NCBI GenBank assembly: GCA_028283025.1
Contig: JAPYNO010000010.1
Coordinates: 27,398-91,397, forward strand
Source: Pseudomonadales bacterium
Lineage (GTDB): Bacteria; Pseudomonadota; Gammaproteobacteria; Pseudomonadales; Azotimanducaceae
Length of the DNA stretch: 64,000 nt
Direction: 5' to 3'
The notes beneath the pieces were generated by a model. It had not been told where the DNA came from. It did no database searches and worked only from the letters and a program-made list of their open reading frames with translations. Position numbers and translations under genes: made by a program. Positions 1 to 64,000 of this stretch are shown piece after piece. Numbering within the stretch: the stretch's first letter is position 1; every line of letters begins with the position of its first letter.

Positions 1-590
1 GCGATGCCGGAGAACGTATCGGTAAAACTGCGCGCGATGGTGACGGCTGGATTGGCGAAGGATGTCGAAGCGGTGAACCAGTAGCCTGCCGAGATATAGA
101 GGCCAACCATGGCGGCGACGGCCTTCGGACGGACGCGAAGCGTACCGAGAATGCATGCCACCAATCCGAAGGTCGCGACCATTTCGGAGAGCATTTGCGC
201 GCAGCCTGTACGCGCTTTGCTTGATATTTGCAGCGCATCGACCTCGAACATGAGATGCGCGAGCAGCACGCCGGCAATCGCCGCGGTCACTTGTACGATT
301 ACATAGGCAGCCGCTAAGCCCTTGCTGATTTCTCCCCGAAACAGGAACGAAACGGTCACCGCAGGATTGAAGTGCGCACCAGAAAAAGGACCGAAAACAG
401 TGATCAACACAACGAGAATCGCGCCTGTGGCAAGGGTGTTGCCAAGCAGCGCGATAGCGGCATTGCCGCCCGAGAGCGTCTCGCCCATGATGCCAGAGCC
501 AACCACGCCTGCGAGCAGCAGCATCGTGCCGAGCGCTTCGGCGGCAAGGGCGCGCCATCGACGCGCAGTCGAAAGAGCATCGAGGGACAT
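1..590 (-). CDS. MIP family channel (aquaporin/glycerol facilitator-like), 3' end outside window
   Basis: Reading the minus strand from an ATG at 590 gives a hydrophobic protein starting MSLDALSTARRWRALAAEAL and running off the window edge. It carries both half-helix signatures of the major intrinsic protein family: HFNPAV near residue 73 and FANPAV near residue 180, separated by several membrane segments. These Asn-Pro-Ala boxes line the pore of water, glycerol or metalloid channels in the inner membrane. About 196 codons are visible and the last helix is missing. The solute cannot be decided from the sequence. The gene diverges from the cytochrome oxidase operon, so the 591-711 gap probably holds promoters for both. 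Confidence 0.85.
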   Translation of the reverse strand, partial: MSLDALSTARRWRALAAEALGTMLLLAGVVGSGIMGETLSGGNAAIALLGNTLATGAILVVLITVFGPFSGAHFNPAVTVSFLFRGEISKGLAAAYVIVQVTAAIAGVLLAHLMFEVDALQISSKARTGCAQMLSEMVATFGLVACILGTLRVRPKAVAAMVGLYISAGYWFTASTSFANPAVTIARSFTDTFSGI

Positions 591-647
591 CTTTGGTGCA
601 AGACCAGTCGAAGAAGCCGCTGAGTCTAAATGATCATCGTCCGCATC

Positions 648-676
648 GCTTCTAAGCCGGAATCATTCCGTATAAT
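648..676 (+). promoter_or_regulatory. Candidate sigma70 promoter of the cox operon
   Basis: A perfect TATAAT hexamer lies at 671-676 in the divergent gap upstream of coxB. The hexamer 17 bases upstream (648-653, gcttct) is a poor -35 match, so this is a -10-driven guess. Confidence 0.4.
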
Positions 677-711
677 GCACCGGTGATTCCAATAACAAGT
701 AACGACAAGGC

Positions 712-1893
712 GTGCCGACAAGTACAGTGATCTCAAATTCTATCTCCATGCAACAGATGTTCAGCCCGCGTCACCTCTTCACCACGATTCCCCTCGCTAT
801 GCTCGGCTTTGCGCTGCCTGGCGCGGGCTTCGCTGATGAACTTAACCTACCGGTCGGCGTGACCGACATCAGTCGTGACATCTACGATCTGCACATGCTC
901 ATCCTCTGGGTGTGCGTCGCTATTGGCGTGATTGTGTTTGGTGCTATGGCCATCTCAATCGTTGCTCACCGGCGCTCACGCGGCTACAAGGCGAAACAGT
1001 TTCACGACAACCTGACATTGGAAATTGTCTGGACCATCATCCCATTTATCGTGCTCGTCGCCTTGGCCGCACCTTCAACAGTCGTGCTCCTTCGCATGTA
1101 CGACACCGGCGGCGAAGACCTCACAATTGAAGTGCGTGGCTACCAGTGGAAATGGCAGTACAAGTATCTCGACGATGATCGCAACGAGACAGTGTCATTC
1201 TTCTCAAGCCTTGCGACGCCCCGGGACGAAATCAGCAATCAGTCGGTGAAGGGACAGTACTACCTCTTGGAAGTCGATAAACCTCTGGTGATTCCCACCG
1301 ACCGAAAAGTACGCTTTCTTGTCACCGCGGAAGATGTCATTCACGCTTGGTGGGTGCCTGATTTCGGTATCAAGCGTGATGCCGTGCCCGGTCATTTGAA
1401 CGACATGTGGACAATTGTGGAAGAGCCGGGCGTCTATCGCGGCCAGTGCACCGAGCTCTGCGGCAAGGATCATGGCTTTATGCCGATTGTCGTCAACGCC
1501 GTGCCGCCCGATGAATTCAATACATGGTACGGCGAGCAGCTTGAACTTGCCGACGCGCGCAAGGCGGCCTTAAGCAAGACCTTCAGCGAAGAAGAGCTCA
1601 TGGTCGAAGGCGAGCGTGTCTATAACGCCTTTTGTGTGTCCTGCCACCTGCCTACAGGCGCTGGCATTCCGCCGATCTATCCTAGCCTGATTGGTACATC
1701 AGTCGTCACGGGGCCGCGCGATGAGCACCTGAAACTGGTCATTGACGGTGTGCCGGGCACGTCCATGCAATCCTTTGCCAACCAGCTCGACGCTGCGCAA
1801 CTCGCAGCGGTCGTACACTACGAGCGGCATGCTTGGGGCAACAATGCTGGCGATGTCACTCAGCCGCGCGACGTGATCGCACTCTCCGAATAA
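712..1893 (+). CDS. coxB: Cytochrome c oxidase subunit II with fused cytochrome c domain
   Basis: Accepts electrons from cytochrome c through the binuclear CuA centre and passes them to subunit I of the aa3 oxidase. The protein has a signal peptide, two membrane helices (about residues 60-80 and 105-127), then a periplasmic cupredoxin domain with the CuA ligands CTELCGKDHGFM near residue 246. An extra C-terminal cytochrome c domain has the heme motif CVSCH near residue 308. This caa3-like fusion is common in proteobacteria. The open frame begins with GTG at 712, but AAGG lies only 1-2 bases before it. The ATG at 748 just before the signal peptide is an alternative start. First gene of the cox operon, 38 bases before coxA. 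Confidence 0.95.
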   Translation: MPTSTVISNSISMQQMFSPRHLFTTIPLAMLGFALPGAGFADELNLPVGVTDISRDIYDLHMLILWVCVAIGVIVFGAMAISIVAHRRSRGYKAKQFHDNLTLEIVWTIIPFIVLVALAAPSTVVLLRMYDTGGEDLTIEVRGYQWKWQYKYLDDDRNETVSFFSSLATPRDEISNQSVKGQYYLLEVDKPLVIPTDRKVRFLVTAEDVIHAWWVPDFGIKRDAVPGHLNDMWTIVEEPGVYRGQCTELCGKDHGFMPIVVNAVPPDEFNTWYGEQLELADARKAALSKTFSEEELMVEGERVYNAFCVSCHLPTGAGIPPIYPSLIGTSVVTGPRDEHLKLVIDGVPGTSMQSFANQLDAAQLAAVVHYERHAWGNNAGDVTQPRDVIALSE

Positions 1894-1931
1894 CACAGAG
1901 AAAACCAGAAGAACAGGGAAGCTAGACAAAC

Positions 1932-3530
1932 ATGAGCGCAATCATTCACGAACACGACGACCATCATCACGGGCCTGCCGCAGGCATTACAAGGTGGCTG
2001 TTCACCACCAACCACAAGGACATCGGCACGCTGTATCTGTGGCTGAGCCTCATTATGTTTTTCGTCGGCGGCGTGATGGCGCTGCTTGTTCGCACCGAGC
2101 TATTCCAGCCGGGCCTGCAGTTCATGTCGCCCGACTTCTTCAATCAGATGACCACCAACCACGGCCTCATCATGATTTTCGGGGCCGTCATGCCAGCTTT
2201 TGTTGGCCTCGCCAACTGGATGGTGCCGATGATGATTGGCGCGCCGGACATGGCCCTGCCGCGCCTCAACAACCTCTCTTTCTGGATCCTGCCCTTCGCC
2301 TTCATGATGATGATCTCGACACTCTTCATGGAAGCTGGCGGGCCGAACTTTGGCTGGACCTTCTACGCGCCACTCTCGACCACCTACGCACCAGACACGG
2401 TGACTTTCTTTGTCTTTGCCGTGCATATGATGGGCGCCTCGTCGATCATGGGCGCCATCAATATCATTGTCACCATTCTCAACATGCGCGCCCCGGGCAT
2501 GACGCTCATGCGCATGCCGCTCTTTATCTGGACATGGCTGATCACCGCCTATCTGCTTTTGGCCGTCATGCCAGTGCTCGCAGGCGCGGTCACCATGGTG
2601 CTCTTTGATGTGCATTTCGGCACCAGCTTCTTTAATGCCGGTGGCGGCGGCGACCCGGTGATGTTCCAGCACATCTTCTGGTTCTTCGGGCACCCCGAGG
2701 TCTACATCCTCATCCTGCCAGCCTTCGGCATCATCTCGCAGATCATCCCGACTTTTGCCCGTAAGCCGCTCTTTGGCTATCAGTCGATGGTCTACGCCGT
2801 GGCCTCAATCGCCATCCTCTCCTTCATCGTCTGGGCGCACCACATGTTCACCGTCGGCATGCCGATCGCAGGGCAGCTTTTCTTCATGTACACGACCATG
2901 CTCATCGCCGTGCCGACGGGTGTCAAGGTATTCAACTGGATTGCAACCATGTGGCGCGGCTCCATGACCTTTGAGACACCCATGCTGTTTTCAATCGCTT
3001 TCGTGGTGCTGTTCACTATCGGCGGCTTCTCCGGCCTCATGCTTGCGATCACACCAGCGGACTTCCAGTATCACGACACCTATTTCGTGGTCGCGCATTT
3101 CCACTATGTGCTGGTGCCAGGTGCCGTGTTCGCGATTATTGCGGGCGTCTACTACTGGCTACCAAAGTGGTGTGGGCACATGTACGACGAGACGCTCGGC
3201 AAGCTGCATTTCTGGCTGTCGTTCATCGGTGTCAACATCACCTTCTTCCCGCAGCACTTCTCAGGACTTGCGGGCATGCCGCGTCGCATTCCCGACTATG
3301 CCTTACAGTTTGCAGATTTCAACATGCTCTCAAGCATCGGCAGCTACATCTTCGGCTTCTCGCAGCTTCTGTTCTTGTTCATTGTTGTGAAGGCGATTCG
3401 TGGCGGCATCGCTGCCGGCGAGCGCACATGGGACGGGGCGCATGGCCTTGAGTGGACGCTGCCTTCGCCGCCGCCGTATCACTCGTTCACGCATCCGCCG
3501 CGCGTGACCGAGGCCGAAGCACATTCCTAA
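1932..3530 (+). CDS. coxA: Cytochrome c oxidase subunit I
   Basis: Catalytic subunit of the heme-copper oxidase, carrying heme a and the heme a3-CuB oxygen reduction site and pumping protons across the inner membrane. The 532-residue product has about 12 membrane helices and the expected ligands: HPEVYILILP near residue 254 (with the cross-linked Tyr), the His pair in WAHHMFTVG near 301, and HDTYFVVAHFHYV near 381. The GHPEVY pattern marks an A-type oxidase. ATG at 1932 follows an AGGGAAGC ribosome site. The stop codon directly abuts the ctaG start, so translation is likely coupled. Confidence 0.98.
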   Translation: MSAIIHEHDDHHHGPAAGITRWLFTTNHKDIGTLYLWLSLIMFFVGGVMALLVRTELFQPGLQFMSPDFFNQMTTNHGLIMIFGAVMPAFVGLANWMVPMMIGAPDMALPRLNNLSFWILPFAFMMMISTLFMEAGGPNFGWTFYAPLSTTYAPDTVTFFVFAVHMMGASSIMGAINIIVTILNMRAPGMTLMRMPLFIWTWLITAYLLLAVMPVLAGAVTMVLFDVHFGTSFFNAGGGGDPVMFQHIFWFFGHPEVYILILPAFGIISQIIPTFARKPLFGYQSMVYAVASIAILSFIVWAHHMFTVGMPIAGQLFFMYTTMLIAVPTGVKVFNWIATMWRGSMTFETPMLFSIAFVVLFTIGGFSGLMLAITPADFQYHDTYFVVAHFHYVLVPGAVFAIIAGVYYWLPKWCGHMYDETLGKLHFWLSFIGVNITFFPQHFSGLAGMPRRIPDYALQFADFNMLSSIGSYIFGFSQLLFLFIVVKAIRGGIAAGERTWDGAHGLEWTLPSPPPYHSFTHPPRVTEAEAHS

Positions 3531-4055
3531 ATGCAATCTCACGGCAAGACAGTCCTGAAGCTCGCCGCCGTCGCCGTCGGCATGTTCGGCTTCGCTTTTG
3601 CGCTGGTGCCCATTTATGACCTCATTTGCGAGGTGACCGGGCTCGGCGGCAGAACAGGCGACAAGGTCGAAATATCCGCTGGCGATTTGCCCGTCGATAC
3701 CTCACGCCTCGTGACTGTGCGCTTCGTGACCAACACCAACGAAGGCATGCCATGGTCGTTTCATTCCGATGCGCGGTCGATGCGCGTGCATCCGGGCGAG
3801 ACGCGGCAAACAGACTTCATCATCGAGAACATGAGCGACCGCGGCATCACTGGCCAGGCAATCCCATCGCTTGTGCCCATTCTCGCCACCGACTACTTTC
3901 ACAAGACCGAGTGCTTTTGCTTCACTTCGCAGTTCTTGGCGGCGGGCGAATCCATGCGCATTCCGCTCTTGTTCACCGTCGATCCAGACTTGCCAGCACA
4001 TGTGCAGTCACTGACGCTCTCCTACGCCTACTTTGAAGTCCCTGCAACCACTTAG
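3531..4055 (+). CDS. ctaG: Cytochrome c oxidase assembly protein CtaG/Cox11
   Basis: Membrane-anchored copper chaperone that delivers copper to the CuB site of subunit I. One N-terminal membrane helix (about residues 9-28) is followed by an Ig-like periplasmic domain with the copper-binding CFCF motif near residue 128. Length (174 residues) is normal for the family. ATG follows the coxA stop with no gap. Placement between coxA and coxC is the usual proteobacterial order. Confidence 0.95.
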   Translation: MQSHGKTVLKLAAVAVGMFGFAFALVPIYDLICEVTGLGGRTGDKVEISAGDLPVDTSRLVTVRFVTNTNEGMPWSFHSDARSMRVHPGETRQTDFIIENMSDRGITGQAIPSLVPILATDYFHKTECFCFTSQFLAAGESMRIPLLFTVDPDLPAHVQSLTLSYAYFEVPATT

Positions 4056-4070
4056 TTGAGAAACGACTCC

Positions 4071-4982
4071 ATGTCCGAACCATCAAGTTCAACCTATTAC
4101 GTCCCAGAGAACGGCTGGTATCCGATCTTCGTCGCCGCTACCGTTGGCGCCATGCTCGCTGGCCTCGGCATCTGGCTCAACGATCTTCGAAGCGACGAAT
4201 CGCCGAGCATCTATCTCTTTCTGATTGGCTGCTTTGGCCTCACCGGCGTACTCTACTGCTGGTTCGCCAAGGTGATTGCGGAGAACCACGCTGGCCTGCC
4301 AAACGCCGATGTCAAGCGTTCCTACGTCTCGGGCATGGCGTGGTTCATCTTCTCAGAAGTCATGTTTTTCTTCGCGTTCTTTCTCGCGCTCTTCTATGCG
4401 CGCGTATTTGCGGTCGCTTGGCTCGGCGGCGACGGCGCCAAAGGTTTGACAGGCGATTACCTATGGCCGGAATTTGAGCCTGTGTGGCCAGTGGTGGAAA
4501 ACCCTGACCCCGGCACCTACCCCAACCCACACGAAAGCATGGCAGCGCCAGCGTTCAGCGGGTGGCTGAGCTACCTGCCGTTTTGGAACACGGTCGTCCT
4601 GCTGTCTTCGAGCTTTACCGTGCATTGGGCACACACGGCCGTCAAAAACCAAGATCGTCGCAAGCTCATCGGCTGGCTCGGCCTCACCTGCCTGCTTGGC
4701 GTCCTCTTTCTCATCTTGCAGGCGTGGGAGTATGTTCACGCCTATCAGGCATTGGGCTTGACGCTCGCAAGCGGCATCTATGGCTCGACCTTCTTCATAT
4801 TGACCGGCTTCCATGGGTTCCACGTCACGCTCGGCACTGTCATTCTCTTAGTGCAGTTCTACCGGGCGATCATCGGCCACTTCAAACCGAACGACCAGTT
4901 CGGACTCGAAGCCGCTTCCTGGTACTGGCATTTCGTGGACGTGGTCTGGGTGTGCTTGTTTATTTTCGTCTATGTGCTTTGA
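4071..4982 (+). CDS. coxC: Cytochrome c oxidase subunit III
   Basis: Structural subunit III of the aa3 oxidase, thought to stabilise subunit I and its proton uptake. The protein has seven membrane helices. It starts MSEPSSSTYYVPENGWYP and includes FIFSEVMFFFAFF, the HETHN-region equivalent and a C-terminal WYWHFVDVVWVCLFIFVYVL segment typical of the family. The open frame extends to a TTG at 4056, but the ATG at 4071 matches family N-termini and follows a GAGAAACGA stretch. It ends four bases before the convergent DUF2909 gene. Confidence 0.96.
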   Translation: MSEPSSSTYYVPENGWYPIFVAATVGAMLAGLGIWLNDLRSDESPSIYLFLIGCFGLTGVLYCWFAKVIAENHAGLPNADVKRSYVSGMAWFIFSEVMFFFAFFLALFYARVFAVAWLGGDGAKGLTGDYLWPEFEPVWPVVENPDPGTYPNPHESMAAPAFSGWLSYLPFWNTVVLLSSSFTVHWAHTAVKNQDRRKLIGWLGLTCLLGVLFLILQAWEYVHAYQALGLTLASGIYGSTFFILTGFHGFHVTLGTVILLVQFYRAIIGHFKPNDQFGLEAASWYWHFVDVVWVCLFIFVYVL

Positions 4983-4985
4983 GAC

Positions 4986-5216
4986 TCAAGTATTGTGCCA
5001 AGGGGCACCTAGCCCGAGTTGTCCGGTATAGAGGCCATAGAAAATCACGAGCATGAGCGCTGCGGCGAAGGCGATGCGAATGCCGAGCGCATAGAGCGCA
5101 CGCCGCGACTCAGGCACATCGACATCCTTGAACAGAAAGAAAAAGCTGGTAAAAAGGCTGCCGATGACACAGGCAAGAAGCACGAGAATGAGAATTTTGA
5201 GCGCCACGGCATGCAC
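4986..5216 (-). CDS. DUF2909 twin-helix membrane protein
   Basis: A 76-residue protein with two hydrophobic segments (about residues 6-28 and 45-66) joined by a short charged loop. Size, topology and position inside a cox operon match the DUF2909 family, often found between coxC and the SURF1 gene in Gammaproteobacteria. Its biochemical role is unknown. It is encoded on the strand opposite to the operon, filling the space between coxC and SURF1 with only 2-4 bases to spare on each side. Its product may tune oxidase assembly, but that is only inferred from position. Confidence 0.8.
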   Translation of the reverse strand: MHAVALKILILVLLACVIGSLFTSFFFLFKDVDVPESRRALYALGIRIAFAAALMLVIFYGLYTGQLGLGAPWHNT

Positions 5217-5218
5217 CT

Positions 5219-5962
5219 ATGAAGAGTTCCTACCTCGCCACTCTACCAGCCACGTCAACGCTTGTTGCCGGATGCCTGCTGCTTGCCTGTTGTGCGCTCT
5301 TCATAAGCCTCGGCGTCTGGCAGCTTTCGCGTGCTGATGAAAAGCGCGCCATTGAAGCGAAATTGCAAGCATCCTTGACCAAGGCTGCTGAGTCTTGGCA
5401 CGCGGGTACGCAAGCCTTCACTCGAGTTCGCGCCAAGGGTCGATTCGACAATGCGCACATTTTCCTCATCGACAACCGCACACATCTTGGTGAGCCAGGC
5501 GTACAGGTCGTGCAAGCCTTCGAGACCGAGGAAGGCCAGCGGCTGCTCGTTGACCGCGGCTGGATGCCCTACCCTAACCGGCAATCCCTCCCGCAGCCCG
5601 CCACGCCAGTCGGTCAAATAGAGATCATCGGGCTTGTGCTTCCAGATTTTGGGGTCGGCCCGAGGCTCGGCGATGAGCGCGACACTAGAAGCGACGATCA
5701 GCCGAGACTGCTGCAACAACTTGACCTCGAACGCATGGGAGTTCTCGCGGGCGCCAAGCAGACAAGCATCCTGAGGCTGCGCAGCGGCGAACCAGGCGCA
5801 CTCATCACTCGACCATTCGAATTGCCGATGGGCGCGCAGCGGCACACCGGCTACGCCGTGCAATGGTTCGGACTCGCGCTCGCGTCTATACTATTGACTT
5901 TGATTTTGGTGCGCGGAATGTTCATTCGCGGGACAAATAACAGGGCAAAACCACATGGCTGA
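5219..5962 (+). CDS. SURF1 family cytochrome oxidase assembly protein
   Basis: SURF1/Shy1 proteins help insert heme a into subunit I. This 247-residue protein has the family layout: an N-terminal membrane helix (about 15-38), a long periplasmic loop containing the conserved VDRGWMPYP segment, and a C-terminal helix preceded by HTGYAVQWFGLA. The ATG at 5219 is two bases from the start of the divergent DUF2909 gene. Its 3' end overlaps the next gene by eight bases. Confidence 0.92.
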   Translation: MKSSYLATLPATSTLVAGCLLLACCALFISLGVWQLSRADEKRAIEAKLQASLTKAAESWHAGTQAFTRVRAKGRFDNAHIFLIDNRTHLGEPGVQVVQAFETEEGQRLLVDRGWMPYPNRQSLPQPATPVGQIEIIGLVLPDFGVGPRLGDERDTRSDDQPRLLQQLDLERMGVLAGAKQTSILRLRSGEPGALITRPFELPMGAQRHTGYAVQWFGLALASILLTLILVRGMFIRGTNNRAKPHG

Positions 5963-6476
5963 CTCCCCGAAGCGAGGCCGCACTCTCTTAGGCGGCTTGC
6001 TCGCGCTCACTGTGCTGCCATTGCTTGGTGCTTGGTGGCTCAAGGCATCGATAGACGGCGGTGAGCCTTGGGGCACCACGAACCAAGGGCAGCTACTCAC
6101 ATCAGACCTGATGTTGTCCGAAGTCGGCTTGGAAGCTCTTTCATCAGAAGCGCCGACTTGGCGCTTGATCGTCGTGCCCGGCACTTCCGGCTGCCTTGAA
6201 GACTGCCAAGCCGCCCTGCCAACGCTTCGTGCACTGCATCTCAGGCTCGGCAAGGATTCGCGTCGCGTCACACGCACTTTTGTCTGGGACGAATCTAGCG
6301 AACCCGATGCAACCCACCTGCCCTCGCAATCCTTGGCCGCGCCAGTCACACTCGAATCCGGCGTCTACATCGCCGACCCGCTCGGAAATCTCGTGCTGCG
6401 CTACGAATGGGATCAAGTCGGCACGCCCTTGTTCGAAGATATGAAGCACCTACTTGAACTCTCGCGGATCGGTTAG
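5955..6476 (+). CDS. Membrane-anchored thioredoxin-fold-like protein of the cox operon
   Basis: A 173-residue protein with one N-terminal membrane helix (about residues 12-30) and a periplasmic domain. In the domain, VPGTSGCLEDCQAALPTLR places a CxxxC pair at the start of a helix, as in SCO/thioredoxin-like proteins. The C-terminal VYIADPLGNLVLRYE resembles the strand-turn region of SCO proteins. Proteins of this type recur between SURF1 and ctaA in Gammaproteobacteria and are usually left as hypothetical. A redox or copper-handling role in oxidase assembly is my inference. It overlaps SURF1 by eight bases. Confidence 0.75.
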   Translation: MADSPKRGRTLLGGLLALTVLPLLGAWWLKASIDGGEPWGTTNQGQLLTSDLMLSEVGLEALSSEAPTWRLIVVPGTSGCLEDCQAALPTLRALHLRLGKDSRRVTRTFVWDESSEPDATHLPSQSLAAPVTLESGVYIADPLGNLVLRYEWDQVGTPLFEDMKHLLELSRIG

Positions 6477-6485
6477 GGTCAATTC

Positions 6486-7493
6486 GTGGAGGATTTAGAG
6501 CGGTACTGGAAGCGACTCTATTTCGGCACGCTCGTGCTCGGATTCGTCGTGGTGTGCCTCGGAGCTTGGACACGTCTCGCCGATGCAGGGCTTGGTTGCC
6601 CTGACTGGCCCGGCTGCTACGGACAAATCACCGTCCCAGATTCGGCGGAAGAAGCCTTGCAAGCCTACCCAGATACGCCGCTTGAGCCGGGCAAAGCCTT
6701 GCTTGAGATGGTTCACCGCTATGCTGCGGGACTGCTTGGCCTCGCTATCCTTGGTCTCTTCATTCTGGCGCGCTTCGGCGACAATGCGCACAGCAAACGC
6801 ATCACCGCCTGGCTGCTGATTCTGGTCGTCGTGCAAGCCACCCTCGGCGCACTGACGGTCACCATGCGCCTCTTTCCGCCAATCGTCCTTGGCCATCTAT
6901 TGCTTGGCTTCACGACCATCGCGCTGCTTATATGCCTACGCCCGCTGCCGTCTTGGAACCTGCGCACCAATCCATTCAAAGTTCACCTGTCGTTCGCCTG
7001 GTTCTTTCTCGCCCTGCAAATCACACTTGGGGGCTGGATGTCAGCTAACTACGCCGCGCTCGCCTGCCCCGATTTCCCCACCTGCCAAGGCGAATGGTGG
7101 CCGCCTATGAACTTGGGCGAAGCGTTCAACACGCCGCTTGTGTCGGATACCAGCTACCTCGGCGGACGCATGGACGGCGAGGGACGCACCGCCATTCATA
7201 TGGCGCACAGGCTCAATGCCGTACTCGTGCTCGGCGTGCTGCTGAGCTTCTTTCTTCGCTTGCGAAGCGCACCCGGCGCGGGCGCGGCCTCCATGCTCGG
7301 CATTTGGCTGCTCAGCGGTCAGCTTCTGCTCGGCGTCATTCTTGTCCTTATCGGTATTCCTCTGCTGCTTGCAGTGTTTCATAATCTCATCGCGCTCTTG
7401 CTGGTGCTCAACCTTACGCACATTTCTAGGATTGTCTGGCGACGACCAGATGTCACCTACAACCCAAATTCACTCACACAGAACTACAGATGA
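6486..7493 (+). CDS. ctaA: Heme A synthase (COX15/CtaA)
   Basis: Oxidises the C8 methyl of heme O to the formyl group of heme A, the cofactor of aa3 oxidase. The 335-residue protein has eight predicted membrane helices and four conserved heme-ligand histidine regions: MVHRYAAGLLG, LGHLLLGF, HMAHRLNAVLVLG and VFHNLIALLLVLN. Two loop cysteine pairs also fit the family (GCPDWPGC and CPDFPTC). The start is GTG at 6486. The last four bases overlap the SCO start (ATGA). The partner heme O synthase gene ctaB, usually next to ctaA, is absent here. Confidence 0.95.
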   Translation: MEDLERYWKRLYFGTLVLGFVVVCLGAWTRLADAGLGCPDWPGCYGQITVPDSAEEALQAYPDTPLEPGKALLEMVHRYAAGLLGLAILGLFILARFGDNAHSKRITAWLLILVVVQATLGALTVTMRLFPPIVLGHLLLGFTTIALLICLRPLPSWNLRTNPFKVHLSFAWFFLALQITLGGWMSANYAALACPDFPTCQGEWWPPMNLGEAFNTPLVSDTSYLGGRMDGEGRTAIHMAHRLNAVLVLGVLLSFFLRLRSAPGAGAASMLGIWLLSGQLLLGVILVLIGIPLLLAVFHNLIALLLVLNLTHISRIVWRRPDVTYNPNSLTQNYR

Positions 7494-8149
7494 CTGAACT
7501 ATCTTCCAAATCCAAGATTCGACTTACCATCGCCTCGTGCCTCGCGTTTGTCGCGGTGGTGCTCGTGCTGTTTTTGAACAATGTGCTCACTGCGGATGTC
7601 CTATCGGGCGATGAACTGCGCGACCATGGCGTGATTATGCTCAGCACGCCCCGCGAGATTTCCGATGTGGCGCTCATCACCCATGAGGGAAATGCCTTCA
7701 CCCAAGCCAGCTTTGAGGGGCAATGGAGCTATGTATTCTTCGGGTTCACCATGTGCCCGGATATCTGTCCGCGCACGATGGGTATTATGGGCCGCATGGA
7801 CGAGATGCTACGCGACGGCACACGGAGACGCCTCGCGGACAAGTTCCGCGGCGTGTTCGTGACGGTTGATCCCGAGCGCGACAATGAAGAGCGACTCAAT
7901 CGCTATGTGACCGGATTCTCGCGCTACTTTTTGGGCTTACGCGAGTCGAAAAAGAAAATCGCGGCCTTCGCAGGTCAGGTGAACGCAGCCTTCGGCAAGG
8001 TGCCGACCATGGGCGGCGGCTACATGGTCGATCACACCAGCAACATCGCTGTGATTAACCCGGACGGCAAGCTGCATGCGTTCATCAAGCCTGAACGCAC
8101 GCCTGAAGAGTTGCTGCGCGTTCTTGAGAGTTTTGATGCGAGTGCTTAA
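7490..8149 (+). CDS. SCO1/SenC family copper chaperone
   Basis: SCO proteins deliver copper to CuA of subunit II or reduce its cysteines. The 219-residue protein has an N-terminal membrane anchor (about 11-32) and a thioredoxin fold. The copper site is complete: FTMCPDICPRT supplies the CxxxC pair near residues 90-94, and DHTSN supplies the distant histidine near 181. It starts at an ATG overlapping the ctaA stop and is the last gene of the oxidase operon. Confidence 0.94.
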   Translation: MTELSSKSKIRLTIASCLAFVAVVLVLFLNNVLTADVLSGDELRDHGVIMLSTPREISDVALITHEGNAFTQASFEGQWSYVFFGFTMCPDICPRTMGIMGRMDEMLRDGTRRRLADKFRGVFVTVDPERDNEERLNRYVTGFSRYFLGLRESKKKIAAFAGQVNAAFGKVPTMGGGYMVDHTSNIAVINPDGKLHAFIKPERTPEELLRVLESFDASA

Positions 8150-8165
8150 CGGGCTTCGTGAGAAG

Positions 8166-9389
8166 CTAATCTTCAAACCACTCAGCGACAGGCGTTGATA
8201 GGAATAATTCCAAGTCAACCCCATCGCCGCCAACGAGCAGCTTGCGCGCGTCCATGAACTGCCTTGCGAAGGCACTCATACCCGCACGCCTTGCGGCCTG
8301 CCGACCACTTTTCACTTCAATCGCAAGCACTTGGTCGCCTTTCTCCACCACAAAATCAACTTCTACATTACGTTCGCGCCAATAGTAGAGCCGACACTCG
8401 CCTAATGCGGCAGCGTTGGCGAGGTGCGCACCGACGGCAGACTCCACCAACCGACCCCAAAGGGCGGTGTCGCGAGAAGCCTGCTTGAGGACAAGTTCTC
8501 GAACCGACGTGATAAGTGATGTATTGAGGACTTGCAGCTTCGGGCTTGAGGCGCGTCTTCGTACCAAGCTCGGCGAGTATTTCTCAAGACCCGTAAGGAG
8601 TCCTACGCCTGCCAACAGCTCTAAGTAGTGTGCCAAGGTCGTCGTGTTACCAGCATCCTGAAGCTGACCGACCATTTTCGAATAGGACAGTATTTGGCCT
8701 GAATATTCGCAGCCCAATTCAAGCAATCGGCGAAGCAGTGCCGGCTTGTCCACGCGCGACAAGAGCAGCACATCGCGGGATATGATGGGCTCGATCAGCG
8801 AATCTCGTATGTAGCGCATCCATCTCTGATGCTGGCTCTGATGCTGGCTTTGCGGCTGACCGACAAGCACAGCAGCACCAGGATATGCACCGTACAAGAC
8901 AAACTTCTCGACCGACCAGCCGAAGGCTTCCCGCATTTCGCTGTAACTCCAATGCGGCAACCGAAACAACTCGAACCTGCCAGCAAGGCTCTCACTTAAT
9001 CCCTTTTGCACGAGCAGCGGCGCCGAACCTAGCAGCACCACCTTGAGCGCTCGCTGCGTTCGCGTGTCTTCGTCCCACAAGCGCTTAACGACTTCGGACC
9101 AGCCGGGCACTTTTTGCACCTCGTCGAGAACGAGAAGCGCGCCGCCCGCAGCAACACTTCGAGACATGGCTCTCGCCACCTGCCACTGCTGCTCAATCCA
9201 TACCGCATCGCGCAGAGTTGGTTCATCGGCGCTTGCATAGTTCGTTGGCAGTTGGCAGCGCTTGGCCGCCTGCTCGATCAGTGTCGTCTTTCCGACTTGG
9301 CGCGGACCGGAAAGGACTTGAATAAACTGGCGCGGCTCAAGCAGTCGGGCCACCAAGGCATCGGCATATGGACGAACATATTTCGTCAA
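8166..9389 (-). CDS. AAA ATPase with C-terminal DUF4143 nuclease-like domain (copy 1)
   Basis: A 407-residue protein of the common bacterial AAA_14/DUF4143 group. The N-terminal ATPase has Walker A GPRQVGKTT (about residues 28-36) and Walker B LLVLDEVQKVPGW. The C-terminal DUF4143 part ends with VDFVVEKGDQVLAIEVKSGR, a PD-(D/E)XK-like pattern. The cellular role of the family is not settled. The only in-frame start before an upstream stop is TTG at 9389. Two tandem palindromes lie immediately upstream. The gene is convergent with the cox operon, 16 bases from SCO. A related but diverged copy lies at 34951-36087. Confidence 0.85.
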   Translation of the reverse strand: MTKYVRPYADALVARLLEPRQFIQVLSGPRQVGKTTLIEQAAKRCQLPTNYASADEPTLRDAVWIEQQWQVARAMSRSVAAGGALLVLDEVQKVPGWSEVVKRLWDEDTRTQRALKVVLLGSAPLLVQKGLSESLAGRFELFRLPHWSYSEMREAFGWSVEKFVLYGAYPGAAVLVGQPQSQHQSQHQRWMRYIRDSLIEPIISRDVLLLSRVDKPALLRRLLELGCEYSGQILSYSKMVGQLQDAGNTTTLAHYLELLAGVGLLTGLEKYSPSLVRRRASSPKLQVLNTSLITSVRELVLKQASRDTALWGRLVESAVGAHLANAAALGECRLYYWRERNVEVDFVVEKGDQVLAIEVKSGRQAARRAGMSAFARQFMDARKLLVGGDGVDLELFLSTPVAEWFED

Positions 9390-9404
9390 TTCATTTACCG
9401 CAAA

Positions 9405-9446
9405 TTACTCAGTACAGTGAGTAATTTTACTCAGTTTACTGAGTAA
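9405..9446. repeat. Two tandem 20-bp palindromes upstream of the DUF4143 gene
   Basis: 9405-9424 and 9427-9446 are each inverted repeats of the form TTACTCAGT-N2-ACTGAGTAA (first copy slightly imperfect in the centre), spaced 22 bp apart, about two helical turns. They fill the gap between the thrB stop and the DUF4143 start. This is the layout of a two-site operator, most simply for autoregulation of the ATPase. A thrB 3' hairpin is the alternative. Confidence 0.6.
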
Positions 9447-9447
9447 T

Positions 9448-10446
9448 TTATAGGCCCTCATTACCATAGAGACTCTTCACCAAGCGTTGAAACCAGCGCG
9501 GATCCTTGGCTCGACCGGTCGCGAGTACGCGATCAAGCCGCCATTCAGGAAAATAGGCATCGCCCCATTTCGCGAGTTGCTTGACTTGCAACAGACGCGA
9601 AATCCAGAAGCAGAGCGCGGCGTACAGGCGAATGGCATCAAGATAGACAACTTCGGCCAGCTTCAGGCTGCGAGTCTCTTCATAGCCTGCGACCAATGCA
9701 TTGCGCGCTACCGGCCGTATCATGCCTTGAGCATCCACCGCCCAGTCGTTGAGCGCAACGGCAATATCGAACGCAAGCAGCGCCTTGGAAGCGTGATGAA
9801 AATCGATCACGGCGACAAGCGCATCACCTTCAAAAAGCGCATTGTCACGAAACAAATCGCCATGCACGATCCCCTTCGGCAGCGCTTGTACATCTGCGCG
9901 CTCAAGCAGCGCACCGACCATGCTCACAGCCTTATCCAATCCATGCGAGGTCTCGGAATCAAGAAGCGTCCGCACCTCGTCTGCCTTCGTCCTCAACCAG
10001 TTCGCATCCCGCGGATGCGGCTCGGCAGCATGACCGAGCGGCTCAGCCGCTTCGTGCATGTGGCCAAGAAATGCACCGATTGCTCGGCATTGCGACTCGC
10101 TCGGCACTCGTGGATGCTTCCCAGAAAAGCGTTTCACCACACAAGCGTCACGGCCGCTCACACTTGCGGTGCGCGCACCTGAAGACGTGGTCAAAGGCAC
10201 AGGCACAGACAGTCCACTTTCTGCCAAGTGCTCAACCAACGAAAAGGCGAATCGATCTCCCAGAACATCTGACTCAAGCAGGGTCACCACCAGCGCTTCA
10301 GTGCCTTCGGGCGATACGGCTTCTACAAGGTAGTTTGAGTTCTCGATGCCATGCTTGGCCGGCTCGACAGACAGGATTTCTACAAATCCGTATTCGCCAA
10401 GCAAGCGCTCAAGAGCCTGCGTGCCAAGCTCTGTATGCGCAGCCAT
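9448..10446 (-). CDS. thrB: Homoserine kinase, aminoglycoside-phosphotransferase fold (ThrB type II)
   Basis: Predicted to phosphorylate homoserine in threonine synthesis. The 332-residue protein has the APH/choline-kinase fold signatures: ENSNYLV near residue 37, the catalytic loop IVHGDLFRDN and the metal-binding VIDFHHAS. Later motifs DAIRLYAAL and FWISRL match Pseudomonas-type ThrB. Position next to dsbA, cytochrome c4 and polA is the conserved setting of this thrB type. Substrate assignment rests on family and context, since the fold also includes other small-molecule kinases. The stop is followed directly by the tandem palindromes at 9405-9446. Confidence 0.82.
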   Translation of the reverse strand: MAAHTELGTQALERLLGEYGFVEILSVEPAKHGIENSNYLVEAVSPEGTEALVVTLLESDVLGDRFAFSLVEHLAESGLSVPVPLTTSSGARTASVSGRDACVVKRFSGKHPRVPSESQCRAIGAFLGHMHEAAEPLGHAAEPHPRDANWLRTKADEVRTLLDSETSHGLDKAVSMVGALLERADVQALPKGIVHGDLFRDNALFEGDALVAVIDFHHASKALLAFDIAVALNDWAVDAQGMIRPVARNALVAGYEETRSLKLAEVVYLDAIRLYAALCFWISRLLQVKQLAKWGDAYFPEWRLDRVLATGRAKDPRWFQRLVKSLYGNEGL

Positions 10447-10449
10447 GGG

Positions 10450-11097
10450 CTACTCGACAGCGGATTGGCTTCGCATCAAGCGCACCTGCTCGATCAAGTG
10501 TTCAACGATTTGCAGCTGCGCTGCGCCTCCGAACCCCGGCGGCGGCGTGACCTTGTACTCGCCAGCAACGATGAGCGCTGGCACCGAAGTAATTCGGAAC
10601 ACTCGCGACAGCGCATCGGCTTGCCGCACCTTGGTCTGCACAGCAAAGGAGTGAAGCGCCTTGTCGAGCGTCTCGGCATCAATATCGGCATAGTCTTGAA
10701 ACAGGCGTTCAAGGATGTCCTTGCGCAGGACATTGAGGTTGCGCACATGCAAAGCCTCGAATATCTGTGCGTGCATTTGTTCCAAAACGCCGATCTGCTC
10801 GCTCGCATAATAGACCGCAGCGAGCATCTGGTACGGTTCACTAAAGGTCGCTGGCACGCGCCTGAGGCTCACGTCCGCAGGCACGTCCGACAGCCAGCTA
10901 TTGAGCGGCCCTTCAAGGCTCATGCAATGCGGACAGGCGTAGGAAAAAATCTCGGTGACTTCGATTGAATCATCGGGGGTTTCGGAAGGCACCGGCAAGC
11001 GCACATAGTGGATGCCTTCTTCAAACTGCTGCTGCGCATGCGCCGCAACCCCAATGAATATCGCAATCAGCGCCGTAGCAAGCTTTGATTTCATCAC
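10450..11097 (-). CDS. dsbA: Thiol:disulfide interchange protein DsbA
   Basis: Periplasmic oxidant that introduces disulfide bonds into exported proteins. The 215-residue protein has a signal peptide ending near AHA (residue 21) and the active site CPHC at residues 55-58, identical to E. coli DsbA. A helical insertion follows, then a cis-proline loop TSVPALIV near residue 170. The start overlaps the cytochrome c4 stop by four bases. The pairing of DsbA with cytochrome c4 is conserved in Gammaproteobacteria. Confidence 0.95.
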   Translation of the reverse strand: MMKSKLATALIAIFIGVAAHAQQQFEEGIHYVRLPVPSETPDDSIEVTEIFSYACPHCMSLEGPLNSWLSDVPADVSLRRVPATFSEPYQMLAAVYYASEQIGVLEQMHAQIFEALHVRNLNVLRKDILERLFQDYADIDAETLDKALHSFAVQTKVRQADALSRVFRITSVPALIVAGEYKVTPPPGFGGAAQLQIVEHLIEQVRLMRSQSAVE

Positions 11098-11717
11098 AGC
11101 AACCCCGAAATATAGTTGGCAACCGCTTCGATTTCGGCATCAGTCAATTGATGTGCCGTGTCACGCATCATACCGCCCATACGCTCGTCAGTGGTTCGCT
11201 CGCCTTCCCGATACGCCTTCAATTGCTGCACGAGATACGTTCGCGACAGCCCTTTGAGCGATGGAAATCCAGCAGGCACGTTGCCTGTGCCCGACGGACT
11301 GTGACATGCCGTGCAGGCCGAAACGGATTTTTCCGTGATGCCGGCGCGATAAATTTGCTCGCCGTCTTCGAGATTGCCCATGTCAAGCGCCTGACCTTGG
11401 CGCGGCGTGAGCGATGCGTACCACGCTGCGATATTGGCGATGGTCTCATCGCTCATCGTATCAAGCTGACCTGCCATCAAGGGAATGTTGCGCTCGCCCG
11501 AGCGAATATGAAGCATTTGGTCGTACAGGTACTTGGCGCCCTGACCAGCGAGGCTTGGGTATTCGGGCAGAAGGGTGCTGCCATCTGCGGCGTGACAGGC
11601 GATGCAGGCGACCGATGCCTGCTCACCGGCCTGCAGGTCAGCAGCTTGTGCCGGCACGAACAGGCTAGCGCCGAGACCAATAAGGATAGGCGCGAAGTGC
11701 TTGCAGTAAATGCTCAA
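11094..11717 (-). CDS. Diheme cytochrome c4
   Basis: Periplasmic electron carrier with two cytochrome c domains, likely a donor to the caa3-type oxidase at the start of the window. The 207-residue precursor has a signal peptide ending near PAQAADL (residue 25). It carries two heme motifs, CIACH at about residues 38-42 and CTACH in the second half. Met ligands are likely in IPLMAGQ and ERMGGMM. It is the first gene of the minus-strand group cytochrome c4-dsbA-thrB and is divergent from engB. Confidence 0.93.
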   Translation of the reverse strand: MSIYCKHFAPILIGLGASLFVPAQAADLQAGEQASVACIACHAADGSTLLPEYPSLAGQGAKYLYDQMLHIRSGERNIPLMAGQLDTMSDETIANIAAWYASLTPRQGQALDMGNLEDGEQIYRAGITEKSVSACTACHSPSGTGNVPAGFPSLKGLSRTYLVQQLKAYREGERTTDERMGGMMRDTAHQLTDAEIEAVANYISGLL

Positions 11718-11767
11718 GGTAGGGACAACGTAAGATGCGAATCAATGCGTCATTATAGCGGTTGGTC

Positions 11768-12367
11768 ATGGGCGCTCGTCTCGACGCGCAATTTCTCACC
11801 AGCGCATCTTCCATTGAAGATGCGCCGAACGATGCCGTACCGGAAGTCGCGTTCATTGGACGCTCAAACTCAGGCAAGTCAAGCGTGCTCAATTGCCTCA
11901 CTGGCCAAACCAAGCTTGCGCGCACCAGCAAGACGCCTGGGCGCACGCAGCGATTCAACTACTTTGAAGCCAGGAACCTCGGTCGCCTCGTTGACCTGCC
12001 GGGCTACGGCTTCGCCAAGGTCTCGAAGAAAGTCGCCAGTGCATGGCAGCGGGACATTTTCCAGTTTCTTGAGCATCGCTCGCAGCTCTGTGGTCTGGTG
12101 CTCGTCATGGATGCGCGCCACCCATTTCGAGACAGCGATGTTGACATGATCGAAACTTGCAAGCATCAAAGGCTGCCGATACTGGCGCTACTCAACAAGT
12201 CCGACAAGCTCTCGAAGAACGCCAAACTCAATTGTCTGCGCGGCGCACTGGCCACGCTCGCATCGCACCAGTTGGAAAGTGCCCATGTCCTGATTTTCTC
12301 CGCCCGCACCAGTGAAGGCGCCGATGAGACGCGCGAGTGGATTCGCACACGGCTGCAATCGCTGTGA
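11768..12367 (+). CDS. engB: Ribosome biogenesis GTP-binding protein EngB/YihA/YsxC
   Basis: Essential GTPase assisting assembly of the large ribosomal subunit. The 199-residue protein has all G motifs: G1 GRSNSGKSS, G2-region SKTPGRTQ, G3 DLPGYG, G4 NKSDK and G5 FSART. I take the ATG at 11768. A TTG two codons upstream (11762) is also in frame. The divergent pairing with cytochrome c4 is typical of Gammaproteobacteria. Confidence 0.95.
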   Translation: MGARLDAQFLTSASSIEDAPNDAVPEVAFIGRSNSGKSSVLNCLTGQTKLARTSKTPGRTQRFNYFEARNLGRLVDLPGYGFAKVSKKVASAWQRDIFQFLEHRSQLCGLVLVMDARHPFRDSDVDMIETCKHQRLPILALLNKSDKLSKNAKLNCLRGALATLASHQLESAHVLIFSARTSEGADETREWIRTRLQSL

Positions 12368-12469
12368 CACAAGAACGAAGCCCTCGCTATACGCTGTTCC
12401 TCACCTCGGCAAGTACCGTGTTACGCTAACGCTCGAACAAATGAGCATCCGCCTCGCGGAAAAGATAAG

Positions 12470-13066
12470 TTGGCGCAGTTGAAGCAAATGCCTCCGGTCT
12501 CCGTGCACCCTTCGTTGCTGAAGCAATGGGGCGGCATCTGGAAAAGTACGCGAGGCCGTTCGAGAAACGGGGAAGAGCGCAAGAAACACCCTCAGTCTTT
12601 CGATAAGGCGCAAGGCATTGAGTTCGGCAAGGTGTTTGATTCAGCATTCGGAAACTCACTAGCCACAATGCTTGGAAAAATTCCCGTAGTATCTCCTAGC
12701 GCGAATGCTCTCACACCTGAAGGTAGAGATTGCGTAGAGGTAGGCCCCACACGGATTATCGGAGGCATACGACCTCAGAATTACGATGCTGCATACCGTC
12801 CGGACGGCCCGCGTATCGTCTTTGATAGCAAAACCTTGAACGACCAAAAGAGCATAGGCAAGAACTAGCAGAACATGGTCAATGACCTAGCTTCAGAAGC
12901 GGCGACAGTCCATACTCGCTTTCCATTCTGCATCGTCGCGTTTGTCGTGGTGGTTCCTGCCCCAGCGTTGCTTGATCGTCAGTATCGTGCCATTGCCAGC
13001 ACGCTCGAACGTTTAGGTTCCAGACGCGACGAATTGGATCAACATCTTCCGCCGCATATTCAATAG
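12470..13066 (+). pseudogene. Decayed restriction-endonuclease-like gene, interrupted by TAG
   Basis: Two open frames in the same phase, 12470-12865 and 12869-13063, are separated only by a TAG codon at 12866-12868. Read through, they give one protein with EQWGGIWKS-like (here KQWGGIWKS), QGIEFGKVFDSAFG, IGGIRPQNYDAAYRPDGPR and IVFDSKTLND, then GKN-stop-QNMVNDLASEA. IVFDSK after an upstream Asp fits a PD-(D/E)XK nuclease core. The next gene is a DNA methyltransferase, so I read this as the restriction half of an R-M pair. The frame ends at 13066, where family members would probably continue. The 5' end is also unclear, since only a TTG is available at 12470 although the frame stays open further upstream. 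The family assignment is from memory and tentative. Confidence 0.6.
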
Positions 13067-13095
13067 AGAAGATCTGACAAGTTTGGGATACGGTG

Positions 13096-14100
13096 ATGTT
13101 TGAGATTGGCGCCAGCAAGTGCCCGCCTACAGCGAAGAAATTGCGCGGCGGCTATTACACACCTCAGCCACTAGCAGATTACCTTTGCAATTGGGCTATC
13201 CGAAGACCTGACGACCTTGTGCTCGAGCCAAGCTGCGGCGACGGCAGCTTCATTCGAGCGGCCGCGCCGAGGCTCTCGACAAGTGGGAGCATCACGGCCA
13301 TCGAACTAGTGGCCGACGAGATAGCAAAAGCGCAGCGATCACTTGCGGACATAGACCCAAGCATTGAATGGAAATGCGGGAGCTTCTTCGATTTTGCGCC
13401 TCAACACTTGCCGAGCCCGAGTTTCGATGTCATCGTAGGAAACCCTCCATTCATTCGATTTACCCCGAATGATCTTGCGAACTACCGCAAGGCGCATCCA
13501 TCCAAGCTTATTTCGCTCTCTGGCGTGAATCGGCCGGACTTCCCACAGAGCCTAGAAAGATACATTCAATCCGGGGAAGCAAATGGGGTGCACAGAGGCT
13601 ACAAATGCAGAGTTCGAAATCGCTGGTTTGACGTGCCGTCCGTTTACGCACCAGATGCCTTCATGTATCGCCAGATACATCATGCGCCATTGCTGATCGC
13701 AAACCACACTGGAGCCACCTCGACCGATACGGTTCATCGCGTCCGGCTTTTACCCACTCGAAACATTGAAGTCGAGAAGCTGTGTGGGTCACTCGTGAAC
13801 TCGGTTTCCTTCGCGAGCTCCGAAGTTTTAGGCAGAAGCTATGGTGGAGGCGTCTTGGAACTCGAACCGCGTGAGGCCGAGAAGTTGCCGATTCCGTTTT
13901 CCGAAGACTATGGGGTCGATGTGGACTACTTGGATAAGAAGCTTCGCGCAGGGGACTTGGAAGCGGCGCTCGATCATGGAGACGATGTGCTTCTTCGCGA
14001 AGGGTGCGGGCTGTCGAAAACTGATATAGATAGAGCGCGGTCAGCTTGGCGGAGACTGCGAGACCGGAGGCACTCGCGCAAACACGGACAGCGCAGCTAA
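13096..14100 (+). CDS. N6-adenine DNA methyltransferase, Eco57I-like, probably internally deleted
   Basis: The N-terminus has the SAM-binding motif LEPSCGDGSF (about residues 50-59) and the catalytic motif IVGNPPFIRF (about 116-125), as in adenine methylases with NPPY/F. The C-terminal part, from RYIQSGEANGVHRGYKCRVR through AGATSTDTVHRVRL-like sequence (here TGATSTDTVHRVRL), resembles the target-recognition end of related enzymes. In those enzymes roughly 150-180 residues of methylase core separate the two regions. Here NPPFIRF is followed almost at once by the late region, and the total is 334 residues. I therefore suspect an in-frame internal deletion and a dead enzyme. The 3' end overlaps the convergent polA by four bases. 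GTG at 13093 is an alternative start. Confidence 0.7.
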   Translation: MFEIGASKCPPTAKKLRGGYYTPQPLADYLCNWAIRRPDDLVLEPSCGDGSFIRAAAPRLSTSGSITAIELVADEIAKAQRSLADIDPSIEWKCGSFFDFAPQHLPSPSFDVIVGNPPFIRFTPNDLANYRKAHPSKLISLSGVNRPDFPQSLERYIQSGEANGVHRGYKCRVRNRWFDVPSVYAPDAFMYRQIHHAPLLIANHTGATSTDTVHRVRLLPTRNIEVEKLCGSLVNSVSFASSEVLGRSYGGGVLELEPREAEKLPIPFSEDYGVDVDYLDKKLRAGDLEAALDHGDDVLLREGCGLSKTDIDRARSAWRRLRDRRHSRKHGQRS

Positions 14101-16805
14101 TGCGCCTCGTCCCAATTCTCGCCGCGCCCTACTGACACCGGCAAGGGCACAATCAGCGAAACGGCTGACTCCATTCGCTCGGTGACACCCGCAATCAAGG
14201 CATCGGCTTCGCTGTCCCGGACCTCAAAGACAAGCTCATCGTGCACCTGCATGATCATCTTGGCGTCCACCCCGCCCTGTGTCAGCCACGCATCGATGTC
14301 GATCATCGCCTTCTTGATGATGTCCGCCGCACTGCCCTGCATCGGCGCATTGATGGCGAGCCGTTCCGCGCCCGCCCGCCTTGGCGCACGAGTTGAAGCA
14401 ATGTCGGGCAGATGCACGCGGCGGCCCATGATGGTCTCGACATAGCCAGTGTCTCGCGCGCGCACCTTGATCTCATCCATGAAGGCTCTCACGCCGCTAT
14501 AGCGGTTGAAGTAGCGATTCATATAGCTTTGCGCCTGCGAGCGAGGAATGCTCAGGCGCTTCGCAAGCCCAAAAGCGCCCATGCCGTACATCAAGCCGAA
14601 ATTGATCATCTTCGCGATTCGACGTTCCTCATCGCTCACGGCATCGACCGCCACTTCAAAGACCTCGGCCGCGGTCATGGCATGCACATCGCGCCCCTCA
14701 TTGAAATACTCGATCAGGTGCTGATCGTGCGATAGATGCGCCATGATTCTGAGTTCAATCTGCGAATAGTCCGCAGCCACAAGGCAGTAGCCGTCCGGCG
14801 CCACAAAAGCCTGTCGAATGCGACGCCCCTCAGGCGTGCGAATGGGGATGTTCTGCAAGTTCGGGTCGGACGACGCTAAGCGCCCGGTGCTCGCGACGCA
14901 TTGATGATAGGACGTATGCACGCGCCCGGTCTCGGCATTGATCTGCTCAGGCAGGCGGTCGGTGTAGGTCGATTTCAGTTTGGCGAGCGAGCGATACTCA
15001 AGAATGAGCTTCGGCAGCGCGTCCTCGCGCGCGAGCTCTTCGAGCACCGACTCATCGGTTGATGGCTGTTGCGTGCTAGGGGATTTCTTGATGACGCGCA
15101 GGCCGCGACGATCAAAAAGTATGTGCTGCAGCTGCTTCGGCGAATTGAGATTGAACGCCTCGCCAGCCTCGTCGTAGATCTGATCGCGCAGGTGCTTGAT
15201 CGCATCACCCATCTCAAAACTGTACTGCGCGAGCGCCTTGCCGTCGATCAACGCGCCGCTGCGCTCCATGCGTGCGAGCACCGATGCAAGCGGCAGCTCA
15301 ATTGACTCGTAGAGGGATTGCAGTTCGGGCGCATCAGCAAGCTGCGGCGCCAGATGCCGATGCAGCCTGAGCGTGATGTCAGCGTCTTCGGCGGCATATT
15401 TGGCCGCCGTCTCAAGTTCGACTTCATGAAAGCCGATCTGCTTCTTGCCACGTCCCGCGACATCCTTGAATGCAGTCGTCTTGGCACCGAGGTAGTGCTT
15501 CGCCATGTCGGTCATATTGTGGCGCGTCGCGCTCGAATTGAGCATGAAAGACTCAAGCTGCGTGTCATTCGCGAGTCCATTGAGTTCGATGCCCGCATTG
15601 CCGAGCACGAGGGCATCGTACTTGAAGTGCTGCCCAATCTTAGGCAAATTTTCATCTTCTATGAGGGATTTGAGCTTGGCAAGCACAGTTTCGCGAGGCA
15701 ACTGTTCGCTGCTCGCCAAGGTCGTGTGACCAAAAGGCACATAGGCCGCATGACCTGGCTCGCAAGCAAACGAAATGCCGACTAGGCGCGCCTGCATGGG
15801 CATGGCGCTCGTCGTCTCTGTGTCGAGAGCGAATTCACCGGCGGATCTGAGCCGCTCAATCCAAGCGTCCAAGTGGGCTTCATCGATAATCAGTTCGTAG
15901 TTGACCTCTTCTGGCGTGTCTTCAGGCTCTGGTGCCGCCTCAACGGCTTCCGAAGCGTCGAGAAGCTTCTCAAGCAGCGTGCGGAACTCAAGGCGCTCGT
16001 ATATCTCGCGCAGCTTGTTGGCATCGGGTGGGCTCGGAATAAGGTCATCCAAGCCCATGCCGAGGTCGAGTTCGGTACGAATAGTCGCGAGATCCTTTGA
16101 AACTGGCAGCATGTCAAGTGACGCTCGCAGATTCTCGCCGATCTTGCCGCCGAACTCTTCAGCATGTTCGATGATGTTCTCCACTGTCCCGTACTGCTTC
16201 AGCCACTTGGCAGCGGTTTTGGTGCCGACCTTGTCGATGCCGGGAATGTTGTCCGACGAGTCGCCGCTCAAGGCGAGGGAATCGATGACCTGACTTGGAT
16301 TGACTCCAAACTTCTCGCGCACGCCGTCGATATCGAAGGTCTTATTGGACATGGAATCGACCACCGTCACATGCTCGTTGACAAGCTGCGCCATGTCCTT
16401 GTCCGACGACGAGATGATCGTCTCACGTTTCGCTCTAGTCGCCATGCGCGCGAATGTGCCGATCACATCGTCGGCTTCAACGCCTTCCTTGATGACAAGC
16501 GCAAGGCCCATGGCGCGAATGATCTCGTGAATGGGCGCGATTTGTACAACGAGTTCCGAAGGTGTCGGCGGACGATTCGCCTTGTATTCGGGATAGATCT
16601 CATTGCGAAAGGTATCGCCCTTGGGGTCGAACACGACGGCGACCGGGCTGTTCGGATAGCTCCTAACGAGCTTATCGATCATCATGATGGTGCCGCGAAT
16701 CGCGCCAGTTGGCTCGCCCGCCGCAGTCGTCAAGTTGGGTACGGCGAAAAACGCGCGGAACAGATACGACGAACCGTCAATGAGTAGAATAGGGCCGCTT
16801 GGCAT
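14097..16805 (-). CDS. polA: DNA polymerase I
   Basis: Repair and Okazaki-fragment-processing polymerase. At 902 residues it matches full-length PolI. It has an N-terminal 5'-3' nuclease (about 1-290, with LIDGSSYLFRAF and the SSDKDMAQL metal site) and a central 3'-5' proofreading domain (about 315-500) with the intact FALDTETTS motif. The C-terminal polymerase domain has motif A DYSQIELR, motif B RRIAKMINFGLMYG and motif C MQVHDELVFEV. All catalytic residues look intact. It starts 21 bases from the divergent DUF2782 gene. Confidence 0.98.
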   Translation of the reverse strand: MPSGPILLIDGSSYLFRAFFAVPNLTTAAGEPTGAIRGTIMMIDKLVRSYPNSPVAVVFDPKGDTFRNEIYPEYKANRPPTPSELVVQIAPIHEIIRAMGLALVIKEGVEADDVIGTFARMATRAKRETIISSSDKDMAQLVNEHVTVVDSMSNKTFDIDGVREKFGVNPSQVIDSLALSGDSSDNIPGIDKVGTKTAAKWLKQYGTVENIIEHAEEFGGKIGENLRASLDMLPVSKDLATIRTELDLGMGLDDLIPSPPDANKLREIYERLEFRTLLEKLLDASEAVEAAPEPEDTPEEVNYELIIDEAHLDAWIERLRSAGEFALDTETTSAMPMQARLVGISFACEPGHAAYVPFGHTTLASSEQLPRETVLAKLKSLIEDENLPKIGQHFKYDALVLGNAGIELNGLANDTQLESFMLNSSATRHNMTDMAKHYLGAKTTAFKDVAGRGKKQIGFHEVELETAAKYAAEDADITLRLHRHLAPQLADAPELQSLYESIELPLASVLARMERSGALIDGKALAQYSFEMGDAIKHLRDQIYDEAGEAFNLNSPKQLQHILFDRRGLRVIKKSPSTQQPSTDESVLEELAREDALPKLILEYRSLAKLKSTYTDRLPEQINAETGRVHTSYHQCVASTGRLASSDPNLQNIPIRTPEGRRIRQAFVAPDGYCLVAADYSQIELRIMAHLSHDQHLIEYFNEGRDVHAMTAAEVFEVAVDAVSDEERRIAKMINFGLMYGMGAFGLAKRLSIPRSQAQSYMNRYFNRYSGVRAFMDEIKVRARDTGYVETIMGRRVHLPDIASTRAPRRAGAERLAINAPMQGSAADIIKKAMIDIDAWLTQGGVDAKMIMQVHDELVFEVRDSEADALIAGVTERMESAVSLIVPLPVSVGRGENWDEAH

Positions 16806-16826
16806 TCGAATTGAGAGTCTCGTCTC

Positions 16827-17150
16827 ATGCGTGGTGTGCGCTCTATCATAAACCTGTCCCGAAAGAGCCTGTGTGTCCTCGGCGTGTGCGCGACCCTTGC
16901 CTTAGCGGACGACCCCGCGCTCGTGCCAGCATCAGCCGCACAAGCGATTTCGAGCGCTGACGAGGTCGTTATCACCGAAGAAGGCGAACAAACGACGTAT
17001 GAGTACCGTCTCAACGGCGAGCTGCGGCTGATTCGCATAGTTCCGGCAGTCGGCCGCGAGTATTACCTATACCCGGAAGATCAGACGCTCGAAGCTGGCA
17101 TCGACCAGTCGGACGCTCTGCTCGTGCGTTGGAAGCTGCTGGAGTTTTAG
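16827..17150 (+). CDS. DUF2782 domain secreted protein
   Basis: A 107-residue protein with an N-terminal signal peptide (about residues 1-27, cleavage near ALA-DD). The small domain contains VVITEEGEQTTYEYRLNGELRLIRIVP-type strands (given here only in part) and the YYLYPED segment. This matches DUF2782, a family of unknown function found beside polA and thrB in Gammaproteobacteria. The start codon is only 21 bases from the polA start, on the opposite strand. Function is unknown. Confidence 0.85.
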   Translation: MRGVRSIINLSRKSLCVLGVCATLALADDPALVPASAAQAISSADEVVITEEGEQTTYEYRLNGELRLIRIVPAVGREYYLYPEDQTLEAGIDQSDALLVRWKLLEF

Positions 17151-17253
17151 GGAAGTTTTTCTAAGATCGGCAAGGCATTTTAGAATTTAGTACGATCACC
17201 ATCATGCCGGACGGGAAGGCCAAGGGCCTGCAACACGCGCCTCAGAAACCCGC

Positions 17254-19470
17254 TCACCCCTCGCTAAGAAGCGCCTGCATCGCCACCCCATCGTGAGCGC
17301 GCTTGATGACGTACTGGCGAATGTCCTCGGATTCCTCTGCCGAGATCACGCCATCGAACCCGACCATGCCTTTGACTGCAAACGCGCCTTCCAAGACGAT
17401 TTTGTCCCATATCTCGTGAATGGCATCGTTGCTGTAGCGCAAGTCCGGCAGTACGCCAGAGCCAACCGCGCCACCCCCGTGACAGGCCAAGCAATGCGCG
17501 TGGAACAGGGCTTTTCCGCGCTCGATTTGCGCGGCACTCGCATCGCCGCGCTGCGGCTCAGGCATATCGATAGTCGCGACGCTTGGTGCTGGCAATTGCT
17601 GCCCACCGCCGAGCTTGTAGGCAAGCACGCGACCGTGCCGGGCGATCATGCCAGATTGCGGCGGCACGCCTGACGCCAAAGCAAACGCCCCGCCCCAGCC
17701 CGCCATGACAGCGATGTATTGCTCACCATCAACTTCATAGCTCACAGGCGGCGCGATGATGCCAGCATAAGTCTGACTTTCCCATAGCTCGCGGCCAGTA
17801 TCGGCGGCGAACGCCGAGATATAACCGTCCGCACGGCCCTGAAACACCAAGCCACCAGCCGTTGACAGCAGGCCGCCGTTCCAAGCACCTGAATGCTGCA
17901 CTTGCCAAACGCGCTTTTGCGCCACCGGGTCCCACGCCAGTAGATGGCCTTTGACAAGGCTGAGCGCTTCAAGTTCGCCTGTCAGCGAATCAGGCGGCGC
18001 CATCAATGTCTGGTCGATGCCCGTGTTCCAGGTACGGATGTCGTATGTGAACTGACTCGGCTGGCCGAACACCATCGGAATGTCAAGAACAGGCACATAC
18101 ACAAGCCCGGTGCTCGGGTTGTAGGCCATCGGATGCCAGTTGTGGCCGCCATAGGGCGAGGGATACACGAGCTTAGGTTCATTTGCGTACTGCCCGCCGG
18201 TTTCCACCGGACGGCCGGTCTCAGGATCCACATGGCTCGCCCAAGTCGTTTGCACATAGGGTTCAGCGGAGATGAACTCGCCAGTGCGCCGGTCGATCAC
18301 ATAGAAGAAGCCGTTTTTCGGCGCTTGCACCAGCACTTCTCGAAGCTGCCCGTTGATTTCAAGGTCGAGCAGCATGATGTGCTGGGTCGCCGTGTAGTCC
18401 CAATTGTCGCCGGGCGTCGTCTGGTAGTGCCAGACAAGCGAGCCGTTATCGGGATTGATCGCAAGGATTGAGGACAGATACAGGTTATCGCCGCCACCCG
18501 GACTGCGGATATAGCGATTCCAAGGCGAGCCGTTGCCAGTGCCGATATACAGAAGGTCAAGCTCAGGGTCGTAGGCCATTGAGTCCCAAACCGTGCCGCC
18601 GCCGCCAACTTCCCACCACTTGCCGCCGCGCCAAGTCGAGGCCGCCTTTCGCATGGCAGGGTTCTCGAAGCCGAGTTCAGGATTGCCCGGCACGGTATAG
18701 AAACGCCACGCTTCTTCGCCCGACTCAGCATGATAAGCCGTGATGTACCCTCGAACGCCATACTCAGCACCGCCGTTGCCAATGATCACCAAGTCCTTGA
18801 CGATTCTCGGCGCACCAGTAATCGTATACGGCTTGTCGCGCGGCGTTGTCTGTACTTGCCATTCGACTTCGCCGCTGCCAGCATCGAGCGCGACCAAGCG
18901 ACCATCAATGGTGCCAGCGTAGACCCGGCCTTTCCACACGGCAACACCGCGATTGACGACATCGCAGCACGCCTTGGCGCCCCATTCACGCGGCACTTCC
19001 GGGTCGTATCGCCAGAGTTCTTCGCCGGTCTTGGCATCATGGGCGTACACAAGGCTCCATGAGCCAGTGGTGAACATGACGCCATCGACCACGATTGGCG
19101 ATGCCTCTAGCCCGCGTGTCGTGTCCGTATCGGCGTACCAAGCGAGCTCAAGATCGGAGACGTTGTCCGTATTGATGGCATCGAGCGGCGAGAAGCGCTG
19201 CTCGCCATAAGTGCGGCCGTGCGCAAGCCAGTTGCCGGGCTCGGCATCGGCAGCGATAACGCGAGCGGCATCAAGAGTGGCTGTTTTGGCGCGAATTTCC
19301 TCGCTGCGGTCGATGCTTGCCTGCGCATCACCCGCATCGGTGGATTCGGCATCCTCGGCGGGCAGGTCAGACTGAGGCGCACAGCCAATCAATGGGGCCA
19401 ACAAAGCTAGCGTCCACACATGCTTCCAAGAGATTCTTTGCAGCATTCGTCCGACCCTTTCCCAACTCAT
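17254..19470 (-). CDS. PQQ-dependent quinohemoprotein alcohol dehydrogenase
   Basis: Oxidises alcohols in the periplasm using PQQ and passes electrons through a fused cytochrome c. The 738-residue protein has an N-terminal signal with a possible lipobox (LIGC near residue 30) and an eight-bladed propeller. KACCDVVNRG supplies the adjacent-cysteine disulfide at the PQQ site, and tryptophan-docking repeats of the GxxxWxY kind are present. The C-terminal heme motif is CLACHG (about residue 655). The layout fits type II (soluble) or type I-like quinohemoprotein dehydrogenases. The substrate is not predictable. No PQQ synthesis genes or dedicated cytochrome are nearby. The gene stands alone between DUF2782 and the first accessory island. 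Confidence 0.9.
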   Translation of the reverse strand: MSWERVGRMLQRISWKHVWTLALLAPLIGCAPQSDLPAEDAESTDAGDAQASIDRSEEIRAKTATLDAARVIAADAEPGNWLAHGRTYGEQRFSPLDAINTDNVSDLELAWYADTDTTRGLEASPIVVDGVMFTTGSWSLVYAHDAKTGEELWRYDPEVPREWGAKACCDVVNRGVAVWKGRVYAGTIDGRLVALDAGSGEVEWQVQTTPRDKPYTITGAPRIVKDLVIIGNGGAEYGVRGYITAYHAESGEEAWRFYTVPGNPELGFENPAMRKAASTWRGGKWWEVGGGGTVWDSMAYDPELDLLYIGTGNGSPWNRYIRSPGGGDNLYLSSILAINPDNGSLVWHYQTTPGDNWDYTATQHIMLLDLEINGQLREVLVQAPKNGFFYVIDRRTGEFISAEPYVQTTWASHVDPETGRPVETGGQYANEPKLVYPSPYGGHNWHPMAYNPSTGLVYVPVLDIPMVFGQPSQFTYDIRTWNTGIDQTLMAPPDSLTGELEALSLVKGHLLAWDPVAQKRVWQVQHSGAWNGGLLSTAGGLVFQGRADGYISAFAADTGRELWESQTYAGIIAPPVSYEVDGEQYIAVMAGWGGAFALASGVPPQSGMIARHGRVLAYKLGGGQQLPAPSVATIDMPEPQRGDASAAQIERGKALFHAHCLACHGGGAVGSGVLPDLRYSNDAIHEIWDKIVLEGAFAVKGMVGFDGVISAEESEDIRQYVIKRAHDGVAMQALLSEG

Positions 19471-19598
19471 CGGTAGGTGGGCAATCTTAGCAGTTTGGGG
19501 AGAGGTGGTTTATCTGGCTTCCTCTGGCAGCTAGCAGCGCGGATTCAAGCGGCGAGCTCGCCTATGCGCTGGGGAAGCTTCCTAATTGGGACAATTTT

Positions 19599-20087
19599 TC
19601 AGCTTTGTTGGTGATTTTCGCAGTGACTGTATATCAGCGTCTGGGCAATTTTGAAACCTTCGACTTGGGGAATTTCTCTTAATTCTCGTAGCTTCACTCT
19701 ATTTTGAGGCGGACGATCTCTCAGCTCGAAAACCGCTCCACTTTCCCAAATTCCAAAAAGACGCACTTCCGCATCTCCGTCCTCCGCACAAACCACAATC
19801 AACCAATCAAAATCGGTTTTAGGACCGATTGCGATATAGCGAGTCGCGAAGTTCTCCTCAGTGACCCATTTGAATTTGACTTGAACGGACTTCTCGCCAA
19901 TATACCCATCAACGTCTTTCGTGCCTCTGGGAGTCCTGACCATGCCAACGTAAGTTTCACAGAAACTCTCGCCAAGAAAACCATGAATGCCGTTATATCC
20001 CTCTGTGAGCTCATCCATGCGATGGCAGAGCCTGAGAGCTTCTTCTCGTCTTTGTTTGAGATCTTGTCCTTCAGGAAGTGTCTTCAT
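19599..20087 (-). CDS. Hypothetical protein, PD-(D/E)XK nuclease-like
   Basis: A 162-residue protein that I do not recognise as a named family. It begins with a charged helical segment and then has TKDVDGYIGEKSVQVKFKW. An Asp followed about ten residues later by QVKFK fits a restriction-like (D-x-(E/Q)xK) core with Gln in place of Glu. FDWLIVVCAEDG and IWESGAVFEL provide later strands. It stands alone at the left end of accessory island A, with no methylase immediately adjacent. Assignment as a nuclease is inference from this motif and from the neighbourhood. Confidence 0.5.
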   Translation of the reverse strand: MKTLPEGQDLKQRREEALRLCHRMDELTEGYNGIHGFLGESFCETYVGMVRTPRGTKDVDGYIGEKSVQVKFKWVTEENFATRYIAIGPKTDFDWLIVVCAEDGDAEVRLFGIWESGAVFELRDRPPQNRVKLRELREIPQVEGFKIAQTLIYSHCENHQQS

Positions 20088-20236
20088 TTTTATTGCTCCG
20101 CATTCAAGCAGTGGTACGCAATTCTGCGCGAAGCCATCCTGCGTGAAGATGAGTTATGCGTCAATTGTTTCACACACCGTTCCCCAAAACGCCCGCACGC
20201 CCGGCAGGCACGTTAGATTGGTGTCGAACACGAACA

Positions 20237-20434
20237 TCAGCCATCAGGCGCATCACGCACCAAGCTGATTCGACGGGCGAGTTCAAGGGTTAATTTCTCA
20301 TTTCTTGCTTTGGCGGCATGGTATGGGCTGTAGTTCTCATCCACCTTGTCCATGTCCGCGACGACCTGGTCGCTGATCGCCATAGCCTCGACGAATCGAT
20401 CACGCATACTTTTATCGCTCTTTTCCGTGCTCAT
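20237..20434 (-). CDS. Small hypothetical helical protein
   Basis: A 65-residue, highly charged and probably all-helical protein (MSTEKSDKSMRDRFVEAMA...). The ATG at 20434 is chosen because GGTGGGG lies about eight bases upstream. A longer frame reaches 20473 without a ribosome site. I recognise no family. The size and charge would suit an antitoxin or DNA-binding accessory protein, but nothing in the sequence proves it. It is followed on the same strand, after a 149-base gap, by the nuclease-like gene at 19599. Confidence 0.45.
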   Translation of the reverse strand: MSTEKSDKSMRDRFVEAMAISDQVVADMDKVDENYSPYHAAKARNEKLTLELARRISLVRDAPDG

Positions 20435-20677
20435 TCGTTCGCCCCACCTGATCAATGATTGAGATTTTAGCATTCAAGATTTTAACGAACGCTCCAACCT
20501 GAAGCGTGCTATCCCGGATATTTGACCAGTAATTTAACCAATGAATGCTGAATGATTGTGTCTGCGAAGACACCAACAAAATCAAAATTCGTGGCTTATG
20601 TCCATATCCCGTGACTTGAAGGAGTCTGTACTCTGGACGAAAATGGAACAGAACACCTGAAAGTAGATTTCAATATC

Positions 20678-22727
20678 GTGGACGAAACCTACCAAGAACT
20701 CTGCCTTCGCCTCATCCACGCCAATTCCGAAACCAAGGTCATCGCCCTCCTTCATGGAGCCGGATTCTGGGACTGGCAAGAAGCTTGGCGACACTTCGGC
20801 GACATAGAGAACAACTGGGCAACCATCGGTAATCAGCAAAGCAGTCCTGAAGCAGCTCTTGTTGAAAAACTGGTTAACTCCGTCGATGCGCGGCTGATCG
20901 CAGCTTGCCGTGAAGCGGAAATTGACCCCGAGAGCATCCAGGCCCCACAGACTATCCGAGAAGCGGTAGCGGTTTTCTTTGATCCTCAAAGTAGCGCTAG
21001 CAGTGGCAGGTCTGGCCTCGTCTTGCAATGGCCCAACCGTTACCGAACCCAAGTTGCGAGAGAGATCACTTTGGCTGCGACTGGGGCAAAGCCTGGTCAG
21101 GGTTACCCGTGCCTGACCGTCGCTGACCGGGGAGAAGGTCAGACACCCGAAAAGTTCCCTGAAACCCTGCTCTCCATGCACCTCAGCAACAAGCTCAGGA
21201 TTCCGTTCGTGCAGGGGAAGTTCAATATGGGTGGAACGGGTGCCTTAAGGTTTTGTGGAAAAGAGAATTTACAACTCGTTGTCAGCAAGCGAAATCCACT
21301 ACTTGCCGGGGAAAACGGAGGACAAGGACAGCCATTGGGGCTTCACGGTGGTGCGTCGCCAAGAAGAAGGCGGCAGAAATACCGTGTATTCCTACCTCGC
21401 GCCCGTTGGTTGCGAATCGCATCCTCGTCAGGGCGGTGTCCTACACTTTCCGGCGGAGTCCTTGCCGATTCTTCCTTTGGGCAGCATGGCGTATGAACGC
21501 GAATCTGCTTGGGGCACGCTAATCAAGCTCTATGAGTATCAGATCAGGCGAAGAAGCCACATACTCTTGGGAGACGGGTTACTGGGCAGGCTGGATCTTC
21601 TTCTCCATCAGGTGGCGCTGCCAATTCGCCTGCATGAATGTCGAGACTATAAGAACACAGGGGGTGCTGAAAGCAATCTGACCGGTATTCGCGTTCGCCT
21701 AGAGGACAACCGAGGCGAAAACTTGGAGTTTGATCCGTCGTCAGTGGAACTGAGGGTTCAGAGCCAATTCATAAAGGCGGTGATCTTCGCGTTCAAGAAG
21801 TGAAAAGCAGATACTTACAGAAGCGACGAGGGAATCATCTTCACCTTGAATGGACAGACTCACGGGCACCTGCCGACAAGTTTCTTCCGCCGTCAGAACG
21901 TAGGCATGAGCTATCTGAGGGACTCGATACTTGTTGCCGTAGATTGTTCAGCTATCAGTGCCCGCGCTCGTGAGGAACTGTTCATGAACAGCAGAGACCG
22001 CATCGCGCACTGCGATCTGCGCAAGGATCTTGAGAGGGAGTTGGAACGAATATTGAAGACCCATCCCGGTCTCTGTGACCTTCGTGAGCGCAGACATCGA
22101 GAAGAAGTGGAGGCTCGAGTAACTGAGGACAAGCCCCTTGAAGAGGTTACTCGCAATCTTCTGAATACTAACCCATCACTCGCGCACCTACTCCGTGGCG
22201 GGAAGCGCATACGCAATCCGTTTCGTCCACAAAGCGAAGAGGATGTTGATCAGCCTTTCATAGGAAAGAGGTACCCGACCTACTTTCGGTTCAGAGGTAG
22301 GAAGGCGGGTGAGAAGCTCAAGAAGGAATGCCAGATTGGAAAACCAGCGCGCATCGAATTTGAAACAGACGCGGAGAACGGGTACTTCTCGCGAGATGTT
22401 GATCAGGGCGCCTTTGAACTTGTTGCAAAAGCATCTGTGGTCCCGCTGGAGGTCGAGGATTACTCCTTGAGCCTCAATGAGGGTATCGCCATCCTGAACT
22501 TCTCCTTGCCAACAAGCCTCAAAGAGGGTGAACTGATCGGTTTTATAGCCGAAGTCAACGATCAGACTCAGATTGAACCCTTTACCAACGAGTTCAGCTT
22601 GTTACTGGCGCCCCAGTCAAACAAGCCGCGTGGAAGTTCAATCCCTCCCAAGGTGCCCGGGCTTCGCCTTCCAAAGGTGATCGAGGTGTACCAAGATAAG
22701 TGGAGGGACTTCGGAGGCGTTGCCTAG
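20678..22727 (+). pseudogene. GHKL (Hsp90/histidine-kinase-like) ATPase, broken by a frameshift and an in-frame stop
   Basis: The N-terminal part has a Bergerat ATP-binding fold: EKLVNSVDARL (N box), LTVADRGEGQTP (G1, DxGxG) and GKFNMGGTGAL (G2). The frame shifts by one base in 21296-21330: after VVSKRNPLL the sequence continues sensibly only in the next frame (EDKDSHWGFTVVRR). That frame hits TGA at 21801-21803 after IFAFKK and then continues KADTYRSDEGIIFTLNGQTHGH to 22727. The whole would be a protein of about 680 residues with a long C-terminal domain of unknown type. Start GTG at 20678. Two independent lesions make expression of a full protein unlikely. Large GHKL ATPases of this kind are frequent in defence islands, but the role of this one is unknown. 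Confidence 0.75.
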
Positions 22728-22775
22728 TGACAACATGGGCGATGGTCGATATGATGCGTTGCCTAGTGACAACAT
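22717..22775. repeat. Direct repeat across the end of the GHKL gene
   Basis: The same 20 bases occur at 22717-22736 and 22756-22775, a 39-bp period. The first copy contains the TAG stop of the GHKL gene, so the duplication begins inside the coding end and extends into the leader of the next gene. Confidence 0.85.
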
Positions 22776-22785
22776 TGAGGCGGCG

Positions 22786-23022
22786 ATGCCAAGACGTTTA
22801 GCACTTGAGGAAGCGAAGCGACTCACTAACGAGAAGCCGCATTTTCATGCCTACATCGCGAGCGAGAACGAGAGCGCATTCTTTCGCCGGGCGCACGCCT
22901 ACCGAAGCAAGAACGCTGCGAGGCAGTGGGCGATGCGCAACTACCGAGATAGGGAAGTGATGGTAAGGCCGTGCTACTGTGAGCGAGGATTCCGCCAGCT
23001 CGAACGGAGTAGATCGACATGA
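22786..23022 (+). CDS. Small hypothetical protein
   Basis: A 78-residue, basic protein rich in Arg and aromatic residues (MPRRLALEEAKRLTNEKPHF...). ATG at 22786 is preferred because GAGG lies five bases upstream. The frame also opens at 22720 within the tandem repeat. The stop overlaps the start of the lipoprotein gene (ATGA), a sign of translational coupling. I recognise no family and predict no membrane segment. Confidence 0.5.
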   Translation: MPRRLALEEAKRLTNEKPHFHAYIASENESAFFRRAHAYRSKNAARQWAMRNYRDREVMVRPCYCERGFRQLERSRST

Positions 23023-23702
23023 AGGCAAGCATTCCTAGCGCATTGGCCGTGCTGCTACTGGCTGTAATGCTTGCAGGCTGTGGCGCACTACCGGCACCCA
23101 CAATCGAGCAACTAGCCGAACGCAGATACATTACGACACATGCAGGGACTTACTATGAGCATGACGAAGTGACCGGCTGGCGTGGGTATCAGACACCTTG
23201 GTTTAGCCTGTTTGACGCACCCAAATTGGGCATGATAGCTTTCCCCCCAGGGAATGCGCGAGCAATGAGCTGGTCTACTGGCGATTTTTGGGGAGATGCC
23301 ATAAGTAAAAAACTCTTTTTCAGTGACGGATGGTTTGATAATGTTGTCGTGAGAGTTACTTTTAAGTTTGATAAATGGTACTTCATTAAGAGCGCAAAAG
23401 CACAAGGTCAGAGTTTGCAGCTTACATTAAGAAGAAATAGGGATGTAAGTTGTCGGGGTGGTGGTTGTAGTCATTATGAGGCTGTGGATATTTTCATCCC
23501 CACAGCGATGGCGCTCGATTCGGCATGTACAAGGGGCGGATTGAGGATAGCCGCCATAGGCGATTACCGGAGCGATTTTAGAATATCCGCAGAGACGCTA
23601 CACGCCTTTCTCGACAGAGCTCGAAAGCTAGGTGCGAAGATCAAAGCGCCGCTTTGCAACTTCACCCCTATCCTGACGGAAGCCGCAGGGCTGAATCAGT
23701 GA
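23019..23702 (+). CDS. Predicted lipoprotein of unknown function
   Basis: A 227-residue protein with a clear lipoprotein signal: MKAS, a hydrophobic stretch, and the lipobox LAGC at about residues 18-21. The mature part contains many aromatic residues and a cysteine group, CRGGGCSHYE, near residue 143. The codon and base composition (23270-23460) is noticeably more AT-rich than the core genes, consistent with acquired DNA. The start overlaps the preceding small gene by four bases. I recognise no domain. Confidence 0.65.
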   Translation: MKASIPSALAVLLLAVMLAGCGALPAPTIEQLAERRYITTHAGTYYEHDEVTGWRGYQTPWFSLFDAPKLGMIAFPPGNARAMSWSTGDFWGDAISKKLFFSDGWFDNVVVRVTFKFDKWYFIKSAKAQGQSLQLTLRRNRDVSCRGGGCSHYEAVDIFIPTAMALDSACTRGGLRIAAIGDYRSDFRISAETLHAFLDRARKLGAKIKAPLCNFTPILTEAAGLNQ

Positions 23703-23780
23703 GACAACAACTTTGATAGAGATACAGCATTGCATATCAAAAGTGCGCCCGTCCCTTCGGGTTCGCGGCAGGGAGATGTC

Positions 23781-24104
23781 GTGAATGACTACGATTTCTT
23801 TGTGAATCTCGATAATGTACACCTCAAATCGTTTCTGAAGGATCAGGACAAGCTTGACGAGATTGAAGCGAAAGTTGTTGGCTCGCAGTTCAAGTATGGT
23901 CTAGTTCTGCTTGGGCTCGCGCTGTTGCGACAGGATTCGGATAGTCAAAGTGCGCCCGAACGCGATAATCGGGAGAATGGGGAAGAGATAGTTGATGTGG
24001 AGAGTCGGGTGGAAAGTTTCACCAAGGCTGCCGCTGCCGTGCTATTGCCGGTTGTTCGTTCTCTCAGCCGATTGGAGTTGGGGGATGAGGATGAAGGGAA
24101 CTAG
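23781..24104 (+). CDS. Hypothetical protein
   Basis: A 107-residue acidic, helical protein (MNDYDFFVNLDNVHLKSFLK after the start). GTG at 23781 is chosen because AGGGAG sits five bases upstream. The frame runs on to a TTG at 23730 without a ribosome site. A hydrophobic stretch YGLVLLGLALL (about residues 39-49) is too short to be a sure membrane helix. No family recognised. It follows the lipoprotein gene by 78 bases and may belong to the same transcript. Confidence 0.45.
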   Translation: MNDYDFFVNLDNVHLKSFLKDQDKLDEIEAKVVGSQFKYGLVLLGLALLRQDSDSQSAPERDNRENGEEIVDVESRVESFTKAAAAVLLPVVRSLSRLELGDEDEGN

Positions 24105-24147
24105 CGGCCAACTTAGGCTAGTGAGTGGCATTCCCAAAGCCGCCAAT

Positions 24148-24639
24148 TCAAGCAAAAAGCCCACTGATGCGCACCGGAAGCTCGCTAATCGGCACCATCT
24201 CATCGAGCCTCTTCGTGATTTTCGCGGTGACTGCTTAACCTTCGGCCATGCGCACCAGAGTCCCGGCATCGCCCTCCGCAACCTGTCCCTTGCGCCACAT
24301 ATTGAACACGATTTCATGCGGGCAAATGCCAAGACATAGGAGATACAGATAGTCTCGGTCGAGACGCACATGGTTGAATTGAAAGGTATTGTTTGAGCCG
24401 AGAGAGGCCGTCTTGATTTCAAACTTGCGGCCTTCAACGAACAGATCGGTCCTCGCTGTGCGGCTGCCTTTGACAACTCCAACCCCAAATCCTTCAAGAT
24501 AGCGACGAATGAACTCCTCGCCTATTTCGCCACGATTGGTGTTGCCGAGCGAACGATAAGGCTCAAGCGGCGAACCAGTCCATATCGTCTCCGGCGTATT
24601 CTCGGCAATGATCTCAACGAGAAGGTCTACCGGGTTCAT
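24148..24639 (-). pseudogene. Type II restriction-endonuclease-like gene with one nonsense codon near its 3' end
   Basis: The product starts MNPVDLLVEIIAEN at 24639, overlapping the methyltransferase stop (ATGA). It contains RTDLFVEGRKFEIKTASLG, a PD-(D/E)XK core (D...E-x-K), and NTFQFNHVRLDRDYLYLLCL. A TAA at 24235-24237 stops it after 134 codons. The same frame then stays open for 28 more codons (AVTAKITKRLDEMVPISELP...) down to a TGA at 24148-24150 and reads like a normal protein end. A CAA-to-TAA change would explain this. Its partner methylase immediately upstream is intact, so the unit may now be methylation-only, although the shortened protein could still be active. Confidence 0.65.
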
Positions 24640-25352
24640 TGAGGTGGTTCCCAACGCGCAGAGCCCGCTCCCCGCTTCCAAAAAACTAGAAAGTACGAGT
24701 GGTTCTTGCGCGCATGCACTTGGCGTATCGCACGGCTCACACCCGGCTTATTGTTGCGCATAACGACAAACAAGTCCTCAGCGACAAAGCCCATATCCTG
24801 ATAGCTCAGAATGAGCTCAACATGCGTGAACCTCTGCCTGTTGGAACAGACCTCATCTTGACACTTGACAATGAGCACACCGCGTTCGCGAAGCACGCGA
24901 TGCGCTTCTTGAGCAGCTGCTTCGTACAAGTCCAGGACGGCCTCGTGGTACTTGTTTTCCGTCTGCGCACCGGAGCCGTTGTTCCTGTAATGCTGCTCAA
25001 ACGCGCCATGGGCGGTGTGTGCTGTGCCTCCTGGGCTGTGCATATAGGGCGGATCGAGCACAACGCAATCGAGAGAGCCATCCTCGTAGGGCAAGTCACG
25101 ACAATCAGTCCCTGTCAGTAGGTCAGAGGCGAGCAAGGAAAAGCGTTTTTTCGGAACATTTCTCCAAAAGGCACCTTTGCCGTAGGTGACATCGGCCACC
25201 TTGCTACCTGGCTTCACATAGAGATCAAGTATCCGAGGGAACACCGCAGCGTTCGCGTCCGCGTAAGCGCTGAGCACAAGATCATTTGATGGCACGCCGA
25301 AACGCACCCTTCGGGATGGCTTGCTTTGCTGAAACAGAGACGCTTGCGGCAT
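24636..25352 (-). CDS. DNA methyltransferase (DPPY type) of a type II R-M pair
   Basis: A 238-residue SAM-dependent DNA methylase. DVTYGKGAFW (about residues 54-63) is the SAM-binding loop and VVLDPPYMHSPGG (about 97-109) carries the catalytic DPPY of N6-adenine or N4-cytosine enzymes. RERGVLIVKCQDEV follows as a late motif. The order (SAM loop before DPPY) and small size fit compact type II methylases. The stop overlaps the start of the endonuclease-like gene. A decayed second copy of its 5' end lies at 27231-27291. Confidence 0.85.
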   Translation of the reverse strand: MPQASLFQQSKPSRRVRFGVPSNDLVLSAYADANAAVFPRILDLYVKPGSKVADVTYGKGAFWRNVPKKRFSLLASDLLTGTDCRDLPYEDGSLDCVVLDPPYMHSPGGTAHTAHGAFEQHYRNNGSGAQTENKYHEAVLDLYEAAAQEAHRVLRERGVLIVKCQDEVCSNRQRFTHVELILSYQDMGFVAEDLFVVMRNNKPGVSRAIRQVHARKNHSYFLVFWKRGAGSARWEPPQ

Positions 25353-25457
25353 GGGAGCAGTGTAGCAATTTCTGTTTGAGTGGCTGAATGCGACCGGATT
25401 TGGCGCAGCGCAATGATAGAATGAGCTAAGGCTAACGTGTGCAAGGAGTGCATCGAT

Positions 25458-26156
25458 ATGACGGACAAGGTTTCTGAACTATTCAAATTGATGGACCGGT
25501 GGAGGCATTTGCCGGGCTATCGACTGGAGCCACAAGTTGCACCATATTTCGCCATGTACTTGCCAGAAATACTGAAAGATAAATTTGGCAAGATTAACGA
25601 AACTGTAATTCCCGAGTTCCCTTTGCGACTAGGCACATTGTGTGATGAGAGCACTCTTTGCAAGTCTAAGAATAGGAAAAAAACAAAGTCGTGCCGCTGC
25701 TCAAAGGCAGAGGTATGTAGTGGACGGCCAAATATGTCCAAGAAAGTCGATTTTGTTGCTTTCGGAGAAAAGGCCACATATCTCGTTGAGCTCAAGACGG
25801 ACATGAAAAGCATTAAACCTAACCAGATTGAATACCTCGCAACCGCGGAGAAAGTGGGGTTTCCTAAGTTAGCCAAAGCAGTCAAAAAAATGAAATGCGC
25901 ATCATCTGGGCAGAAGCCGAAGTACAGTTGTCTGATCAAAATGCTCGAAAGCGTAGAATTTGAAGAAGCGCTTGAAACAAAAGTCGTCTTTTTGTTGCCA
26001 AATAAGGAATCGTGCCCAGAGTCTCTAAGAGAATTTGGATGGGACGATAACATCATTACATTCGAGGAGGTTGCCAACAAAGTAAAGGAAAGTGGCAACC
26101 TCGGGAAAATTCTCGCGTGCCACCTTCTTAAGTGGAAGAAGTCCCCTATAGATTAA
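25458..26156 (+). CDS. Hypothetical protein, PD-(D/E)XK nuclease-like
   Basis: A 232-residue protein of no named family that I recognise. KKVDFVAFGEKATYLVELKTD (partial) has the D...ExK spacing of restriction-like nucleases. Upstream of it a cysteine-rich stretch (CDESTLC, then CRCSKAEVC) could bind zinc. The gene is AT-rich and Lys-rich compared with the core genes. ATG at 25458 is chosen because AAGGAG lies 10 bases upstream. It is divergent from the R-M pair at 24148-25352. A self-standing restriction or repair nuclease is the simplest reading but is inference. Confidence 0.5.
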   Translation: MTDKVSELFKLMDRWRHLPGYRLEPQVAPYFAMYLPEILKDKFGKINETVIPEFPLRLGTLCDESTLCKSKNRKKTKSCRCSKAEVCSGRPNMSKKVDFVAFGEKATYLVELKTDMKSIKPNQIEYLATAEKVGFPKLAKAVKKMKCASSGQKPKYSCLIKMLESVEFEEALETKVVFLLPNKESCPESLREFGWDDNIITFEEVANKVKESGNLGKILACHLLKWKKSPID

Positions 26157-26269
26157 GTCAAATTTAGCTATGACCTCAACCCTCTCCAAATCCCACCCCA
26201 TCGCCAACTCGCCGATCTTCGCGTACAACTCTCGGATCGTCGTCTCATGCCATCGAACTAAACACGCGC

Positions 26270-26338
26270 TCATGTTTCAGTTTCCCCTTTCCACGGCGCC
26301 CGCTCGCGCCACTCATCGATGTAGTCCTTCGGGATCAT
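26270..26338 (-). pseudogene. N-terminal remnant of AbiEii toxin (nucleotidyltransferase)
   Basis: An ATG at 26338 overlaps the AbiEi stop (ATGA). It opens a 22-codon frame, MIPKDYIDEWRERAPWKG..., which matches the characteristic AbiEii N-terminus (MIP...EWR..APW). It then meets TGA at 26270-26272. No AbiEii nucleotidyltransferase motifs (GG-T/S-S-L...D) follow in any frame, so nearly all of the toxin is gone. The sequence downstream in another frame (26156-26273) contains RELYAKIGELAM, which faintly recalls an IS3-type OrfA end. Confidence 0.7.
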
Positions 26339-27135
26339 GCTTCGATTTCGATGTTTGCGTTCACGAATAGCCGCCAATCTTTCGACCTAGGCGCACCTTC
26401 TGCATTCTCACCGGGCAGAAGCTTCGTGAAATTCCGTGCGCTCCCAGCCACACGTTCTTTCAAGAGCACGGCCTTGTCTCCCGCTCCCACATGTTCTAAG
26501 AGGTAGCCTAGGCGTTGCGACCAGAGGATTGATGCGGACTTCGAGGCATCCACGAGACGCCTCGGATCGACATCGTCTGCGAGCTCCGAAAGCACGCCCG
26601 CCACCCGGTCTACACCGCCTGCGCGACTCATGTGGCCGACGAGGTCAACCAGCGTCGCCTCGACGCTCGAAACCACCACTGTTCCACGCGGGTTGTTGAA
26701 GCGTTCGACCGGAATGGCAGCGAGGTTGTTGCGCGCAATGAAAGCCACCTTCACCGAACCGCATATGATCGCTGGGCGACTCCGCTCAAGAAAGACTTGA
26801 AACTCCTGCGGACGATGATGCGCCGCGCCGTGATACTGCGCAGCGGAAAGAAGGCCGACGTAGTAGGGAGTGCCGCGGCGCTCCATCAGCGCAGGCACGA
26901 ATTGGTCTGCTGGCAGACAGCCGAGCCGTCGGTACTGCGGCGGCACGATGACGTAGAAGCCGCACGCAGGACTTGCGATCTCCCCCTTGACCGCCAGTCG
27001 ACTCAGAGCCTGACGCGCCGCCGCTTGGGACACGCCTAGCGCCGAGCGAAGCTCGATCGAGGTGAAGTGGTAGCGGCCGCGAGCGGCCATATCCAAAATG
27101 ATGTCGCGCGCACGCGGCGCAGCATGTTCAGACAT
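26335..27135 (-). CDS. AbiEi-family antitoxin/transcriptional regulator, partner toxin lost
   Basis: A 266-residue protein with an N-terminal winged helix (RGRYHFTSIELRSALGVSQAA, quoted in part) and the AbiEi core. Core features include QFVPALMERRGTPYYVGLLSAAQYHGAAHH (in pieces: YYVGLLSAAQYHG) and VSSVEATLVDLVGH. In type IV AbiE systems AbiEi represses the operon and counteracts the AbiEii nucleotidyltransferase that causes phage abortive infection. Here AbiEii is reduced to 22 codons. The regulator itself looks intact, and an imperfect palindrome upstream of its start could be its operator. Confidence 0.85.
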   Translation of the reverse strand: MSEHAAPRARDIILDMAARGRYHFTSIELRSALGVSQAAARQALSRLAVKGEIASPACGFYVIVPPQYRRLGCLPADQFVPALMERRGTPYYVGLLSAAQYHGAAHHRPQEFQVFLERSRPAIICGSVKVAFIARNNLAAIPVERFNNPRGTVVVSSVEATLVDLVGHMSRAGGVDRVAGVLSELADDVDPRRLVDASKSASILWSQRLGYLLEHVGAGDKAVLLKERVAGSARNFTKLLPGENAEGAPRSKDWRLFVNANIEIEA

Positions 27136-27146
27136 GACAAAGCTAA

Positions 27147-27170
27147 AGTAGTGATATTCGTCACATTACT
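27147..27170. promoter_or_regulatory. Imperfect palindrome upstream of abiEi
   Basis: AGTA-GTGA-6 nt-TCAC-AT-TACT lies about 12 bases upstream of the AbiEi start. AbiEi proteins bind inverted repeats in their own promoters, so this is a candidate autoregulatory operator. Short arms make it tentative. Confidence 0.35.
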
Positions 27171-27230
27171 CTATCGAAATAGTGAAATGCTTGCGCTGAC
27201 ACTCGCGTTTATCGTCGCGTTTGGGTAGCC

Positions 27231-27291
27231 ACATCATTGAAAGGTGCGCCGAAACGCACCCTTCGGGTAGGGTTGCTTTGCTGAAACAAGC
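27231..27291 (-). pseudogene. 5'-end remnant of a second copy of the R-M methyltransferase gene
   Basis: About 60 bases align without gaps to 25281-25340, the 5' end of the methyltransferase gene. On the minus strand they encode LFQQSNPTRRVRFGAPFND, against LFQQSKPSRRVRFGVPSND in the intact gene. A 21-base core is identical. No other methylase sequence follows. It lies just downstream (same strand) of the nuclease-like gene 27310-27900, so the two may be relics of another R-M unit. Confidence 0.7.
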
Positions 27292-27309
27292 ATGCATTGG
27301 GTCAAGCGC

Positions 27310-27900
27310 TCACTCTGGAATTACGCGGACATGACCATCAGGCGATACAAGAGCGATCTCGATTCTGGCCGCCCGGCATCGCTCCGTCATTTTCCACGCC
27401 AATTTATCCGTCTCCCGATGTCGTGGCACAGCAGCGATAAGGCGCGTTGCATCTGTTGGCGCATCGAAAAGGCTTCCCACCGCCTCGTACAAGCCTGTCC
27501 TCAGTCTAGAAAGAATGCCGGGATAATTCGAATTGATGCAACCACCTTTTGCCTCCACAAAGATGCGCTGGTCTTTGATGTCCGCCACAACGTCTCCCTT
27601 GCCGGGATGGAATCGGACTTCCAAGGTCTTACCGTCGCGGTCGCGGATCCATTTTCCACCATGAGGGGTGCTTCCTTCGCTAGTGCTCCTGCAGAATCCG
27701 TCCGCTCTCAGCCAACTGGCAATGTCGAATTGCTTTACATGCATGCCGTCTGGATGGATGCATACCCGATCAGCCCCGCATGCATACATCCATCGAGCCA
27801 TAGCCAGCATGACAGCAGCCTCGGAAAGGACTTTTTCTTTGGAGCCCTCACACTTTGCTTTTCGCTTTTCCGTTGGTTCGCGCTCGGTAGTGAATTGCAT
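27310..27900 (-). CDS. Hypothetical PD-(D/E)XK nuclease-like protein
   Basis: A 196-residue protein. GDVVADIKDQRIFVEAKGG has the D...(E)xK core of restriction-like nucleases and is followed by a glycine and aromatic turn (INSNYPGILSRL). The N-terminal half contains SEAAVMLAMARWMYACGAD, a helical segment. IAAVPRHRETDKLAWKM and IEIALVSPDGHVRVI resemble the closing strands of such folds. ATG at 27900. A methylase 5' remnant follows it on the same strand, which suggests a restriction endonuclease orphaned from its methylase, a state that is normally toxic unless the enzyme is inactive or needs a specific target. Confidence 0.55.
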   Translation of the reverse strand: MQFTTEREPTEKRKAKCEGSKEKVLSEAAVMLAMARWMYACGADRVCIHPDGMHVKQFDIASWLRADGFCRSTSEGSTPHGGKWIRDRDGKTLEVRFHPGKGDVVADIKDQRIFVEAKGGCINSNYPGILSRLRTGLYEAVGSLFDAPTDATRLIAAVPRHRETDKLAWKMTERCRAARIEIALVSPDGHVRVIPE

Positions 27901-27957
27901 GCGTCTGCTCTGTCAAAGTATGGGAACAATCAGTAACGGATCCAGATCAATCAACAA

Positions 27958-28506
27958 CTAGCGCCCGCGTTGCTTTCCCTTGTTCTTTTGTTGTGTCCTT
28001 CGTACAAAATCCAGTCTTCTGGTAGATGGCAAACTGTAGCTCATCCATGTTTCTCCGCCCTTACTAGTCACGGCGAAGTCGCCTTCTCCTATGATGTCCA
28101 TGCCGATTAGCACATCGGCACCGCCAATTTCTCCTTCGGTCACACGCCTCGCTGGAAATACCACCTGATTTGGCAATCCGATATTGACCAAATACACGTC
28201 GGCTTCGACTATTCCTCCCACTGTGTGAACACGCTCAACACCTATCGATTTGAGACCCAAGCTATCAGCCACTCTTTTAGTGATGGCGGAGTCCGTAGCA
28301 CCCGTATCCCAAACCGCAACGAATGGCTTTAACGGCGGCGGTTCAGTTTTTCTTATGCGAACAACCGAAACAATGACTTCGGTCGTTAGCGTCCTGACCT
28401 TTTCAGGATACTTGACAGTGAAGGCATATGTGTTGGGCGATGACCTCCGTACCACTCTGTAATCACCAACCAACCCTGCTATGGAATCGTATGACTCCTC
28501 GATCAT
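27958..28506 (-). CDS. Retropepsin-like aspartic protease
   Basis: A 182-residue protein with the retropepsin active-site signature VAVWDTGATDSAI (about residues 84-96) and the flap/second hydrophobic motif DVLIGMDIIG (about residues 131-140). Family members act as dimers, each giving one catalytic Asp. The N-terminal part (SIAGLVGDYRVVRRSS) and the basic C-terminal tail (RRTQQKNKGKQRGR) are not recognised. ATG at 28506 or GTG at 28518 could be the start. Either overlaps the upstream gene by more than 40 bases in another frame, so translation is coupled. The target is unknown. Confidence 0.75.
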   Translation of the reverse strand: MIEESYDSIAGLVGDYRVVRRSSPNTYAFTVKYPEKVRTLTTEVIVSVVRIRKTEPPPLKPFVAVWDTGATDSAITKRVADSLGLKSIGVERVHTVGGIVEADVYLVNIGLPNQVVFPARRVTEGEIGGADVLIGMDIIGEGDFAVTSKGGETWMSYSLPSTRRLDFVRRTQQKNKGKQRGR

Positions 28507-28741
28507 CGTCACGAACACACTCTTGTAAGAGAAACTCTCCTAGACCGAATTTCTCGACGCCCACAGCGTAGCCTTCCATTTCTTCCCTGTAGAAGCCAAC
28601 AACCTCATCCTTATGAATCACTACGAATTCACCGTGATGCTCTTCAGCGAATTGCTCCTGATTAGCCTTGAATACCTCTAATGGCTTCCTCAGTGCCTTG
28701 TTGCGAGGCGGTCTTATTGCCATTTCAGTGTCCCCGTTCAT
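28463..28741 (-). CDS. DUF5678-like small protein, partner of the retropepsin
   Basis: A 92-residue protein with a short basic N-terminus and a compact domain. EEHHGEFVVIHKDEVVGFY resembles the DUF5678 pattern (YxGxxVxVxxxxVVGxG), and GEFLLQECV matches its closing strand. Such small proteins are often encoded directly before retropepsin-like proteases, as here with a 44-56 base overlap. The coupling suggests a substrate, inhibitor or scaffold of the protease. That is inference. ATG at 28741, or the internal ATG at 28723. Confidence 0.6.
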   Translation of the reverse strand: MNGDTEMAIRPPRNKALRKPLEVFKANQEQFAEEHHGEFVVIHKDEVVGFYREEMEGYAVGVEKFGLGEFLLQECVRDDDRGVIRFHSRVGW

Positions 28742-28927
28742 TGAAGCGGTGAGTCCTGCGATATCAAAGAGTGATCACATCCTACCCTACTTTCGTTGGG
28801 CTTAGCGCTTGGTTTTCAAGAGAATTAGCTTTTGAAGCTGGCTTTGTTTCAAGCCAAGAAAAAGCGGCGCAGTTTAGCAATCTCTATATCGGCGGCTACG
28901 CACACTTGCTACGACCGCATTTGACAC

Positions 28928-29107
28928 ATGCCTCTGATATACTGTTGGCAACAAATAGACTTGCTCGACTGGAATCCGAACACCAAGGCACAGATGATAA
29001 AAACAGGCGATGCAGCAGTGGCCGATTTCGTGCATCTCCGGGTGCGGAGCGAATCCTACATTCAAGTCAGAAGTGCAACGCTTCAGAAGTTAAGAAGGGC
29101 CGGGTGA
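28928..29107 (+). CDS. Possible small gene (59 aa)
   Basis: An ATG at 28928, with an in-frame stop just upstream, opens 59 codons reading MPLIYCWQQIDLLDWNPNTK... and ending KLRRAG. Its composition looks more protein-like than the longer overlapping frames here. No clear ribosome site and no family recognised. It may be a remnant of a larger gene. Confidence 0.3.
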   Translation: MPLIYCWQQIDLLDWNPNTKAQMIKTGDAAVADFVHLRVRSESYIQVRSATLQKLRRAG

Positions 29108-29140
29108 GGTAACATCCTCAGGTCTACCAAACCGCAGGAA

Positions 29141-29815
29141 ATGGAACATCAAATGATACAAACTACTGAACAGATGCTTTGCGCTTTCAACAAAGCCCTA
29201 AACGACAGCTTGAAATGGGATCCAAAGAAAGCACATTTAACCAACTCACTGCGATCAGCACTTTTTCTTAGCAGATCTTGTGAGCAGTTAGATGGTTTTA
29301 TAGACGGAAAGGGGAATTATATAAGGGTTGTCGACGACCGAGAAAAACCTAGGGAATCTGGTGAATGGCTGCTCGACGGCATTTGGACTAAAACTCATCA
29401 GCCGGACTGTAGCGAGGCCGAAAAACCACACGAGATCGCTGTCGCTGTCTGTTGCGCACTGGAGTGCGAAAGTCAAACTGGCGAAAAACAATTCTTTGAG
29501 GATTTCAGCAAGCTCTTGGTAGTGTCGAGTCCCCTGAAGATATTCCTTGCAGGTCTTAACCAAAGAACAAAAGTGGGCGCAAACGATTACATCGAAAAAC
29601 GGCTCAAAATGATACAAGAACTTCTGGAAAAACCTTCCGTAAAGCAAACTGAGAGTGACTGGTACATCGCATTTTGGCCTTCGCCCAAGATAGACGGAGA
29701 GTCCAAGACATTGTGGGATCAACTAGACAAATATTGTCATCTCAAAGAAATCAGGTTGTTCTACCGATGCAAGGGTAAGGAAGGTGGATTCGAGGAATAC
29801 CCAAAGAACGGCTGA
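29141..29815 (+). CDS. Hypothetical protein
   Basis: A 224-residue soluble protein that I do not recognise. It has a helical N-terminus, then DGFIDGKGNYIRVVDDREKP, a conserved-looking ALECESQTGEKQFFEDFSKLL segment (quoted in part: ALECESQTG) and a C-terminal ESDWYIAFWPSPK. The ECESQ stretch after an acidic residue could be a nuclease core with Gln in place of Lys, but this is weak. Its stop is immediately followed by the ATG of the DUF2779 gene, so both are probably made from one transcript. AGGAA lies almost on the first ATG, so the second Met (29153) may be the true start. Confidence 0.55.
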   Translation: MEHQMIQTTEQMLCAFNKALNDSLKWDPKKAHLTNSLRSALFLSRSCEQLDGFIDGKGNYIRVVDDREKPRESGEWLLDGIWTKTHQPDCSEAEKPHEIAVAVCCALECESQTGEKQFFEDFSKLLVVSSPLKIFLAGLNQRTKVGANDYIEKRLKMIQELLEKPSVKQTESDWYIAFWPSPKIDGESKTLWDQLDKYCHLKEIRLFYRCKGKEGGFEEYPKNG

Positions 29816-31177
29816 ATGGCAACCCCAACCCTCTCCAAATCCCGCTTCATCAACGGTTCTCAATGCCACCTGCGCCTCTGGCACGACTACCACGCACCGC
29901 ACCTCGCTAAACCGGCAGACCCCACTCTCCAAGCCATCTTCGACACTGGTCACGAAGTCGGTGATTTGGCGTGTGCTCGCTATCCAAGCGGGCATCTGAT
30001 CGCCCATGACCACCGGCACACTACAGAAGCCCTTGAGGAAACAAGCAAGCTCATCGACCAGGACACCTTCCCCGCATTGTTCGAGGCAGCCTTCACATAC
30101 CAAGGCCTGTTCGCACGTGCAGACATCATTGAGCGCCTCCCCGACGGAGGCTGGCGGCTCATTGAAGTCAAGTCCACCACGCGCAACAAGGATGTCTTCG
30201 TGCTCGACCTTGCTTTTCAGCTCGGCATCCTGCGCGGCGCGGGGCTTGATGTGCGCGATGCGGGCGTGCTGACTCTCAACCGAGATTACGTCTACGACGG
30301 GCAGCAACTCGACCTCGACGCACTATTCCGCTATCACCCATGCTACGAGCGAGCCGATGCCATGTGCGAATCCGTCGGCGATCAAGCCAAGGTCATGAAA
30401 TCGCTCATCACCCAAGATGACCCGCCTGACATCGCGCCGGGCGATCATTGCTTCACGCCCTACACCTGCCCCTACCATGCGCATTGCACACGCGACCAAG
30501 CAGAAAGAGACCAAGCCAGCGACGCACTACCAGCGCTCGCCCCAGAGCAGCGCAACCACATCAAACACGCCCTCGCCTCGCTGACACCACCAATCCGGCA
30601 CCTCGACTTCGAGACTTTCGCGCCAGCAATTCCGCGATTCGCAGGCACCCGCCCTTATGAGCCAATCCCGTTTCTATTCTCAATTCACACCGAGCATGAT
30701 GGCGCAGACCCCGCCCATACCGACTATTTGCACAAGGGAGAAGACGACCCGCGTCCGCAACTCGCCGACCGATTGATCGATGCGCTCGGTAGCGAAGGCA
30801 GCGTCTGCACCTATTCCGGCTATGAGCGCAGGATGATCAAAGGACTGATTGCAGCACTCCCTTATCGGGCTGATGCCCTTCACGCCATCGAAGCACGCTT
30901 ATTCGACCTCTACCGGCCAATTCGAGTCGGCTACTACCGTTCCGGTTATCGCGGCTCGCTCTCGCTCAAGAGCGTGCTGCCGCTGCTCTCACCGGATAGC
31001 GGCTACGATGATCTCGCCATCACCGACGGACAGACCGCGGCCGCTCGCTATTCGCTCGCGCTCAACACGAAAGACCGAAGGCAACAACAGTCACTATTCG
31101 ACGACCTGCGTGCCTACTGCGAAAGGGACACCCTCGCGAGCGTCAAAATCCGGCAAGCACTGGCGAGTATTTCATGA
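29816..31177 (+). CDS. DUF2779 protein: Cas4/RecB-like nuclease fused to an RNase H-like domain
   Basis: A 453-residue protein. The N-terminal half starts LSKSRFINGSQCHLRLWHDY, as in RecB/Cas4-type nucleases, and has RADIIERLPDGGWRLIEVKS, giving the D...ExK catalytic core (about residues 100-120). A cysteine pattern (C-FTPYTCPYHAHC) in the middle suggests an iron-sulfur or zinc site as in Cas4. The C-terminal DUF2779 half contains IRHLDFETFAPAIP (about residue 262) and CERDTLASV, which look like DEDD-type exonuclease motifs. No cas genes or CRISPR repeats are present. ATG directly abuts the preceding stop. Confidence 0.8.
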   Translation: MATPTLSKSRFINGSQCHLRLWHDYHAPHLAKPADPTLQAIFDTGHEVGDLACARYPSGHLIAHDHRHTTEALEETSKLIDQDTFPALFEAAFTYQGLFARADIIERLPDGGWRLIEVKSTTRNKDVFVLDLAFQLGILRGAGLDVRDAGVLTLNRDYVYDGQQLDLDALFRYHPCYERADAMCESVGDQAKVMKSLITQDDPPDIAPGDHCFTPYTCPYHAHCTRDQAERDQASDALPALAPEQRNHIKHALASLTPPIRHLDFETFAPAIPRFAGTRPYEPIPFLFSIHTEHDGADPAHTDYLHKGEDDPRPQLADRLIDALGSEGSVCTYSGYERRMIKGLIAALPYRADALHAIEARLFDLYRPIRVGYYRSGYRGSLSLKSVLPLLSPDSGYDDLAITDGQTAAARYSLALNTKDRRQQQSLFDDLRAYCERDTLASVKIRQALASIS

Positions 31178-31282
31178 AGCACTCAACCACTACTGTACCG
31201 GCTCAGAAACATTTCGGAACTTTCCTCATCAAGGAATTATGGTATGGTTCATGGTGTCCATTCGCGTTCATAAGGCACAGAC

Positions 31283-31897
31283 ATGAAACGCCCCTCCATC
31301 AATTACAATACGCATTCACAACCGAGAGCCATTAGAAAACTTCTCATCCTTCTGATTGCATGTTTGACAAGCGCGGTACATGCACAAACCTACGAACCTG
31401 CAACATCGAACATCTACACCGGCGGTGCTGGAGAGACATGGAATCACCGGATTATTGATCCGTACGGTATCAAACGAGTTGATGTCTATATTGTCAGTCG
31501 CACAGGTGGTCCTGCATTCACGTTGCCTACATTTAAGGCAACTCGAACACCGATGGCATATCGAGGCATTCGAGTTGAATCGAATCAGAATGTCACAAGT
31601 CTCTGCTCCACTGCTGGTGGAACTACTCGTAGTGCTCGATTCAGATGTGATTCGTTGGTAAATCACACATACGTTCCACCTGCCCTAGACCCGATGTTTT
31701 CATGGGTACCTGCGAAATATCGACCACAAACACAGACAGGTAATTTCTTACCTGATGAGATTCAATACACAATGTCTTTTCCATCAACGATTGCTGACGG
31801 CAGCACATATGTAGTGTTTGAAATTCGAGACATCAACAATGGGTATCGTGAAATCCGTTATGTGTTAGATGGTTGCAACAAGTTCAAGTGTGGCTAA
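31283..31897 (+). CDS. Secreted hypothetical protein
   Basis: A 204-residue protein with a signal peptide (hydrophobic residues about 19-33, cleavage near VHAQ-TY). The mature part is beta-rich, with YTGGAGETWNHRIIDPYG, a pair of cysteines near residues 113 and 127 and a C-terminal pair DGCNKFKCG. The AT content and codon choices differ from the core genes. No family recognised. It stands alone between the DUF2779 operon and the WYL regulator gene. The 226 bases after it show no convincing gene. Confidence 0.6.
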   Translation: MKRPSINYNTHSQPRAIRKLLILLIACLTSAVHAQTYEPATSNIYTGGAGETWNHRIIDPYGIKRVDVYIVSRTGGPAFTLPTFKATRTPMAYRGIRVESNQNVTSLCSTAGGTTRSARFRCDSLVNHTYVPPALDPMFSWVPAKYRPQTQTGNFLPDEIQYTMSFPSTIADGSTYVVFEIRDINNGYREIRYVLDGCNKFKCG

Positions 31898-32123
31898 TCA
31901 CCGATTACGGTCTTTCGCTTTCTCAGCTTCACGCGCATGCTTCACTAGGGACAAAAGCATCAGCAATGTTCTCAAGCTCCACATCCTTATGGGCGGCGGC
32001 CTCGAAGGCGCCGCGCTTGTGCGCAAGTTCGTCTGCCGGATCCTCGAGGAGGGCTTGAGAACGATTCGGCGGGCATATATTCCGAAATGCCCTGAACCGC
32101 TACACTACGACCAAATCAGCGAA

Positions 32124-33116
32124 TTAGAGTATCCCTCGATGCTGCGCCTTAAGCGCAGCGCCTAGCTCAAACAAGCGCTCCCGCAGCTTGCTCGGCTGCT
32201 CAACGACCACATGCCGACCCCAGGTCACGAGATGAAAGCACATCTCGTCAAGGCCGCCCGCTGTGAAGCGGACGGTTACGCAACCGTCCTCGTGTTCGCT
32301 GATTGATTGGCTAGGATGAAACAGAAAGCACTTCGCATCCGCTGCGGCCTTTGAGTCAAAGCGCAGCACTACGTCAAATGGCGGCTCCTGATAGGTGCCA
32401 AAAGAACGCTCAGCAAAGGCTTGCAAATCGAAATCCGTATCCGCCTCAAACGTCATGTCCGTCAGGCGGACACGGCTCATATTCGGCAAACTCCAAAGCC
32501 GAAAATCCTCCGATGCATCGAGTCGCCCGACCAGATAAGCGCGGTTTCCATAGAGCACACCATAAGGCTCGACCTGTTGCAGGCTGCACTGACCCGACCG
32601 CCTCGCGACATACTCGAACGCGAGCTTGCGAGAGGCTTTGATCGCATCCCAAATGAGCGGCAACATTGCGCTGTCAAATCCCGGGCGCGGGCCTGGGCGC
32701 ATGGCCAGACCTTCAGACCTCATGAGCGCTTCGACATCGTCATCGAACGCCTGCGCACTGAACGGTCGCTTCAGTGCATTGAGCTTGACGGTCAGTTCAC
32801 GAAGTGAGTCTGTGCGCTCAGCGGCACCGGAACGTACCAAATGCGCAATGGCAAACTCAAGCGCGGCTATTTCTTCAGATGAAATTTGGGCGAGACTGCG
32901 CAACCCGTTCGATTGCAGCCGCCAGTGGATGCGCTTGTCCGCCGCGTCCACCTCATCGAGCGGGCAGAAAGCGGTTTCGACGGCATCGCGCATGCGCTCG
33001 GCGGTGCGGCGGCTCACGCCGAACTCATCTTGAATCTCATCCATCGTCATCCCGCCTCGTGCGCCCTGCAAATGCAAGGCTAGACGCAGAATATCTGTCA
33101 GTCGTTCATATCGCAT
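32124..33116 (-). CDS. HTH transcriptional regulator with WYL domain
   Basis: A 330-residue protein with an N-terminal winged helix (MTMDEIQDEFGVSRRTAERM, about residues 23-42), a middle segment and a WYL domain (about 165-245). The domain shows KLAFEYVARRSGQ, VEPYGVLYGNRAYLVG and FRLWSLPNMSRVRL, followed by the WCX extension. WYL proteins sense nucleic-acid-like ligands and often control defence genes. GGGAG six bases upstream supports ATG at 33116. It follows the damaged AAA ATPase gene by 15 bases on the same strand. In related loci these two genes form an operon. Confidence 0.88.
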   Translation of the reverse strand: MRYERLTDILRLALHLQGARGGMTMDEIQDEFGVSRRTAERMRDAVETAFCPLDEVDAADKRIHWRLQSNGLRSLAQISSEEIAALEFAIAHLVRSGAAERTDSLRELTVKLNALKRPFSAQAFDDDVEALMRSEGLAMRPGPRPGFDSAMLPLIWDAIKASRKLAFEYVARRSGQCSLQQVEPYGVLYGNRAYLVGRLDASEDFRLWSLPNMSRVRLTDMTFEADTDFDLQAFAERSFGTYQEPPFDVVLRFDSKAAADAKCFLFHPSQSISEHEDGCVTVRFTAGGLDEMCFHLVTWGRHVVVEQPSKLRERLFELGAALKAQHRGIL

Positions 33117-33131
33117 GAGCTTCTCCCAAGC

Positions 33132-34791
33132 TTACGCGGCATTCGCCGCGAATCCGATTTGCCTTGGTCGGTCAGGCTTGATCTCGCACTCCTCGCGCAG
33201 CATGTCGGCAAGCGCCTCGGCATCGTCCTGCTTCCCCAGCACCTCGGCGCGCCGTCGCACGACAGCGAAATCACCCGGTGTGAGATTGGGCAAGGTTTGC
33301 GTACTCTCTGGGGGTTGCAAATCAAAAAATACGCGAAACGCGAGCCTGACCTGATCAGGCGTGAGGTAATCGAGCCGGATTTTGAAGTCAAAACGCCGCA
33401 GTGTCGCAGGGTCAAGACGGTCTCCAAAGTTGGTCGTGCACGCGAATGGCAGAGGATGACTCTCCATCCATGTGAGCATTTCGTTCACTTGGCTAACCTC
33501 CCAGTTACGCTGCGCGTAGCGCCGGTCGGCGAACAGCGAATCGGCCTCATCGAACACGAGGAATTGCTCCTGATCGCGCGCTTCTGCGAAGGCGCTGGCG
33601 ATGTTCGATTCCGTCCCGCCGACCCACATGGAGAGCAAGTCGGAAGCTCGGTGCTGCGCAACTTCGAGCCCAATCAGGTCGGCGAGGTGACGAACGAATG
33701 CGCTCTTGCCCGTACCCGGCGGCCCTTGAAGCAGTAGCGATTGACGCTGTCTACCGCGCGTGGTCGAGGATGTTGCCAGTTGAACCAGGTCGCAATCGCC
33801 GTGAACAAGCGCAAGATCAAAGCCTTCGACCCTGCCTTGAGGCGCCTTGTCACCATGCAGCAGGCGCGAGAGACTGCGCACGCCCTTGCGAACTGTCTCG
33901 ATATCGCCGCCTTCGATCAGTCCCGCAGCAGCCGTGGCCCCGGCCGCCACGCTTGGCGCGACTTTGAACTCGCGACCAAGCGATTCGGCCTCGCCACTTT
34001 GCACCGGAATGCCTTGGCGCTCAAGTTCTCTTGCCCAGATTCTTCCGCGGATGCGGGCTGAAGGTAGGCGCAGTTCCATCGCGTACATCATGCGTCGAAG
34101 GATTGTTGCGCATGTTCGCTGCGCCTTTGATGAGGCGTTCGACATGATCCCGCTGCTCCGCCACATGGTCAAAGTCCCTCCAAGTGAGTTGCGGTGCTGG
34201 CGATTTGCCAAACAGCACGCGCGGTGCATCCGTTCCGCGCTCTGTCGGCGCACGTACCAAGCGCCACATGCAACTAGAAGGTCTGATTTCTCCGTCGTCG
34301 TCAACCTGCATCAATCCAAGCAAGAGCAGCGGCGAATCCGAACGTAGTCGACTGCGCAAGTGACCAGCGGATGTACCAAGCATTGACGGAATATTTTGGT
34401 TACGTACTGAAAGGAACCACTTGTGAGAACCGCGCTGGCCAGGATCATCTGTAAACTTATCCAAGATGTGTTCAATAATGCTATGAGTGCCGTAGCGAAG
34501 TGAGAGTTCAAGCAGATTGAGATCCGTGCGCGTCAAGCGCAGGTGGCGACCTAGGCTCTCTATTCTTATTGCCAATTGGTCGCGTCGAACAGCCCTGCTG
34601 CCTGTATTCAACCAATCCTGTAGCCGCGCAGCTTTGGCCATTCCATCCATAGCCTCGGGCCAGCCGAGAAAGTTCGAAAATGGCTGCAATTTCTTAAACA
34701 CCTTTTTGTGCTGCGCAGAGTCATCGTCAAACGTGCCCAAGAGATTGGAAATGCACCTGCGTATGAAATGTCGTTCGTAGCTTGTCAACAT
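33132..34791 (-). pseudogene. Tandem-AAA ATPase, first ATPase domain lost and frame shifted
   Basis: The 5' part starts at ATG 34791 (MLTSYERHFIRRC) and reads sensibly to WRDFDHVAEQRDHVERLIKG and NMRNNP. Around 34085-34100 the sensible reading moves to another frame (MELRLPSARIRGR...), which continues to the stop at 33132. The second part has an intact C-terminal AAA module: Walker A LLLQGPPGTGKSAF, WVGGTESNIASAF, Walker B LVFDEADSLFADRRYAQ and sensor/arginine-finger region DPATLRRFDFKIRLDYL. In proteins of this type I would expect an earlier AAA module right after the DFDHVAEQ region. It is missing here, pointing to an internal deletion plus a frameshift. The original partner is probably the WYL regulator downstream. 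Confidence 0.7.
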
Positions 34792-34902
34792 GTGTTCGCC
34801 TGCTCGTCTTTATTGTCTTCATTGAATCGAAGGCAATCTAACACCGCTATGCGTCATATATGGCTGCACTTTATGCCTACATTCGCATATTTTTTTGAAA
34901 TC

Positions 34903-34919
34903 TCGGAATTCAATTCCGA
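34903..34919. repeat. Perfect palindrome upstream of DUF4143 copy 2
   Basis: TCGGAATT-C-AATTCCGA, eight-base arms around one base, ends 31 bases before the ATG at 34951 in an AT-rich leader. It resembles an operator and parallels the palindromes before the other DUF4143 gene (9405-9446), although the arm sequences differ. Confidence 0.55.
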
Positions 34920-34950
34920 ATTTTCAATAAAAAATGGCTATACTTCCCAC

Positions 34951-36087
34951 ATGATCGAAAGAACTACCTATCTACAGCGACTGTCCGTCGCTCTCGTTCG
35001 CTCTCCCGTGACCGCGCTGCTTGGCCCTCGGCAGAGTGGCAAGACAACGCTCGCAAAACAGTTTGCACATGACAGGGAAGCCACTATCTTCGATCTTGAA
35101 TCCGATCAGGACGCTCGCGCGCTTGCAAATCCGGAACTCACCCTCGGCAGACTCAGCGGCCTTGTCGTGCTCGATGAGATTCAGCGCATGCCATCGCTCT
35201 TTCGTACCCTTCGCGTGCTCGTTGACCGACCTGATTCCAACACGCGCTTCTTGATTCTTGGAAGCGCTTCGCCTGACCTCGTTCGCGGCGCATCGGAATC
35301 ACTCGCCGGGCGCATCGAATTCGTCGATATCGCCGGTTTCAATCTGCAAGAGATCGATAGTGAGGAGATGCTTGCGCTCATGCTCAGAGGCGGCTTCCCG
35401 CGCTCATACCTCGCGCCTTCCGATGCGGACAGCCTCGCGTGGCGACAAGGGTTCATTCGCACGTTTCTTGAGCGCGACATCCCTGACCTTGGCATCAGCG
35501 TCCCTGCGGTCGCCATGCGAAGATTCTGGACTATGCTCGCGCATTGGCACGGCCGCACTTGGAACGCCTCTGAGCTTGGCAGGTCTTTAGGCGCATCGGA
35601 TAAGACGCTGCGCCACTACCTCGACTTGCTGACTGGCACGTTTATGATTCGCCAACTTCAACCTTGGCACGTCAATGTCAACAAGCGGCAAGTCAAGTCG
35701 CCAAAGGTGTACTTCAGAGACTCAGGTCTGCTTCATGCCTTGCTTGGCTTGGACACGCAGCAAGCCCTCATGGGACACGGCATTGTTGGATTGTCATGGG
35801 AAGGCTTCCTCATCGAGCAAATTCTCTCGCTCTTGAATCCTCCGTCAGCATGGTTTTGGACAGCACACGCGGGCGGCGAGATTGATCTCATCATCGACAA
35901 TGAAGGCAAGCGCATCGGCTTTGAAATGAAATTCAGCGAAGCACCAAAACTTGGCAAGGCGCTCTACAGCGCGGCTGACATCTTGGATCTTGATCACCTC
36001 TACATCGTCTGCCCAACACATCGCGCCTATCCGATCAACGAGCGCATTAGCGTGCTGCCGGCGGCATCCATTCTCGACCTTCGCTGA
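34951..36087 (+). CDS. AAA ATPase with C-terminal DUF4143 domain (copy 2)
   Basis: A 378-residue AAA_14/DUF4143 protein. Walker A LLGPRQSGKTTLAKQ (about residues 23-37), Walker B LVVLDEIQRMPSLF, sensor region FLILGSASPDLVRGASESLAGR, and the C-terminal EIDLIIDNEGKRIGFEMKFS with a PD-(D/E)XK-like D...ExK pattern. ATG at 34951 is the natural start. The open frame continues upstream to 34708 only by chance. It is the last gene of accessory island A, about 100 bases before tRNA-Gln, and is clearly diverged from copy 1. Physiological role unknown. Confidence 0.87.
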   Translation: MIERTTYLQRLSVALVRSPVTALLGPRQSGKTTLAKQFAHDREATIFDLESDQDARALANPELTLGRLSGLVVLDEIQRMPSLFRTLRVLVDRPDSNTRFLILGSASPDLVRGASESLAGRIEFVDIAGFNLQEIDSEEMLALMLRGGFPRSYLAPSDADSLAWRQGFIRTFLERDIPDLGISVPAVAMRRFWTMLAHWHGRTWNASELGRSLGASDKTLRHYLDLLTGTFMIRQLQPWHVNVNKRQVKSPKVYFRDSGLLHALLGLDTQQALMGHGIVGLSWEGFLIEQILSLLNPPSAWFWTAHAGGEIDLIIDNEGKRIGFEMKFSEAPKLGKALYSAADILDLDHLYIVCPTHRAYPINERISVLPAASILDLR

Positions 36088-36186
36088 AATGCCCTCCTCC
36101 GCCAGTTGACACCCGCATCCCGCAACTATGACAATTCCACTTTCGCGCTCCAAATATCGCTATTTGGGGATGCGAGCAAACGTTCA

Positions 36187-36260
36187 AGGGGTGTCGCCAA
36201 GTGGTAAGGCCCCGGGTTTTGATCCCGGTATCGTAGGTTCGAATCCTGCCACCCCTGCCA
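36187..36260 (+). tRNA. tRNA-Gln(TTG)
   Basis: A 74-base cloverleaf with acceptor stem AGGGGTG/CACCCCT, D arm with AGTGGTAA, anticodon stem CCGGG/CCCGG enclosing TTTTGAT (anticodon TTG, reads CAA), T arm with TTCGAAT and an encoded CCA. It precedes prs, as in many Gammaproteobacteria. Confidence 0.97.
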
Positions 36261-36327
36261 TCAAACGGGTAGAATGCCGTCCGCACAAGATGCGACTCAT
36301 CCGCCGCAACTTCCATCCCCAACAAAA

Positions 36328-37272
36328 ATGACTATTCCAACGCTTTTTGCTGGCAATTCCAACGTAGCGCTTGCTGAGAACATTGCTTATGAGCTTGGCA
36401 CCGCGCTCGGCGAAGCGTCGGTGGACAGGTTCGCGGACAGCGAGATCAATGTTGAAGTCCGTGAGAATGTGCGTGGCAAGGATGTCTTCTTGCTGCAATC
36501 CACCTGTCGCCCGGCTAACGACCACTTGATGGAACTCTTGATCATGGCGGATGCCGTGCGTCGCTCGTCGGCGCACCGCATCACCGCCGTGCTGCCCTAC
36601 TTCGGCTATGCGCGGCAGGATCGTCGTCCGCGCTCGGCGCGCGTTTCGATCAGCGCAAAAGTCGTCGCCGACATGGTGACTGTCGCAGGCATCAATCGTG
36701 TGCTCACTGTCGATCTGCACGCCGACCAGATTCAAGGCTTCTTCAATATTCCTGTTGACAATGTCTACGGCTCGCCGGTGCTGATCGACCATGCGCTCTC
36801 TCGAAACTACGAGAACCCGCTCGTCGTCTCGCCCGATGTGGGCGGTGTTGTGCGTGCTCGCGCCATTGCAAAGCAATTGCACGATATCGGGCTGGCCATT
36901 ATCGACAAGCGCCGTCCGGGGCCGAACGAAGCCGAAGTCGTCAACATCATCGGCGACGTTGAAGACCACACCTGCATTCTTGTCGATGACATTGTCGATA
37001 CCGCAGGCACGCTCTGCCATTCCGCCGATGAACTCAAGCGCCGCGGTGCGCGCAAAGTCATCGCCTACATCACGCATCCGGTGTTCTCGGGCAAAGCCCT
37101 GGAGATCATCGACGCATCCGGCGTAGACGAGATATTTGTCACTGACACGATTCCACTCACCCCAGAGGCGCAGGCAGTGTCGAAGATCAAGCAACTTTCC
37201 CTCGCACCCTTGCTTGCTGAAGCCATCCGAAGAGTCAGCAACGAAGAATCCATCAGCGTCATGTTCCGTTAA
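36328..37272 (+). CDS. prs: Ribose-phosphate pyrophosphokinase
   Basis: Makes PRPP from ribose 5-phosphate and ATP, feeding purine, pyrimidine, histidine and tryptophan synthesis (trpD, also in this window, consumes PRPP). The 314-residue product is the normal length. It has [11 protein letters not shown], the catalytic flexible loop region [18 protein letters not shown], the PP loop [11 protein letters not shown] and the PRPP-binding loop [13 protein letters not shown]. The ATG at 36328 gives the standard N-terminus [10 protein letters not shown]. The longer open frame to 36274 would run back towards the tRNA. It lies 67 bases downstream of tRNA-Gln, with rplY next. Confidence 0.97.
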
Positions 37273-37300
37273 CGGAATGCCAATTCTCGGACGCATCAAT

Positions 37301-37336
37301 CACAGTTAGAAGCACAGTTAAAAGCACAGGTAGAAG
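37301..37336 (+). repeat. Three tandem 12-nt repeats in the rplY leader
   Basis: CACAGTTAGAAG (37301), CACAGTTAAAAG (37313) and CACAGGTAGAAG (37325) lie head to tail and end six bases before the rplY ATG. The last AGAAG is the likely ribosome binding site, so each unit repeats an SD-like core. Confidence 0.85.
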
Positions 37337-37342
37337 CCCATT

Positions 37343-37993
37343 ATGAGCGAACAAATCACTTTGCAACTTCATCATCGAGACGTGCGCGGCACGAATGCGA
37401 GCCGGCGACTGCGCCGCGTTGAGCACATGGTCCCCGGCGTGCTCTACGGCGAAACGGGCAGCACCCAGTCCGTCATGATCTCGGATGTCGATTTCGGCAA
37501 AGCCTTGCAGGAAGAGTCGTTCTTCTCGCAAGTGCTGAGTGTCCAACTCGACAGTGAAGAAATTCCTGCGGTGGTGAAGCACATCCAGCGCCACCCAGCG
37601 AGCAATCGCGTGCTGCACTTTGACCTGCTGCGTATCAGCGAAGATCACGAGATTCAGGTCTCGGTGCCGCTGCACTTCCTCAACGAAGACACCTGCATCG
37701 GGGTCAAGCTCGGCGGTGGCAACATCGCCCGCTCCATCACGGAACTCGAAATCCGCTGCTTGCCGAAGCATCTTCCAGAGTACATTGAAGTGGACTTGGC
37801 CGAAGTCGAGTCTGGGCAAACCGTGCATCTGTCCGACATCTCACTGCCCGAAGGTGTCGCACTGCTGCACCCTGCCGACGATACGCACGACAGCCCGGTC
37901 GTCAGCATCACCACGCGCCGCGGTGGTCAAATCGAAGAAGATGACGAGATGGTGGTCGAGGATGAGGCGGAACAAGAAGAAGAGGCAGCGTGA
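37343..37993 (+). CDS. rplY: Ribosomal protein bL25, long CTC form
   Basis: Binds 5S rRNA in the large subunit. The 216-residue protein is the long form: an N-terminal L25 domain (about residues 1-95, LHHRDVRGTNASRRLRR, HIQRHPASNRVLHFDLLRI) plus the C-terminal TL5/CTC beta domain (about 100-190, LNEDTCIGVKLGGG). It ends in an acidic Glu/Asp-rich tail (EEDDEMVVEDEAEQEEEAA in full is 19 residues). Position between prs and pth is conserved. Three tandem 12-base repeats lie just before its start. Confidence 0.96.
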   Translation: MSEQITLQLHHRDVRGTNASRRLRRVEHMVPGVLYGETGSTQSVMISDVDFGKALQEESFFSQVLSVQLDSEEIPAVVKHIQRHPASNRVLHFDLLRISEDHEIQVSVPLHFLNEDTCIGVKLGGGNIARSITELEIRCLPKHLPEYIEVDLAEVESGQTVHLSDISLPEGVALLHPADDTHDSPVVSITTRRGGQIEEDDEMVVEDEAEQEEEAA

Positions 37994-38013
37994 CAGGGAG
38001 GCACATGTGAGGC

Positions 38014-38598
38014 ATGGCGATTCAGTTGATCGTCGGTCTCGGCAACCCCGGCGATGCTTACAAGGACACACGCCACAACTTGGGCGCGGATTGCTTGCGT
38101 GCGCTGCTGCGAAGACACGACCTTGAAGCGACCCGTGCCGCCCGCTACAAATCGGACTTTGTTCGCGCGCCGCTTTACGGTCAAGCGCGCCGCTGCCTGA
38201 TACCGCTGACATACATGAATCTCTCCGGGCAACCAGTTGGTCGCGTGTGCCGCTTCTTTCGTATTCCTGCCGAAGATGTCCTCGTTATCCACGACGAAAC
38301 CGCCTTTGCGCCCGGCGTTGCCCGCTTGAAGGACGGCGGCGGTGCGGGCGGCCACAACGGTGTGCGCGATGTCATGCGCGTCATCGGGCCTGACTTTAAG
38401 CGCCTGAGACTCGGTGTCGGCAAGCCGCCAAAAGGGAAAAACGCTGTCCCGTGGCTTGTCAACGCCCGCCCCCCGAAAGAAGAGCGCGAATTGATGCGGG
38501 TGTCTTGCGATATTCCAGATGCCGTGTGGGCAGCCTTGCTGAAAGGCGATATGGACACGGCGATGAACACCTTGCACGCGCCGCTCGCTGACAGCTAG
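38014..38598 (+). CDS. pth: Peptidyl-tRNA hydrolase
   Basis: Releases tRNA from peptidyl-tRNA that has dropped off ribosomes. The 194-residue protein has the family motifs GLGNPGDAYKDTRHNLG (His near residue 21 is the catalytic base), LTYMNLSGQPVG, VIHDETAFAPG and the GGAGGHNGVRDV loop. DE at VIHDET replaces the usual HDELD, a small variation. ATG at 38014, 20 bases after rplY. Confidence 0.96.
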   Translation: MAIQLIVGLGNPGDAYKDTRHNLGADCLRALLRRHDLEATRAARYKSDFVRAPLYGQARRCLIPLTYMNLSGQPVGRVCRFFRIPAEDVLVIHDETAFAPGVARLKDGGGAGGHNGVRDVMRVIGPDFKRLRLGVGKPPKGKNAVPWLVNARPPKEERELMRVSCDIPDAVWAALLKGDMDTAMNTLHAPLADS

Positions 38599-38608
38599 GG
38601 ATACGCAC

Positions 38609-39694
38609 TTGGGCTTTCAATGCGGCATCGTCGGACTGCCGAATGTTGGCAAGTCAACGCTCTTCAATGCGCTCACCAGCGAGATGATCGAAGCGGCCAA
38701 CTATCCTTTTTGCACCATCGAACCCAACAAGGGCATCGTGCCTGTCCCCGATGTGCGCCTTGATCGCTTGGCAGCGCTCTATTCGCCGCAAGCCGTCATT
38801 CCGGCGGCCATGACCTTCGTTGACATCGCGGGGCTGGTCAGCGGCGCCGCGCAAGGCGAAGGGCTTGGCAATCAATTCCTAGCCCACATCCGTGAAACGC
38901 AGGCCATCATCCAAGTGGTGCGCTGCTTTGAGGACGATCAAGTGACGCATGTGTCGGGCGAAGTCTCGCCGAAGGACGACATGGAGATCATCCAAACCGA
39001 ACTGATCCTCGCCGACCTTGAGACCATCGAGCGCGCCATCTCGAAAGTGAAGAGGCGCGCTGGTGCAGGCGACAAGGACGCGAGGCGCGAGCTTGGCCTG
39101 CTCGAACAGCTGCGCGATGCTCTAAGCGCGGGCACGGCCGCCCGCGACCTGCGTTTGACAGATCAAGAGCGCCAGCTCGCCGCGCCGTACTGCCTGCTCA
39201 CCGCCAAGCCCATGCTCATTGTCGCCAACTGCGCCGATGGGGACCTTGATGACAGCCAACTGCTGCGGCAAGCTCGCAAGGCTGCGGGGGAGAGTCAAGT
39301 CATCCCTTTGTGCAATGCCTTGGAAGCCGAAATCGCGCAGCTCGATGCGGATGAGCGCGACGAATTCGCCAAGGAGATGGGCATTGACGAGCGCGGCCTT
39401 GCGAAGGTGATACGCGCCGGCTATACGCTGCTCGGGCTACAGAGCTTCTTCACTGCCGGGCCGAAAGAAGTTCGCGCCTGGACGATTCCGGTCGGCACAA
39501 GTGCAAGACAGGCTGCCGGTGCCATCCACACCGACTTCGAGCGAGGTTTCATTCGCGCCGAGGTGGTGTCCTTCAGCGACCTGCTCGCGGCTGGCGGGGA
39601 ACGAGAAGTGCGCGAACTCGGCAAGGTTCGCTTGGAAGGTAAGGACTATGTGGTGCAGGACGGCGATGTCATGCACTTTCGGTTTAACGTGTAG
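38609..39694 (+). CDS. ychF: Redox-regulated ATPase/GTPase YchF (OLA1)
   Basis: Universally conserved P-loop ATPase that associates with ribosomes. The 361-residue protein begins with a TTG codon giving the invariant N-terminus MGFQCGIVGLPNVGKSTLFN. It has Walker A GLPNVGKST, the G3-like DIAGLVSGA, the NCADGD region in place of NKxD, and the C-terminal TGS domain (YTLLGLQSFFTAGPKEVRAW, IHTDFERGFIRAEV). It is the last gene of the prs-rplY-pth-ychF run. Its final 11 bases overlap the convergent VOC gene. Confidence 0.96.
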   Translation: MGFQCGIVGLPNVGKSTLFNALTSEMIEAANYPFCTIEPNKGIVPVPDVRLDRLAALYSPQAVIPAAMTFVDIAGLVSGAAQGEGLGNQFLAHIRETQAIIQVVRCFEDDQVTHVSGEVSPKDDMEIIQTELILADLETIERAISKVKRRAGAGDKDARRELGLLEQLRDALSAGTAARDLRLTDQERQLAAPYCLLTAKPMLIVANCADGDLDDSQLLRQARKAAGESQVIPLCNALEAEIAQLDADERDEFAKEMGIDERGLAKVIRAGYTLLGLQSFFTAGPKEVRAWTIPVGTSARQAAGAIHTDFERGFIRAEVVSFSDLLAAGGEREVRELGKVRLEGKDYVVQDGDVMHFRFNV

Positions 39695-40088
39695 TGCTCG
39701 CCAGCGGCGGGTGATAGATCATTTGAATGCAGACGCCATCCGGGTCTTGGCAGTAGAAGCTGCGCGCACCATCGCGATGTGTTTTGGGCGCCTTGAGGAT
39801 GGTGACGCTGTGCGCTTGCATGTGCGCGTGCCAAGCATCGACATCTGCTGGCGAATCGAGCAGAAATCCGATGTGGTCAAGGCGTTGACCGCTTGACGGC
39901 GAAGATTCGCAAGTCGCCCGATGCAGCGCGAGATTGTCGTTGCCGCTCGTAAGATAGATATTGTCCGCATCTGGCTGCCACTCAATGTCCATGCCGAGAA
40001 CGTTCATGTAGAAGTCGCGGCATGCTTCTAGGTTCACCACGTTGAGCGCCACATGCCGAAGGCCGGTTGTCTTCAAAAGTGATGTCAT
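39684..40088 (-). CDS. VOC/glyoxalase family protein
   Basis: A 134-residue single-domain vicinal-oxygen-chelate protein. Two beta-alpha-beta-beta-beta modules give the metal ligands of the fold: LRHVALNVVNLEACRDFY (His near residue 12), LDHIGFLL (His near 70) and a C-terminal GARSFYCQDPDGVCIQMIY with Glu replaced by Gln in the last ligand position. Substrate unknown. Its start overlaps the trpC stop by four bases, so it is translated as the last gene of the trpG-trpD-trpC group, though no link to tryptophan is evident. Confidence 0.8.
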   Translation of the reverse strand: MTSLLKTTGLRHVALNVVNLEACRDFYMNVLGMDIEWQPDADNIYLTSGNDNLALHRATCESSPSSGQRLDHIGFLLDSPADVDAWHAHMQAHSVTILKAPKTHRDGARSFYCQDPDGVCIQMIYHPPLASTTR

Positions 40089-40882
40089 GCGCTGAGCATC
40101 TCTTCGAGCGCTCGTTGAGGATCATTGGATGCCATCAGCGACTCTCCCACAAGAAAGGCGTGCACACCAGTCTCACGAAGCGCGCGAATATCGTCCGCTG
40201 ACTTGATGCCGCTTTCAGCGACCACGAGGCTCTTATCGAGCGCGCGCGGCGCGAGGCGGCGCGTCACATCAAGATGCGTCTCAAATCCATGCAGGTTGCG
40301 ATTGTTGATTCCGATCATCGCCGCGTCGAGACCGAGCGCCCGCTCAAGCTCCGATTCGTCGTGGACTTCAACAAGCACGTCAAGCCCGCACTCGATGCCG
40401 AGCCCATGCAAATCCTCCAACTCAGCTTGACCGAGTACCGAAACGATTAAGAGCAGGCAATCCCCCCCAAGGATGCGCGACTCGTACACCTGCCACGGGT
40501 CAATGATGAACTCCTTTCGCAGCACAGGCAGGCGAACGACATTTTGCGCCGCACGCACATAGGCGTCGCAACCTTGAAAGAAGCGCGCATCGGTCAGCAC
40601 CGAGAGCGCCGCCGCGCCGCCAGCTTCATAAGCCTCGGCCGTGCCCGCAACATCAAGGTTGGTGCATATGACCCCACGGCTCGGACTCGCTTTCTTGATC
40701 TCCGCGATGATGGCGGGCTTACTAGCGCGAATACTGGCTTCGAGCGCTTCACGGAAGCCGCGCGCGGGAGGTTGATCGAACGCTTGCGCACGAATGTCAG
40801 CAAGTGGCGTACTCGCCCGCTTGTCAGCGACTTCGGTTCGCTTGACATGCAGGATCTCATCAAGAATCGAGTCTGATTTCAT
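40085..40882 (-). CDS. trpC: Indole-3-glycerol phosphate synthase
   Basis: Ring-closing step of tryptophan synthesis. The 265-residue (beta/alpha)8 barrel has the signature IAEIKKASPSRGVI, then VLTDARFFQGC, LRKEFIIDPWQVYESR (Lys and Glu of the active site), LVEVHDESELERAL and IGINNRNL. It ends with VAESGIKSADDI and AFLVGESLM. It overlaps trpD by four bases upstream. The monofunctional form (not fused to trpF) is standard outside enterics. Confidence 0.96.
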   Translation of the reverse strand: MKSDSILDEILHVKRTEVADKRASTPLADIRAQAFDQPPARGFREALEASIRASKPAIIAEIKKASPSRGVICTNLDVAGTAEAYEAGGAAALSVLTDARFFQGCDAYVRAAQNVVRLPVLRKEFIIDPWQVYESRILGGDCLLLIVSVLGQAELEDLHGLGIECGLDVLVEVHDESELERALGLDAAMIGINNRNLHGFETHLDVTRRLAPRALDKSLVVAESGIKSADDIRALRETGVHAFLVGESLMASNDPQRALEEMLSA

Positions 40883-41902
40883 GCTTGCCTCGCACCCCGG
40901 AGCTCGTTTGTGAGCGCAACGAACGCTTCAAAGCGAGCAAGCGCATCGCCTGAAGACAAGGCTTCAAGCGCGATCGATGACGCCTGCATCAAGTCCTCGC
41001 CGAGGCCGGCAACATAGAGGGCAGCGGCAGCATTGATACGCACCAGGCGCGAGGCTGCGCTCTCCACATCGGCGAGCGATGTCCGCAGCAGCTTGAAGCT
41101 TGTCTCGACATCCTTGGCGGCGAGCGATGATGCGCTTGTGCGCATCACCCCGAAGTCTTCCGGTGCCAAGGTTCGCTGCCGGATCGTGCCATCTTGCAGT
41201 TCAACGGCATCGGTTTCGCCGTCAAGAGCAATCTCATCGAGCCCGCGGCTGTGTACCAACAGCACATGGCGGCTGCCGAGCGCATCAAGCGCTTCGGCCA
41301 TGCTACGCAGCCAAACCGGCTTACCGACGCCAATGACTTGATTCGGCGCACCCGCGGGGTTTGTGAGCGGCCCCAGCATGTTGAAGATGGTGGGGATGCC
41401 GAGCGCGCGACGTACCGGCATGACATGGCGCATCGCGCTGTGATGCGCGGGCGCAAACATGAAACCAACACCGAGGCGCTCAATGCACTTGGCGACCTCT
41501 CTCGCGTCAAGATCAATCGCAGCGCCAGCGAATTCAAGCACATCCGCGCTGCCGCTCGCACCGGTCGCGCGCCGATTGCCGTGCTTGGCAACGCGCGCGC
41601 CAGCGGCGGCCGCCACAAACGCGGCGGCAGTAGACACGTTGAACAGCTTGTTCACGCCGCTGCCGCCAGTACCGCAGGTGTCCACCAAGCGCACGACATC
41701 GACATTGACTTTGCGCGACATTTCACGCATGACCCGTGCAGCGCCAATGACCTCAGAGTCCGCCGGCCCTTTCGCGTGCATGAGCGCAAGCAATGCGCCA
41801 ATTTGCCCTTCGCTCGCTTCACCGCTCATCACGCGCTGAAACACTGCATAGGCTTGCGCCTCATCCAAGTCTTTGCGAGATGCCAGATGCGCGATGGCAG
41901 GC

Positions 41903-41913
<11 letters not shown>
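40879..41913 (-). CDS. trpD: Anthranilate phosphoribosyltransferase
   Basis: Transfers the phosphoribosyl group of PRPP to anthranilate. The 344-residue product starting at the ATG at 41913 (MHIEPAIAHLASRKDL) has normal family length. An upstream ATG at 41952 would deepen the overlap with trpG to 50 bases. Motifs: VDTCGTGGSG (PRPP loop), NVSTAAAFVAAAAG, KHGNRRATGASGSADVLE, FAPAHHSAM and FNMLGPLTNPA. It is translationally coupled on both sides. Confidence 0.96.
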
Positions 41914-42517
<604 letters not shown>

Positions 42518-42529
42518 GACATATGCACA

Positions 42530-43237
42530 CTAGCTGAGCAGCCAGCCGCCATCAACATTGATGGTGGTGCCCGTGACATACTCGTTCAAAATCAGAAATT
42601 CGATCGCTTGCGCGACCTCATCGGACGTGCCCATGCGTTTGATCAGGAATCGATCAACCACAGGCTGCGTGGCCTGCTTGCGCAGCGCCGGGTCAGGGCC
42701 GAACATCGGCGTGTCGATCAAACCCGGCGACACGACATTGATGCGCTTCGGCGCGACCTCGCGCGCGATTCTGAGCACAAACGCTTGAATCGCAGCGCCA
42801 ACACTACCGAACGCCGCCTGTCCGGTGAGGCTGCGCTCGGCGGGCGCACCGGTCGCAAGCACAATGCTCGCTGCTTCGCTCAGGTGAGGGAGGCCGAAAC
42901 GAACCGTGTTCGCATAGCCCCACAGCTTGTCGAAAGAACCTTTGAAGGCATCCATGTCCATCTCCGCGAACGGGCCGAATGGGCGCTCGCCACCAGTAGC
43001 TGTGTTGACAAGGATATCGACGGGCGCATGAGCCTTGAAGACGGCTTCGACATCCTCCGCGTTTCGCGTGTCGCACGCCTTGAGGCCAACCTCGCTTGGC
43101 AGCTGGTCTCGCGCTCGTTCCGGGTTTCGACTGATGGCGACCACATGGGCGCCAAGGGCTGCAAGGCGCGCCGAGACCGAAAGTCCGATGCCGGACGTGC
43201 CGCCAAACACGAGCGCTGTTCTGTTGCTAGGATTCAT
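42530..43237 (-). CDS. Short-chain dehydrogenase/reductase-like protein lacking the YxxxK motif
   Basis: A 235-residue Rossmann-fold protein. GGTSGIGLSV (about residues 10-19) is the cofactor loop, DILVNTAT replaces NNAG, and PKRINVVSPGLIDTPM is the usual C-terminal signature, as is YVTGTTINVDGG. At the expected catalytic site the sequence is QAAFGSVGAAIQAF: Phe and Gly stand where YxxxK is expected. This suggests a diverged catalytic mechanism or a non-enzymatic role. ATG at 43237 is chosen from homologous N-termini. The frame is open to 43339. It lies 13 bases from the NTF2-like gene, same strand. Confidence 0.82.
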   Translation of the reverse strand: MNPSNRTALVFGGTSGIGLSVSARLAALGAHVVAISRNPERARDQLPSEVGLKACDTRNAEDVEAVFKAHAPVDILVNTATGGERPFGPFAEMDMDAFKGSFDKLWGYANTVRFGLPHLSEAASIVLATGAPAERSLTGQAAFGSVGAAIQAFVLRIAREVAPKRINVVSPGLIDTPMFGPDPALRKQATQPVVDRFLIKRMGTSDEVAQAIEFLILNEYVTGTTINVDGGWLLS

Positions 43238-43250
43238 CTTAAAGATTCTC

Positions 43251-43820
43251 TCAAAGAATGTAGTAGTCAGGCAGGTCTGCTGGCGTGATGCGCTGCGCAT
43301 GGCTCGCAGGACTCTCACCAAAGTAAATGTCCTCGCCAACGAGCTTGCCGTCTTGATCGCCCGGCCAAATAGTCACGAGCTGCGCCGTCGTCAATATCAG
43401 TTCCTCGTCTTCAATCGGCGCATCGTCAATGTGCGGGATGCCAAGCGCACGAACCTCGGCGCCGCGCCTGACCTGCTTCACCTGCCCTTCCGTCACCACA
43501 TGGTCGTCGCCGACAATCACATTCTCGACCAAGACCTCAAACTGATTGCCGCCAGCCACCATCATGTTGCTGTAGAAAGCGCGCACGGCATCGTGACCTT
43601 CAATCACCATGTTGCCGGGACCGCCGCCCCAGAAGTGGTAGATGGGCTCGGCGGTGAGCGTCGCCATCAAGGGTTCAAGATTGCCGCGTATCTCGTGTTC
43701 CATGTGATCGCGCACAGCTTTGATAAGCGTCGCACGGCGTTCTGTGGGCTGCCCGCGCCACGCCGCTTCCAAAGTCAGCCACGAGTTCCAAGGGTTAATT
43801 TTGAGCGAATTTTTTGGCAT
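43251..43820 (-). CDS. NTF2-like/SnoaL-type protein
   Basis: A 189-residue protein with the cone-shaped NTF2 fold pattern: MEHEIRGNLEPLMATLTAEP (helix then strand), YHFWGGGP, IEGHDAVRAFYSNMM, FEVLVENVIVGDDHVVTEG and ELILTTAQLVTIWP. Such proteins act as isomerases, dehydratases or binding proteins for small hydrophobic molecules. Pairing with an SDR gene 13 bases downstream suggests one shared small-molecule pathway, perhaps steroid, lipid or xenobiotic, but the substrate cannot be read. It is divergent from the aminotransferase gene. Confidence 0.72.
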   Translation of the reverse strand: MPKNSLKINPWNSWLTLEAAWRGQPTERRATLIKAVRDHMEHEIRGNLEPLMATLTAEPIYHFWGGGPGNMVIEGHDAVRAFYSNMMVAGGNQFEVLVENVIVGDDHVVTEGQVKQVRRGAEVRALGIPHIDDAPIEDEELILTTAQLVTIWPGDQDGKLVGEDIYFGESPASHAQRITPADLPDYYIL

Positions 43821-43921
43821 AATGCGTTCCCTTCAACTGACACCTCACCGGCAGGTCGAACCCTAGCATAGCCGGGAAATTCTGTAATTCAAGTTTCCCT
43901 TGACGCAACAGGAGACCAGCC

Positions 43922-45076
43922 ATGCACGCCATCCGGCCAGAAATAGAATCATTCGGGCAAAACGGCATTGCCCGCACGGCCCTTGCGCGTCTGCACGATG
44001 ACACAGTGATGCCGCTGTGGTTCGGCGAAGGCGATGAAGTCACGCCCGATTTCATATGCAACGCCGCCAAAGCTTCGCTCGATCAAGGGCACACCTTCTA
44101 TACCCATACGCGCGGCCGCACGACCTTGCGCGCCGCGATCAAGTGCTACCTTGACCGGCTCTACGATGCGGATGTGCATCCTGATCGCATCAGCGTGCCC
44201 GGCTCCGCCATGCTTGGGGTCAATATCTGCGCGCAGATGGCAGCCTCGAAAGGCGATCATGTCATCATCGTCAGTCCCGTGTGGCCGAATATCGAAGCCG
44301 TGTTCAGGGTCATCGGCGCCGAAATCGAGCACCTTCGGCAAAGGCCGACGCCAGGCGGCTGGCAGATCACAGCAGACGAGATCATTGCCAGCGTGCGCAA
44401 AGAGACACGCGCCATTTTCCTCAATTCCCCATGCAACCCAACCGGCTGGGTGATGCCGCGCGCCGAGCAACTGCGGCTGCTCGAATTCTGCCGCGAACGA
44501 GACCTGCTGATCATCGCCGACGAGGTTTACCATCGATGCGTCTTTGACGCCCCGGTCGCGCCGTCATTTGTCGAAATCGCGAGTGACGAAGATCCTGTGA
44601 TCGTGGTCAACGGGTTCTCCAAAGCATGGGCCATGACCGGATGGCGCATCGGCTGGGTGGTCGCGCCGAAGCGTCTCGCAACGGCCTGGGGCTCGCTTTC
44701 CGAGTGCTTTAATACAGGTGCCAACGTATTCGCACAAGCGGGCGCAACGGCAGCCCTTGAGGAAGGCGAGGCATTTGTCCACGCACAGCAATCCAAGTTC
44801 TCCAAGGGACGGGCAATTGTCTCCGCTGCCTTCAAAGAGCACCCGCGCCTTGAATACATCGAGCCGCAAGGCGCGTTCTACGCCTTCCCGGAGGTTCGAG
44901 GTCTCACAGACAGCGCACGATTCGCCGAAACCTTGCGCGACCAGATGCATGTCGGCGTCGCGCCTGGCTACACCTTCGGCCCCGGCAACGAGTCACACTT
45001 TCGCATTTGCTTTGCACGTCGGCATGATGAGCTTGAACGGGGCCTTGAGGGGATATTGAGGTTCTTGGAGGGCTAG
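43922..45076 (+). CDS. PLP-dependent aminotransferase, class I/II
   Basis: A 384-residue fold-type I aminotransferase. SPCNPTGWVMP (about residues 163-173) and ADEVYHRCVFD contain the Asn and Asp/Tyr that bind PLP. VVNGFSKAWAMTGWRIGW carries the Schiff-base Lys, and the conserved Arg is in SHFRICFAR. The closest group is aspartate-type or related amino acid aminotransferases. Exact substrate is uncertain. AGGAG about 10 bases upstream of the ATG. Last core gene before accessory island B. Confidence 0.9.
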   Translation: MHAIRPEIESFGQNGIARTALARLHDDTVMPLWFGEGDEVTPDFICNAAKASLDQGHTFYTHTRGRTTLRAAIKCYLDRLYDADVHPDRISVPGSAMLGVNICAQMAASKGDHVIIVSPVWPNIEAVFRVIGAEIEHLRQRPTPGGWQITADEIIASVRKETRAIFLNSPCNPTGWVMPRAEQLRLLEFCRERDLLIIADEVYHRCVFDAPVAPSFVEIASDEDPVIVVNGFSKAWAMTGWRIGWVVAPKRLATAWGSLSECFNTGANVFAQAGATAALEEGEAFVHAQQSKFSKGRAIVSAAFKEHPRLEYIEPQGAFYAFPEVRGLTDSARFAETLRDQMHVGVAPGYTFGPGNESHFRICFARRHDELERGLEGILRFLEG

Positions 45077-45119
45077 GCCGAAAGCCTGCAAGTCATTCTT
45101 CAATCGAGGCAGGCATTGA

Positions 45120-45608
45120 TCACAATAGCCCAGCCTGTCCCCAAGGCCTCCGAAGGTTGATCCCGTGATCTTGTTGAATCGACTTTGCAAACGTAAGGAT
45201 TCCCGCCTCATGCTTCTTATTTGCCGCATCCGTTGTCCACATCTCGCAATCAAAGACAATTGCCGTGGCGACATGAATTGCATCCGGCACCGACAAGTGT
45301 TTGCCCTGCTCCGTGTGATATTTGTCGCGAAGCTCAGCAGCGAGCGACGCGATTCTCGGATTGACATCTACTAACAGCGCATTAGATCTTCGTATCATGC
45401 TCTCAAAGTTCTTAGATTCTTCTGCGGTTAGCTTGCTTGATCGCACTTCTGCCAATACCAACGTGGACGCGAGGATTTCTAATTGCCCATCATTGAACTG
45501 CCTTGTTCGCTCCTTTAGAGCCTCCAGCTCGCCCGCCCTGTGCTCTTCACCCTTCAGGGCCGCGTAGAAGATACAAGAATCCCAGCATAAGCGATCAATC
45601 CCAGCCAT
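45120..45608 (-). CDS. PIN-domain protein, candidate toxin
   Basis: A 162-residue PIN-fold nuclease. The acidic active site looks complete: LCWDSCIFY (Asp near residue 9), STLVLAEVRSS (Glu near 54), SVPDAIHVATA (Asp near 109) and MWTTDA (Asp near 128). PIN proteins of this size are mostly RNases acting as VapC-type toxins. Its 5' end overlaps the preceding 267-residue gene by 14 bases, as toxin-antitoxin pairs often do, although that partner is much larger than a usual antitoxin. Confidence 0.78.
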   Translation of the reverse strand: MAGIDRLCWDSCIFYAALKGEEHRAGELEALKERTRQFNDGQLEILASTLVLAEVRSSKLTAEESKNFESMIRRSNALLVDVNPRIASLAAELRDKYHTEQGKHLSVPDAIHVATAIVFDCEMWTTDAANKKHEAGILTFAKSIQQDHGINLRRPWGQAGLL

Positions 45609-46398
45609 CTCGAATCTCTTTTAGGTAGTCAGCCGCGGTGGAATCACCCGTCATATGCGGATAGACACCTACTTCAAGCTCAGGCAATTCGCTATCGGCT
45701 TCGTGAATATCAATATCCTGAACTTGACACCTGTAGGGGCTAGCTTGGCCAATGCGGTAATGCAGCCTGCCAGTCACCGTTACGCTTTTCTCTACCGCCG
45801 CTACTGCTAGTGCCAACATTTCTTTTGAAAAATCGCAGCGGACCGTCTCACCCAGCTTGGAATACAAGTAAAAGTTTCGAGATGTACCATGCGAATTGAA
45901 TCGCTCTACATGCCCTTTTATACTTCCCCAAGATTCGATCTCTTGATTCTCCACTGTAGCAATGGCAGTTGCAAAGTTGCTGTCAACTCTGACTTCAGAA
46001 TGGTTCTGTCTGATCGTTGCGATAGAAAATTTCTGCCCAACACCTGCCGCAAGATCCCTGAATGCCTCTATCAGTCCTGCATCAATACCATCCAAGGAGC
46101 CGGAGGATACCTGCGTCAGGCTATTCATCAGATGGCCCAATACCGACTGAACGGTGCCTTCATCCGTACCTTCCGCCCCAAAGCCTTCAAGCGTAACGCA
46201 CGCTGGAGAATCATGACTTAGATCAACGATCCTGAACGATATGGCCGATTGACCATGATCACCTAAGATCAAAGCTGTGGAGCGACGGACCGCCTTGTCG
46301 AAATTCTGCAATCCTTGCAAAAAACAATCCAGCCGTACATCACCGGACTCGGATGCCAGTCCTTCAATCTGAAATTTAAGGCGTGCGTCGTTAGGCAT
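45595..46398 (-). CDS. Hypothetical partner of the PIN protein
   Basis: A 267-residue protein that I do not recognise. It reads as a beta-alpha mixture: SFRIVDLSHDSPACVTLEGFG near residue 53 (quoted in part: SFRIVDLSHDSP), a central helical region, then YLYSKLGETVRCDFSKE and VTVTGRLHYRIG. It has no ribbon-helix-helix or AbrB-like signature. The 14-base overlap with the PIN gene implies co-translation and stoichiometric expression. It could be an antitoxin with a sensor domain. That is inference. Divergent from the large helicase gene at 46614, with a 215-base AT-rich shared leader. Confidence 0.55.
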   Translation of the reverse strand: MPNDARLKFQIEGLASESGDVRLDCFLQGLQNFDKAVRRSTALILGDHGQSAISFRIVDLSHDSPACVTLEGFGAEGTDEGTVQSVLGHLMNSLTQVSSGSLDGIDAGLIEAFRDLAAGVGQKFSIATIRQNHSEVRVDSNFATAIATVENQEIESWGSIKGHVERFNSHGTSRNFYLYSKLGETVRCDFSKEMLALAVAAVEKSVTVTGRLHYRIGQASPYRCQVQDIDIHEADSELPELEVGVYPHMTGDSTAADYLKEIRDGWD

Positions 46399-46613
46399 AG
46401 GATTACTCTAAGACATGAATGCCTGACATGTGGGCAAATTCACCAAGCAGTCTCAAAGCAAAGATTAGCATATGATCCACTGCTGCTTCGTTCTGATAGC
46501 CTATACGGCCGAATTGCAGGCATCCTCCATAAAGCCGCCATATCACTAATTGACGAAAACACATATCACTTGTTATAAAGCGCTCTAATATCTAACAGGG
46601 GCGAAGCAACCGA

Positions 46614-49600
46614 GTGCATCCGTTTCAGATCCGAAGTCTTAGACACTCGCTTGGCCTCACCCAGCAAGAATTCGCCGACCAACTCGGTGTTTCCTTCGTC
46701 ACCCTGAATCGCTGGGAAAATAGTAAATCCAAGCCTTCACCGCTAGCCATCAAGAAAATACGCGAAGTCTCCCAAGCAACCATTCCCAAAGAAATTGAAG
46801 ATTCGTCTAAGCCTCGTCTCGACTTCCTCGGTAACCCCAAGGCGTTCAAAGTTTACGTCGAAGGCGAACGGCTCACCTTCGGGCACCAGTTCAATCCGGC
46901 CTTCGCCACCGAAATCAGCAGAATCGACCCACTCCCGCATCAGCGTATCGCTGTCTACGAGCGCATGCTGCCACAAGAGCGATTGAGGTTTCTGCTTGCC
47001 GACGATGCCGGCGCGGGCAAGACAATCATGACTGGGCTGTATGTGCGCGAGCGCTTAAGCCGTCGAACCTTGCGCCGTGTCCTCATTGTCGTTCCCGCTG
47101 GCCTTGTCGGCAACTGGCATCGCGAACTGCGAAGCCTGTTCCAACTCAACTTCACAATTGTTCGGAACGCAGATGCTCGAAACGCAAATCCCTTTGTCGG
47201 CGAGGGGAGCGACTTGGCGTTGGTGAGTGTGGACAGCTTATGCGCAGAAAGGCTTTTCGCTTGCCTGAAAGATCCTAGGGTCGATCCCTACGACCTCGTC
47301 GTATTTGATGAGGCGCATAAACTCTCCGCAAGTCGCGACAGCGATGGAACGCTTCGCCGCACTAGGCGATACCGTTTAGCGGAGGCGATCGCGGGCGTTC
47401 GCCCGCTCTCCCTCGACTGGCAACTTCCCTGGTGCGCACACAATCTCGTGCTGCTCACAGCAACGCCGCACATGGGCAAAGACTTCCCGTATTACTGTCT
47501 TTGGCGGCTGCTAGAACCTGAAGCGCTCAGCACGCAATCGGCATTCACAGACATAAAGACAAGTTGGCGAGACGCGCACTTTATTCGCCGCGTTAAAGAG
47601 GAGATGGTTGACTTTGATGGCAAAGCACTGTTCCCGCAGCGTGTGTGCGACACGGTCCAATATGACTTGTCTCAAGGTGATGTCAGCGAGCAAGCGCTCT
47701 ACGACGAGACAACAGCCTATATCAGCAACTACTACAACCAAGCGAGACTCTTGAATCGTCAAGCGGCCAGGTTCGCGATGACAATTTTTCAACGCCGGCT
47801 TGCGAGCAGCACTTGGGCGCTGCTGCGTTCCCTACGCAACCGGATGCACAAACTTGAGCGACTCATCGACGACCTGAAATCAGGCAGAGTAGACGAAGCG
47901 AAACTGCGTCAGCAGCAGCAAAGGCTTGACGAACTTGAGGATGTGCTAGCAAGCAAGACCGCCGACGAAGAAGACGTGTCTGAGCAAGGCGAGGAAGAGC
48001 ACGAGAGCAGCGAGGCAGAAGCGCTCGGCGCTTTCGTTTCAACAAGCCTTGCCGAACTGGGCGATGAACGAGGCCAGATTGCTCGATTGACGCAGCTCGC
48101 CGAGGCTGTGTACGCGACTGGCGCTGAATCGAAGTTTGATCGAATGCGCGACCTCATTGATTCGAGTGGGCATCAAGAAGAAAAGATCATCATTTATACG
48201 GAGCACAAAGATACGCTCGATTTTCTCTTGCAGCGACTTGAAGGCATGGGCTATGCCGGACAAGTCGCCTGTCTTCACGGCGGCATGGACTTTCGCAAGC
48301 GCGACCTCGAAGTTGAACGCTTCCGCCGCTCGCACCAGGGTCGCAGCGATGGCGCACGCTTTTTCATCGGCACAGATGCTGCGGCCGAGGGCATCAATCT
48401 TCAATTCTGCGCGACACTCATCAACTATGACATCCCTTGGAATCCTGCTCGTCTCGAACAGCGCATGGGCCGTATTCACCGCTACGGACAACAGCGCGAC
48501 CGGGTACACATCGTCAATTTGGTGGCGGGCAATACGCGAGAAGGGAATGTCGTCAAGACGCTCCTTGACAAACTTGAGGAAATACGCAAACAACTCGGGA
48601 ACGACAAAGTATTCGATGTAATTGGACGAATCTTTAAGGGCATGGAACTCACCGAGTACATGCGACGGATTCTGGACTCAAACAGCAGTCAAGATGTTGA
48701 TGGCTCGGAAATGGAGTCGCTTGTGACTGCACAACGAGTGGCCGAACTAAAATCTCGCGAAGAGCATCTTTACGGCACTCCGGGAGAAGTCGGCGAGTCG
48801 TTGCCGCAGCTTCAATCTGAAATAGCAATGCAGAAGCTGCTTAGGCTCCTTCCGGGCTATCTCCGCCTCTACCTTGAAAACGCCGCACCGTTCATAGGCG
48901 TGGATTTGGTGGGAGACCTAGGCGGGCAGTTTCTATTGAGGCCAAGACAGAAAGGCGTGCTCGAACGCCTAGCGCCAGTGCTCGAAGCTCACCCGGAAAC
49001 CACAAGCGAACGATTCACATTATTTCCGAGCGCGAATCCGAGGGATGCAATCTTCCTCCATCCGGGCGAACCCATATTTGACGAACTACAGCGCATCGCC
49101 CGTGATGCCTGCCGCGCTTCCGCACTACAAGGGGCCATGTTCACCGACCAAGGTACAGATACGCCCTACTTGCTTTACTTCGCGCGCATTCACGTCGAAC
49201 GGGCGGGCTGTGACGATGCGCCCGAGTTACGCAAGTCCAGATGCATTGAGCAACGACTTGTCAGCGTCAGGCAGTTTGCTGACGGACACATGTCGATGCT
49301 GCCGGTGGAGCATCTCTTGACTTTGCAACCTGCGGGACGATTAAGTCCAGCCAGTCACTATCTGTTCTCGCAAGCACATGAGCTAGTAGGGCGGGCGGAG
49401 GCGCACCTTCGAACCTACGCATTGGATCAGATAGTCTCCAAACATCGCGATGCCGCCAATGAGCAATTGATTGAATCGACAAGTCGTGTACGCCGAGCGT
49501 TCGATCTGCAAGCATCGCAACTTGCGACCGAAAGAAAGCGAATCGCAGAAAAAGTCAAGCAGGGACACAGCGACGCCTCAAGCGAACTTGAACGTATCAA

Positions 49601-50165
49601 ACGAGACCAGAGAGCACTCTCGGAACGTCGAGAACTTGCCCTGCACACGGCAAGGCGCGCGACAGACCTGATCGACCTCGGCTCGGTAGACCTCATCGCG
49701 ACCGCACTTGTCCAGCCAGCCGAAGCCACAGACGAGACAAGGCCGCTTGACATCGAGTCCGAGCGTATCGCCGTTGAAATGGTGGTTGCCTTTGAGAGGG
49801 CGAGAGGCGCTGAGGTGTTTGACGTCTCCACCGCGGATAAAGCCCGCAAGGCAGGGCTCAATGACTATCCGGGCTTTGACCTTCTCTCAAAACATCCTGA
49901 AGGAGACTGCAGCATCGAAGTGAAGGGCCGGGCCGGACGAACTGACGTTGCGTTGGAAGAAAATGAATGGGCCACAGCCTGCAATTTGCAGGACGGTTAC
50001 TGGCTCTATTGCGTATTCGATTGCGGGACGGCCGCTCCCAAGCTGCTCAAGGTACAGAACCCTTTTCGCAAGTTGATCGCGAAGTCGCGAGGACGACTAG
50101 TTGTTGCATATGGTGAGGTTATTCGCGAAGCAGAAGAGGATGAGACCAATGACTCCGCCGAGTAG
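46614..50165 (+). CDS. XRE-fused SNF2/DEAD-like helicase with DUF3883 domain
   Basis: An 1183-residue protein of unusual domain order. Residues about 1-55 form an XRE helix-turn-helix (RHSLGLTQQEFADQLGVSFV). A superfamily 2 helicase follows: motif I LADDAGAGKTIMTGL, motif II VVFDEAHKLSA, motif III LLTATPH, then RFFIGTDAAAEGINLQF and motif VI QRMGRIHRYGQ. A coiled, acidic insertion (about residues 400-480) precedes the second helicase lobe. The C-terminus (about 1075-1165) is DUF3883-like with NDYPGFDLLS, CSIEVKGRAG and NPFRKL, a restriction-like fold often attached to defence helicases. GTG start at 46614. First gene of the helicase-methylase-ATPase cassette. Confidence 0.88.
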   Translation: MHPFQIRSLRHSLGLTQQEFADQLGVSFVTLNRWENSKSKPSPLAIKKIREVSQATIPKEIEDSSKPRLDFLGNPKAFKVYVEGERLTFGHQFNPAFATEISRIDPLPHQRIAVYERMLPQERLRFLLADDAGAGKTIMTGLYVRERLSRRTLRRVLIVVPAGLVGNWHRELRSLFQLNFTIVRNADARNANPFVGEGSDLALVSVDSLCAERLFACLKDPRVDPYDLVVFDEAHKLSASRDSDGTLRRTRRYRLAEAIAGVRPLSLDWQLPWCAHNLVLLTATPHMGKDFPYYCLWRLLEPEALSTQSAFTDIKTSWRDAHFIRRVKEEMVDFDGKALFPQRVCDTVQYDLSQGDVSEQALYDETTAYISNYYNQARLLNRQAARFAMTIFQRRLASSTWALLRSLRNRMHKLERLIDDLKSGRVDEAKLRQQQQRLDELEDVLASKTADEEDVSEQGEEEHESSEAEALGAFVSTSLAELGDERGQIARLTQLAEAVYATGAESKFDRMRDLIDSSGHQEEKIIIYTEHKDTLDFLLQRLEGMGYAGQVACLHGGMDFRKRDLEVERFRRSHQGRSDGARFFIGTDAAAEGINLQFCATLINYDIPWNPARLEQRMGRIHRYGQQRDRVHIVNLVAGNTREGNVVKTLLDKLEEIRKQLGNDKVFDVIGRIFKGMELTEYMRRILDSNSSQDVDGSEMESLVTAQRVAELKSREEHLYGTPGEVGESLPQLQSEIAMQKLLRLLPGYLRLYLENAAPFIGVDLVGDLGGQFLLRPRQKGVLERLAPVLEAHPETTSERFTLFPSANPRDAIFLHPGEPIFDELQRIARDACRASALQGAMFTDQGTDTPYLLYFARIHVERAGCDDAPELRKSRCIEQRLVSVRQFADGHMSMLPVEHLLTLQPAGRLSPASHYLFSQAHELVGRAEAHLRTYALDQIVSKHRDAANEQLIESTSRVRRAFDLQASQLATERKRIAEKVKQGHSDASSELERIKRDQRALSERRELALHTARRATDLIDLGSVDLIATALVQPAEATDETRPLDIESERIAVEMVVAFERARGAEVFDVSTADKARKAGLNDYPGFDLLSKHPEGDCSIEVKGRAGRTDVALEENEWATACNLQDGYWLYCVFDCGTAAPKLLKVQNPFRKLIAKSRGRLVVAYGEVIREAEEDETNDSAE

Positions 50166-50176
50166 CGCACAAAAAG

Positions 50177-50200
50177 AGACGCCCCCGACAGGGGGCGTCT
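50177..50200 (-). terminator. Strong hairpin after the helicase gene
   Basis: AGACGCCCCC at 50177-50186 pairs perfectly with 50191-50200 around the loop GACA. On the minus strand the stem is followed by TTTTT (complement of 50171-50175), which is an intrinsic terminator for transcription out of the transposon operon to its right. On the plus strand there is no T-run. Confidence 0.55.
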
Positions 50201-50356
50201 GGCCGGCAATACTATCACCGGGGGGGTTAACGAGCGCAATTATGGTAGGGAACAACACTCGCGTCAAGCAGTTTCTTTCAACTTGTTCGCTCGACCTTCT
50301 TGCCACAATCTTGAACCTGACAAGGTTGAGCTCGATGTCCGAGGATTCGTGAGAAA

Positions 50357-50521
50357 GTGAGCAGAGTCGTTACCTACATCGATGGCCTCAATCTGTACTA
50401 TGGTATTCGGTCGAAGAAGTGGCGGAAGTACTACTGGCTTGATTTGGTGACACTCTCCCAATCCCTCTTGAAACCTGAGCAGACCTTAGAAGCTGTGCAT
50501 TATTTGGGAATTAGGCACTAA
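50357..50521 (+). pseudogene. 5' fragment of a NYN-domain (LabA/DUF88) gene cut by IS1595
   Basis: From GTG at 50357 the frame reads MSRVVTYIDGLNLYYGIRSK, then KYYWLDLVTLSQSLL and EAVHYL. This is the typical start of NYN-domain ribonuclease-like proteins, with the first catalytic Asp in YIDGLN. The frame enters the left inverted repeat of the IS element at 50506 and ends at TAA 50519-50521. The matching 3' end survives at 53477-53545, but the central part of the gene is absent. Confidence 0.75.
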
Positions 50522-50529
50522 AATCAGCA
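50506..50529. repeat. Left terminal inverted repeat of the IS1595 element
   Basis: 24 bases that are the exact reverse complement of 53452-53475. It interrupts the NYN reading frame after its 50th codon. Confidence 0.95.
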
Positions 50530-50544
50530 GAACCATATAAGGTT

Positions 50545-50721
50545 CTAGTGGTCCCGCACTAGCTTGAACCGCTCATCAAGCGCCTGCTTCGCAGGCTCGC
50601 GGTTCTTAAACTTCACATCAGTCTTTGGCTTGAGCAGGATATTCAGCGCGTCCATGAAATCATCCTCCGTGACTGGTGCGCGCTCGGCCTTCTCAAACTC
50701 TTGGCGGTGCTTTGCGTTCAT
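50545..50721 (-). CDS. Small passenger gene of the IS1595 element (58 aa)
   Basis: From ATG at 50721 the minus strand encodes 58 residues, MNAKHRQEFEKAERAPVTED... to DERFKLVRDH, rich in charged residues and probably helical. GGAAG lies four to five bases upstream of the start, a good ribosome site. It follows the endonuclease gene by 14 bases on the same strand and ends 15 bases inside the left inverted repeat. This makes it the last gene of the transposase operon. A small regulator or control protein for the neighbouring R-M genes is possible. No family recognised. Confidence 0.6.
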   Translation of the reverse strand: MNAKHRQEFEKAERAPVTEDDFMDALNILLKPKTDVKFKNREPAKQALDERFKLVRDH

Positions 50722-50735
50722 TTTTCTTCCCTTCT

Positions 50736-51350
50736 TTAGTTCTGAAACTGCTCAATGAAAGCGACCGCATTCTTCAAGAAGTTCTTGCCGTTTTGAAAAC
50801 GGCCCAAGCCAGTGTTGCAACTATCACAGATGTAATCCCTTGCATCCCCCGTCAAGTGGTCGTGATCCAGAACCAGTTTGACGGTGACACCCACTATCCC
50901 TCTCTTCTCGCATATCGCACACTGCCAAAAAGCGCCTACTGGAGGCTTGGCAGGCTTTGACCCGTCCTTGCGAGTGGTGTAGTTCTTTACGCCATCAATG
51001 CCTCTCCTGCATTCAATGCAAGTCGGCCTCCTGATGGAAGAGCCATCCTTTCGCGTCTGATTCATCTCAAAGCGCTCGACATCCAGCAATCTGAAGCATT
51101 GATTGCAAACCTTTTCGATCTGATCTCTGGGAACATTGTCCGCCGCATAAATGCTCTTCCTCCGGGTGGAGCTCATCTGTATCGGATGGTCGTGCGGATT
51201 AAAAGGCTCGACATCTTCAATCCGCAACTTCAGCGGCCTTCCTCCCAACGGCAATTCAACTTCCACACCACGACCAGTTCTTTCCCTAACCATCGCCAAC
51301 CTCCCGTCAGCAATGATGACAACCCATTCAGGCACATCGCTATCGAACAT
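50736..51350 (-). CDS. Endonuclease VII-like HNH nuclease carried by the IS
   Basis: A 204-residue protein whose C-terminal third is a recombination-endonuclease-VII-type HNH/zinc module. CAICEK (about residue 144) and CDSC (about 179) bind zinc, and LVLDHDHLTGDARDYICD with CNTGLGRFQNG holds the catalytic His/Asp/Asn residues. Two further Cys pairs (CNQC near 84, CIEC near 111) form a second zinc region. The N-terminal 75 residues are a beta-type domain of unknown kind. The ATG overlaps the methylase stop (TAATG). Next to a methylase it is a plausible restriction enzyme. Confidence 0.8.
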   Translation of the reverse strand: MFDSDVPEWVVIIADGRLAMVRERTGRGVEVELPLGGRPLKLRIEDVEPFNPHDHPIQMSSTRRKSIYAADNVPRDQIEKVCNQCFRLLDVERFEMNQTRKDGSSIRRPTCIECRRGIDGVKNYTTRKDGSKPAKPPVGAFWQCAICEKRGIVGVTVKLVLDHDHLTGDARDYICDSCNTGLGRFQNGKNFLKNAVAFIEQFQN

Positions 51351-52156
51351 TACAAGACGGCCGAAAGCAGCGTGTCATCAGGAAGTCGCTGCCTGGCTAT
51401 CTCCACATACTCTTCGGACACATCCACGCCTATCCAACGCCTGCCATGCACTTTGGCCATCTTGCAGGTCGTCCCGCTCCCGCACATCGGATCAAGCACC
51501 AGATCACCAGCCTCAGTCCACGACAGAATATGATCCTCCGCAAGCTTCTCCGGGAACACTGCGGGATGCTGGAATGCCACACGGTCACTGGTGCTTCCAC
51601 CTAGTCCAACCGCATACTGCCATATGTTCGTTCTCACCTTTTCCTTCTTCAGCTCGACAGGGCGTTTTCGGTTGACCGCATCCGGCCCCTTGTTTGACAC
51701 GGATCGCTCCCATCCGTGCCGGACTGTAGGCACTTTCAAGGCATTGAATGTCTTGGGCTTCCCTTTCGTGAACACAAACATGAACTCATAGCAGTTCGTG
51801 TACGCATTCGCCCGCATGAAAGGCGTGTTTTTCTTCTGGTAGATCATGACGTCATGCACGACAAAGCCTGCATTTCTCGCGTGATACGCATGGTCGAAAC
51901 TTACAAGGCTGCGACCTCCGTTGATCTTGTCGCCCACAACCCACACGCAAACCCCGCCCTCTTTCGTCACCCGATATATCGCCTGAATCATTTTCGCCGC
52001 ATCAAACGAATATCCGTTGTAATCCCTGAGATTCTCATAAGGAGGGCTTGTGACAGTCAAATCAACACAGTCATCACACCACGAATCCAGGACCGAGACC
52101 GCATCCCCCACATGGAACCTACAAGCATCCGGCATTCCTTTTTTGTTGATGCTCAC
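51350..52156 (-). CDS. DNA methyltransferase (TSPPY, N4-cytosine type) carried by the IS
   Basis: A 268-residue beta-class DNA methylase. The catalytic motif LTVTSPPYENLRDYNGY lies near residue 34 and the SAM-binding loop LDPMCGSGTTCKMA near residue 225, followed by RWIGVDVSEEYVEIA. TSPPY before the SAM loop is the order of beta-class N4-cytosine (sometimes N6-adenine) methylases. The start overlaps the transposase stop (ATGA) and the stop overlaps the HNH gene start, so expression follows transposase expression. Together with the HNH protein it probably forms a mobile type II-like R-M unit. Confidence 0.88.
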   Translation of the reverse strand: MSINKKGMPDACRFHVGDAVSVLDSWCDDCVDLTVTSPPYENLRDYNGYSFDAAKMIQAIYRVTKEGGVCVWVVGDKINGGRSLVSFDHAYHARNAGFVVHDVMIYQKKNTPFMRANAYTNCYEFMFVFTKGKPKTFNALKVPTVRHGWERSVSNKGPDAVNRKRPVELKKEKVRTNIWQYAVGLGGSTSDRVAFQHPAVFPEKLAEDHILSWTEAGDLVLDPMCGSGTTCKMAKVHGRRWIGVDVSEEYVEIARQRLPDDTLLSAVL

Positions 52157-53133
52157 ATTGACACCACTTCATTCGACAATCCGTTGTCGGCAGTGAGTTC
52201 CTCAAGTGAGATTCTGCGGTCGGCAATGCGCCGAACCAGCGCCGCCATGCGGTCGATGGTGTCCACTTCGCAGTTCCCCTCGCTCAGCCTGAACGCGGCC
52301 TCGTTGACGTAGCGGGCAAGGTGCTTCGGCGAGACGTGATGCCAAGTGCCGTTGATCGAGCGCTTGAGAACCGCCCAGACGCTCTCTATGCCGTTGGTGT
52401 GGCACATGCCGTTCACATACTCTTGAAGCGAATGCTTCACGCTGCCGTGCGTGTAGAGCACGTCGCCTAGCCCCTCGTATGCGCCGTGATCGTCGGTGTA
52501 GACGGTCGAGCCTGCTTCCACATGCTCGGCGATAGCGCCTTGAAGCGTTTGCTTGTCGGTCGATTCGACCGGCATCGCCTTGACATTCCCACCGCGCTCG
52601 CGAATCCCGAACACGGCGGCCTTGCCGACCGCGCCGCGACCAGTCCCGGCCAACGCCTTGCGCTTCGCGTTGCTCATGTTCCTGCGCTTCCCCCCAATGT
52701 AGGTTTCGTCAACCTCGACAACTGTTCGGAGCTTGAAGTCTTCGTCCACGCACGCCTCCCTGACGCGATGCAGCATATACCATGCTGTCCGGTAATGGCA
52801 ATCAAGCTCCTTGCTTAGCTGCATGGCGCTCACTCCCTTCCGGGCGGTCAGAACGGAATAGATCGTGTACAGCCAGTCTTGTAGCGGACGGCGGCGAGAG
52901 TGCATGACTGTGCCTGTCGTGGCGGTGAAGTGTTTCCTGCATGACCTGCACCAATAATGGTGAGCCTTGCTCTTCGGCGGATTGCCGATCTTCTCGACCT
53001 CGCCGCAGTGCGGGCAGACCGGCTGGCCGTTCCAGCGCACAGCCTCAAGCCATTGCCAGCATGATTCCTCGGTTGGGAACATGCGGTAAAGCTGAGTGAC
53101 TCCGAAGGTTTCAGCGATTCTTTTCTTGGACAT
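52153..53133 (-). CDS. IS1595-family transposase
   Basis: A 326-residue DDE transposase. The N-terminal zinc ribbon has CPHCGE (about residue 40) and CRSCRKHF. The catalytic core (IS1595/ISXO2-like) has VVEVDETYIGGKRR (first Asp), STVYTDDHGAYEGL (second Asp) and MCHTNGIESVWAVLKR (Asn/Glu region typical of this family). GAGG about eight bases upstream supports ATG at 53133. The frame is open to 53190. It appears full length and intact. Its stop overlaps the methylase start, placing cargo translation under its control. Confidence 0.93.
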   Translation of the reverse strand: MSKKRIAETFGVTQLYRMFPTEESCWQWLEAVRWNGQPVCPHCGEVEKIGNPPKSKAHHYWCRSCRKHFTATTGTVMHSRRRPLQDWLYTIYSVLTARKGVSAMQLSKELDCHYRTAWYMLHRVREACVDEDFKLRTVVEVDETYIGGKRRNMSNAKRKALAGTGRGAVGKAAVFGIRERGGNVKAMPVESTDKQTLQGAIAEHVEAGSTVYTDDHGAYEGLGDVLYTHGSVKHSLQEYVNGMCHTNGIESVWAVLKRSINGTWHHVSPKHLARYVNEAAFRLSEGNCEVDTIDRMAALVRRIADRRISLEELTADNGLSNEVVSM

Positions 53134-53243
53134 CCGCGCATCCTCGTGAATATTGCTGATTATTATATGTTCAATGATTTCAAATAGCAAACGAATGGGG
53201 TAGAATGTGGAAAATCCTGAATCAGCCCGCGAGGAGGCTCTTG

Positions 53244-53444
53244 ATGAACAACTACAGGATCAGATACAAACCCGGCGTTGGGCAAGGTCTGAGGCAAGTC
53301 AGGGCGGATAGCGTGAACGGCTTTCAACCAAGTTGCGACACCTATGTATTCCGCCTCGAAAATGAGATTGTCGCGGCCATCCCCAAGGTCAATGTCGCGT
53401 CAATCGAGCGGGTGAAAGCAACCGATGACGATGAGATCGCCTAG
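53244..53444 (+). CDS. Small protein at the right end of the IS1595 element
   Basis: A 66-residue protein (MNNYRIRYKPGVGQGLRQVR...) with alternating strands (YVFRLENEIVAAIPKVNVASI). A strong ribosome site (GAGGAGG) lies seven bases before ATG 53244. It is the only passenger gene on the plus strand and is divergent from the transposase, 111 bases away. I recognise no family. Its small beta-type fold and divergent placement suggest a regulator, but this is inference. Confidence 0.6.
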   Translation: MNNYRIRYKPGVGQGLRQVRADSVNGFQPSCDTYVFRLENEIVAAIPKVNVASIERVKATDDDEIA

Positions 53445-53451
53445 CCAACCT

Positions 53452-53475
53452 TGCTGATTTTAGTGCCTAATTCCC
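53452..53475. repeat. Right terminal inverted repeat of the IS1595 element
   Basis: Exact reverse complement of 50506-50529. The 3' piece of the NYN gene begins directly after it. Confidence 0.95.
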
Positions 53476-53476
53476 G

Positions 53477-53545
53477 TCACAATTGCCAGCAACAGTGACT
53501 AGCGAGAGTGGGCACTTGTTGGAAAGGCCGAAAGAGTGGCACTAA
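53477..53545 (+). pseudogene. 3' fragment of the NYN-domain gene
   Basis: Directly after the IS right end, 22 codons read SQLPATVTSESGHLLERPKE... and end WH-stop at 53543-53545. The pattern SQLP-x-V-x(n)-G-x(n)-RP-x-W is the usual C-terminus of NYN/DUF88 proteins, so this is the far end of the gene beginning at 50357. Roughly 130-150 residues in between are missing. Confidence 0.65.
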
Positions 53546-53639
53546 GCCGCACATCGTGGTGAGTTCAGGAGGTTGACGTGAGTGTTCCTAAACATCTGTT
53601 GGAAACTTATCCCAATCAACGGACGTACTCACATAACTC

Positions 53640-54494
53640 TTGCGTCATCGCGGCCCTAGGAACAGGAACGATAAGTTGACTTTCGAATACGGCAAGCCGG
53701 TACACGGGATGGCCTTAGGCGATCAACGCCTTTTTCCGAGTGACGACTCCGCTTGGGGCGAATCTTGGCAGCCACGGGAACCCGATGCAACTGCCACGCT
53801 GTGGCGCTACATGAGCTTCGCCAAGTTCTGCTCGCTTTTCGAGCGTCAGCAACTCTTCTTCGCCCTAGTAAGCGACATGGCAGATAAGTTTGAAGGGTTC
53901 ATCTCTCCTCCGACATCGCACGAGCTAGGAGATATTGTTGAGCGAGCAGAGCATATCGGGTCGATAATATTACGCGAGACAACGCAAAACGCCTTGATAA
54001 ATTGCTGGACGGAGGCTGACCACGAATCCAGTCTCATGTGGACTTCCTACGCGAACGCAGAAGGGGTGGCCATAAGAACAACCTTCCAAGATTTGCAGAC
54101 ATCATTGCTCTCAATCGCCCCAACGCTACCCGTCAGATTCGGAAAGGTTGCGTATGTCGATCACCGCCTGAAGGAGTCGCCACGCTTCAGTCACGCACCG
54201 CTATTCCATAAGCGGGTGGAATACCGAGGTGAGGAAGAGGTACGCGCTACCCTACCGAGCCCGCCTTGGGAAGTTCGCCCAGACTTGGAAAACCCGAATG
54301 AGACGAACATTCTCATAACGCTCGACTCGGATGTCGAGAAGCAACGCGGACGCTACATCTCGGTAGATCTCAACGCATTGATCAAAGAGGTTGTCTTGCA
54401 TCCGCATAGTGAGGCATGGTTCGGCAAGTTGGTGCAATCGGTCGTAGACCGGTCGCCGATCAACTCACATGTAGCACCTTCAAGCCTTAGATGA
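53640..54494 (+). CDS. DUF2971-like protein
   Basis: A protein of up to 284 residues. From about residue 53 it follows the DUF2971 pattern: LWRYMSFAKFCSLFERQQLFF, DKFEG, INCWTEADHESSLMWTSYA and GVAIRTTF. VRFGKVAYVDH and FHKRVEYRGEEEVR follow. Function of the family is unknown, but it recurs in defence islands. The start is doubtful: 53640 is TTG without a ribosome site, and ATG 53709 is the next option. A strong AGGAGG at 53567-53572 precedes a GTG at 53580 in another frame that stops after 33 codons, possibly the true start separated by a frameshift. Six bases before the DUF1156 gene. Confidence 0.72.
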   Translation: MRHRGPRNRNDKLTFEYGKPVHGMALGDQRLFPSDDSAWGESWQPREPDATATLWRYMSFAKFCSLFERQQLFFALVSDMADKFEGFISPPTSHELGDIVERAEHIGSIILRETTQNALINCWTEADHESSLMWTSYANAEGVAIRTTFQDLQTSLLSIAPTLPVRFGKVAYVDHRLKESPRFSHAPLFHKRVEYRGEEEVRATLPSPPWEVRPDLENPNETNILITLDSDVEKQRGRYISVDLNALIKEVVLHPHSEAWFGKLVQSVVDRSPINSHVAPSSLR

Positions 54495-54500
54495 GCGGGG

Positions 54501-57500
54501 ATGGCATTGAACGACAAACGCCTCATCGAAGTCGCCTTTCCTCTGCGGCAGGCATCGATTGATTCGGTGCATGAGAAGAATGTCCGGCACGGGCATATCT
54601 CGACACTGCATATCTGGCCAGCGCGTCGGCCTTTAGCGGCATGCCGGGCGGCGTTGATCGCAACGCTCTTGCCTGATCCGGGCAACAAGGCGAAGCGTGA
54701 CGAGATTCTCAAACGTCTTGGCGGAACGCTGACCAAGACCCGCAAGAAAAAGAAGCTGCCGGGCGGTGGCGTGAAGGAGACGGAAGCTTGGGAGACTCAA
54801 GGCGGCATCTTGCATTGGGGGCGTGAGTCCGGCCCGGACCTCGATTGGTTTCGGGAGGAGATTAAGAAAGCATACGGCGGCCGCGCACCGAAGGTGCTCG
54901 ACCCATTCGCAGGAGGCGGCGCTATCCCGCTCGAAGCCATGCGTCTCGGCTGCGATGTGACGGCTGCCGACATTAACCCGGTCGCCTGGTTCATTCTCAA
55001 ATGCACGCTTGAATACCCGCAAAAGCTCACTGGGCAGAAGAAGAAGCTGCCAGAGTTCGCGCTTGAAGATGACGAGTTCATGGCCGCCTATCTGAAGGCG
55101 CAGGGTGTGAAGAAGACGCGCGCCAAACGTGGTCAGACAGCGGACCTTTGGGAGGCGCCAAAAATTGACTCAGCGTTATTACAAGCCGACCTGTCGTGGC
55201 ATTTGCGCACATGGACGCGATGGGTGCTCAAAGCAGCGCGCAAAGAACTTGCGAAGTTCTATCCGACCTATGCCGAGTTCTGTTCGCTTAAACCCTATCA
55301 GACGATGTCCGTTGATTCGGGAGATGAATTGAAGCTGGTGCCAGTCAGCGACGATGGCGAGCCGCAGATTGATCTCTTGAATGCAGGGTTTGATGAGGGG
55401 TATTTGAAGAATCCGGCGAACCCCCGATGGGTTGCGAAACCGACCGTTGCGTATCTCTGGGCCCGCACGGTGTCGTGTAAAGCTTGCCGGGCGGAACTAC
55501 CATTGCTAAAAACACGTTGGCTTGCCAAGAAGGAAAACAAGCGGGTGCTGCTAGGAATGCATCCGCGTGAAGACAAGTTGGGCGTTGAGTTTGATATTGA
55601 AACCGACGTTCCACCCGTTGGTGGTAACGTGGCGCAGCGGCGCGAGCATGACAAGCGTATCGGCGCGGGGACGATGAGCCGTGCTGGAGCTACCTGCCCA
55701 TGCTGCGGCACGACTATGACGATGGCGGATCTGCGGATGGAAGGGCGGGCTGGTAGGCTCGGCGCGACAATCACGTCGGTCGTTGCGGAGAGTCCTCAAG
55801 GTAAGGAATACCGTGCGCCGACCGTGACCGAGACGGAGATGGCGCTCGCGGCGCAAAATGAACTTGGGAGCGCGTTTCAAAACCTGCCGTTTGGAATGCT
55901 AAACGAGCCACTGCCGAGTGCTGATACTCTTGGGTTCCGCGTCCCGCGCTACGGATTCGACCAATGGCACACGCTGTACGCGCCGCGCCAACTACTCGCG
56001 CTCGGCGTGCTCGCCAAGACAGTTCGCAAACTGAGAGAGGAACTCGGCGCATATGGATATTCTGATGAATGGCAGCAAGCACTCGTTGCCTACAACGCGC
56101 TGCTATCGGACAAGATAGCGGATTACGGCTCATCCATCTGTAGCTGGCACAATTCCGTTGAGGCAATCAGAAATACTTTTGGCCGCTTCGCGCTGCCGAT
56201 GATATGGGACTTTGCAGAACTTGCTGTGGTAAACGACGTAGGTGGCACATGGACAGCGCAATCGGATTGGTTATGCCGCTATGTCACTCATGCGCTCGCC
56301 GCGGCCGAGAAAGGCTCGGCAAAGGCAAGCAAACGTTCTGTGCTTGAAGATGCAAGCGAACAGGTGGATGTGATTGTCACCGACCCGCCCTATTACGATG
56401 CCATTCCCTACTCCGACCTCATGGATTTCTTCCATGTCTGGCTTCGCAGGGTGCTGCACGGATTTTCAGCAGAGTTCGACTCAGCCTTCGCCAACCCAGT
56501 GTCTCCGAAGTGGGACAAGGCAGCAGATGATGGCGAACTCATTGACGACGCATCCCGTTTTGAAGGCGACAAACAGGTCTCCAAGCAGAACTACGAAAGC
56601 GGCATGGCGCGAGCGTTCACGAAATGCCACGAGGCACTCAAAGACGACGGGCGTCTTGTGATCGTCTTTGCCCACAAGCAGGCGGATGCGTGGGAAACGT
56701 TGGTCAGCGCGATCATCAAAGCGGGCTTCGTTGTCGATGCAAGCTGGCCCATACAGACCGAAATGGGCACTCGAATGCGCGCCTTTTCGTCAGCGGCCCT
56801 CTCCTCTTCCGTCTGGCTCGTCTGCCGCAAGCGCGATCCACGCACGCGAGCCGGATGGGACACGCAAGTGCTCAAGGATATGCAATCGAACATCACTGAA
56901 AAACTGCGCGATTTCTGGGATGCGGGCATTCGCGGACCGGACTTTGTCTGGGCAGCGACAGGCCCGGCGCTCGAAGCCTACAGTCGCTACCCCGCCGTCA
57001 AGAAAGCTTCTGAATCTGGCGCACTCATGGGTGTCGAAGAATTCCTACGCCAAGTGCGCCGCATCGTCGTCGATTTTGTCGTCGGACGTGTACTCAGCCG
57101 CGATGCAGCGAACGGCCATTCAGAAGATAATCTGCTCGACGACATTACCACCTACTACCTCTTGCATCGCAGCGACTTTCTATTGGGCGACGCACCGTCC
57201 GGCCCCTGCATCCTGTACATGCTCTCATGCGGCGTGGCGGAACGCGAACTCACCGATGCGCAAGGCATACTCGCCAAAGGTAGAACATCCGACTCAAGCA
57301 ACGAAGAAGATGACTCTAGCGACGAAGAATCAACAGATTCAGGCAGCAAACTCAAGCTCAAGCCTTGGACGAGGCGCAGCCATAAAAGTATCGGTGAAGA
57401 CATGGCTGATGGACGCGCGCCGCCGCTCATCGATCAACTGCATCGCGTCATGCACCTATGGAAAGCCGGCGATGCCGTCAAGGTCGATGCTTATCTTGAT

Positions 57501-57665
57501 CGCCGTGGTCTCAAGCGCAACCAACTTTTCGGCCAGCTTGTGCAAGCGCTCATCGAGCAGAGTAGAGAAGAAGGGCAAAATGACGAGTGTGCGATGATCG
57601 AGCGCATCGCCAATCATTTGAAGCTGCCCATTGGCACCGGGCAGCGGGAGATCGTTCTCGAATAG
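54501..57665 (+). CDS. DUF1156 giant DNA methyltransferase
   Basis: A 1054-residue protein. The N-terminus has the DUF1156 hallmark IEVAFPLRQASIDSVHEKNV followed by HIWPARRPLAACRA. The SAM-binding loop VLDPFAGGGAIPLEAMRLG lies near residue 132, with AADINPVA after it. A zinc-ribbon region follows (CKACRAELPLL near 327 and CPCCGTTM near 400). The catalytic motif VIVTDPPYYDAIPYSDL lies near 625, then DGRLVIVFAHKQADAWETL. DPPY indicates an adenine (or N4-cytosine) methylase. The family pairs with DUF499 ATPases and large helicases in candidate antiphage cassettes, as here. It looks intact and precedes the ATPase by 21 bases. Confidence 0.92.
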   Translation: MALNDKRLIEVAFPLRQASIDSVHEKNVRHGHISTLHIWPARRPLAACRAALIATLLPDPGNKAKRDEILKRLGGTLTKTRKKKKLPGGGVKETEAWETQGGILHWGRESGPDLDWFREEIKKAYGGRAPKVLDPFAGGGAIPLEAMRLGCDVTAADINPVAWFILKCTLEYPQKLTGQKKKLPEFALEDDEFMAAYLKAQGVKKTRAKRGQTADLWEAPKIDSALLQADLSWHLRTWTRWVLKAARKELAKFYPTYAEFCSLKPYQTMSVDSGDELKLVPVSDDGEPQIDLLNAGFDEGYLKNPANPRWVAKPTVAYLWARTVSCKACRAELPLLKTRWLAKKENKRVLLGMHPREDKLGVEFDIETDVPPVGGNVAQRREHDKRIGAGTMSRAGATCPCCGTTMTMADLRMEGRAGRLGATITSVVAESPQGKEYRAPTVTETEMALAAQNELGSAFQNLPFGMLNEPLPSADTLGFRVPRYGFDQWHTLYAPRQLLALGVLAKTVRKLREELGAYGYSDEWQQALVAYNALLSDKIADYGSSICSWHNSVEAIRNTFGRFALPMIWDFAELAVVNDVGGTWTAQSDWLCRYVTHALAAAEKGSAKASKRSVLEDASEQVDVIVTDPPYYDAIPYSDLMDFFHVWLRRVLHGFSAEFDSAFANPVSPKWDKAADDGELIDDASRFEGDKQVSKQNYESGMARAFTKCHEALKDDGRLVIVFAHKQADAWETLVSAIIKAGFVVDASWPIQTEMGTRMRAFSSAALSSSVWLVCRKRDPRTRAGWDTQVLKDMQSNITEKLRDFWDAGIRGPDFVWAATGPALEAYSRYPAVKKASESGALMGVEEFLRQVRRIVVDFVVGRVLSRDAANGHSEDNLLDDITTYYLLHRSDFLLGDAPSGPCILYMLSCGVAERELTDAQGILAKGRTSDSSNEEDDSSDEESTDSGSKLKLKPWTRRSHKSIGEDMADGRAPPLIDQLHRVMHLWKAGDAVKVDAYLDRRGLKRNQLFGQLVQALIEQSREEGQNDECAMIERIANHLKLPIGTGQREIVLE

Positions 57666-57686
57666 GACTCACGGAGAAAGTAGCCG

Positions 57687-60600
57687 ATGGCAAAGAATAT
57701 CGCCAAACCTTGGCATGAAGTAGTCCGCGTTCGAGCGGATATTCGCAGCGAAGAACTGTCGCTCAAAGCGTTCGCGGCGGACCTCTACGATGTCATGCTC
57801 GACCGCAATGTCGGTGTTTACCACGACCCGCAAGCGTTTTTCTCGCTGACTTATCCAACGCTGCGATTGCGCGAGCTTGCGCGTGATGTCACTCGTCGGC
57901 TCGCTGGCAAGTCCGACAAGGCCGTCAGACAACTGCATGTGACCTTCGGCGGCGGCAAGACGCACGCATTGATCGCGCTGGTGCAGCTCGTCAGAGATCC
58001 TGCCGCCCTGCCGGATGTGCCTGCCGTTCAAGAGTTCCGAACACACTGCGACTTGGGTGAGGAATTTCCGAAGGCGCGTGTTGCCGCGGTCGTTTTTGAC
58101 CGACTCGATGCCGAGCAAGGCATGGAAGTCAAATCTCCAGACGGCGCTACCGCCAAGCTCAAAATGCCTTGGAGCCTCATTGCTTGGCAACTCGCTGGCA
58201 AGAAAGGTTTGAAACTGCTGAAAGACGATGGTTCCGAGCGTGAAAGCCCGCCCGCCACCAATGTCATGGAGCAGCTTCTGGAACTCGCGAGAGAAGAGGC
58301 GCCGTCGGTCTTGATTCTGTTCGATGAAGTGCTCTGGTTCGTGCGCACCATGGCCGACCAGGACCCCGCTTGGATTCGGCGCATGGCCGACTTCTTGATG
58401 GCGTCAGCAGGTCATGGCTGCACTCAATAGGAGTGCGCCGCTTGATGACTACACCAGCAAGAACCGACCGCAAGAGGAAGATCGCTACCTGAAAGCCTTT
58501 CCGTTCCATCCTGACTTGGTGGACCTGTTTTACTCAAAATGGACACAGCTTGAGGGGTTTCAGCAAACTCGCGGCATTCTCAAAACGCTCGCAACGGCGA
58601 TACGCGATGCCGAATCTTGGGACACGCAGCCCTTGATCAGCGCACAGGCATTTCTGTCGTCACCTGAAGCGAGTGGGTTCAGCGCGGCGGCACGCGAGCT
58701 CGCGAGCACGGCGCAGGTCGAGCAGTACGAAGGAAAAAGCCAGAACTGGTCGGCGATTCTTGAATCTGAACTGGCGCACGCTCGCAAGGCAACGGAAGGG
58801 TTCGGCAGCCTGAAAGCACGGGAAGTCGAACAAGCGGTGATTGCCACCTTCCTGCACTCGCAACCGATCGGGCAGCGCGCGACAGCACGAGAGTTGAAGC
58901 TGCTCGCAAGCGGCGGTGCACCGGATGCGATCGAGCTCGGTAAAGGACTTGCGCATTGGGCGGACGCATCTTGGTATCTCGACGACACCTTCATTGATGA
59001 CCGAGAGGAAGGATTGCCAAAGCTCTGGCGACTTGGCTGCAAGCCAAATTTGAAGCAAATGCACCACGATGCACGCGCGCAAGTCGCTGATTCGCAAGTC
59101 GATGAAGTCATCGAAGAGCAGGTTCGCAAGTCGAAAAAGCTCATCGAAGGCGTGCGAGGCGCTGGTGCCAAGCTGCATATGCTGCCCACGCACCCCTCGG
59201 ACATTGAAGACGATGGCGCATTTCATTTTGCCGTGCTCGGCATCAAATCGGCCTCTGAAAGCGGCAGGCCGAGCGCCTTTGCCGCACGCTTTCTGAATGA
59301 GACTACCGGCACGGACAAGCCTCGGGCGCGCAACCGAAACGCGGTGGTATTGGCAGCGCCATCAAGAGAAGGCGTCGAAGTCGCCCGAGAAAAGGTGCGC
59401 GATCTTCTGGGATGGGAGAGAGTTCGCGAACTACTGGAGAAGCGAGATGATGTGGACGCTCATTCAAGGGCGCGGCTCGAAGGTAACGTGCGCACAGCGA
59501 CGAACGACATGGCGTCGCAAGTGCTCCTGGCGTGGTGCATATGCGTGACCTTGATGGAAGACAACAAGGTCGCTGCGTTTCGAGTCGGTGCTGACAATTC
59601 GCCCTTGTTTGCAAGGCTGTGCGCCGATCAACGCACGAGAATTGAGAGTGTGGCGGTGAATGCCGAGGCGCTGTTGCCGGGCGGACCCTATGACCTATGG
59701 GGCGAGTCAGACGAGGCGCGCTACGTCAAGGACTTGGTAGGCGCGTTCGCAGCCACTGCGCGACTGCCGAAGATGCTCAATCAACAAGCAATATTGGACA
59801 CGCTGCTACAGGGCTGTGAGTCAGGCGATTTCGTTCTGCGCGTGACGCGCAGCGACAAATCCTCTCGAACATTCTGGCGAAACCGCCCGGACGATACCGC
59901 GCTTGCCGAACCGAGCCTTGAAGTCGTGCTGCCCGACAAAACTAAACTCACCGAGCTCGAACCGCGCTTGCTTGCGCCCGGCGCCTTGCCAGAGCTTTGG
60001 CCAGAGCTTTGTAAAGAGACGTCGCTCGATATGAGTACACTGTCCGCTTACTTCTCAGGTGAGCATCTCGTTTCCATCGAAAAAGGCAGCTACACTGAAC
60101 CTCAGATTGTGCCAGCGTTGAACGAGCATGCGCTCAAGGAGTCCGTCACGCAAGCTGTCGCAAGCGGACACATCTGGCTAGTGAACGGCACGATCAGTGT
60201 CTTCGGTGAAGAGCCGCCCGCGGGATTTGTTAATGATCAGGCGGCTCTCTACCCGCCGCCAGAGCCGCTCAATGCGGCTGATCTCCTGCCTGAGAAAATC
60301 GAAAGCGCGTGGTCCGATGAAGGAACATCCGCCGCTCTCATTCAAGCCGCATTGTCGTCAAAAGACGGACGACCCTTACCTTGGCCGCTAGTTCGAGATG
60401 CGCTCGATAATGGGTTTCGATTGGGTCTCTTCGAACGTACCCCAGACTCCGCACTTTGGCCATGCGATGCCGGAGGCGCGAGCGCCATCAAGATTCAAGT
60501 CGGCGCTGCGAAGCCCGGAGATGCGACCGACGCCACCAAAGCCACATCCAAACTCGAATCGCACGAGATACAAGACCTGGCCGACGAGATCGACGGCCTC

Positions 60601-60738
60601 CTAGAGGTCGCAGCCGGTCACACGCTGAGGTTTGAAGTCACCATTCACGTTGGAGACGAAGAGGCGGTTGATGCGATGACCAAAGGTCGAATGAACGAGG
60701 TTTTGGGGAAGATCAAGTCTGGATGGCGGGTGAATTGA
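57687..60738 (+). pseudogene. DUF499 ATPase, internally deleted and frameshifted
   Basis: The first frame (57687-58430, 247 codons) has the DUF499 N-terminus: WHEVVRVRADIRSEELSL, Walker A VTFGGGKTHALIALVQL and Walker B VLILFDEVLWFVRTM. It ends shortly after MADFLMASAG. The second frame (58414-60738, 774 codons) takes up at RYLKAFPFHPDLVDLFYSKW, which in intact family members lies well over 100 residues after the Walker B segment, and continues to the normal C-terminus (GDEEAVDAMTKG...). So about 100-150 codons are missing and the frame is shifted by one at about 58410-58430. The SD-ATG overlap (58414 inside the first frame) could still allow two separate polypeptides. Confidence 0.8.
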
Positions 60739-60766
60739 CTCGGCGCAGCGTCGCCGACCAAGCGCA

Positions 60767-61612
60767 CTACACTTGCCCGCGAAACGCGGGATGCCTACGC
60801 TCGGAATCCCTCATCTTGCACGGCAAATGCTCGCGCACATGGTCAATGATGTCGTTCTTCCGTACATCGTTGTGCCACTGCTGAATAATGGTTCTCCCGA
60901 TACCTTGAAGCCCGGTTTGCTGTTCGGACATGACTTTCAGGCTGCCGTTCAGCGATTCCAGCACTTCCATGTCCGAAGCGTCCTCGGCATGAGGCCAGAA
61001 AGCACCGAGGACGACCCTATACAAGAAGTCCAAATCCCCCCGATTCACATACGTTTCTTCAAGGAACGCATCTTGGACAAAGAGCACATAGGGGTTGTCG
61101 ATCTCCAAGCGATGTGCGTTCTCAAGCGCCCATTGATGAATCACCCCATGACGCATGTTCTCATCGCTGGTAATGAGGATTTTCGTGTTTGTGGCGAACG
61201 CCTCGGCGACAAGCGCCGCGTCACCATGCTCAAGAAGAGACTGCGTGGGGTCAGCTTTAGGAAACGCAAAACGGTCGAGGTTCTCGCAGATCATTTCGAC
61301 CTTTGCTTGCTCGTCGCCCGTGAGAAGGCGCACTCGGTAGAGGTCGGCACTGACGAACTCTTGCGCCCACCACAAAATGGATTCTCCCCACAGCGTTCTT
61401 TTGCGGTTCAATGTGTTTGATAGAGCGCCTAGCTCTTCCCGCACACTCTTCATGCCAAGCTCAAGAGCGTAAGGATTGATTCGATGCCCCATCAGCTCGT
61501 GAGCGCATTGCGGCAGCAGCCAGACAGGCTCCCGGTCGGTTTCCCGCCAAGTGGCGTTGAAGCGGCGCTGCAACACATTGCCAAGTCGATTGGTATCAAA
61601 AGTGAGCATCAC
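60767..61612 (-). CDS. PIN-like domain protein
   Basis: A 281-residue protein. MMLTFDTNRLGNVLQRR puts an Asp at the first PIN position. HGDAALVAEAFATNTKILITSDENM resembles the second half of the PIN active site (Asp, then ITSDE), quoted here in part as DAALVAEAFATNTK. The rest is longer than in VapC toxins, with a C-terminal helical region ending in basic residues. It lies two bases downstream of a 90-residue gene on the same strand and is convergent with the ATPase gene. A nuclease toxin of a toxin-antitoxin-like pair is my reading. Confidence 0.6.
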   Translation of the reverse strand: MMLTFDTNRLGNVLQRRFNATWRETDREPVWLLPQCAHELMGHRINPYALELGMKSVREELGALSNTLNRKRTLWGESILWWAQEFVSADLYRVRLLTGDEQAKVEMICENLDRFAFPKADPTQSLLEHGDAALVAEAFATNTKILITSDENMRHGVIHQWALENAHRLEIDNPYVLFVQDAFLEETYVNRGDLDFLYRVVLGAFWPHAEDASDMEVLESLNGSLKVMSEQQTGLQGIGRTIIQQWHNDVRKNDIIDHVREHLPCKMRDSERRHPAFRGQV

Positions 61613-61614
61613 TC

Positions 61615-61887
61615 TTAATCGACCAAGCCCTTGTCGCGCATAGATTGCAATTGCGCTTTGGTCTCGCTGCGAATTCGCTCATCGTCCACCGGTGCGCGAA
61701 TGAGCGTGCTGTCAAACGAGATTGGAGGCTTCGGCAATCCCAAGTATTCGCGAAGTTCCATTGATGCTTTGCGCTTTTGCTCAGAGAGTTCCTCAATCCT
61801 TCTGCAGAGGCGTTCCGAGGTCCATCGCTTGTGTGCGTCAGGGTCGTAGATATTCGCTGCGCGTTCCTTTTTCACGTCATCCTTCAC
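61615..61887 (-). CDS. Small helical protein, possible antitoxin partner
   Basis: A 90-residue, very charged protein: KRWTSERLCRRIEELSEQKR and KASMELREYLGLPKPP suggest two helices, followed by a more extended tail. It is encoded two bases before the PIN-like gene. The order small-then-large and tight spacing match antitoxin-toxin operons. No DNA-binding motif can be assigned by eye. Confidence 0.55.
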   Translation of the reverse strand: MKDDVKKERAANIYDPDAHKRWTSERLCRRIEELSEQKRKASMELREYLGLPKPPISFDSTLIRAPVDDERIRSETKAQLQSMRDKGLVD

Positions 61888-61952
61888 GTCATCGCTCTCT
61901 TAAAGCATCGAGAGAAGATGCATTGTATAGGCTCAAGGTGCCCCATCCACCA

Positions 61953-63521
61953 TCAAGGCATCGAAAACTCAACCGTTGCCAAGGGTCCGAGCGGCAAGCC
62001 GAGGAACACCCACAGCACTGTGAGTAGTAGTCCCGAGATCAGCAAGAACACAGAATAAGGCAGCATCGTCGCGACGAGGCTGCCAAGGCCAAAATCCTTC
62101 TGCCAGCGCTGCGCAAACACGAGTACGAGCGGGAAATACGGCATCAGCGGCGTGATGATATTGGTGGCGCTGTCGCCGACCCGGTAGGCGGCGGTGCTCA
62201 TTTCGGGTGACAGCCCCAAGAGCATGAGCATCGGCACCAGCACAGGCGCGAGCAGTGCCCACTTGGCGCTCGCCGAGCCGATGAACAGATTGAGCACAGC
62301 GGCGAAAAGAACGATCGCGGACATCAAAGCGACATCTGGCAAGCCTGAGCTTTGCAAGACATCGGCGCCGTGAATCGCAAAGATAAGACCCAAATTCGAC
62401 CAGTTGAACATGGCGACAAAATGCGCCGCTGCGAATGACAGCACGAGGTAATAGGCCATGTCTCCCATCGCATCGCGCATCATGGCTATGAGGTCGCGGT
62501 GATTCTGTATCGTGCCAGCAGCAGCGCCATAGGCCCAGCCTGCAGCCAGAAAAACAAACAGAAACCCAGCGACCAAAGACTGAAACAAGGGGTTGAAGCG
62601 CGACTCCGGCGGCGCCGATTCGTCGATCAGTGGCGTGCCCGGACCAACGCAGAGAAACACCCAGACCGCCACCACGCCGAGCACGGCGAGCCCGGCCATC
62701 TTGAGGCCGCGTCGCTCATCCATGGTCAATCCTTGAGCGGATTCTTCGGCGACCTCCGCATCATTCGCATCGGTCATGGGTGCCAAACGAGGTTCAATCA
62801 CGCGATCCGTGATGTACCAGATGACTGGCAGGAACACGAAGGTCATGGCAACGATGAACCATGCATTGCCAGCAACGTTGGCATCCCAAGTCGGAAGTAT
62901 CGTCTCCGCCGCCGACTCCGTGATGCCGAACAGCAAAGCATCAAGCTGACCGGGCAATAGGTTCGCGGAAAAGCCGCCCGATACCCCGGCAAAGGCAGCG
63001 GCGATGCCAGCCACCGGATGCCGCTTGGCGGCGGCGAATATGACGCCTGCCAACGGAATCAACACCACATACGCGGCATCAGCAGCGAGGTTTCCAAGCA
63101 TGCCAACGAGCGCGACCGCAGGGGTTAGCAGCAGCTTCGGCACATTGCGCACCGCCGCGCTCATGGCACTGCCAAGCAGACCCGCACGCTCTGCGACACC
63201 AGCGCCGAGCATCACCACAAGCACATACCCCAAGGGATGAAAGCCAGTAAAGGTTTTCGGCATCTCCACTAACAGCCGCCGGATGTTGTCGGCAGACAGC
63301 AGGCTTTGCGCTTGAATCACAAGCGCATTGCCAGCGGCATCGACCTGCGTTGGATGCAGGGCAAAGGTGCCAGTGGCGGCAGCGAGCACGCTGATCAGGA
63401 TCATGGCGAGGATGCCATAGAGAAAGATTACGACCGGGTCCGGCAGACGATTGCCGCCACGCTCGATCCAAGCGAGGACCCCTTGGGAGCGGCTGATGTC
63501 GGGCTGGGAATCGGTATTCAT
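61953..63521 (-). CDS. AbgT family transporter
   Basis: A 522-residue membrane protein of the AbgT family (p-aminobenzoyl-glutamate uptake in E. coli, sulfonamide efflux in some relatives). Start MNTDSQPDISRSQGVLAWIERGGNRLPDPV is typical (quoted in part: WIERGGNRLPDPV). Then come GFHPLGYVLVVMLGAGVAER, ADAAYVVLIPLAG, AAFAGVSGGFSANLLPGQLD and the C-terminal VGDSATNIITPLMPYFPLVL. About a dozen membrane helices. The transported substrate is uncertain. Core gene flanking accessory island B on the right. Confidence 0.93.
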   Translation of the reverse strand: MNTDSQPDISRSQGVLAWIERGGNRLPDPVVIFLYGILAMILISVLAAATGTFALHPTQVDAAGNALVIQAQSLLSADNIRRLLVEMPKTFTGFHPLGYVLVVMLGAGVAERAGLLGSAMSAAVRNVPKLLLTPAVALVGMLGNLAADAAYVVLIPLAGVIFAAAKRHPVAGIAAAFAGVSGGFSANLLPGQLDALLFGITESAAETILPTWDANVAGNAWFIVAMTFVFLPVIWYITDRVIEPRLAPMTDANDAEVAEESAQGLTMDERRGLKMAGLAVLGVVAVWVFLCVGPGTPLIDESAPPESRFNPLFQSLVAGFLFVFLAAGWAYGAAAGTIQNHRDLIAMMRDAMGDMAYYLVLSFAAAHFVAMFNWSNLGLIFAIHGADVLQSSGLPDVALMSAIVLFAAVLNLFIGSASAKWALLAPVLVPMLMLLGLSPEMSTAAYRVGDSATNIITPLMPYFPLVLVFAQRWQKDFGLGSLVATMLPYSVFLLISGLLLTVLWVFLGLPLGPLATVEFSMP

Positions 63522-63567
63522 AACGAAAATTGATTAGCGATGTTGGCAGCAAGAAAGCGATAGAACA

Positions 63568-63643
63568 TGGTGCCGGAAGGCGGAATCGAACCGCCGGCCT
63601 ACTGATTACGAATCAGTCGCTCTACCGACTGAGCTATTCCGGC
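63568..63643 (-). tRNA. tRNA-Thr(CGT)
   Basis: 76 bases on the minus strand with acceptor GCCGGAA/TTCCGGC, D arm AGTCGGTAGAGC, anticodon stem ACTGA/TCAGT around TTCGTAA (anticodon CGT, reads ACG), T loop TTCGATT and an encoded CCA. The discriminator is A. Confidence 0.96.
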
Positions 63644-63669
63644 ACGGACAGGCGCGAGATAGCGTTCGC

Positions 63670-64000
63670 TCACGTCCTGTAGTCGGCGTTTATTGTGACA
63701 TATTCATGCGAAAAATCACTCGTCAGCATCTCGCTGATTGCCGAGCCTCTCCCAAGCGAAACGCGCACATCATACTTGTGCGATTGCATCACATGACGCG
63801 CTGCTGCTTCATCGTAAGCTTCGCTCACCACGCCTGCGGCCATGACCGGCACGTCCCCGATTGAAATGTCCACTAGCGATTGATCGAAGTCTTCGAGTGC
63901 GGCGTTGCCGATCGCCATGCAGATGCGCCCCCAATTCGGATCTTGCGCAAAGAATGCGGTCTTGACGAGCGGTGATTCGGCGATGCTTCTTGCGACACGC
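63670..64000 (-). CDS. argJ: Bifunctional ornithine acetyltransferase/N-acetylglutamate synthase, 3' part
   Basis: Only the C-terminal 109 codons lie in the window. They read through SPLVKTAFFAQDPNWGRI, CMAIGNAALEDFDQSLVDI and end LTSDFSHEYVTINADYRT, the conserved ArgJ C-terminus (DPNWGRI and the YV-INA-Y-T end). ArgJ recycles the acetyl group in arginine synthesis. The autocleavage Thr lies upstream outside the window. The gene continues past 64000. Confidence 0.93.
   Translation of the reverse strand, partial: RVARSIAESPLVKTAFFAQDPNWGRICMAIGNAALEDFDQSLVDISIGDVPVMAAGVVSEAYDEAAARHVMQSHKYDVRVSLGRGSAISEMLTSDFSHEYVTINADYRT

Follow-up and report, generated by a model that had tools for sequence, protein, structure and literature searches.

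A predicted mobile restriction-modification cassette within an IS1595-family transposon of a Pseudomonadales bacterium

Positions 50506–53475 of the window (the whole stretch of DNA that was analyzed, 64 kb) were interpreted as an IS1595 transposon that forms a predicted mobile restriction-modification (R-M) cassette and on whose retention cells likely become dependent, a reading to which we assign a probability of roughly 75%. The best reading of the data is a modular IS1595 transposon predicted to move interchangeable R-M systems. The encoded methylase and nuclease are predicted to be active enzymes, and loss of the element would presumably harm the cell (addiction). The features of the element and its flank are as follows.

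50357..50505 (+): host flank with the start (~50 codons) of a HEC-09-like gene (PADLOC PDLC04163), truncated by the element end
50506..53475: IS1595-family element with five ORFs between inverted ends
50506..50529 (+): inverted repeat bounding the element on the tail-gene side, 24 nt, perfect partner of the transposase-end repeat
50545..50721 (−): 58-aa tail gene, common to related transposases with other cargo
50736..51350 (−): predicted Hpy99I-like beta-beta-alpha-Me restriction endonuclease, ATG start
51350..52156 (−): predicted DNA methyltransferase (TSPPY, N6_N4_Mtase; PF01555, 2.4e-42), GTG start
52153..53133 (−): IS1595-family DDE transposase, apparently intact, 326 aa from the ATG at 53133, frame open up to a TTG at 53190
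53162..53190 (−): promoter-like sequence, TTGCTA-17-TATAAT, shortly before the ATG of the transposase gene, consensus match only
53244..53444 (+): divergent 66-aa ORF from the ORF list, inside a 79-aa frame
53452..53475 (−): inverted repeat bounding the element on the transposase side, GGGAATTAGGCACTAAAATCAGCA reading inwards, 24 nt, complementary at every position to the opposite repeat

An earlier note on this DNA had described perfect 24-bp terminal repeats around five ORFs, including an apparently intact IS1595-type transposase, a TSPPY methylase and an endonuclease VII-like nuclease, and all of these assignments were borne out. A repeat search showed that the two arms, which lie 2922 nt apart, are complementary at 24/24 nt. 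The transposase matched the profiles NF033547 (6.1e-58), PF12762 (3.9e-42) and, in its N-terminal zinc ribbon, PF12760 (2.1e-6), and its residues D142, D214 and E250 were invariant in a 5-sequence alignment; its most likely start codon is the ATG at 53133, within the longer TTG frame. The element has the DDE_Tnp_IS1595 transposase with N-terminal zinc ribbon and the terminal inverted repeats that characterize the IS1595 family, for which repeat lengths of 14 bp in ISApl4 and 25 bp in MTnSag1 have been reported. The transposase-end repeat begins with GGGAATTA, as do the ends of many related elements, and ends of the GGGAATTAT type were common to many of the relatives surveyed below. The ends of elements from a phylum-wide sample begin with GGG and mostly diverge further in.

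The window copy lacks a target duplication, its flanking 8-mers being CATTATTT and GTCACAAT. On one side, the neighboring HEC-09-like gene (PDLC04163, 3.2e-21) is cut after residues 1–51 of 203, and the rest of this gene would be too long for the 164 nt that precede the next gene on the opposite side. Because the duplication is missing and the neighboring gene is cut on one side, we conclude that the insertion site was rearranged; 8-bp direct repeats mark a simple, unrearranged IS1595 insertion, and their lack is a property of the site that does not bear on family membership. The genome contains one full copy of the element, and two other contigs contain sequences that differ from the end sequence by 3 mismatches. 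The earlier note had named copies with the same ends and no methylase or nuclease genes as evidence that would speak against it. A search for the exact ends, confined to the own genome, revealed no second full copy, and other R-M genes are present in related elements whose ends are related as well. The window element may be mobile at present.

The transposase, methylase and nuclease genes overlap. The methylase/nuclease junction is the TAATG reported earlier, in which the nuclease ATG overlaps the methylase stop, whereas the transposase/methylase junction is not ATGA but GTGA, the GTG start of the methylase overlapping the TGA stop of the transposase. The promoter-like site upstream matches 10/12 consensus positions, in a region that holds 5 promoter-like sites compared with a mean of 1.6 in shuffled sequences. 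This arrangement suggests a mechanism in which a single promoter upstream of the transposase would drive all four same-strand genes, and reinitiation at GTGA and TAATG would couple translation such that the methylase is made before the nuclease. In a newly entered cell, host sites would be protected by the methylase, and the nuclease could then cut unmodified DNA of phages, of competing elements, or of the chromosomes of daughter cells lacking the element. The transposase, perhaps together with the tail protein, would mobilize the cassette.

The nuclease is related to the restriction enzyme Hpy99I. Besides the Pfam matches PF02945 (8.7e-15) and PF18275 (1.9e-10), the protein matched the PADLOC model REase_II (PDLC03494, 9.5e-39) and, in a search against the PDB, the Hpy99I structure 3fc3 (E 4.6e-37 with residues 78–203 aligned; fold match 3.8e-12). 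Residues D162, H163 and N179 and eight cysteines were invariant in a 12-sequence alignment, and the protein has the D-H-N active site and two Cys4 zinc sites of an Hpy99I homologue; the roles of the catalytic and zinc residues in such nucleases are described in PMC4081073 and PMC6083498. A DNA methyltransferase gene is adjacent, as in a Type II R-M system of the Hpy99I kind. The endonuclease VII fold (PF02945) also includes resolvases and homing enzymes (PMC6083498), and the nuclease could in principle be a homing or Holliday-junction-type enzyme that aids insertion or resolution. We regard this as highly improbable, as Hpy99I is the closest solved relative with nothing else below E 0.03, the Hpy99I-like nuclease adjoins a methylase in 3/3 IS1595 loci that have it (the window, L005 and L049), and unrelated restriction folds (ThaI, NgoFVII, BglII) lie behind the methylase in other elements. 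A recent phage or plasmid origin of the nuclease was considered and rejected: phage records yielded only distant endonuclease VII proteins (38 records, 0/38 covering 80% of the query), IMG/VR contained 22 loci with relatives at 26–47% identity, and a plasmid search found no relatives.

Hpy99I recognizes CGWCG (PMC4081073). By analogy the window nuclease may cleave a similar site, but its N-terminal part differs from Hpy99I in the alignment. CGWCG occurs twice in the element versus 170 times in the 64-kb window, counts that are too weak for site avoidance to serve as proof of specificity. Both of the element's sites fall within the transposase gene, and the ends and the promoter contain none. 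If CGWCG is indeed the site, this argues against the idea that the main role of the methylase is to regulate transposition through marks on the ends or promoter, with restriction being secondary or lost. Such a role would be in line with the control of several IS elements by Dam methylation (PMC9296519) and with 4/22 methylase-bearing copies in our survey that lack a recognized nuclease (L098, L110, L114, L116). It is nevertheless quite unlikely for the window element, whose nuclease looks intact.

The methylase-nuclease pair recurs in two further IS1595 elements, L005 and L049, which have different ends. The methylases of these loci share 72% and 69%, and the nucleases 67% and 64%, identity with the window proteins. 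The nucleases of L005 and L049 have a dN/dS of ~0.06 at a dS of 1.95, which is near saturation, and the other pairs were saturated. Hpy99I-like pairs were also found at L050, L052 and L053, where the fetched stretch contains no transposase; those of L050 and L052 lie among host genes. Loci L050–L053 could not be taken as clear element remnants, since no inverted ends with 8-bp repeats occur within 900 nt on either side. The order-level search gave six nuclease matches, and the genomic context was examined for all except G474.

Cargo genes were surveyed in 38 related transposase copies; for two of them, the window and L049, the presence of R-M genes was known in advance. A DNA methyltransferase gene was present downstream of the transposase in 22/38 copies (20/36 without these two), a count that scores L095 and L101, whose contigs end soon after the transposase, as lacking it, and that may miss genes where a longer antisense ORF was kept. 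The methylases belong to four Pfam families (N6_N4_Mtase, N6_Mtase, DNA_methylase and MethyltransfD12), and 18 of the 22 copies also had a recognized nuclease gene or domain of the Hpy99I, ThaI, NgoFVII, BglII, HaeIII, Type III, IIG, HSDR_N or fused HNH or T5orf172 type; L090, for example, combines a methylase with a BglII-type nuclease. Exact 8-bp duplications flank 18/38 copies, and half of these elements (9/18) enclose a methyltransferase. R-M cargo is not universal, because 16/38 copies lack a methyltransferase and only 1/6 of the others in the phylum-wide sample has one. Start-stop overlaps at the transposase/cargo junction occur at 8 loci. Coupling between transposase and cargo is not general, because in 4/22 copies (L093, L097, L114, L116) the methylase and the transposase are encoded on opposite strands.

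These data bear on the possibility that the R-M genes are accidental, neutral passengers of transposons that pick up any gene, R-M genes being merely common and mobile themselves. Other cargo does exist, namely Panacea genes (in L087, and in L049 next to its R-M genes), P63C with DUF3800 (L125, L126) and genes that match no Pfam family (L088, L112, L115, L128), and the pairs among host genes at L050 and L052 are also compatible with passive carriage. Furthermore, the survey was not random, as the searched order was picked because L005 belongs there, and its counts cover IS1595-family copies alone without another IS family as a control. Against neutrality stand the frequency and variety of the methyltransferases and their concentration within elements: an N6_N4 methylase HMM, whose seeds include 11 of the proteins detected with it, hit 14/28 bounded elements (55 kb of cargo space) versus 2 loci in ~160 kb outside. 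The HmaB methylase of the window (within 54501–64000) scored E 0.0044 with this HMM, short of the cut used. Moreover, in L005 the methylase and nuclease genes are still open while the transposase is a broken, 164-aa remnant. We therefore consider neutral carriage unlikely and favor the reading as a mobile R-M cassette.

The two small genes behave differently from the R-M pair. Among the fetched loci, tblastn detected relatives of the 58-aa gene in L111 (2.4e-8, 45%) and L113 (2e-5, 42%), in both cases directly behind R-M genes unlike those of the window, which indicates that the tail gene follows the transposase and that the cargo is exchanged. The 58-aa gene did not match a tail-gene HMM built from other elements, and a large protein search returned only the protein itself. 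The tail-gene pattern was written after the sequences had been seen and the nine HMM seeds were selected visually, and neither therefore counts as independent evidence. No relatives of the 66-aa ORF were detected among the fetched loci (best E 0.11), and the 79-aa frame that contains it had no Pfam, PADLOC or NCBIfam match. Hence, the proposal of the earlier note that all genes travel as one unit holds for the methylase and nuclease (L005, L049) and fails for both small genes, and inheritance of the element as a single unit was rejected.

Passenger genes are known in transporter IS (tIS) of the IS1595 family such as MTnSag1/tISSag10 and tISCpe8 (PMC5704250, PMC3129680), which share with the window element a DDE transposase and transposition-unrelated genes between the ends, here the methylase and nuclease; 25-bp inverted ends and 8-bp direct repeats are reported for them. 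Both are described as mobilizable, and tISCpe8 confers lincomycin resistance, whereas the window slot holds a methylase-nuclease pair overlapping the transposase gene and its relatives hold other R-M types. An R-M slot in IS1595 elements was not described in the literature searched. The window nuclease has the fold and active site of Hpy99I, of whose Helicobacter relatives 12/13 adjoin a methylase (PMC6083498), but differs in its N-terminal third and in being carried inside a transposon. As reported for PaeR7I (PMC3031569), R-M system and IS would move together with the nuclease exerting selection; PaeR7I became linked to IS1 or IS5 in the course of a laboratory experiment, whereas one transposon unit encloses the window R-M genes. 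Tn3-family transposons carry toxin-antitoxin pairs (PMC7157771), likewise addiction-type modules exchanged at one position, with R-M genes replacing toxin-antitoxin and IS1595 replacing Tn3 in our case.

A broader proposal, which is possible and which we advance only tentatively, is that IS1595 transposons are a general class of self-mobile R-M carriers. They would consist of a core of ends, transposase and tail protein and an exchangeable, often translationally coupled slot, occupied for the most part by R-M systems of whatever type and kept by post-segregational killing; the tail protein would act in transposition or cargo exchange, a role that has escaped notice so far. It has long been asked how R-M systems pass from one genome to another. 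A family of transposons with a slot for R-M genes would be a direct vehicle and could also explain R-M genes located far from larger mobile elements. Such a family would also offer a compact test of whether restriction stabilizes a transposon, and the tail gene is a concrete subject for testing. Elements of this kind are predicted to spread R-M systems and likely gain persistence from them.

The restriction-modification (R-M) genes lie inside an IS1595-type element at positions 50506 to 53475 of the window, organized as follows.

Ends and genes of the element
50506-50529: terminal inverted repeat at the tail-gene end, 24 nt, perfectly complementary to the other end
50545-50721, minus strand: 58-aa gene, fourth in gene order
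50736-51350, minus strand: nuclease, third
51350-52156, minus strand: methyltransferase, second
52153-53133, minus strand: transposase, first
53244-53444, divergent, opposite to the other four genes: 66-aa ORF
53452-53475: terminal inverted repeat at the transposase end, 24 nt, perfectly complementary to the other end

The perfect 24-nt ends, the gene set and order, and the divergent 66-aa ORF agree with the earlier note, as does the TAATG overlap of methylase stop and nuclease start; its ATGA for the transposase-methylase junction should read GTGA, the methylase GTG start overlapping the transposase stop. Matches to NF033547 (6.1e-58) and PF12762 (3.9e-42) identify the transposase; aligned with four relatives, it retains D142, D214 and E250. 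The methylase belongs to PF01555 (2.4e-42); in PADLOC, the models that fit it best are those for orphan (8.6e-75) and Type II (6.3e-57) methyltransferases.

The nuclease, previously termed endonuclease VII-like, can be assigned more specifically. Over residues 78-203 it aligns with the restriction enzyme Hpy99I (3fc3, 4.6e-37), and it matches the PADLOC REase_II model PDLC03494 (9.5e-39). For its predicted structure (mean pLDDT 81, pTM 0.66), the only fold matches below E 0.001 were two Hpy99I chains (3.8e-12; TM 0.50, rmsd 15 over the whole alignment). Twelve aligned Hpy99I-type sequences all share D162, H163, N179 and eight cysteines; the more distant nuclease of locus L050 has lost one of these cysteines, and that of L051 has His in place of the Asn. 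PMC4081073 describes the functions of the Asp, His and Asn residues of Hpy99I and gives CGWCG as its site. Because the N-terminal third of the window nuclease differs from Hpy99I, we assigned no recognition site to it. CGWCG occurs only twice in the element (52461, 52491), versus 170 times in the 64-kb window.

No target duplication flanks the window copy (flanking 8-mers CATTATTT versus GTCACAAT). Of a HEC-09-like gene in the left flank, only the first ~50 codons are present (PDLC04163, residues 1-51 of 203). Beyond the opposite end just 164 nt separate the element from the next gene, so the remainder of the HEC-09-like gene is missing. Deletion or recombination beside the element is the likely cause of both the missing duplication and the cut gene; in ISApl4, an IS1595-family IS, the copies without duplications are those at rearrangements (PMC12561309). 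The flanking genes match the Hma defence system in PADLOC (HmaA, 46614-50165; HmaB, 54501-57665). The region 46614-60738 forms a defence-type locus around the element, with an HmaA-like helicase, the HEC-09 fragment, a PDC-S31-like gene and an HmaB-like methylase, followed by two overlapping ORFs (57687-58430 and 58414-60738) that may be a split third gene. The genome itself held one full copy of the element and no second. On its contigs C6 and C55, L003:1501-1524 and L004:1501-1524 each resemble one element end, and the sequence common to both after this stretch resembles the left end of L113; these are possibly solo ends or short non-autonomous copies.

A survey by transposase similarity yielded 38 distinct copies from three samples, the window being present in the last two: 25 copies from 12 of 109 genomes (matches to the L049 transposase at E up to 1e-80), seven in seven of 195 genomes (E up to 1e-80 to the window transposase), and seven in seven of 398 genomes of the phylum (E up to 1e-60). 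Exact 8-bp duplications bordered the ends of 18 of the 38 (12 and 6 in two end searches). A DNA methyltransferase, counted within the element or among the next genes where ends were not resolved, lay downstream of the transposase in 22 of 38 copies, or 20 of 36 without the window and L049, which were known beforehand to carry R-M genes. Per sample, these were 16 of 25 (in an order chosen for holding L005), 5 of 7 and, in the phylum sample without the window, 1 of 6. In six of the 22 (L092, L098, L099, L103, L111, L113), the two ends could not both be resolved; nine of the 18 elements with exact duplications enclosed a methyltransferase. A nuclease gene or nuclease-type domain accompanied the methyltransferase in 18 of 22 copies, counting L099, L103, HSDR_N, T5orf172 and the IIG model as nuclease. 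The methylase strand was opposite to the transposase in L093, L097, L114 and L116. An N6_N4-type HMM had matches in 14 of the 28 bounded elements, a set with 55 kb of cargo space that includes L005, L049 and the window, and in two loci in ~160 kb outside them; one is beside a tail-gene-like ORF in L094 and the other ~220 bp past the end of L109, and they may belong to further elements.

Cargo downstream of the transposase in the surveyed copies
Window, L049: methyltransferase and Hpy99I-like nuclease
L089, L109: methylase with T5orf172 domain
L090: methylase and BglII (5.2e-35)
L091, L108: methylase and PADLOC REase_II (3.1e-83 and 1.1e-83, respectively)
L092: methylase and ThaI (2.7e-29)
L093, L094, L096, L097: methylase-HNH fusions
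L098, L110, L114, L116: methyltransferase, no nuclease recognised
L099: truncated methylase, then a second transposase and D12 methylase with HaeIII (4.9e-71)
L103: Type III methylase; Type III nuclease (4.4e-71) on the opposite strand after a further ~1.9 kb
L106: C5 methylase and NgoFVII (1.4e-35)
L111: HSDR_N and N6_Mtase
L113: HSDR_N, N6_Mtase and specificity domain
L123: IIG model (4.5e-98), then specificity subunit
No methyltransferase (16 of 38): L088, L095, L100, L101, L105, L112, L115, L124, L128; L087 (Panacea); L102 (DUF4760); L104 (only a small gene); L107 (REase_II match, 4.9e-15); L125, L126 (P63C with DUF3800); L127 (second transposase)

L125 (3806-5441) and L126 (3870-5481) are IS1595 elements with exact 8-bp repeats that hold the P63C-domain and DUF3800 genes, and the N-terminal stretch of the P63C proteins resembles the motif seen in the small tail genes. 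In the IS1595 elements L049 (1020-1848) and L087 (4925-5437), a Panacea-domain gene is followed by genes for small, apparently membrane-bound proteins, possibly a toxin-antitoxin-like pair.

A small gene with an ATPEQVAKAI-like motif was found in 20 of 39 loci (the 38 copies and L005), comprising nine whose genes, chosen by eye, seeded an HMM and 11 more that this HMM found (E 1.6e-8 to 0.08); the HMM had one match outside an element, by a methylase fragment. It did not match the 58-aa tail gene of the window, whose tblastn relatives lie in L111 (45%, 2.4e-8) and L113 (42%, 2e-5), directly behind R-M genes unlike those of the window. These two loci, whose far ends were not found, have transposases sharing 60% and 55% identity, respectively, with that of the window. 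L088 and L094 differ in cargo and have 24-nt ends alike except for one base at one end. Since relatives of the 58-aa gene sit behind different R-M genes, and L088 and L094 share ends and not cargo, transposase, ends and small gene look like the core of a modular transposon and the R-M genes like exchanged cargo. Start-stop overlaps of transposase and cargo occur with unrelated methylases in eight loci (window, L091, L092, L094, L098, L099, L110, L111), some resting on a GTG or TTG start.

The earlier note had asked whether methylase, HNH nuclease and both small genes travel as one unit; methylase and nuclease recur together in the IS1595-type elements L005 and L049. L005 was the one relative found by a word scan of one genome per species (84,980 species; records of the window's own genome were maybe left out). 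It holds a transposase remnant of 164 aa, methylase and nuclease between 19-nt inverted repeats that are 95% complementary and differ in sequence from the window ends. In the order of L005, six of 109 genomes had a nuclease-profile match, the two full-length ones being L005 and L049. In L049, whose left end is missing at the contig start, the transposase looks intact and is accompanied by a Panacea gene, two more small genes, methylase and nuclease (overlap ATGA) and a DUF2806 gene. Among the three elements, identity is 69-81% for the methylase and 64-81% for the nuclease. Among the best 120 of 488 matches in a large protein search, 44, the window's own protein included, cover at least 91% of the query at at least 46% identity; the listed proteins P0046 and P0089 are in-frame methylase-nuclease fusions, so this gene order recurs in two further contigs.

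The nuclease matched in the window only among 398 phylum genomes, and in the window, L052 and L053 among 195 relatives of its genome. The latter two are partial matches to Hpy99I-like genes (the L052 frame appears split), in pairs that adjoin other host genes, and the stretch fetched around them contained no transposase. L050 (5887-7387) has an Hpy99I-type nuclease and TSPPY methylase between nuo-type genes (named by eye), where neither transposase nor inverted ends were found. Hpy99I-like pairs are therefore not confined to IS1595. In L051 (5777-6439), ATP synthase genes (named by eye) surround a diverged Hpy99I-like nuclease gene, and no methylase was seen adjoining the latter. In L052 (4704-6022), the methylase shares 69-77% identity with the methylases of the window, L005 and L049, but the N-terminal part of the frame-split nuclease is only 21-27% identical across 135-142 positions, a pattern resembling a nuclease exchange.

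IS1595 elements with passenger genes (tIS) are established (PMC3129680, PMC5704250). Carriage of R-M genes by transposons is itself no novelty: the introduction of PMC4176335 mentions earlier reports of R-M genes within transposons or insertion sequences and gives two references, among them PMC3031569, which describes laboratory movement with IS1 and IS5. Among the literature matches listed, which extended to neither subscription papers nor ISfinder, none described a slot for R-M genes in IS1595 elements.

One promoter-like site lies upstream of the window transposase. The gene string of the element would be expressed from a single transcript, with translation coupled along the string and the methylase made before the nuclease; protection would come first and restriction second. 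In L005 the transposase is broken and both R-M genes are still open, and the L005/L049 nuclease comparison gave a dN/dS of ~0.06, with dS near saturation. These sequence features support the proposed mechanism without proving it. The R-M genes may benefit the element by killing cells that lose it, and further by defence against phage and competing DNA.
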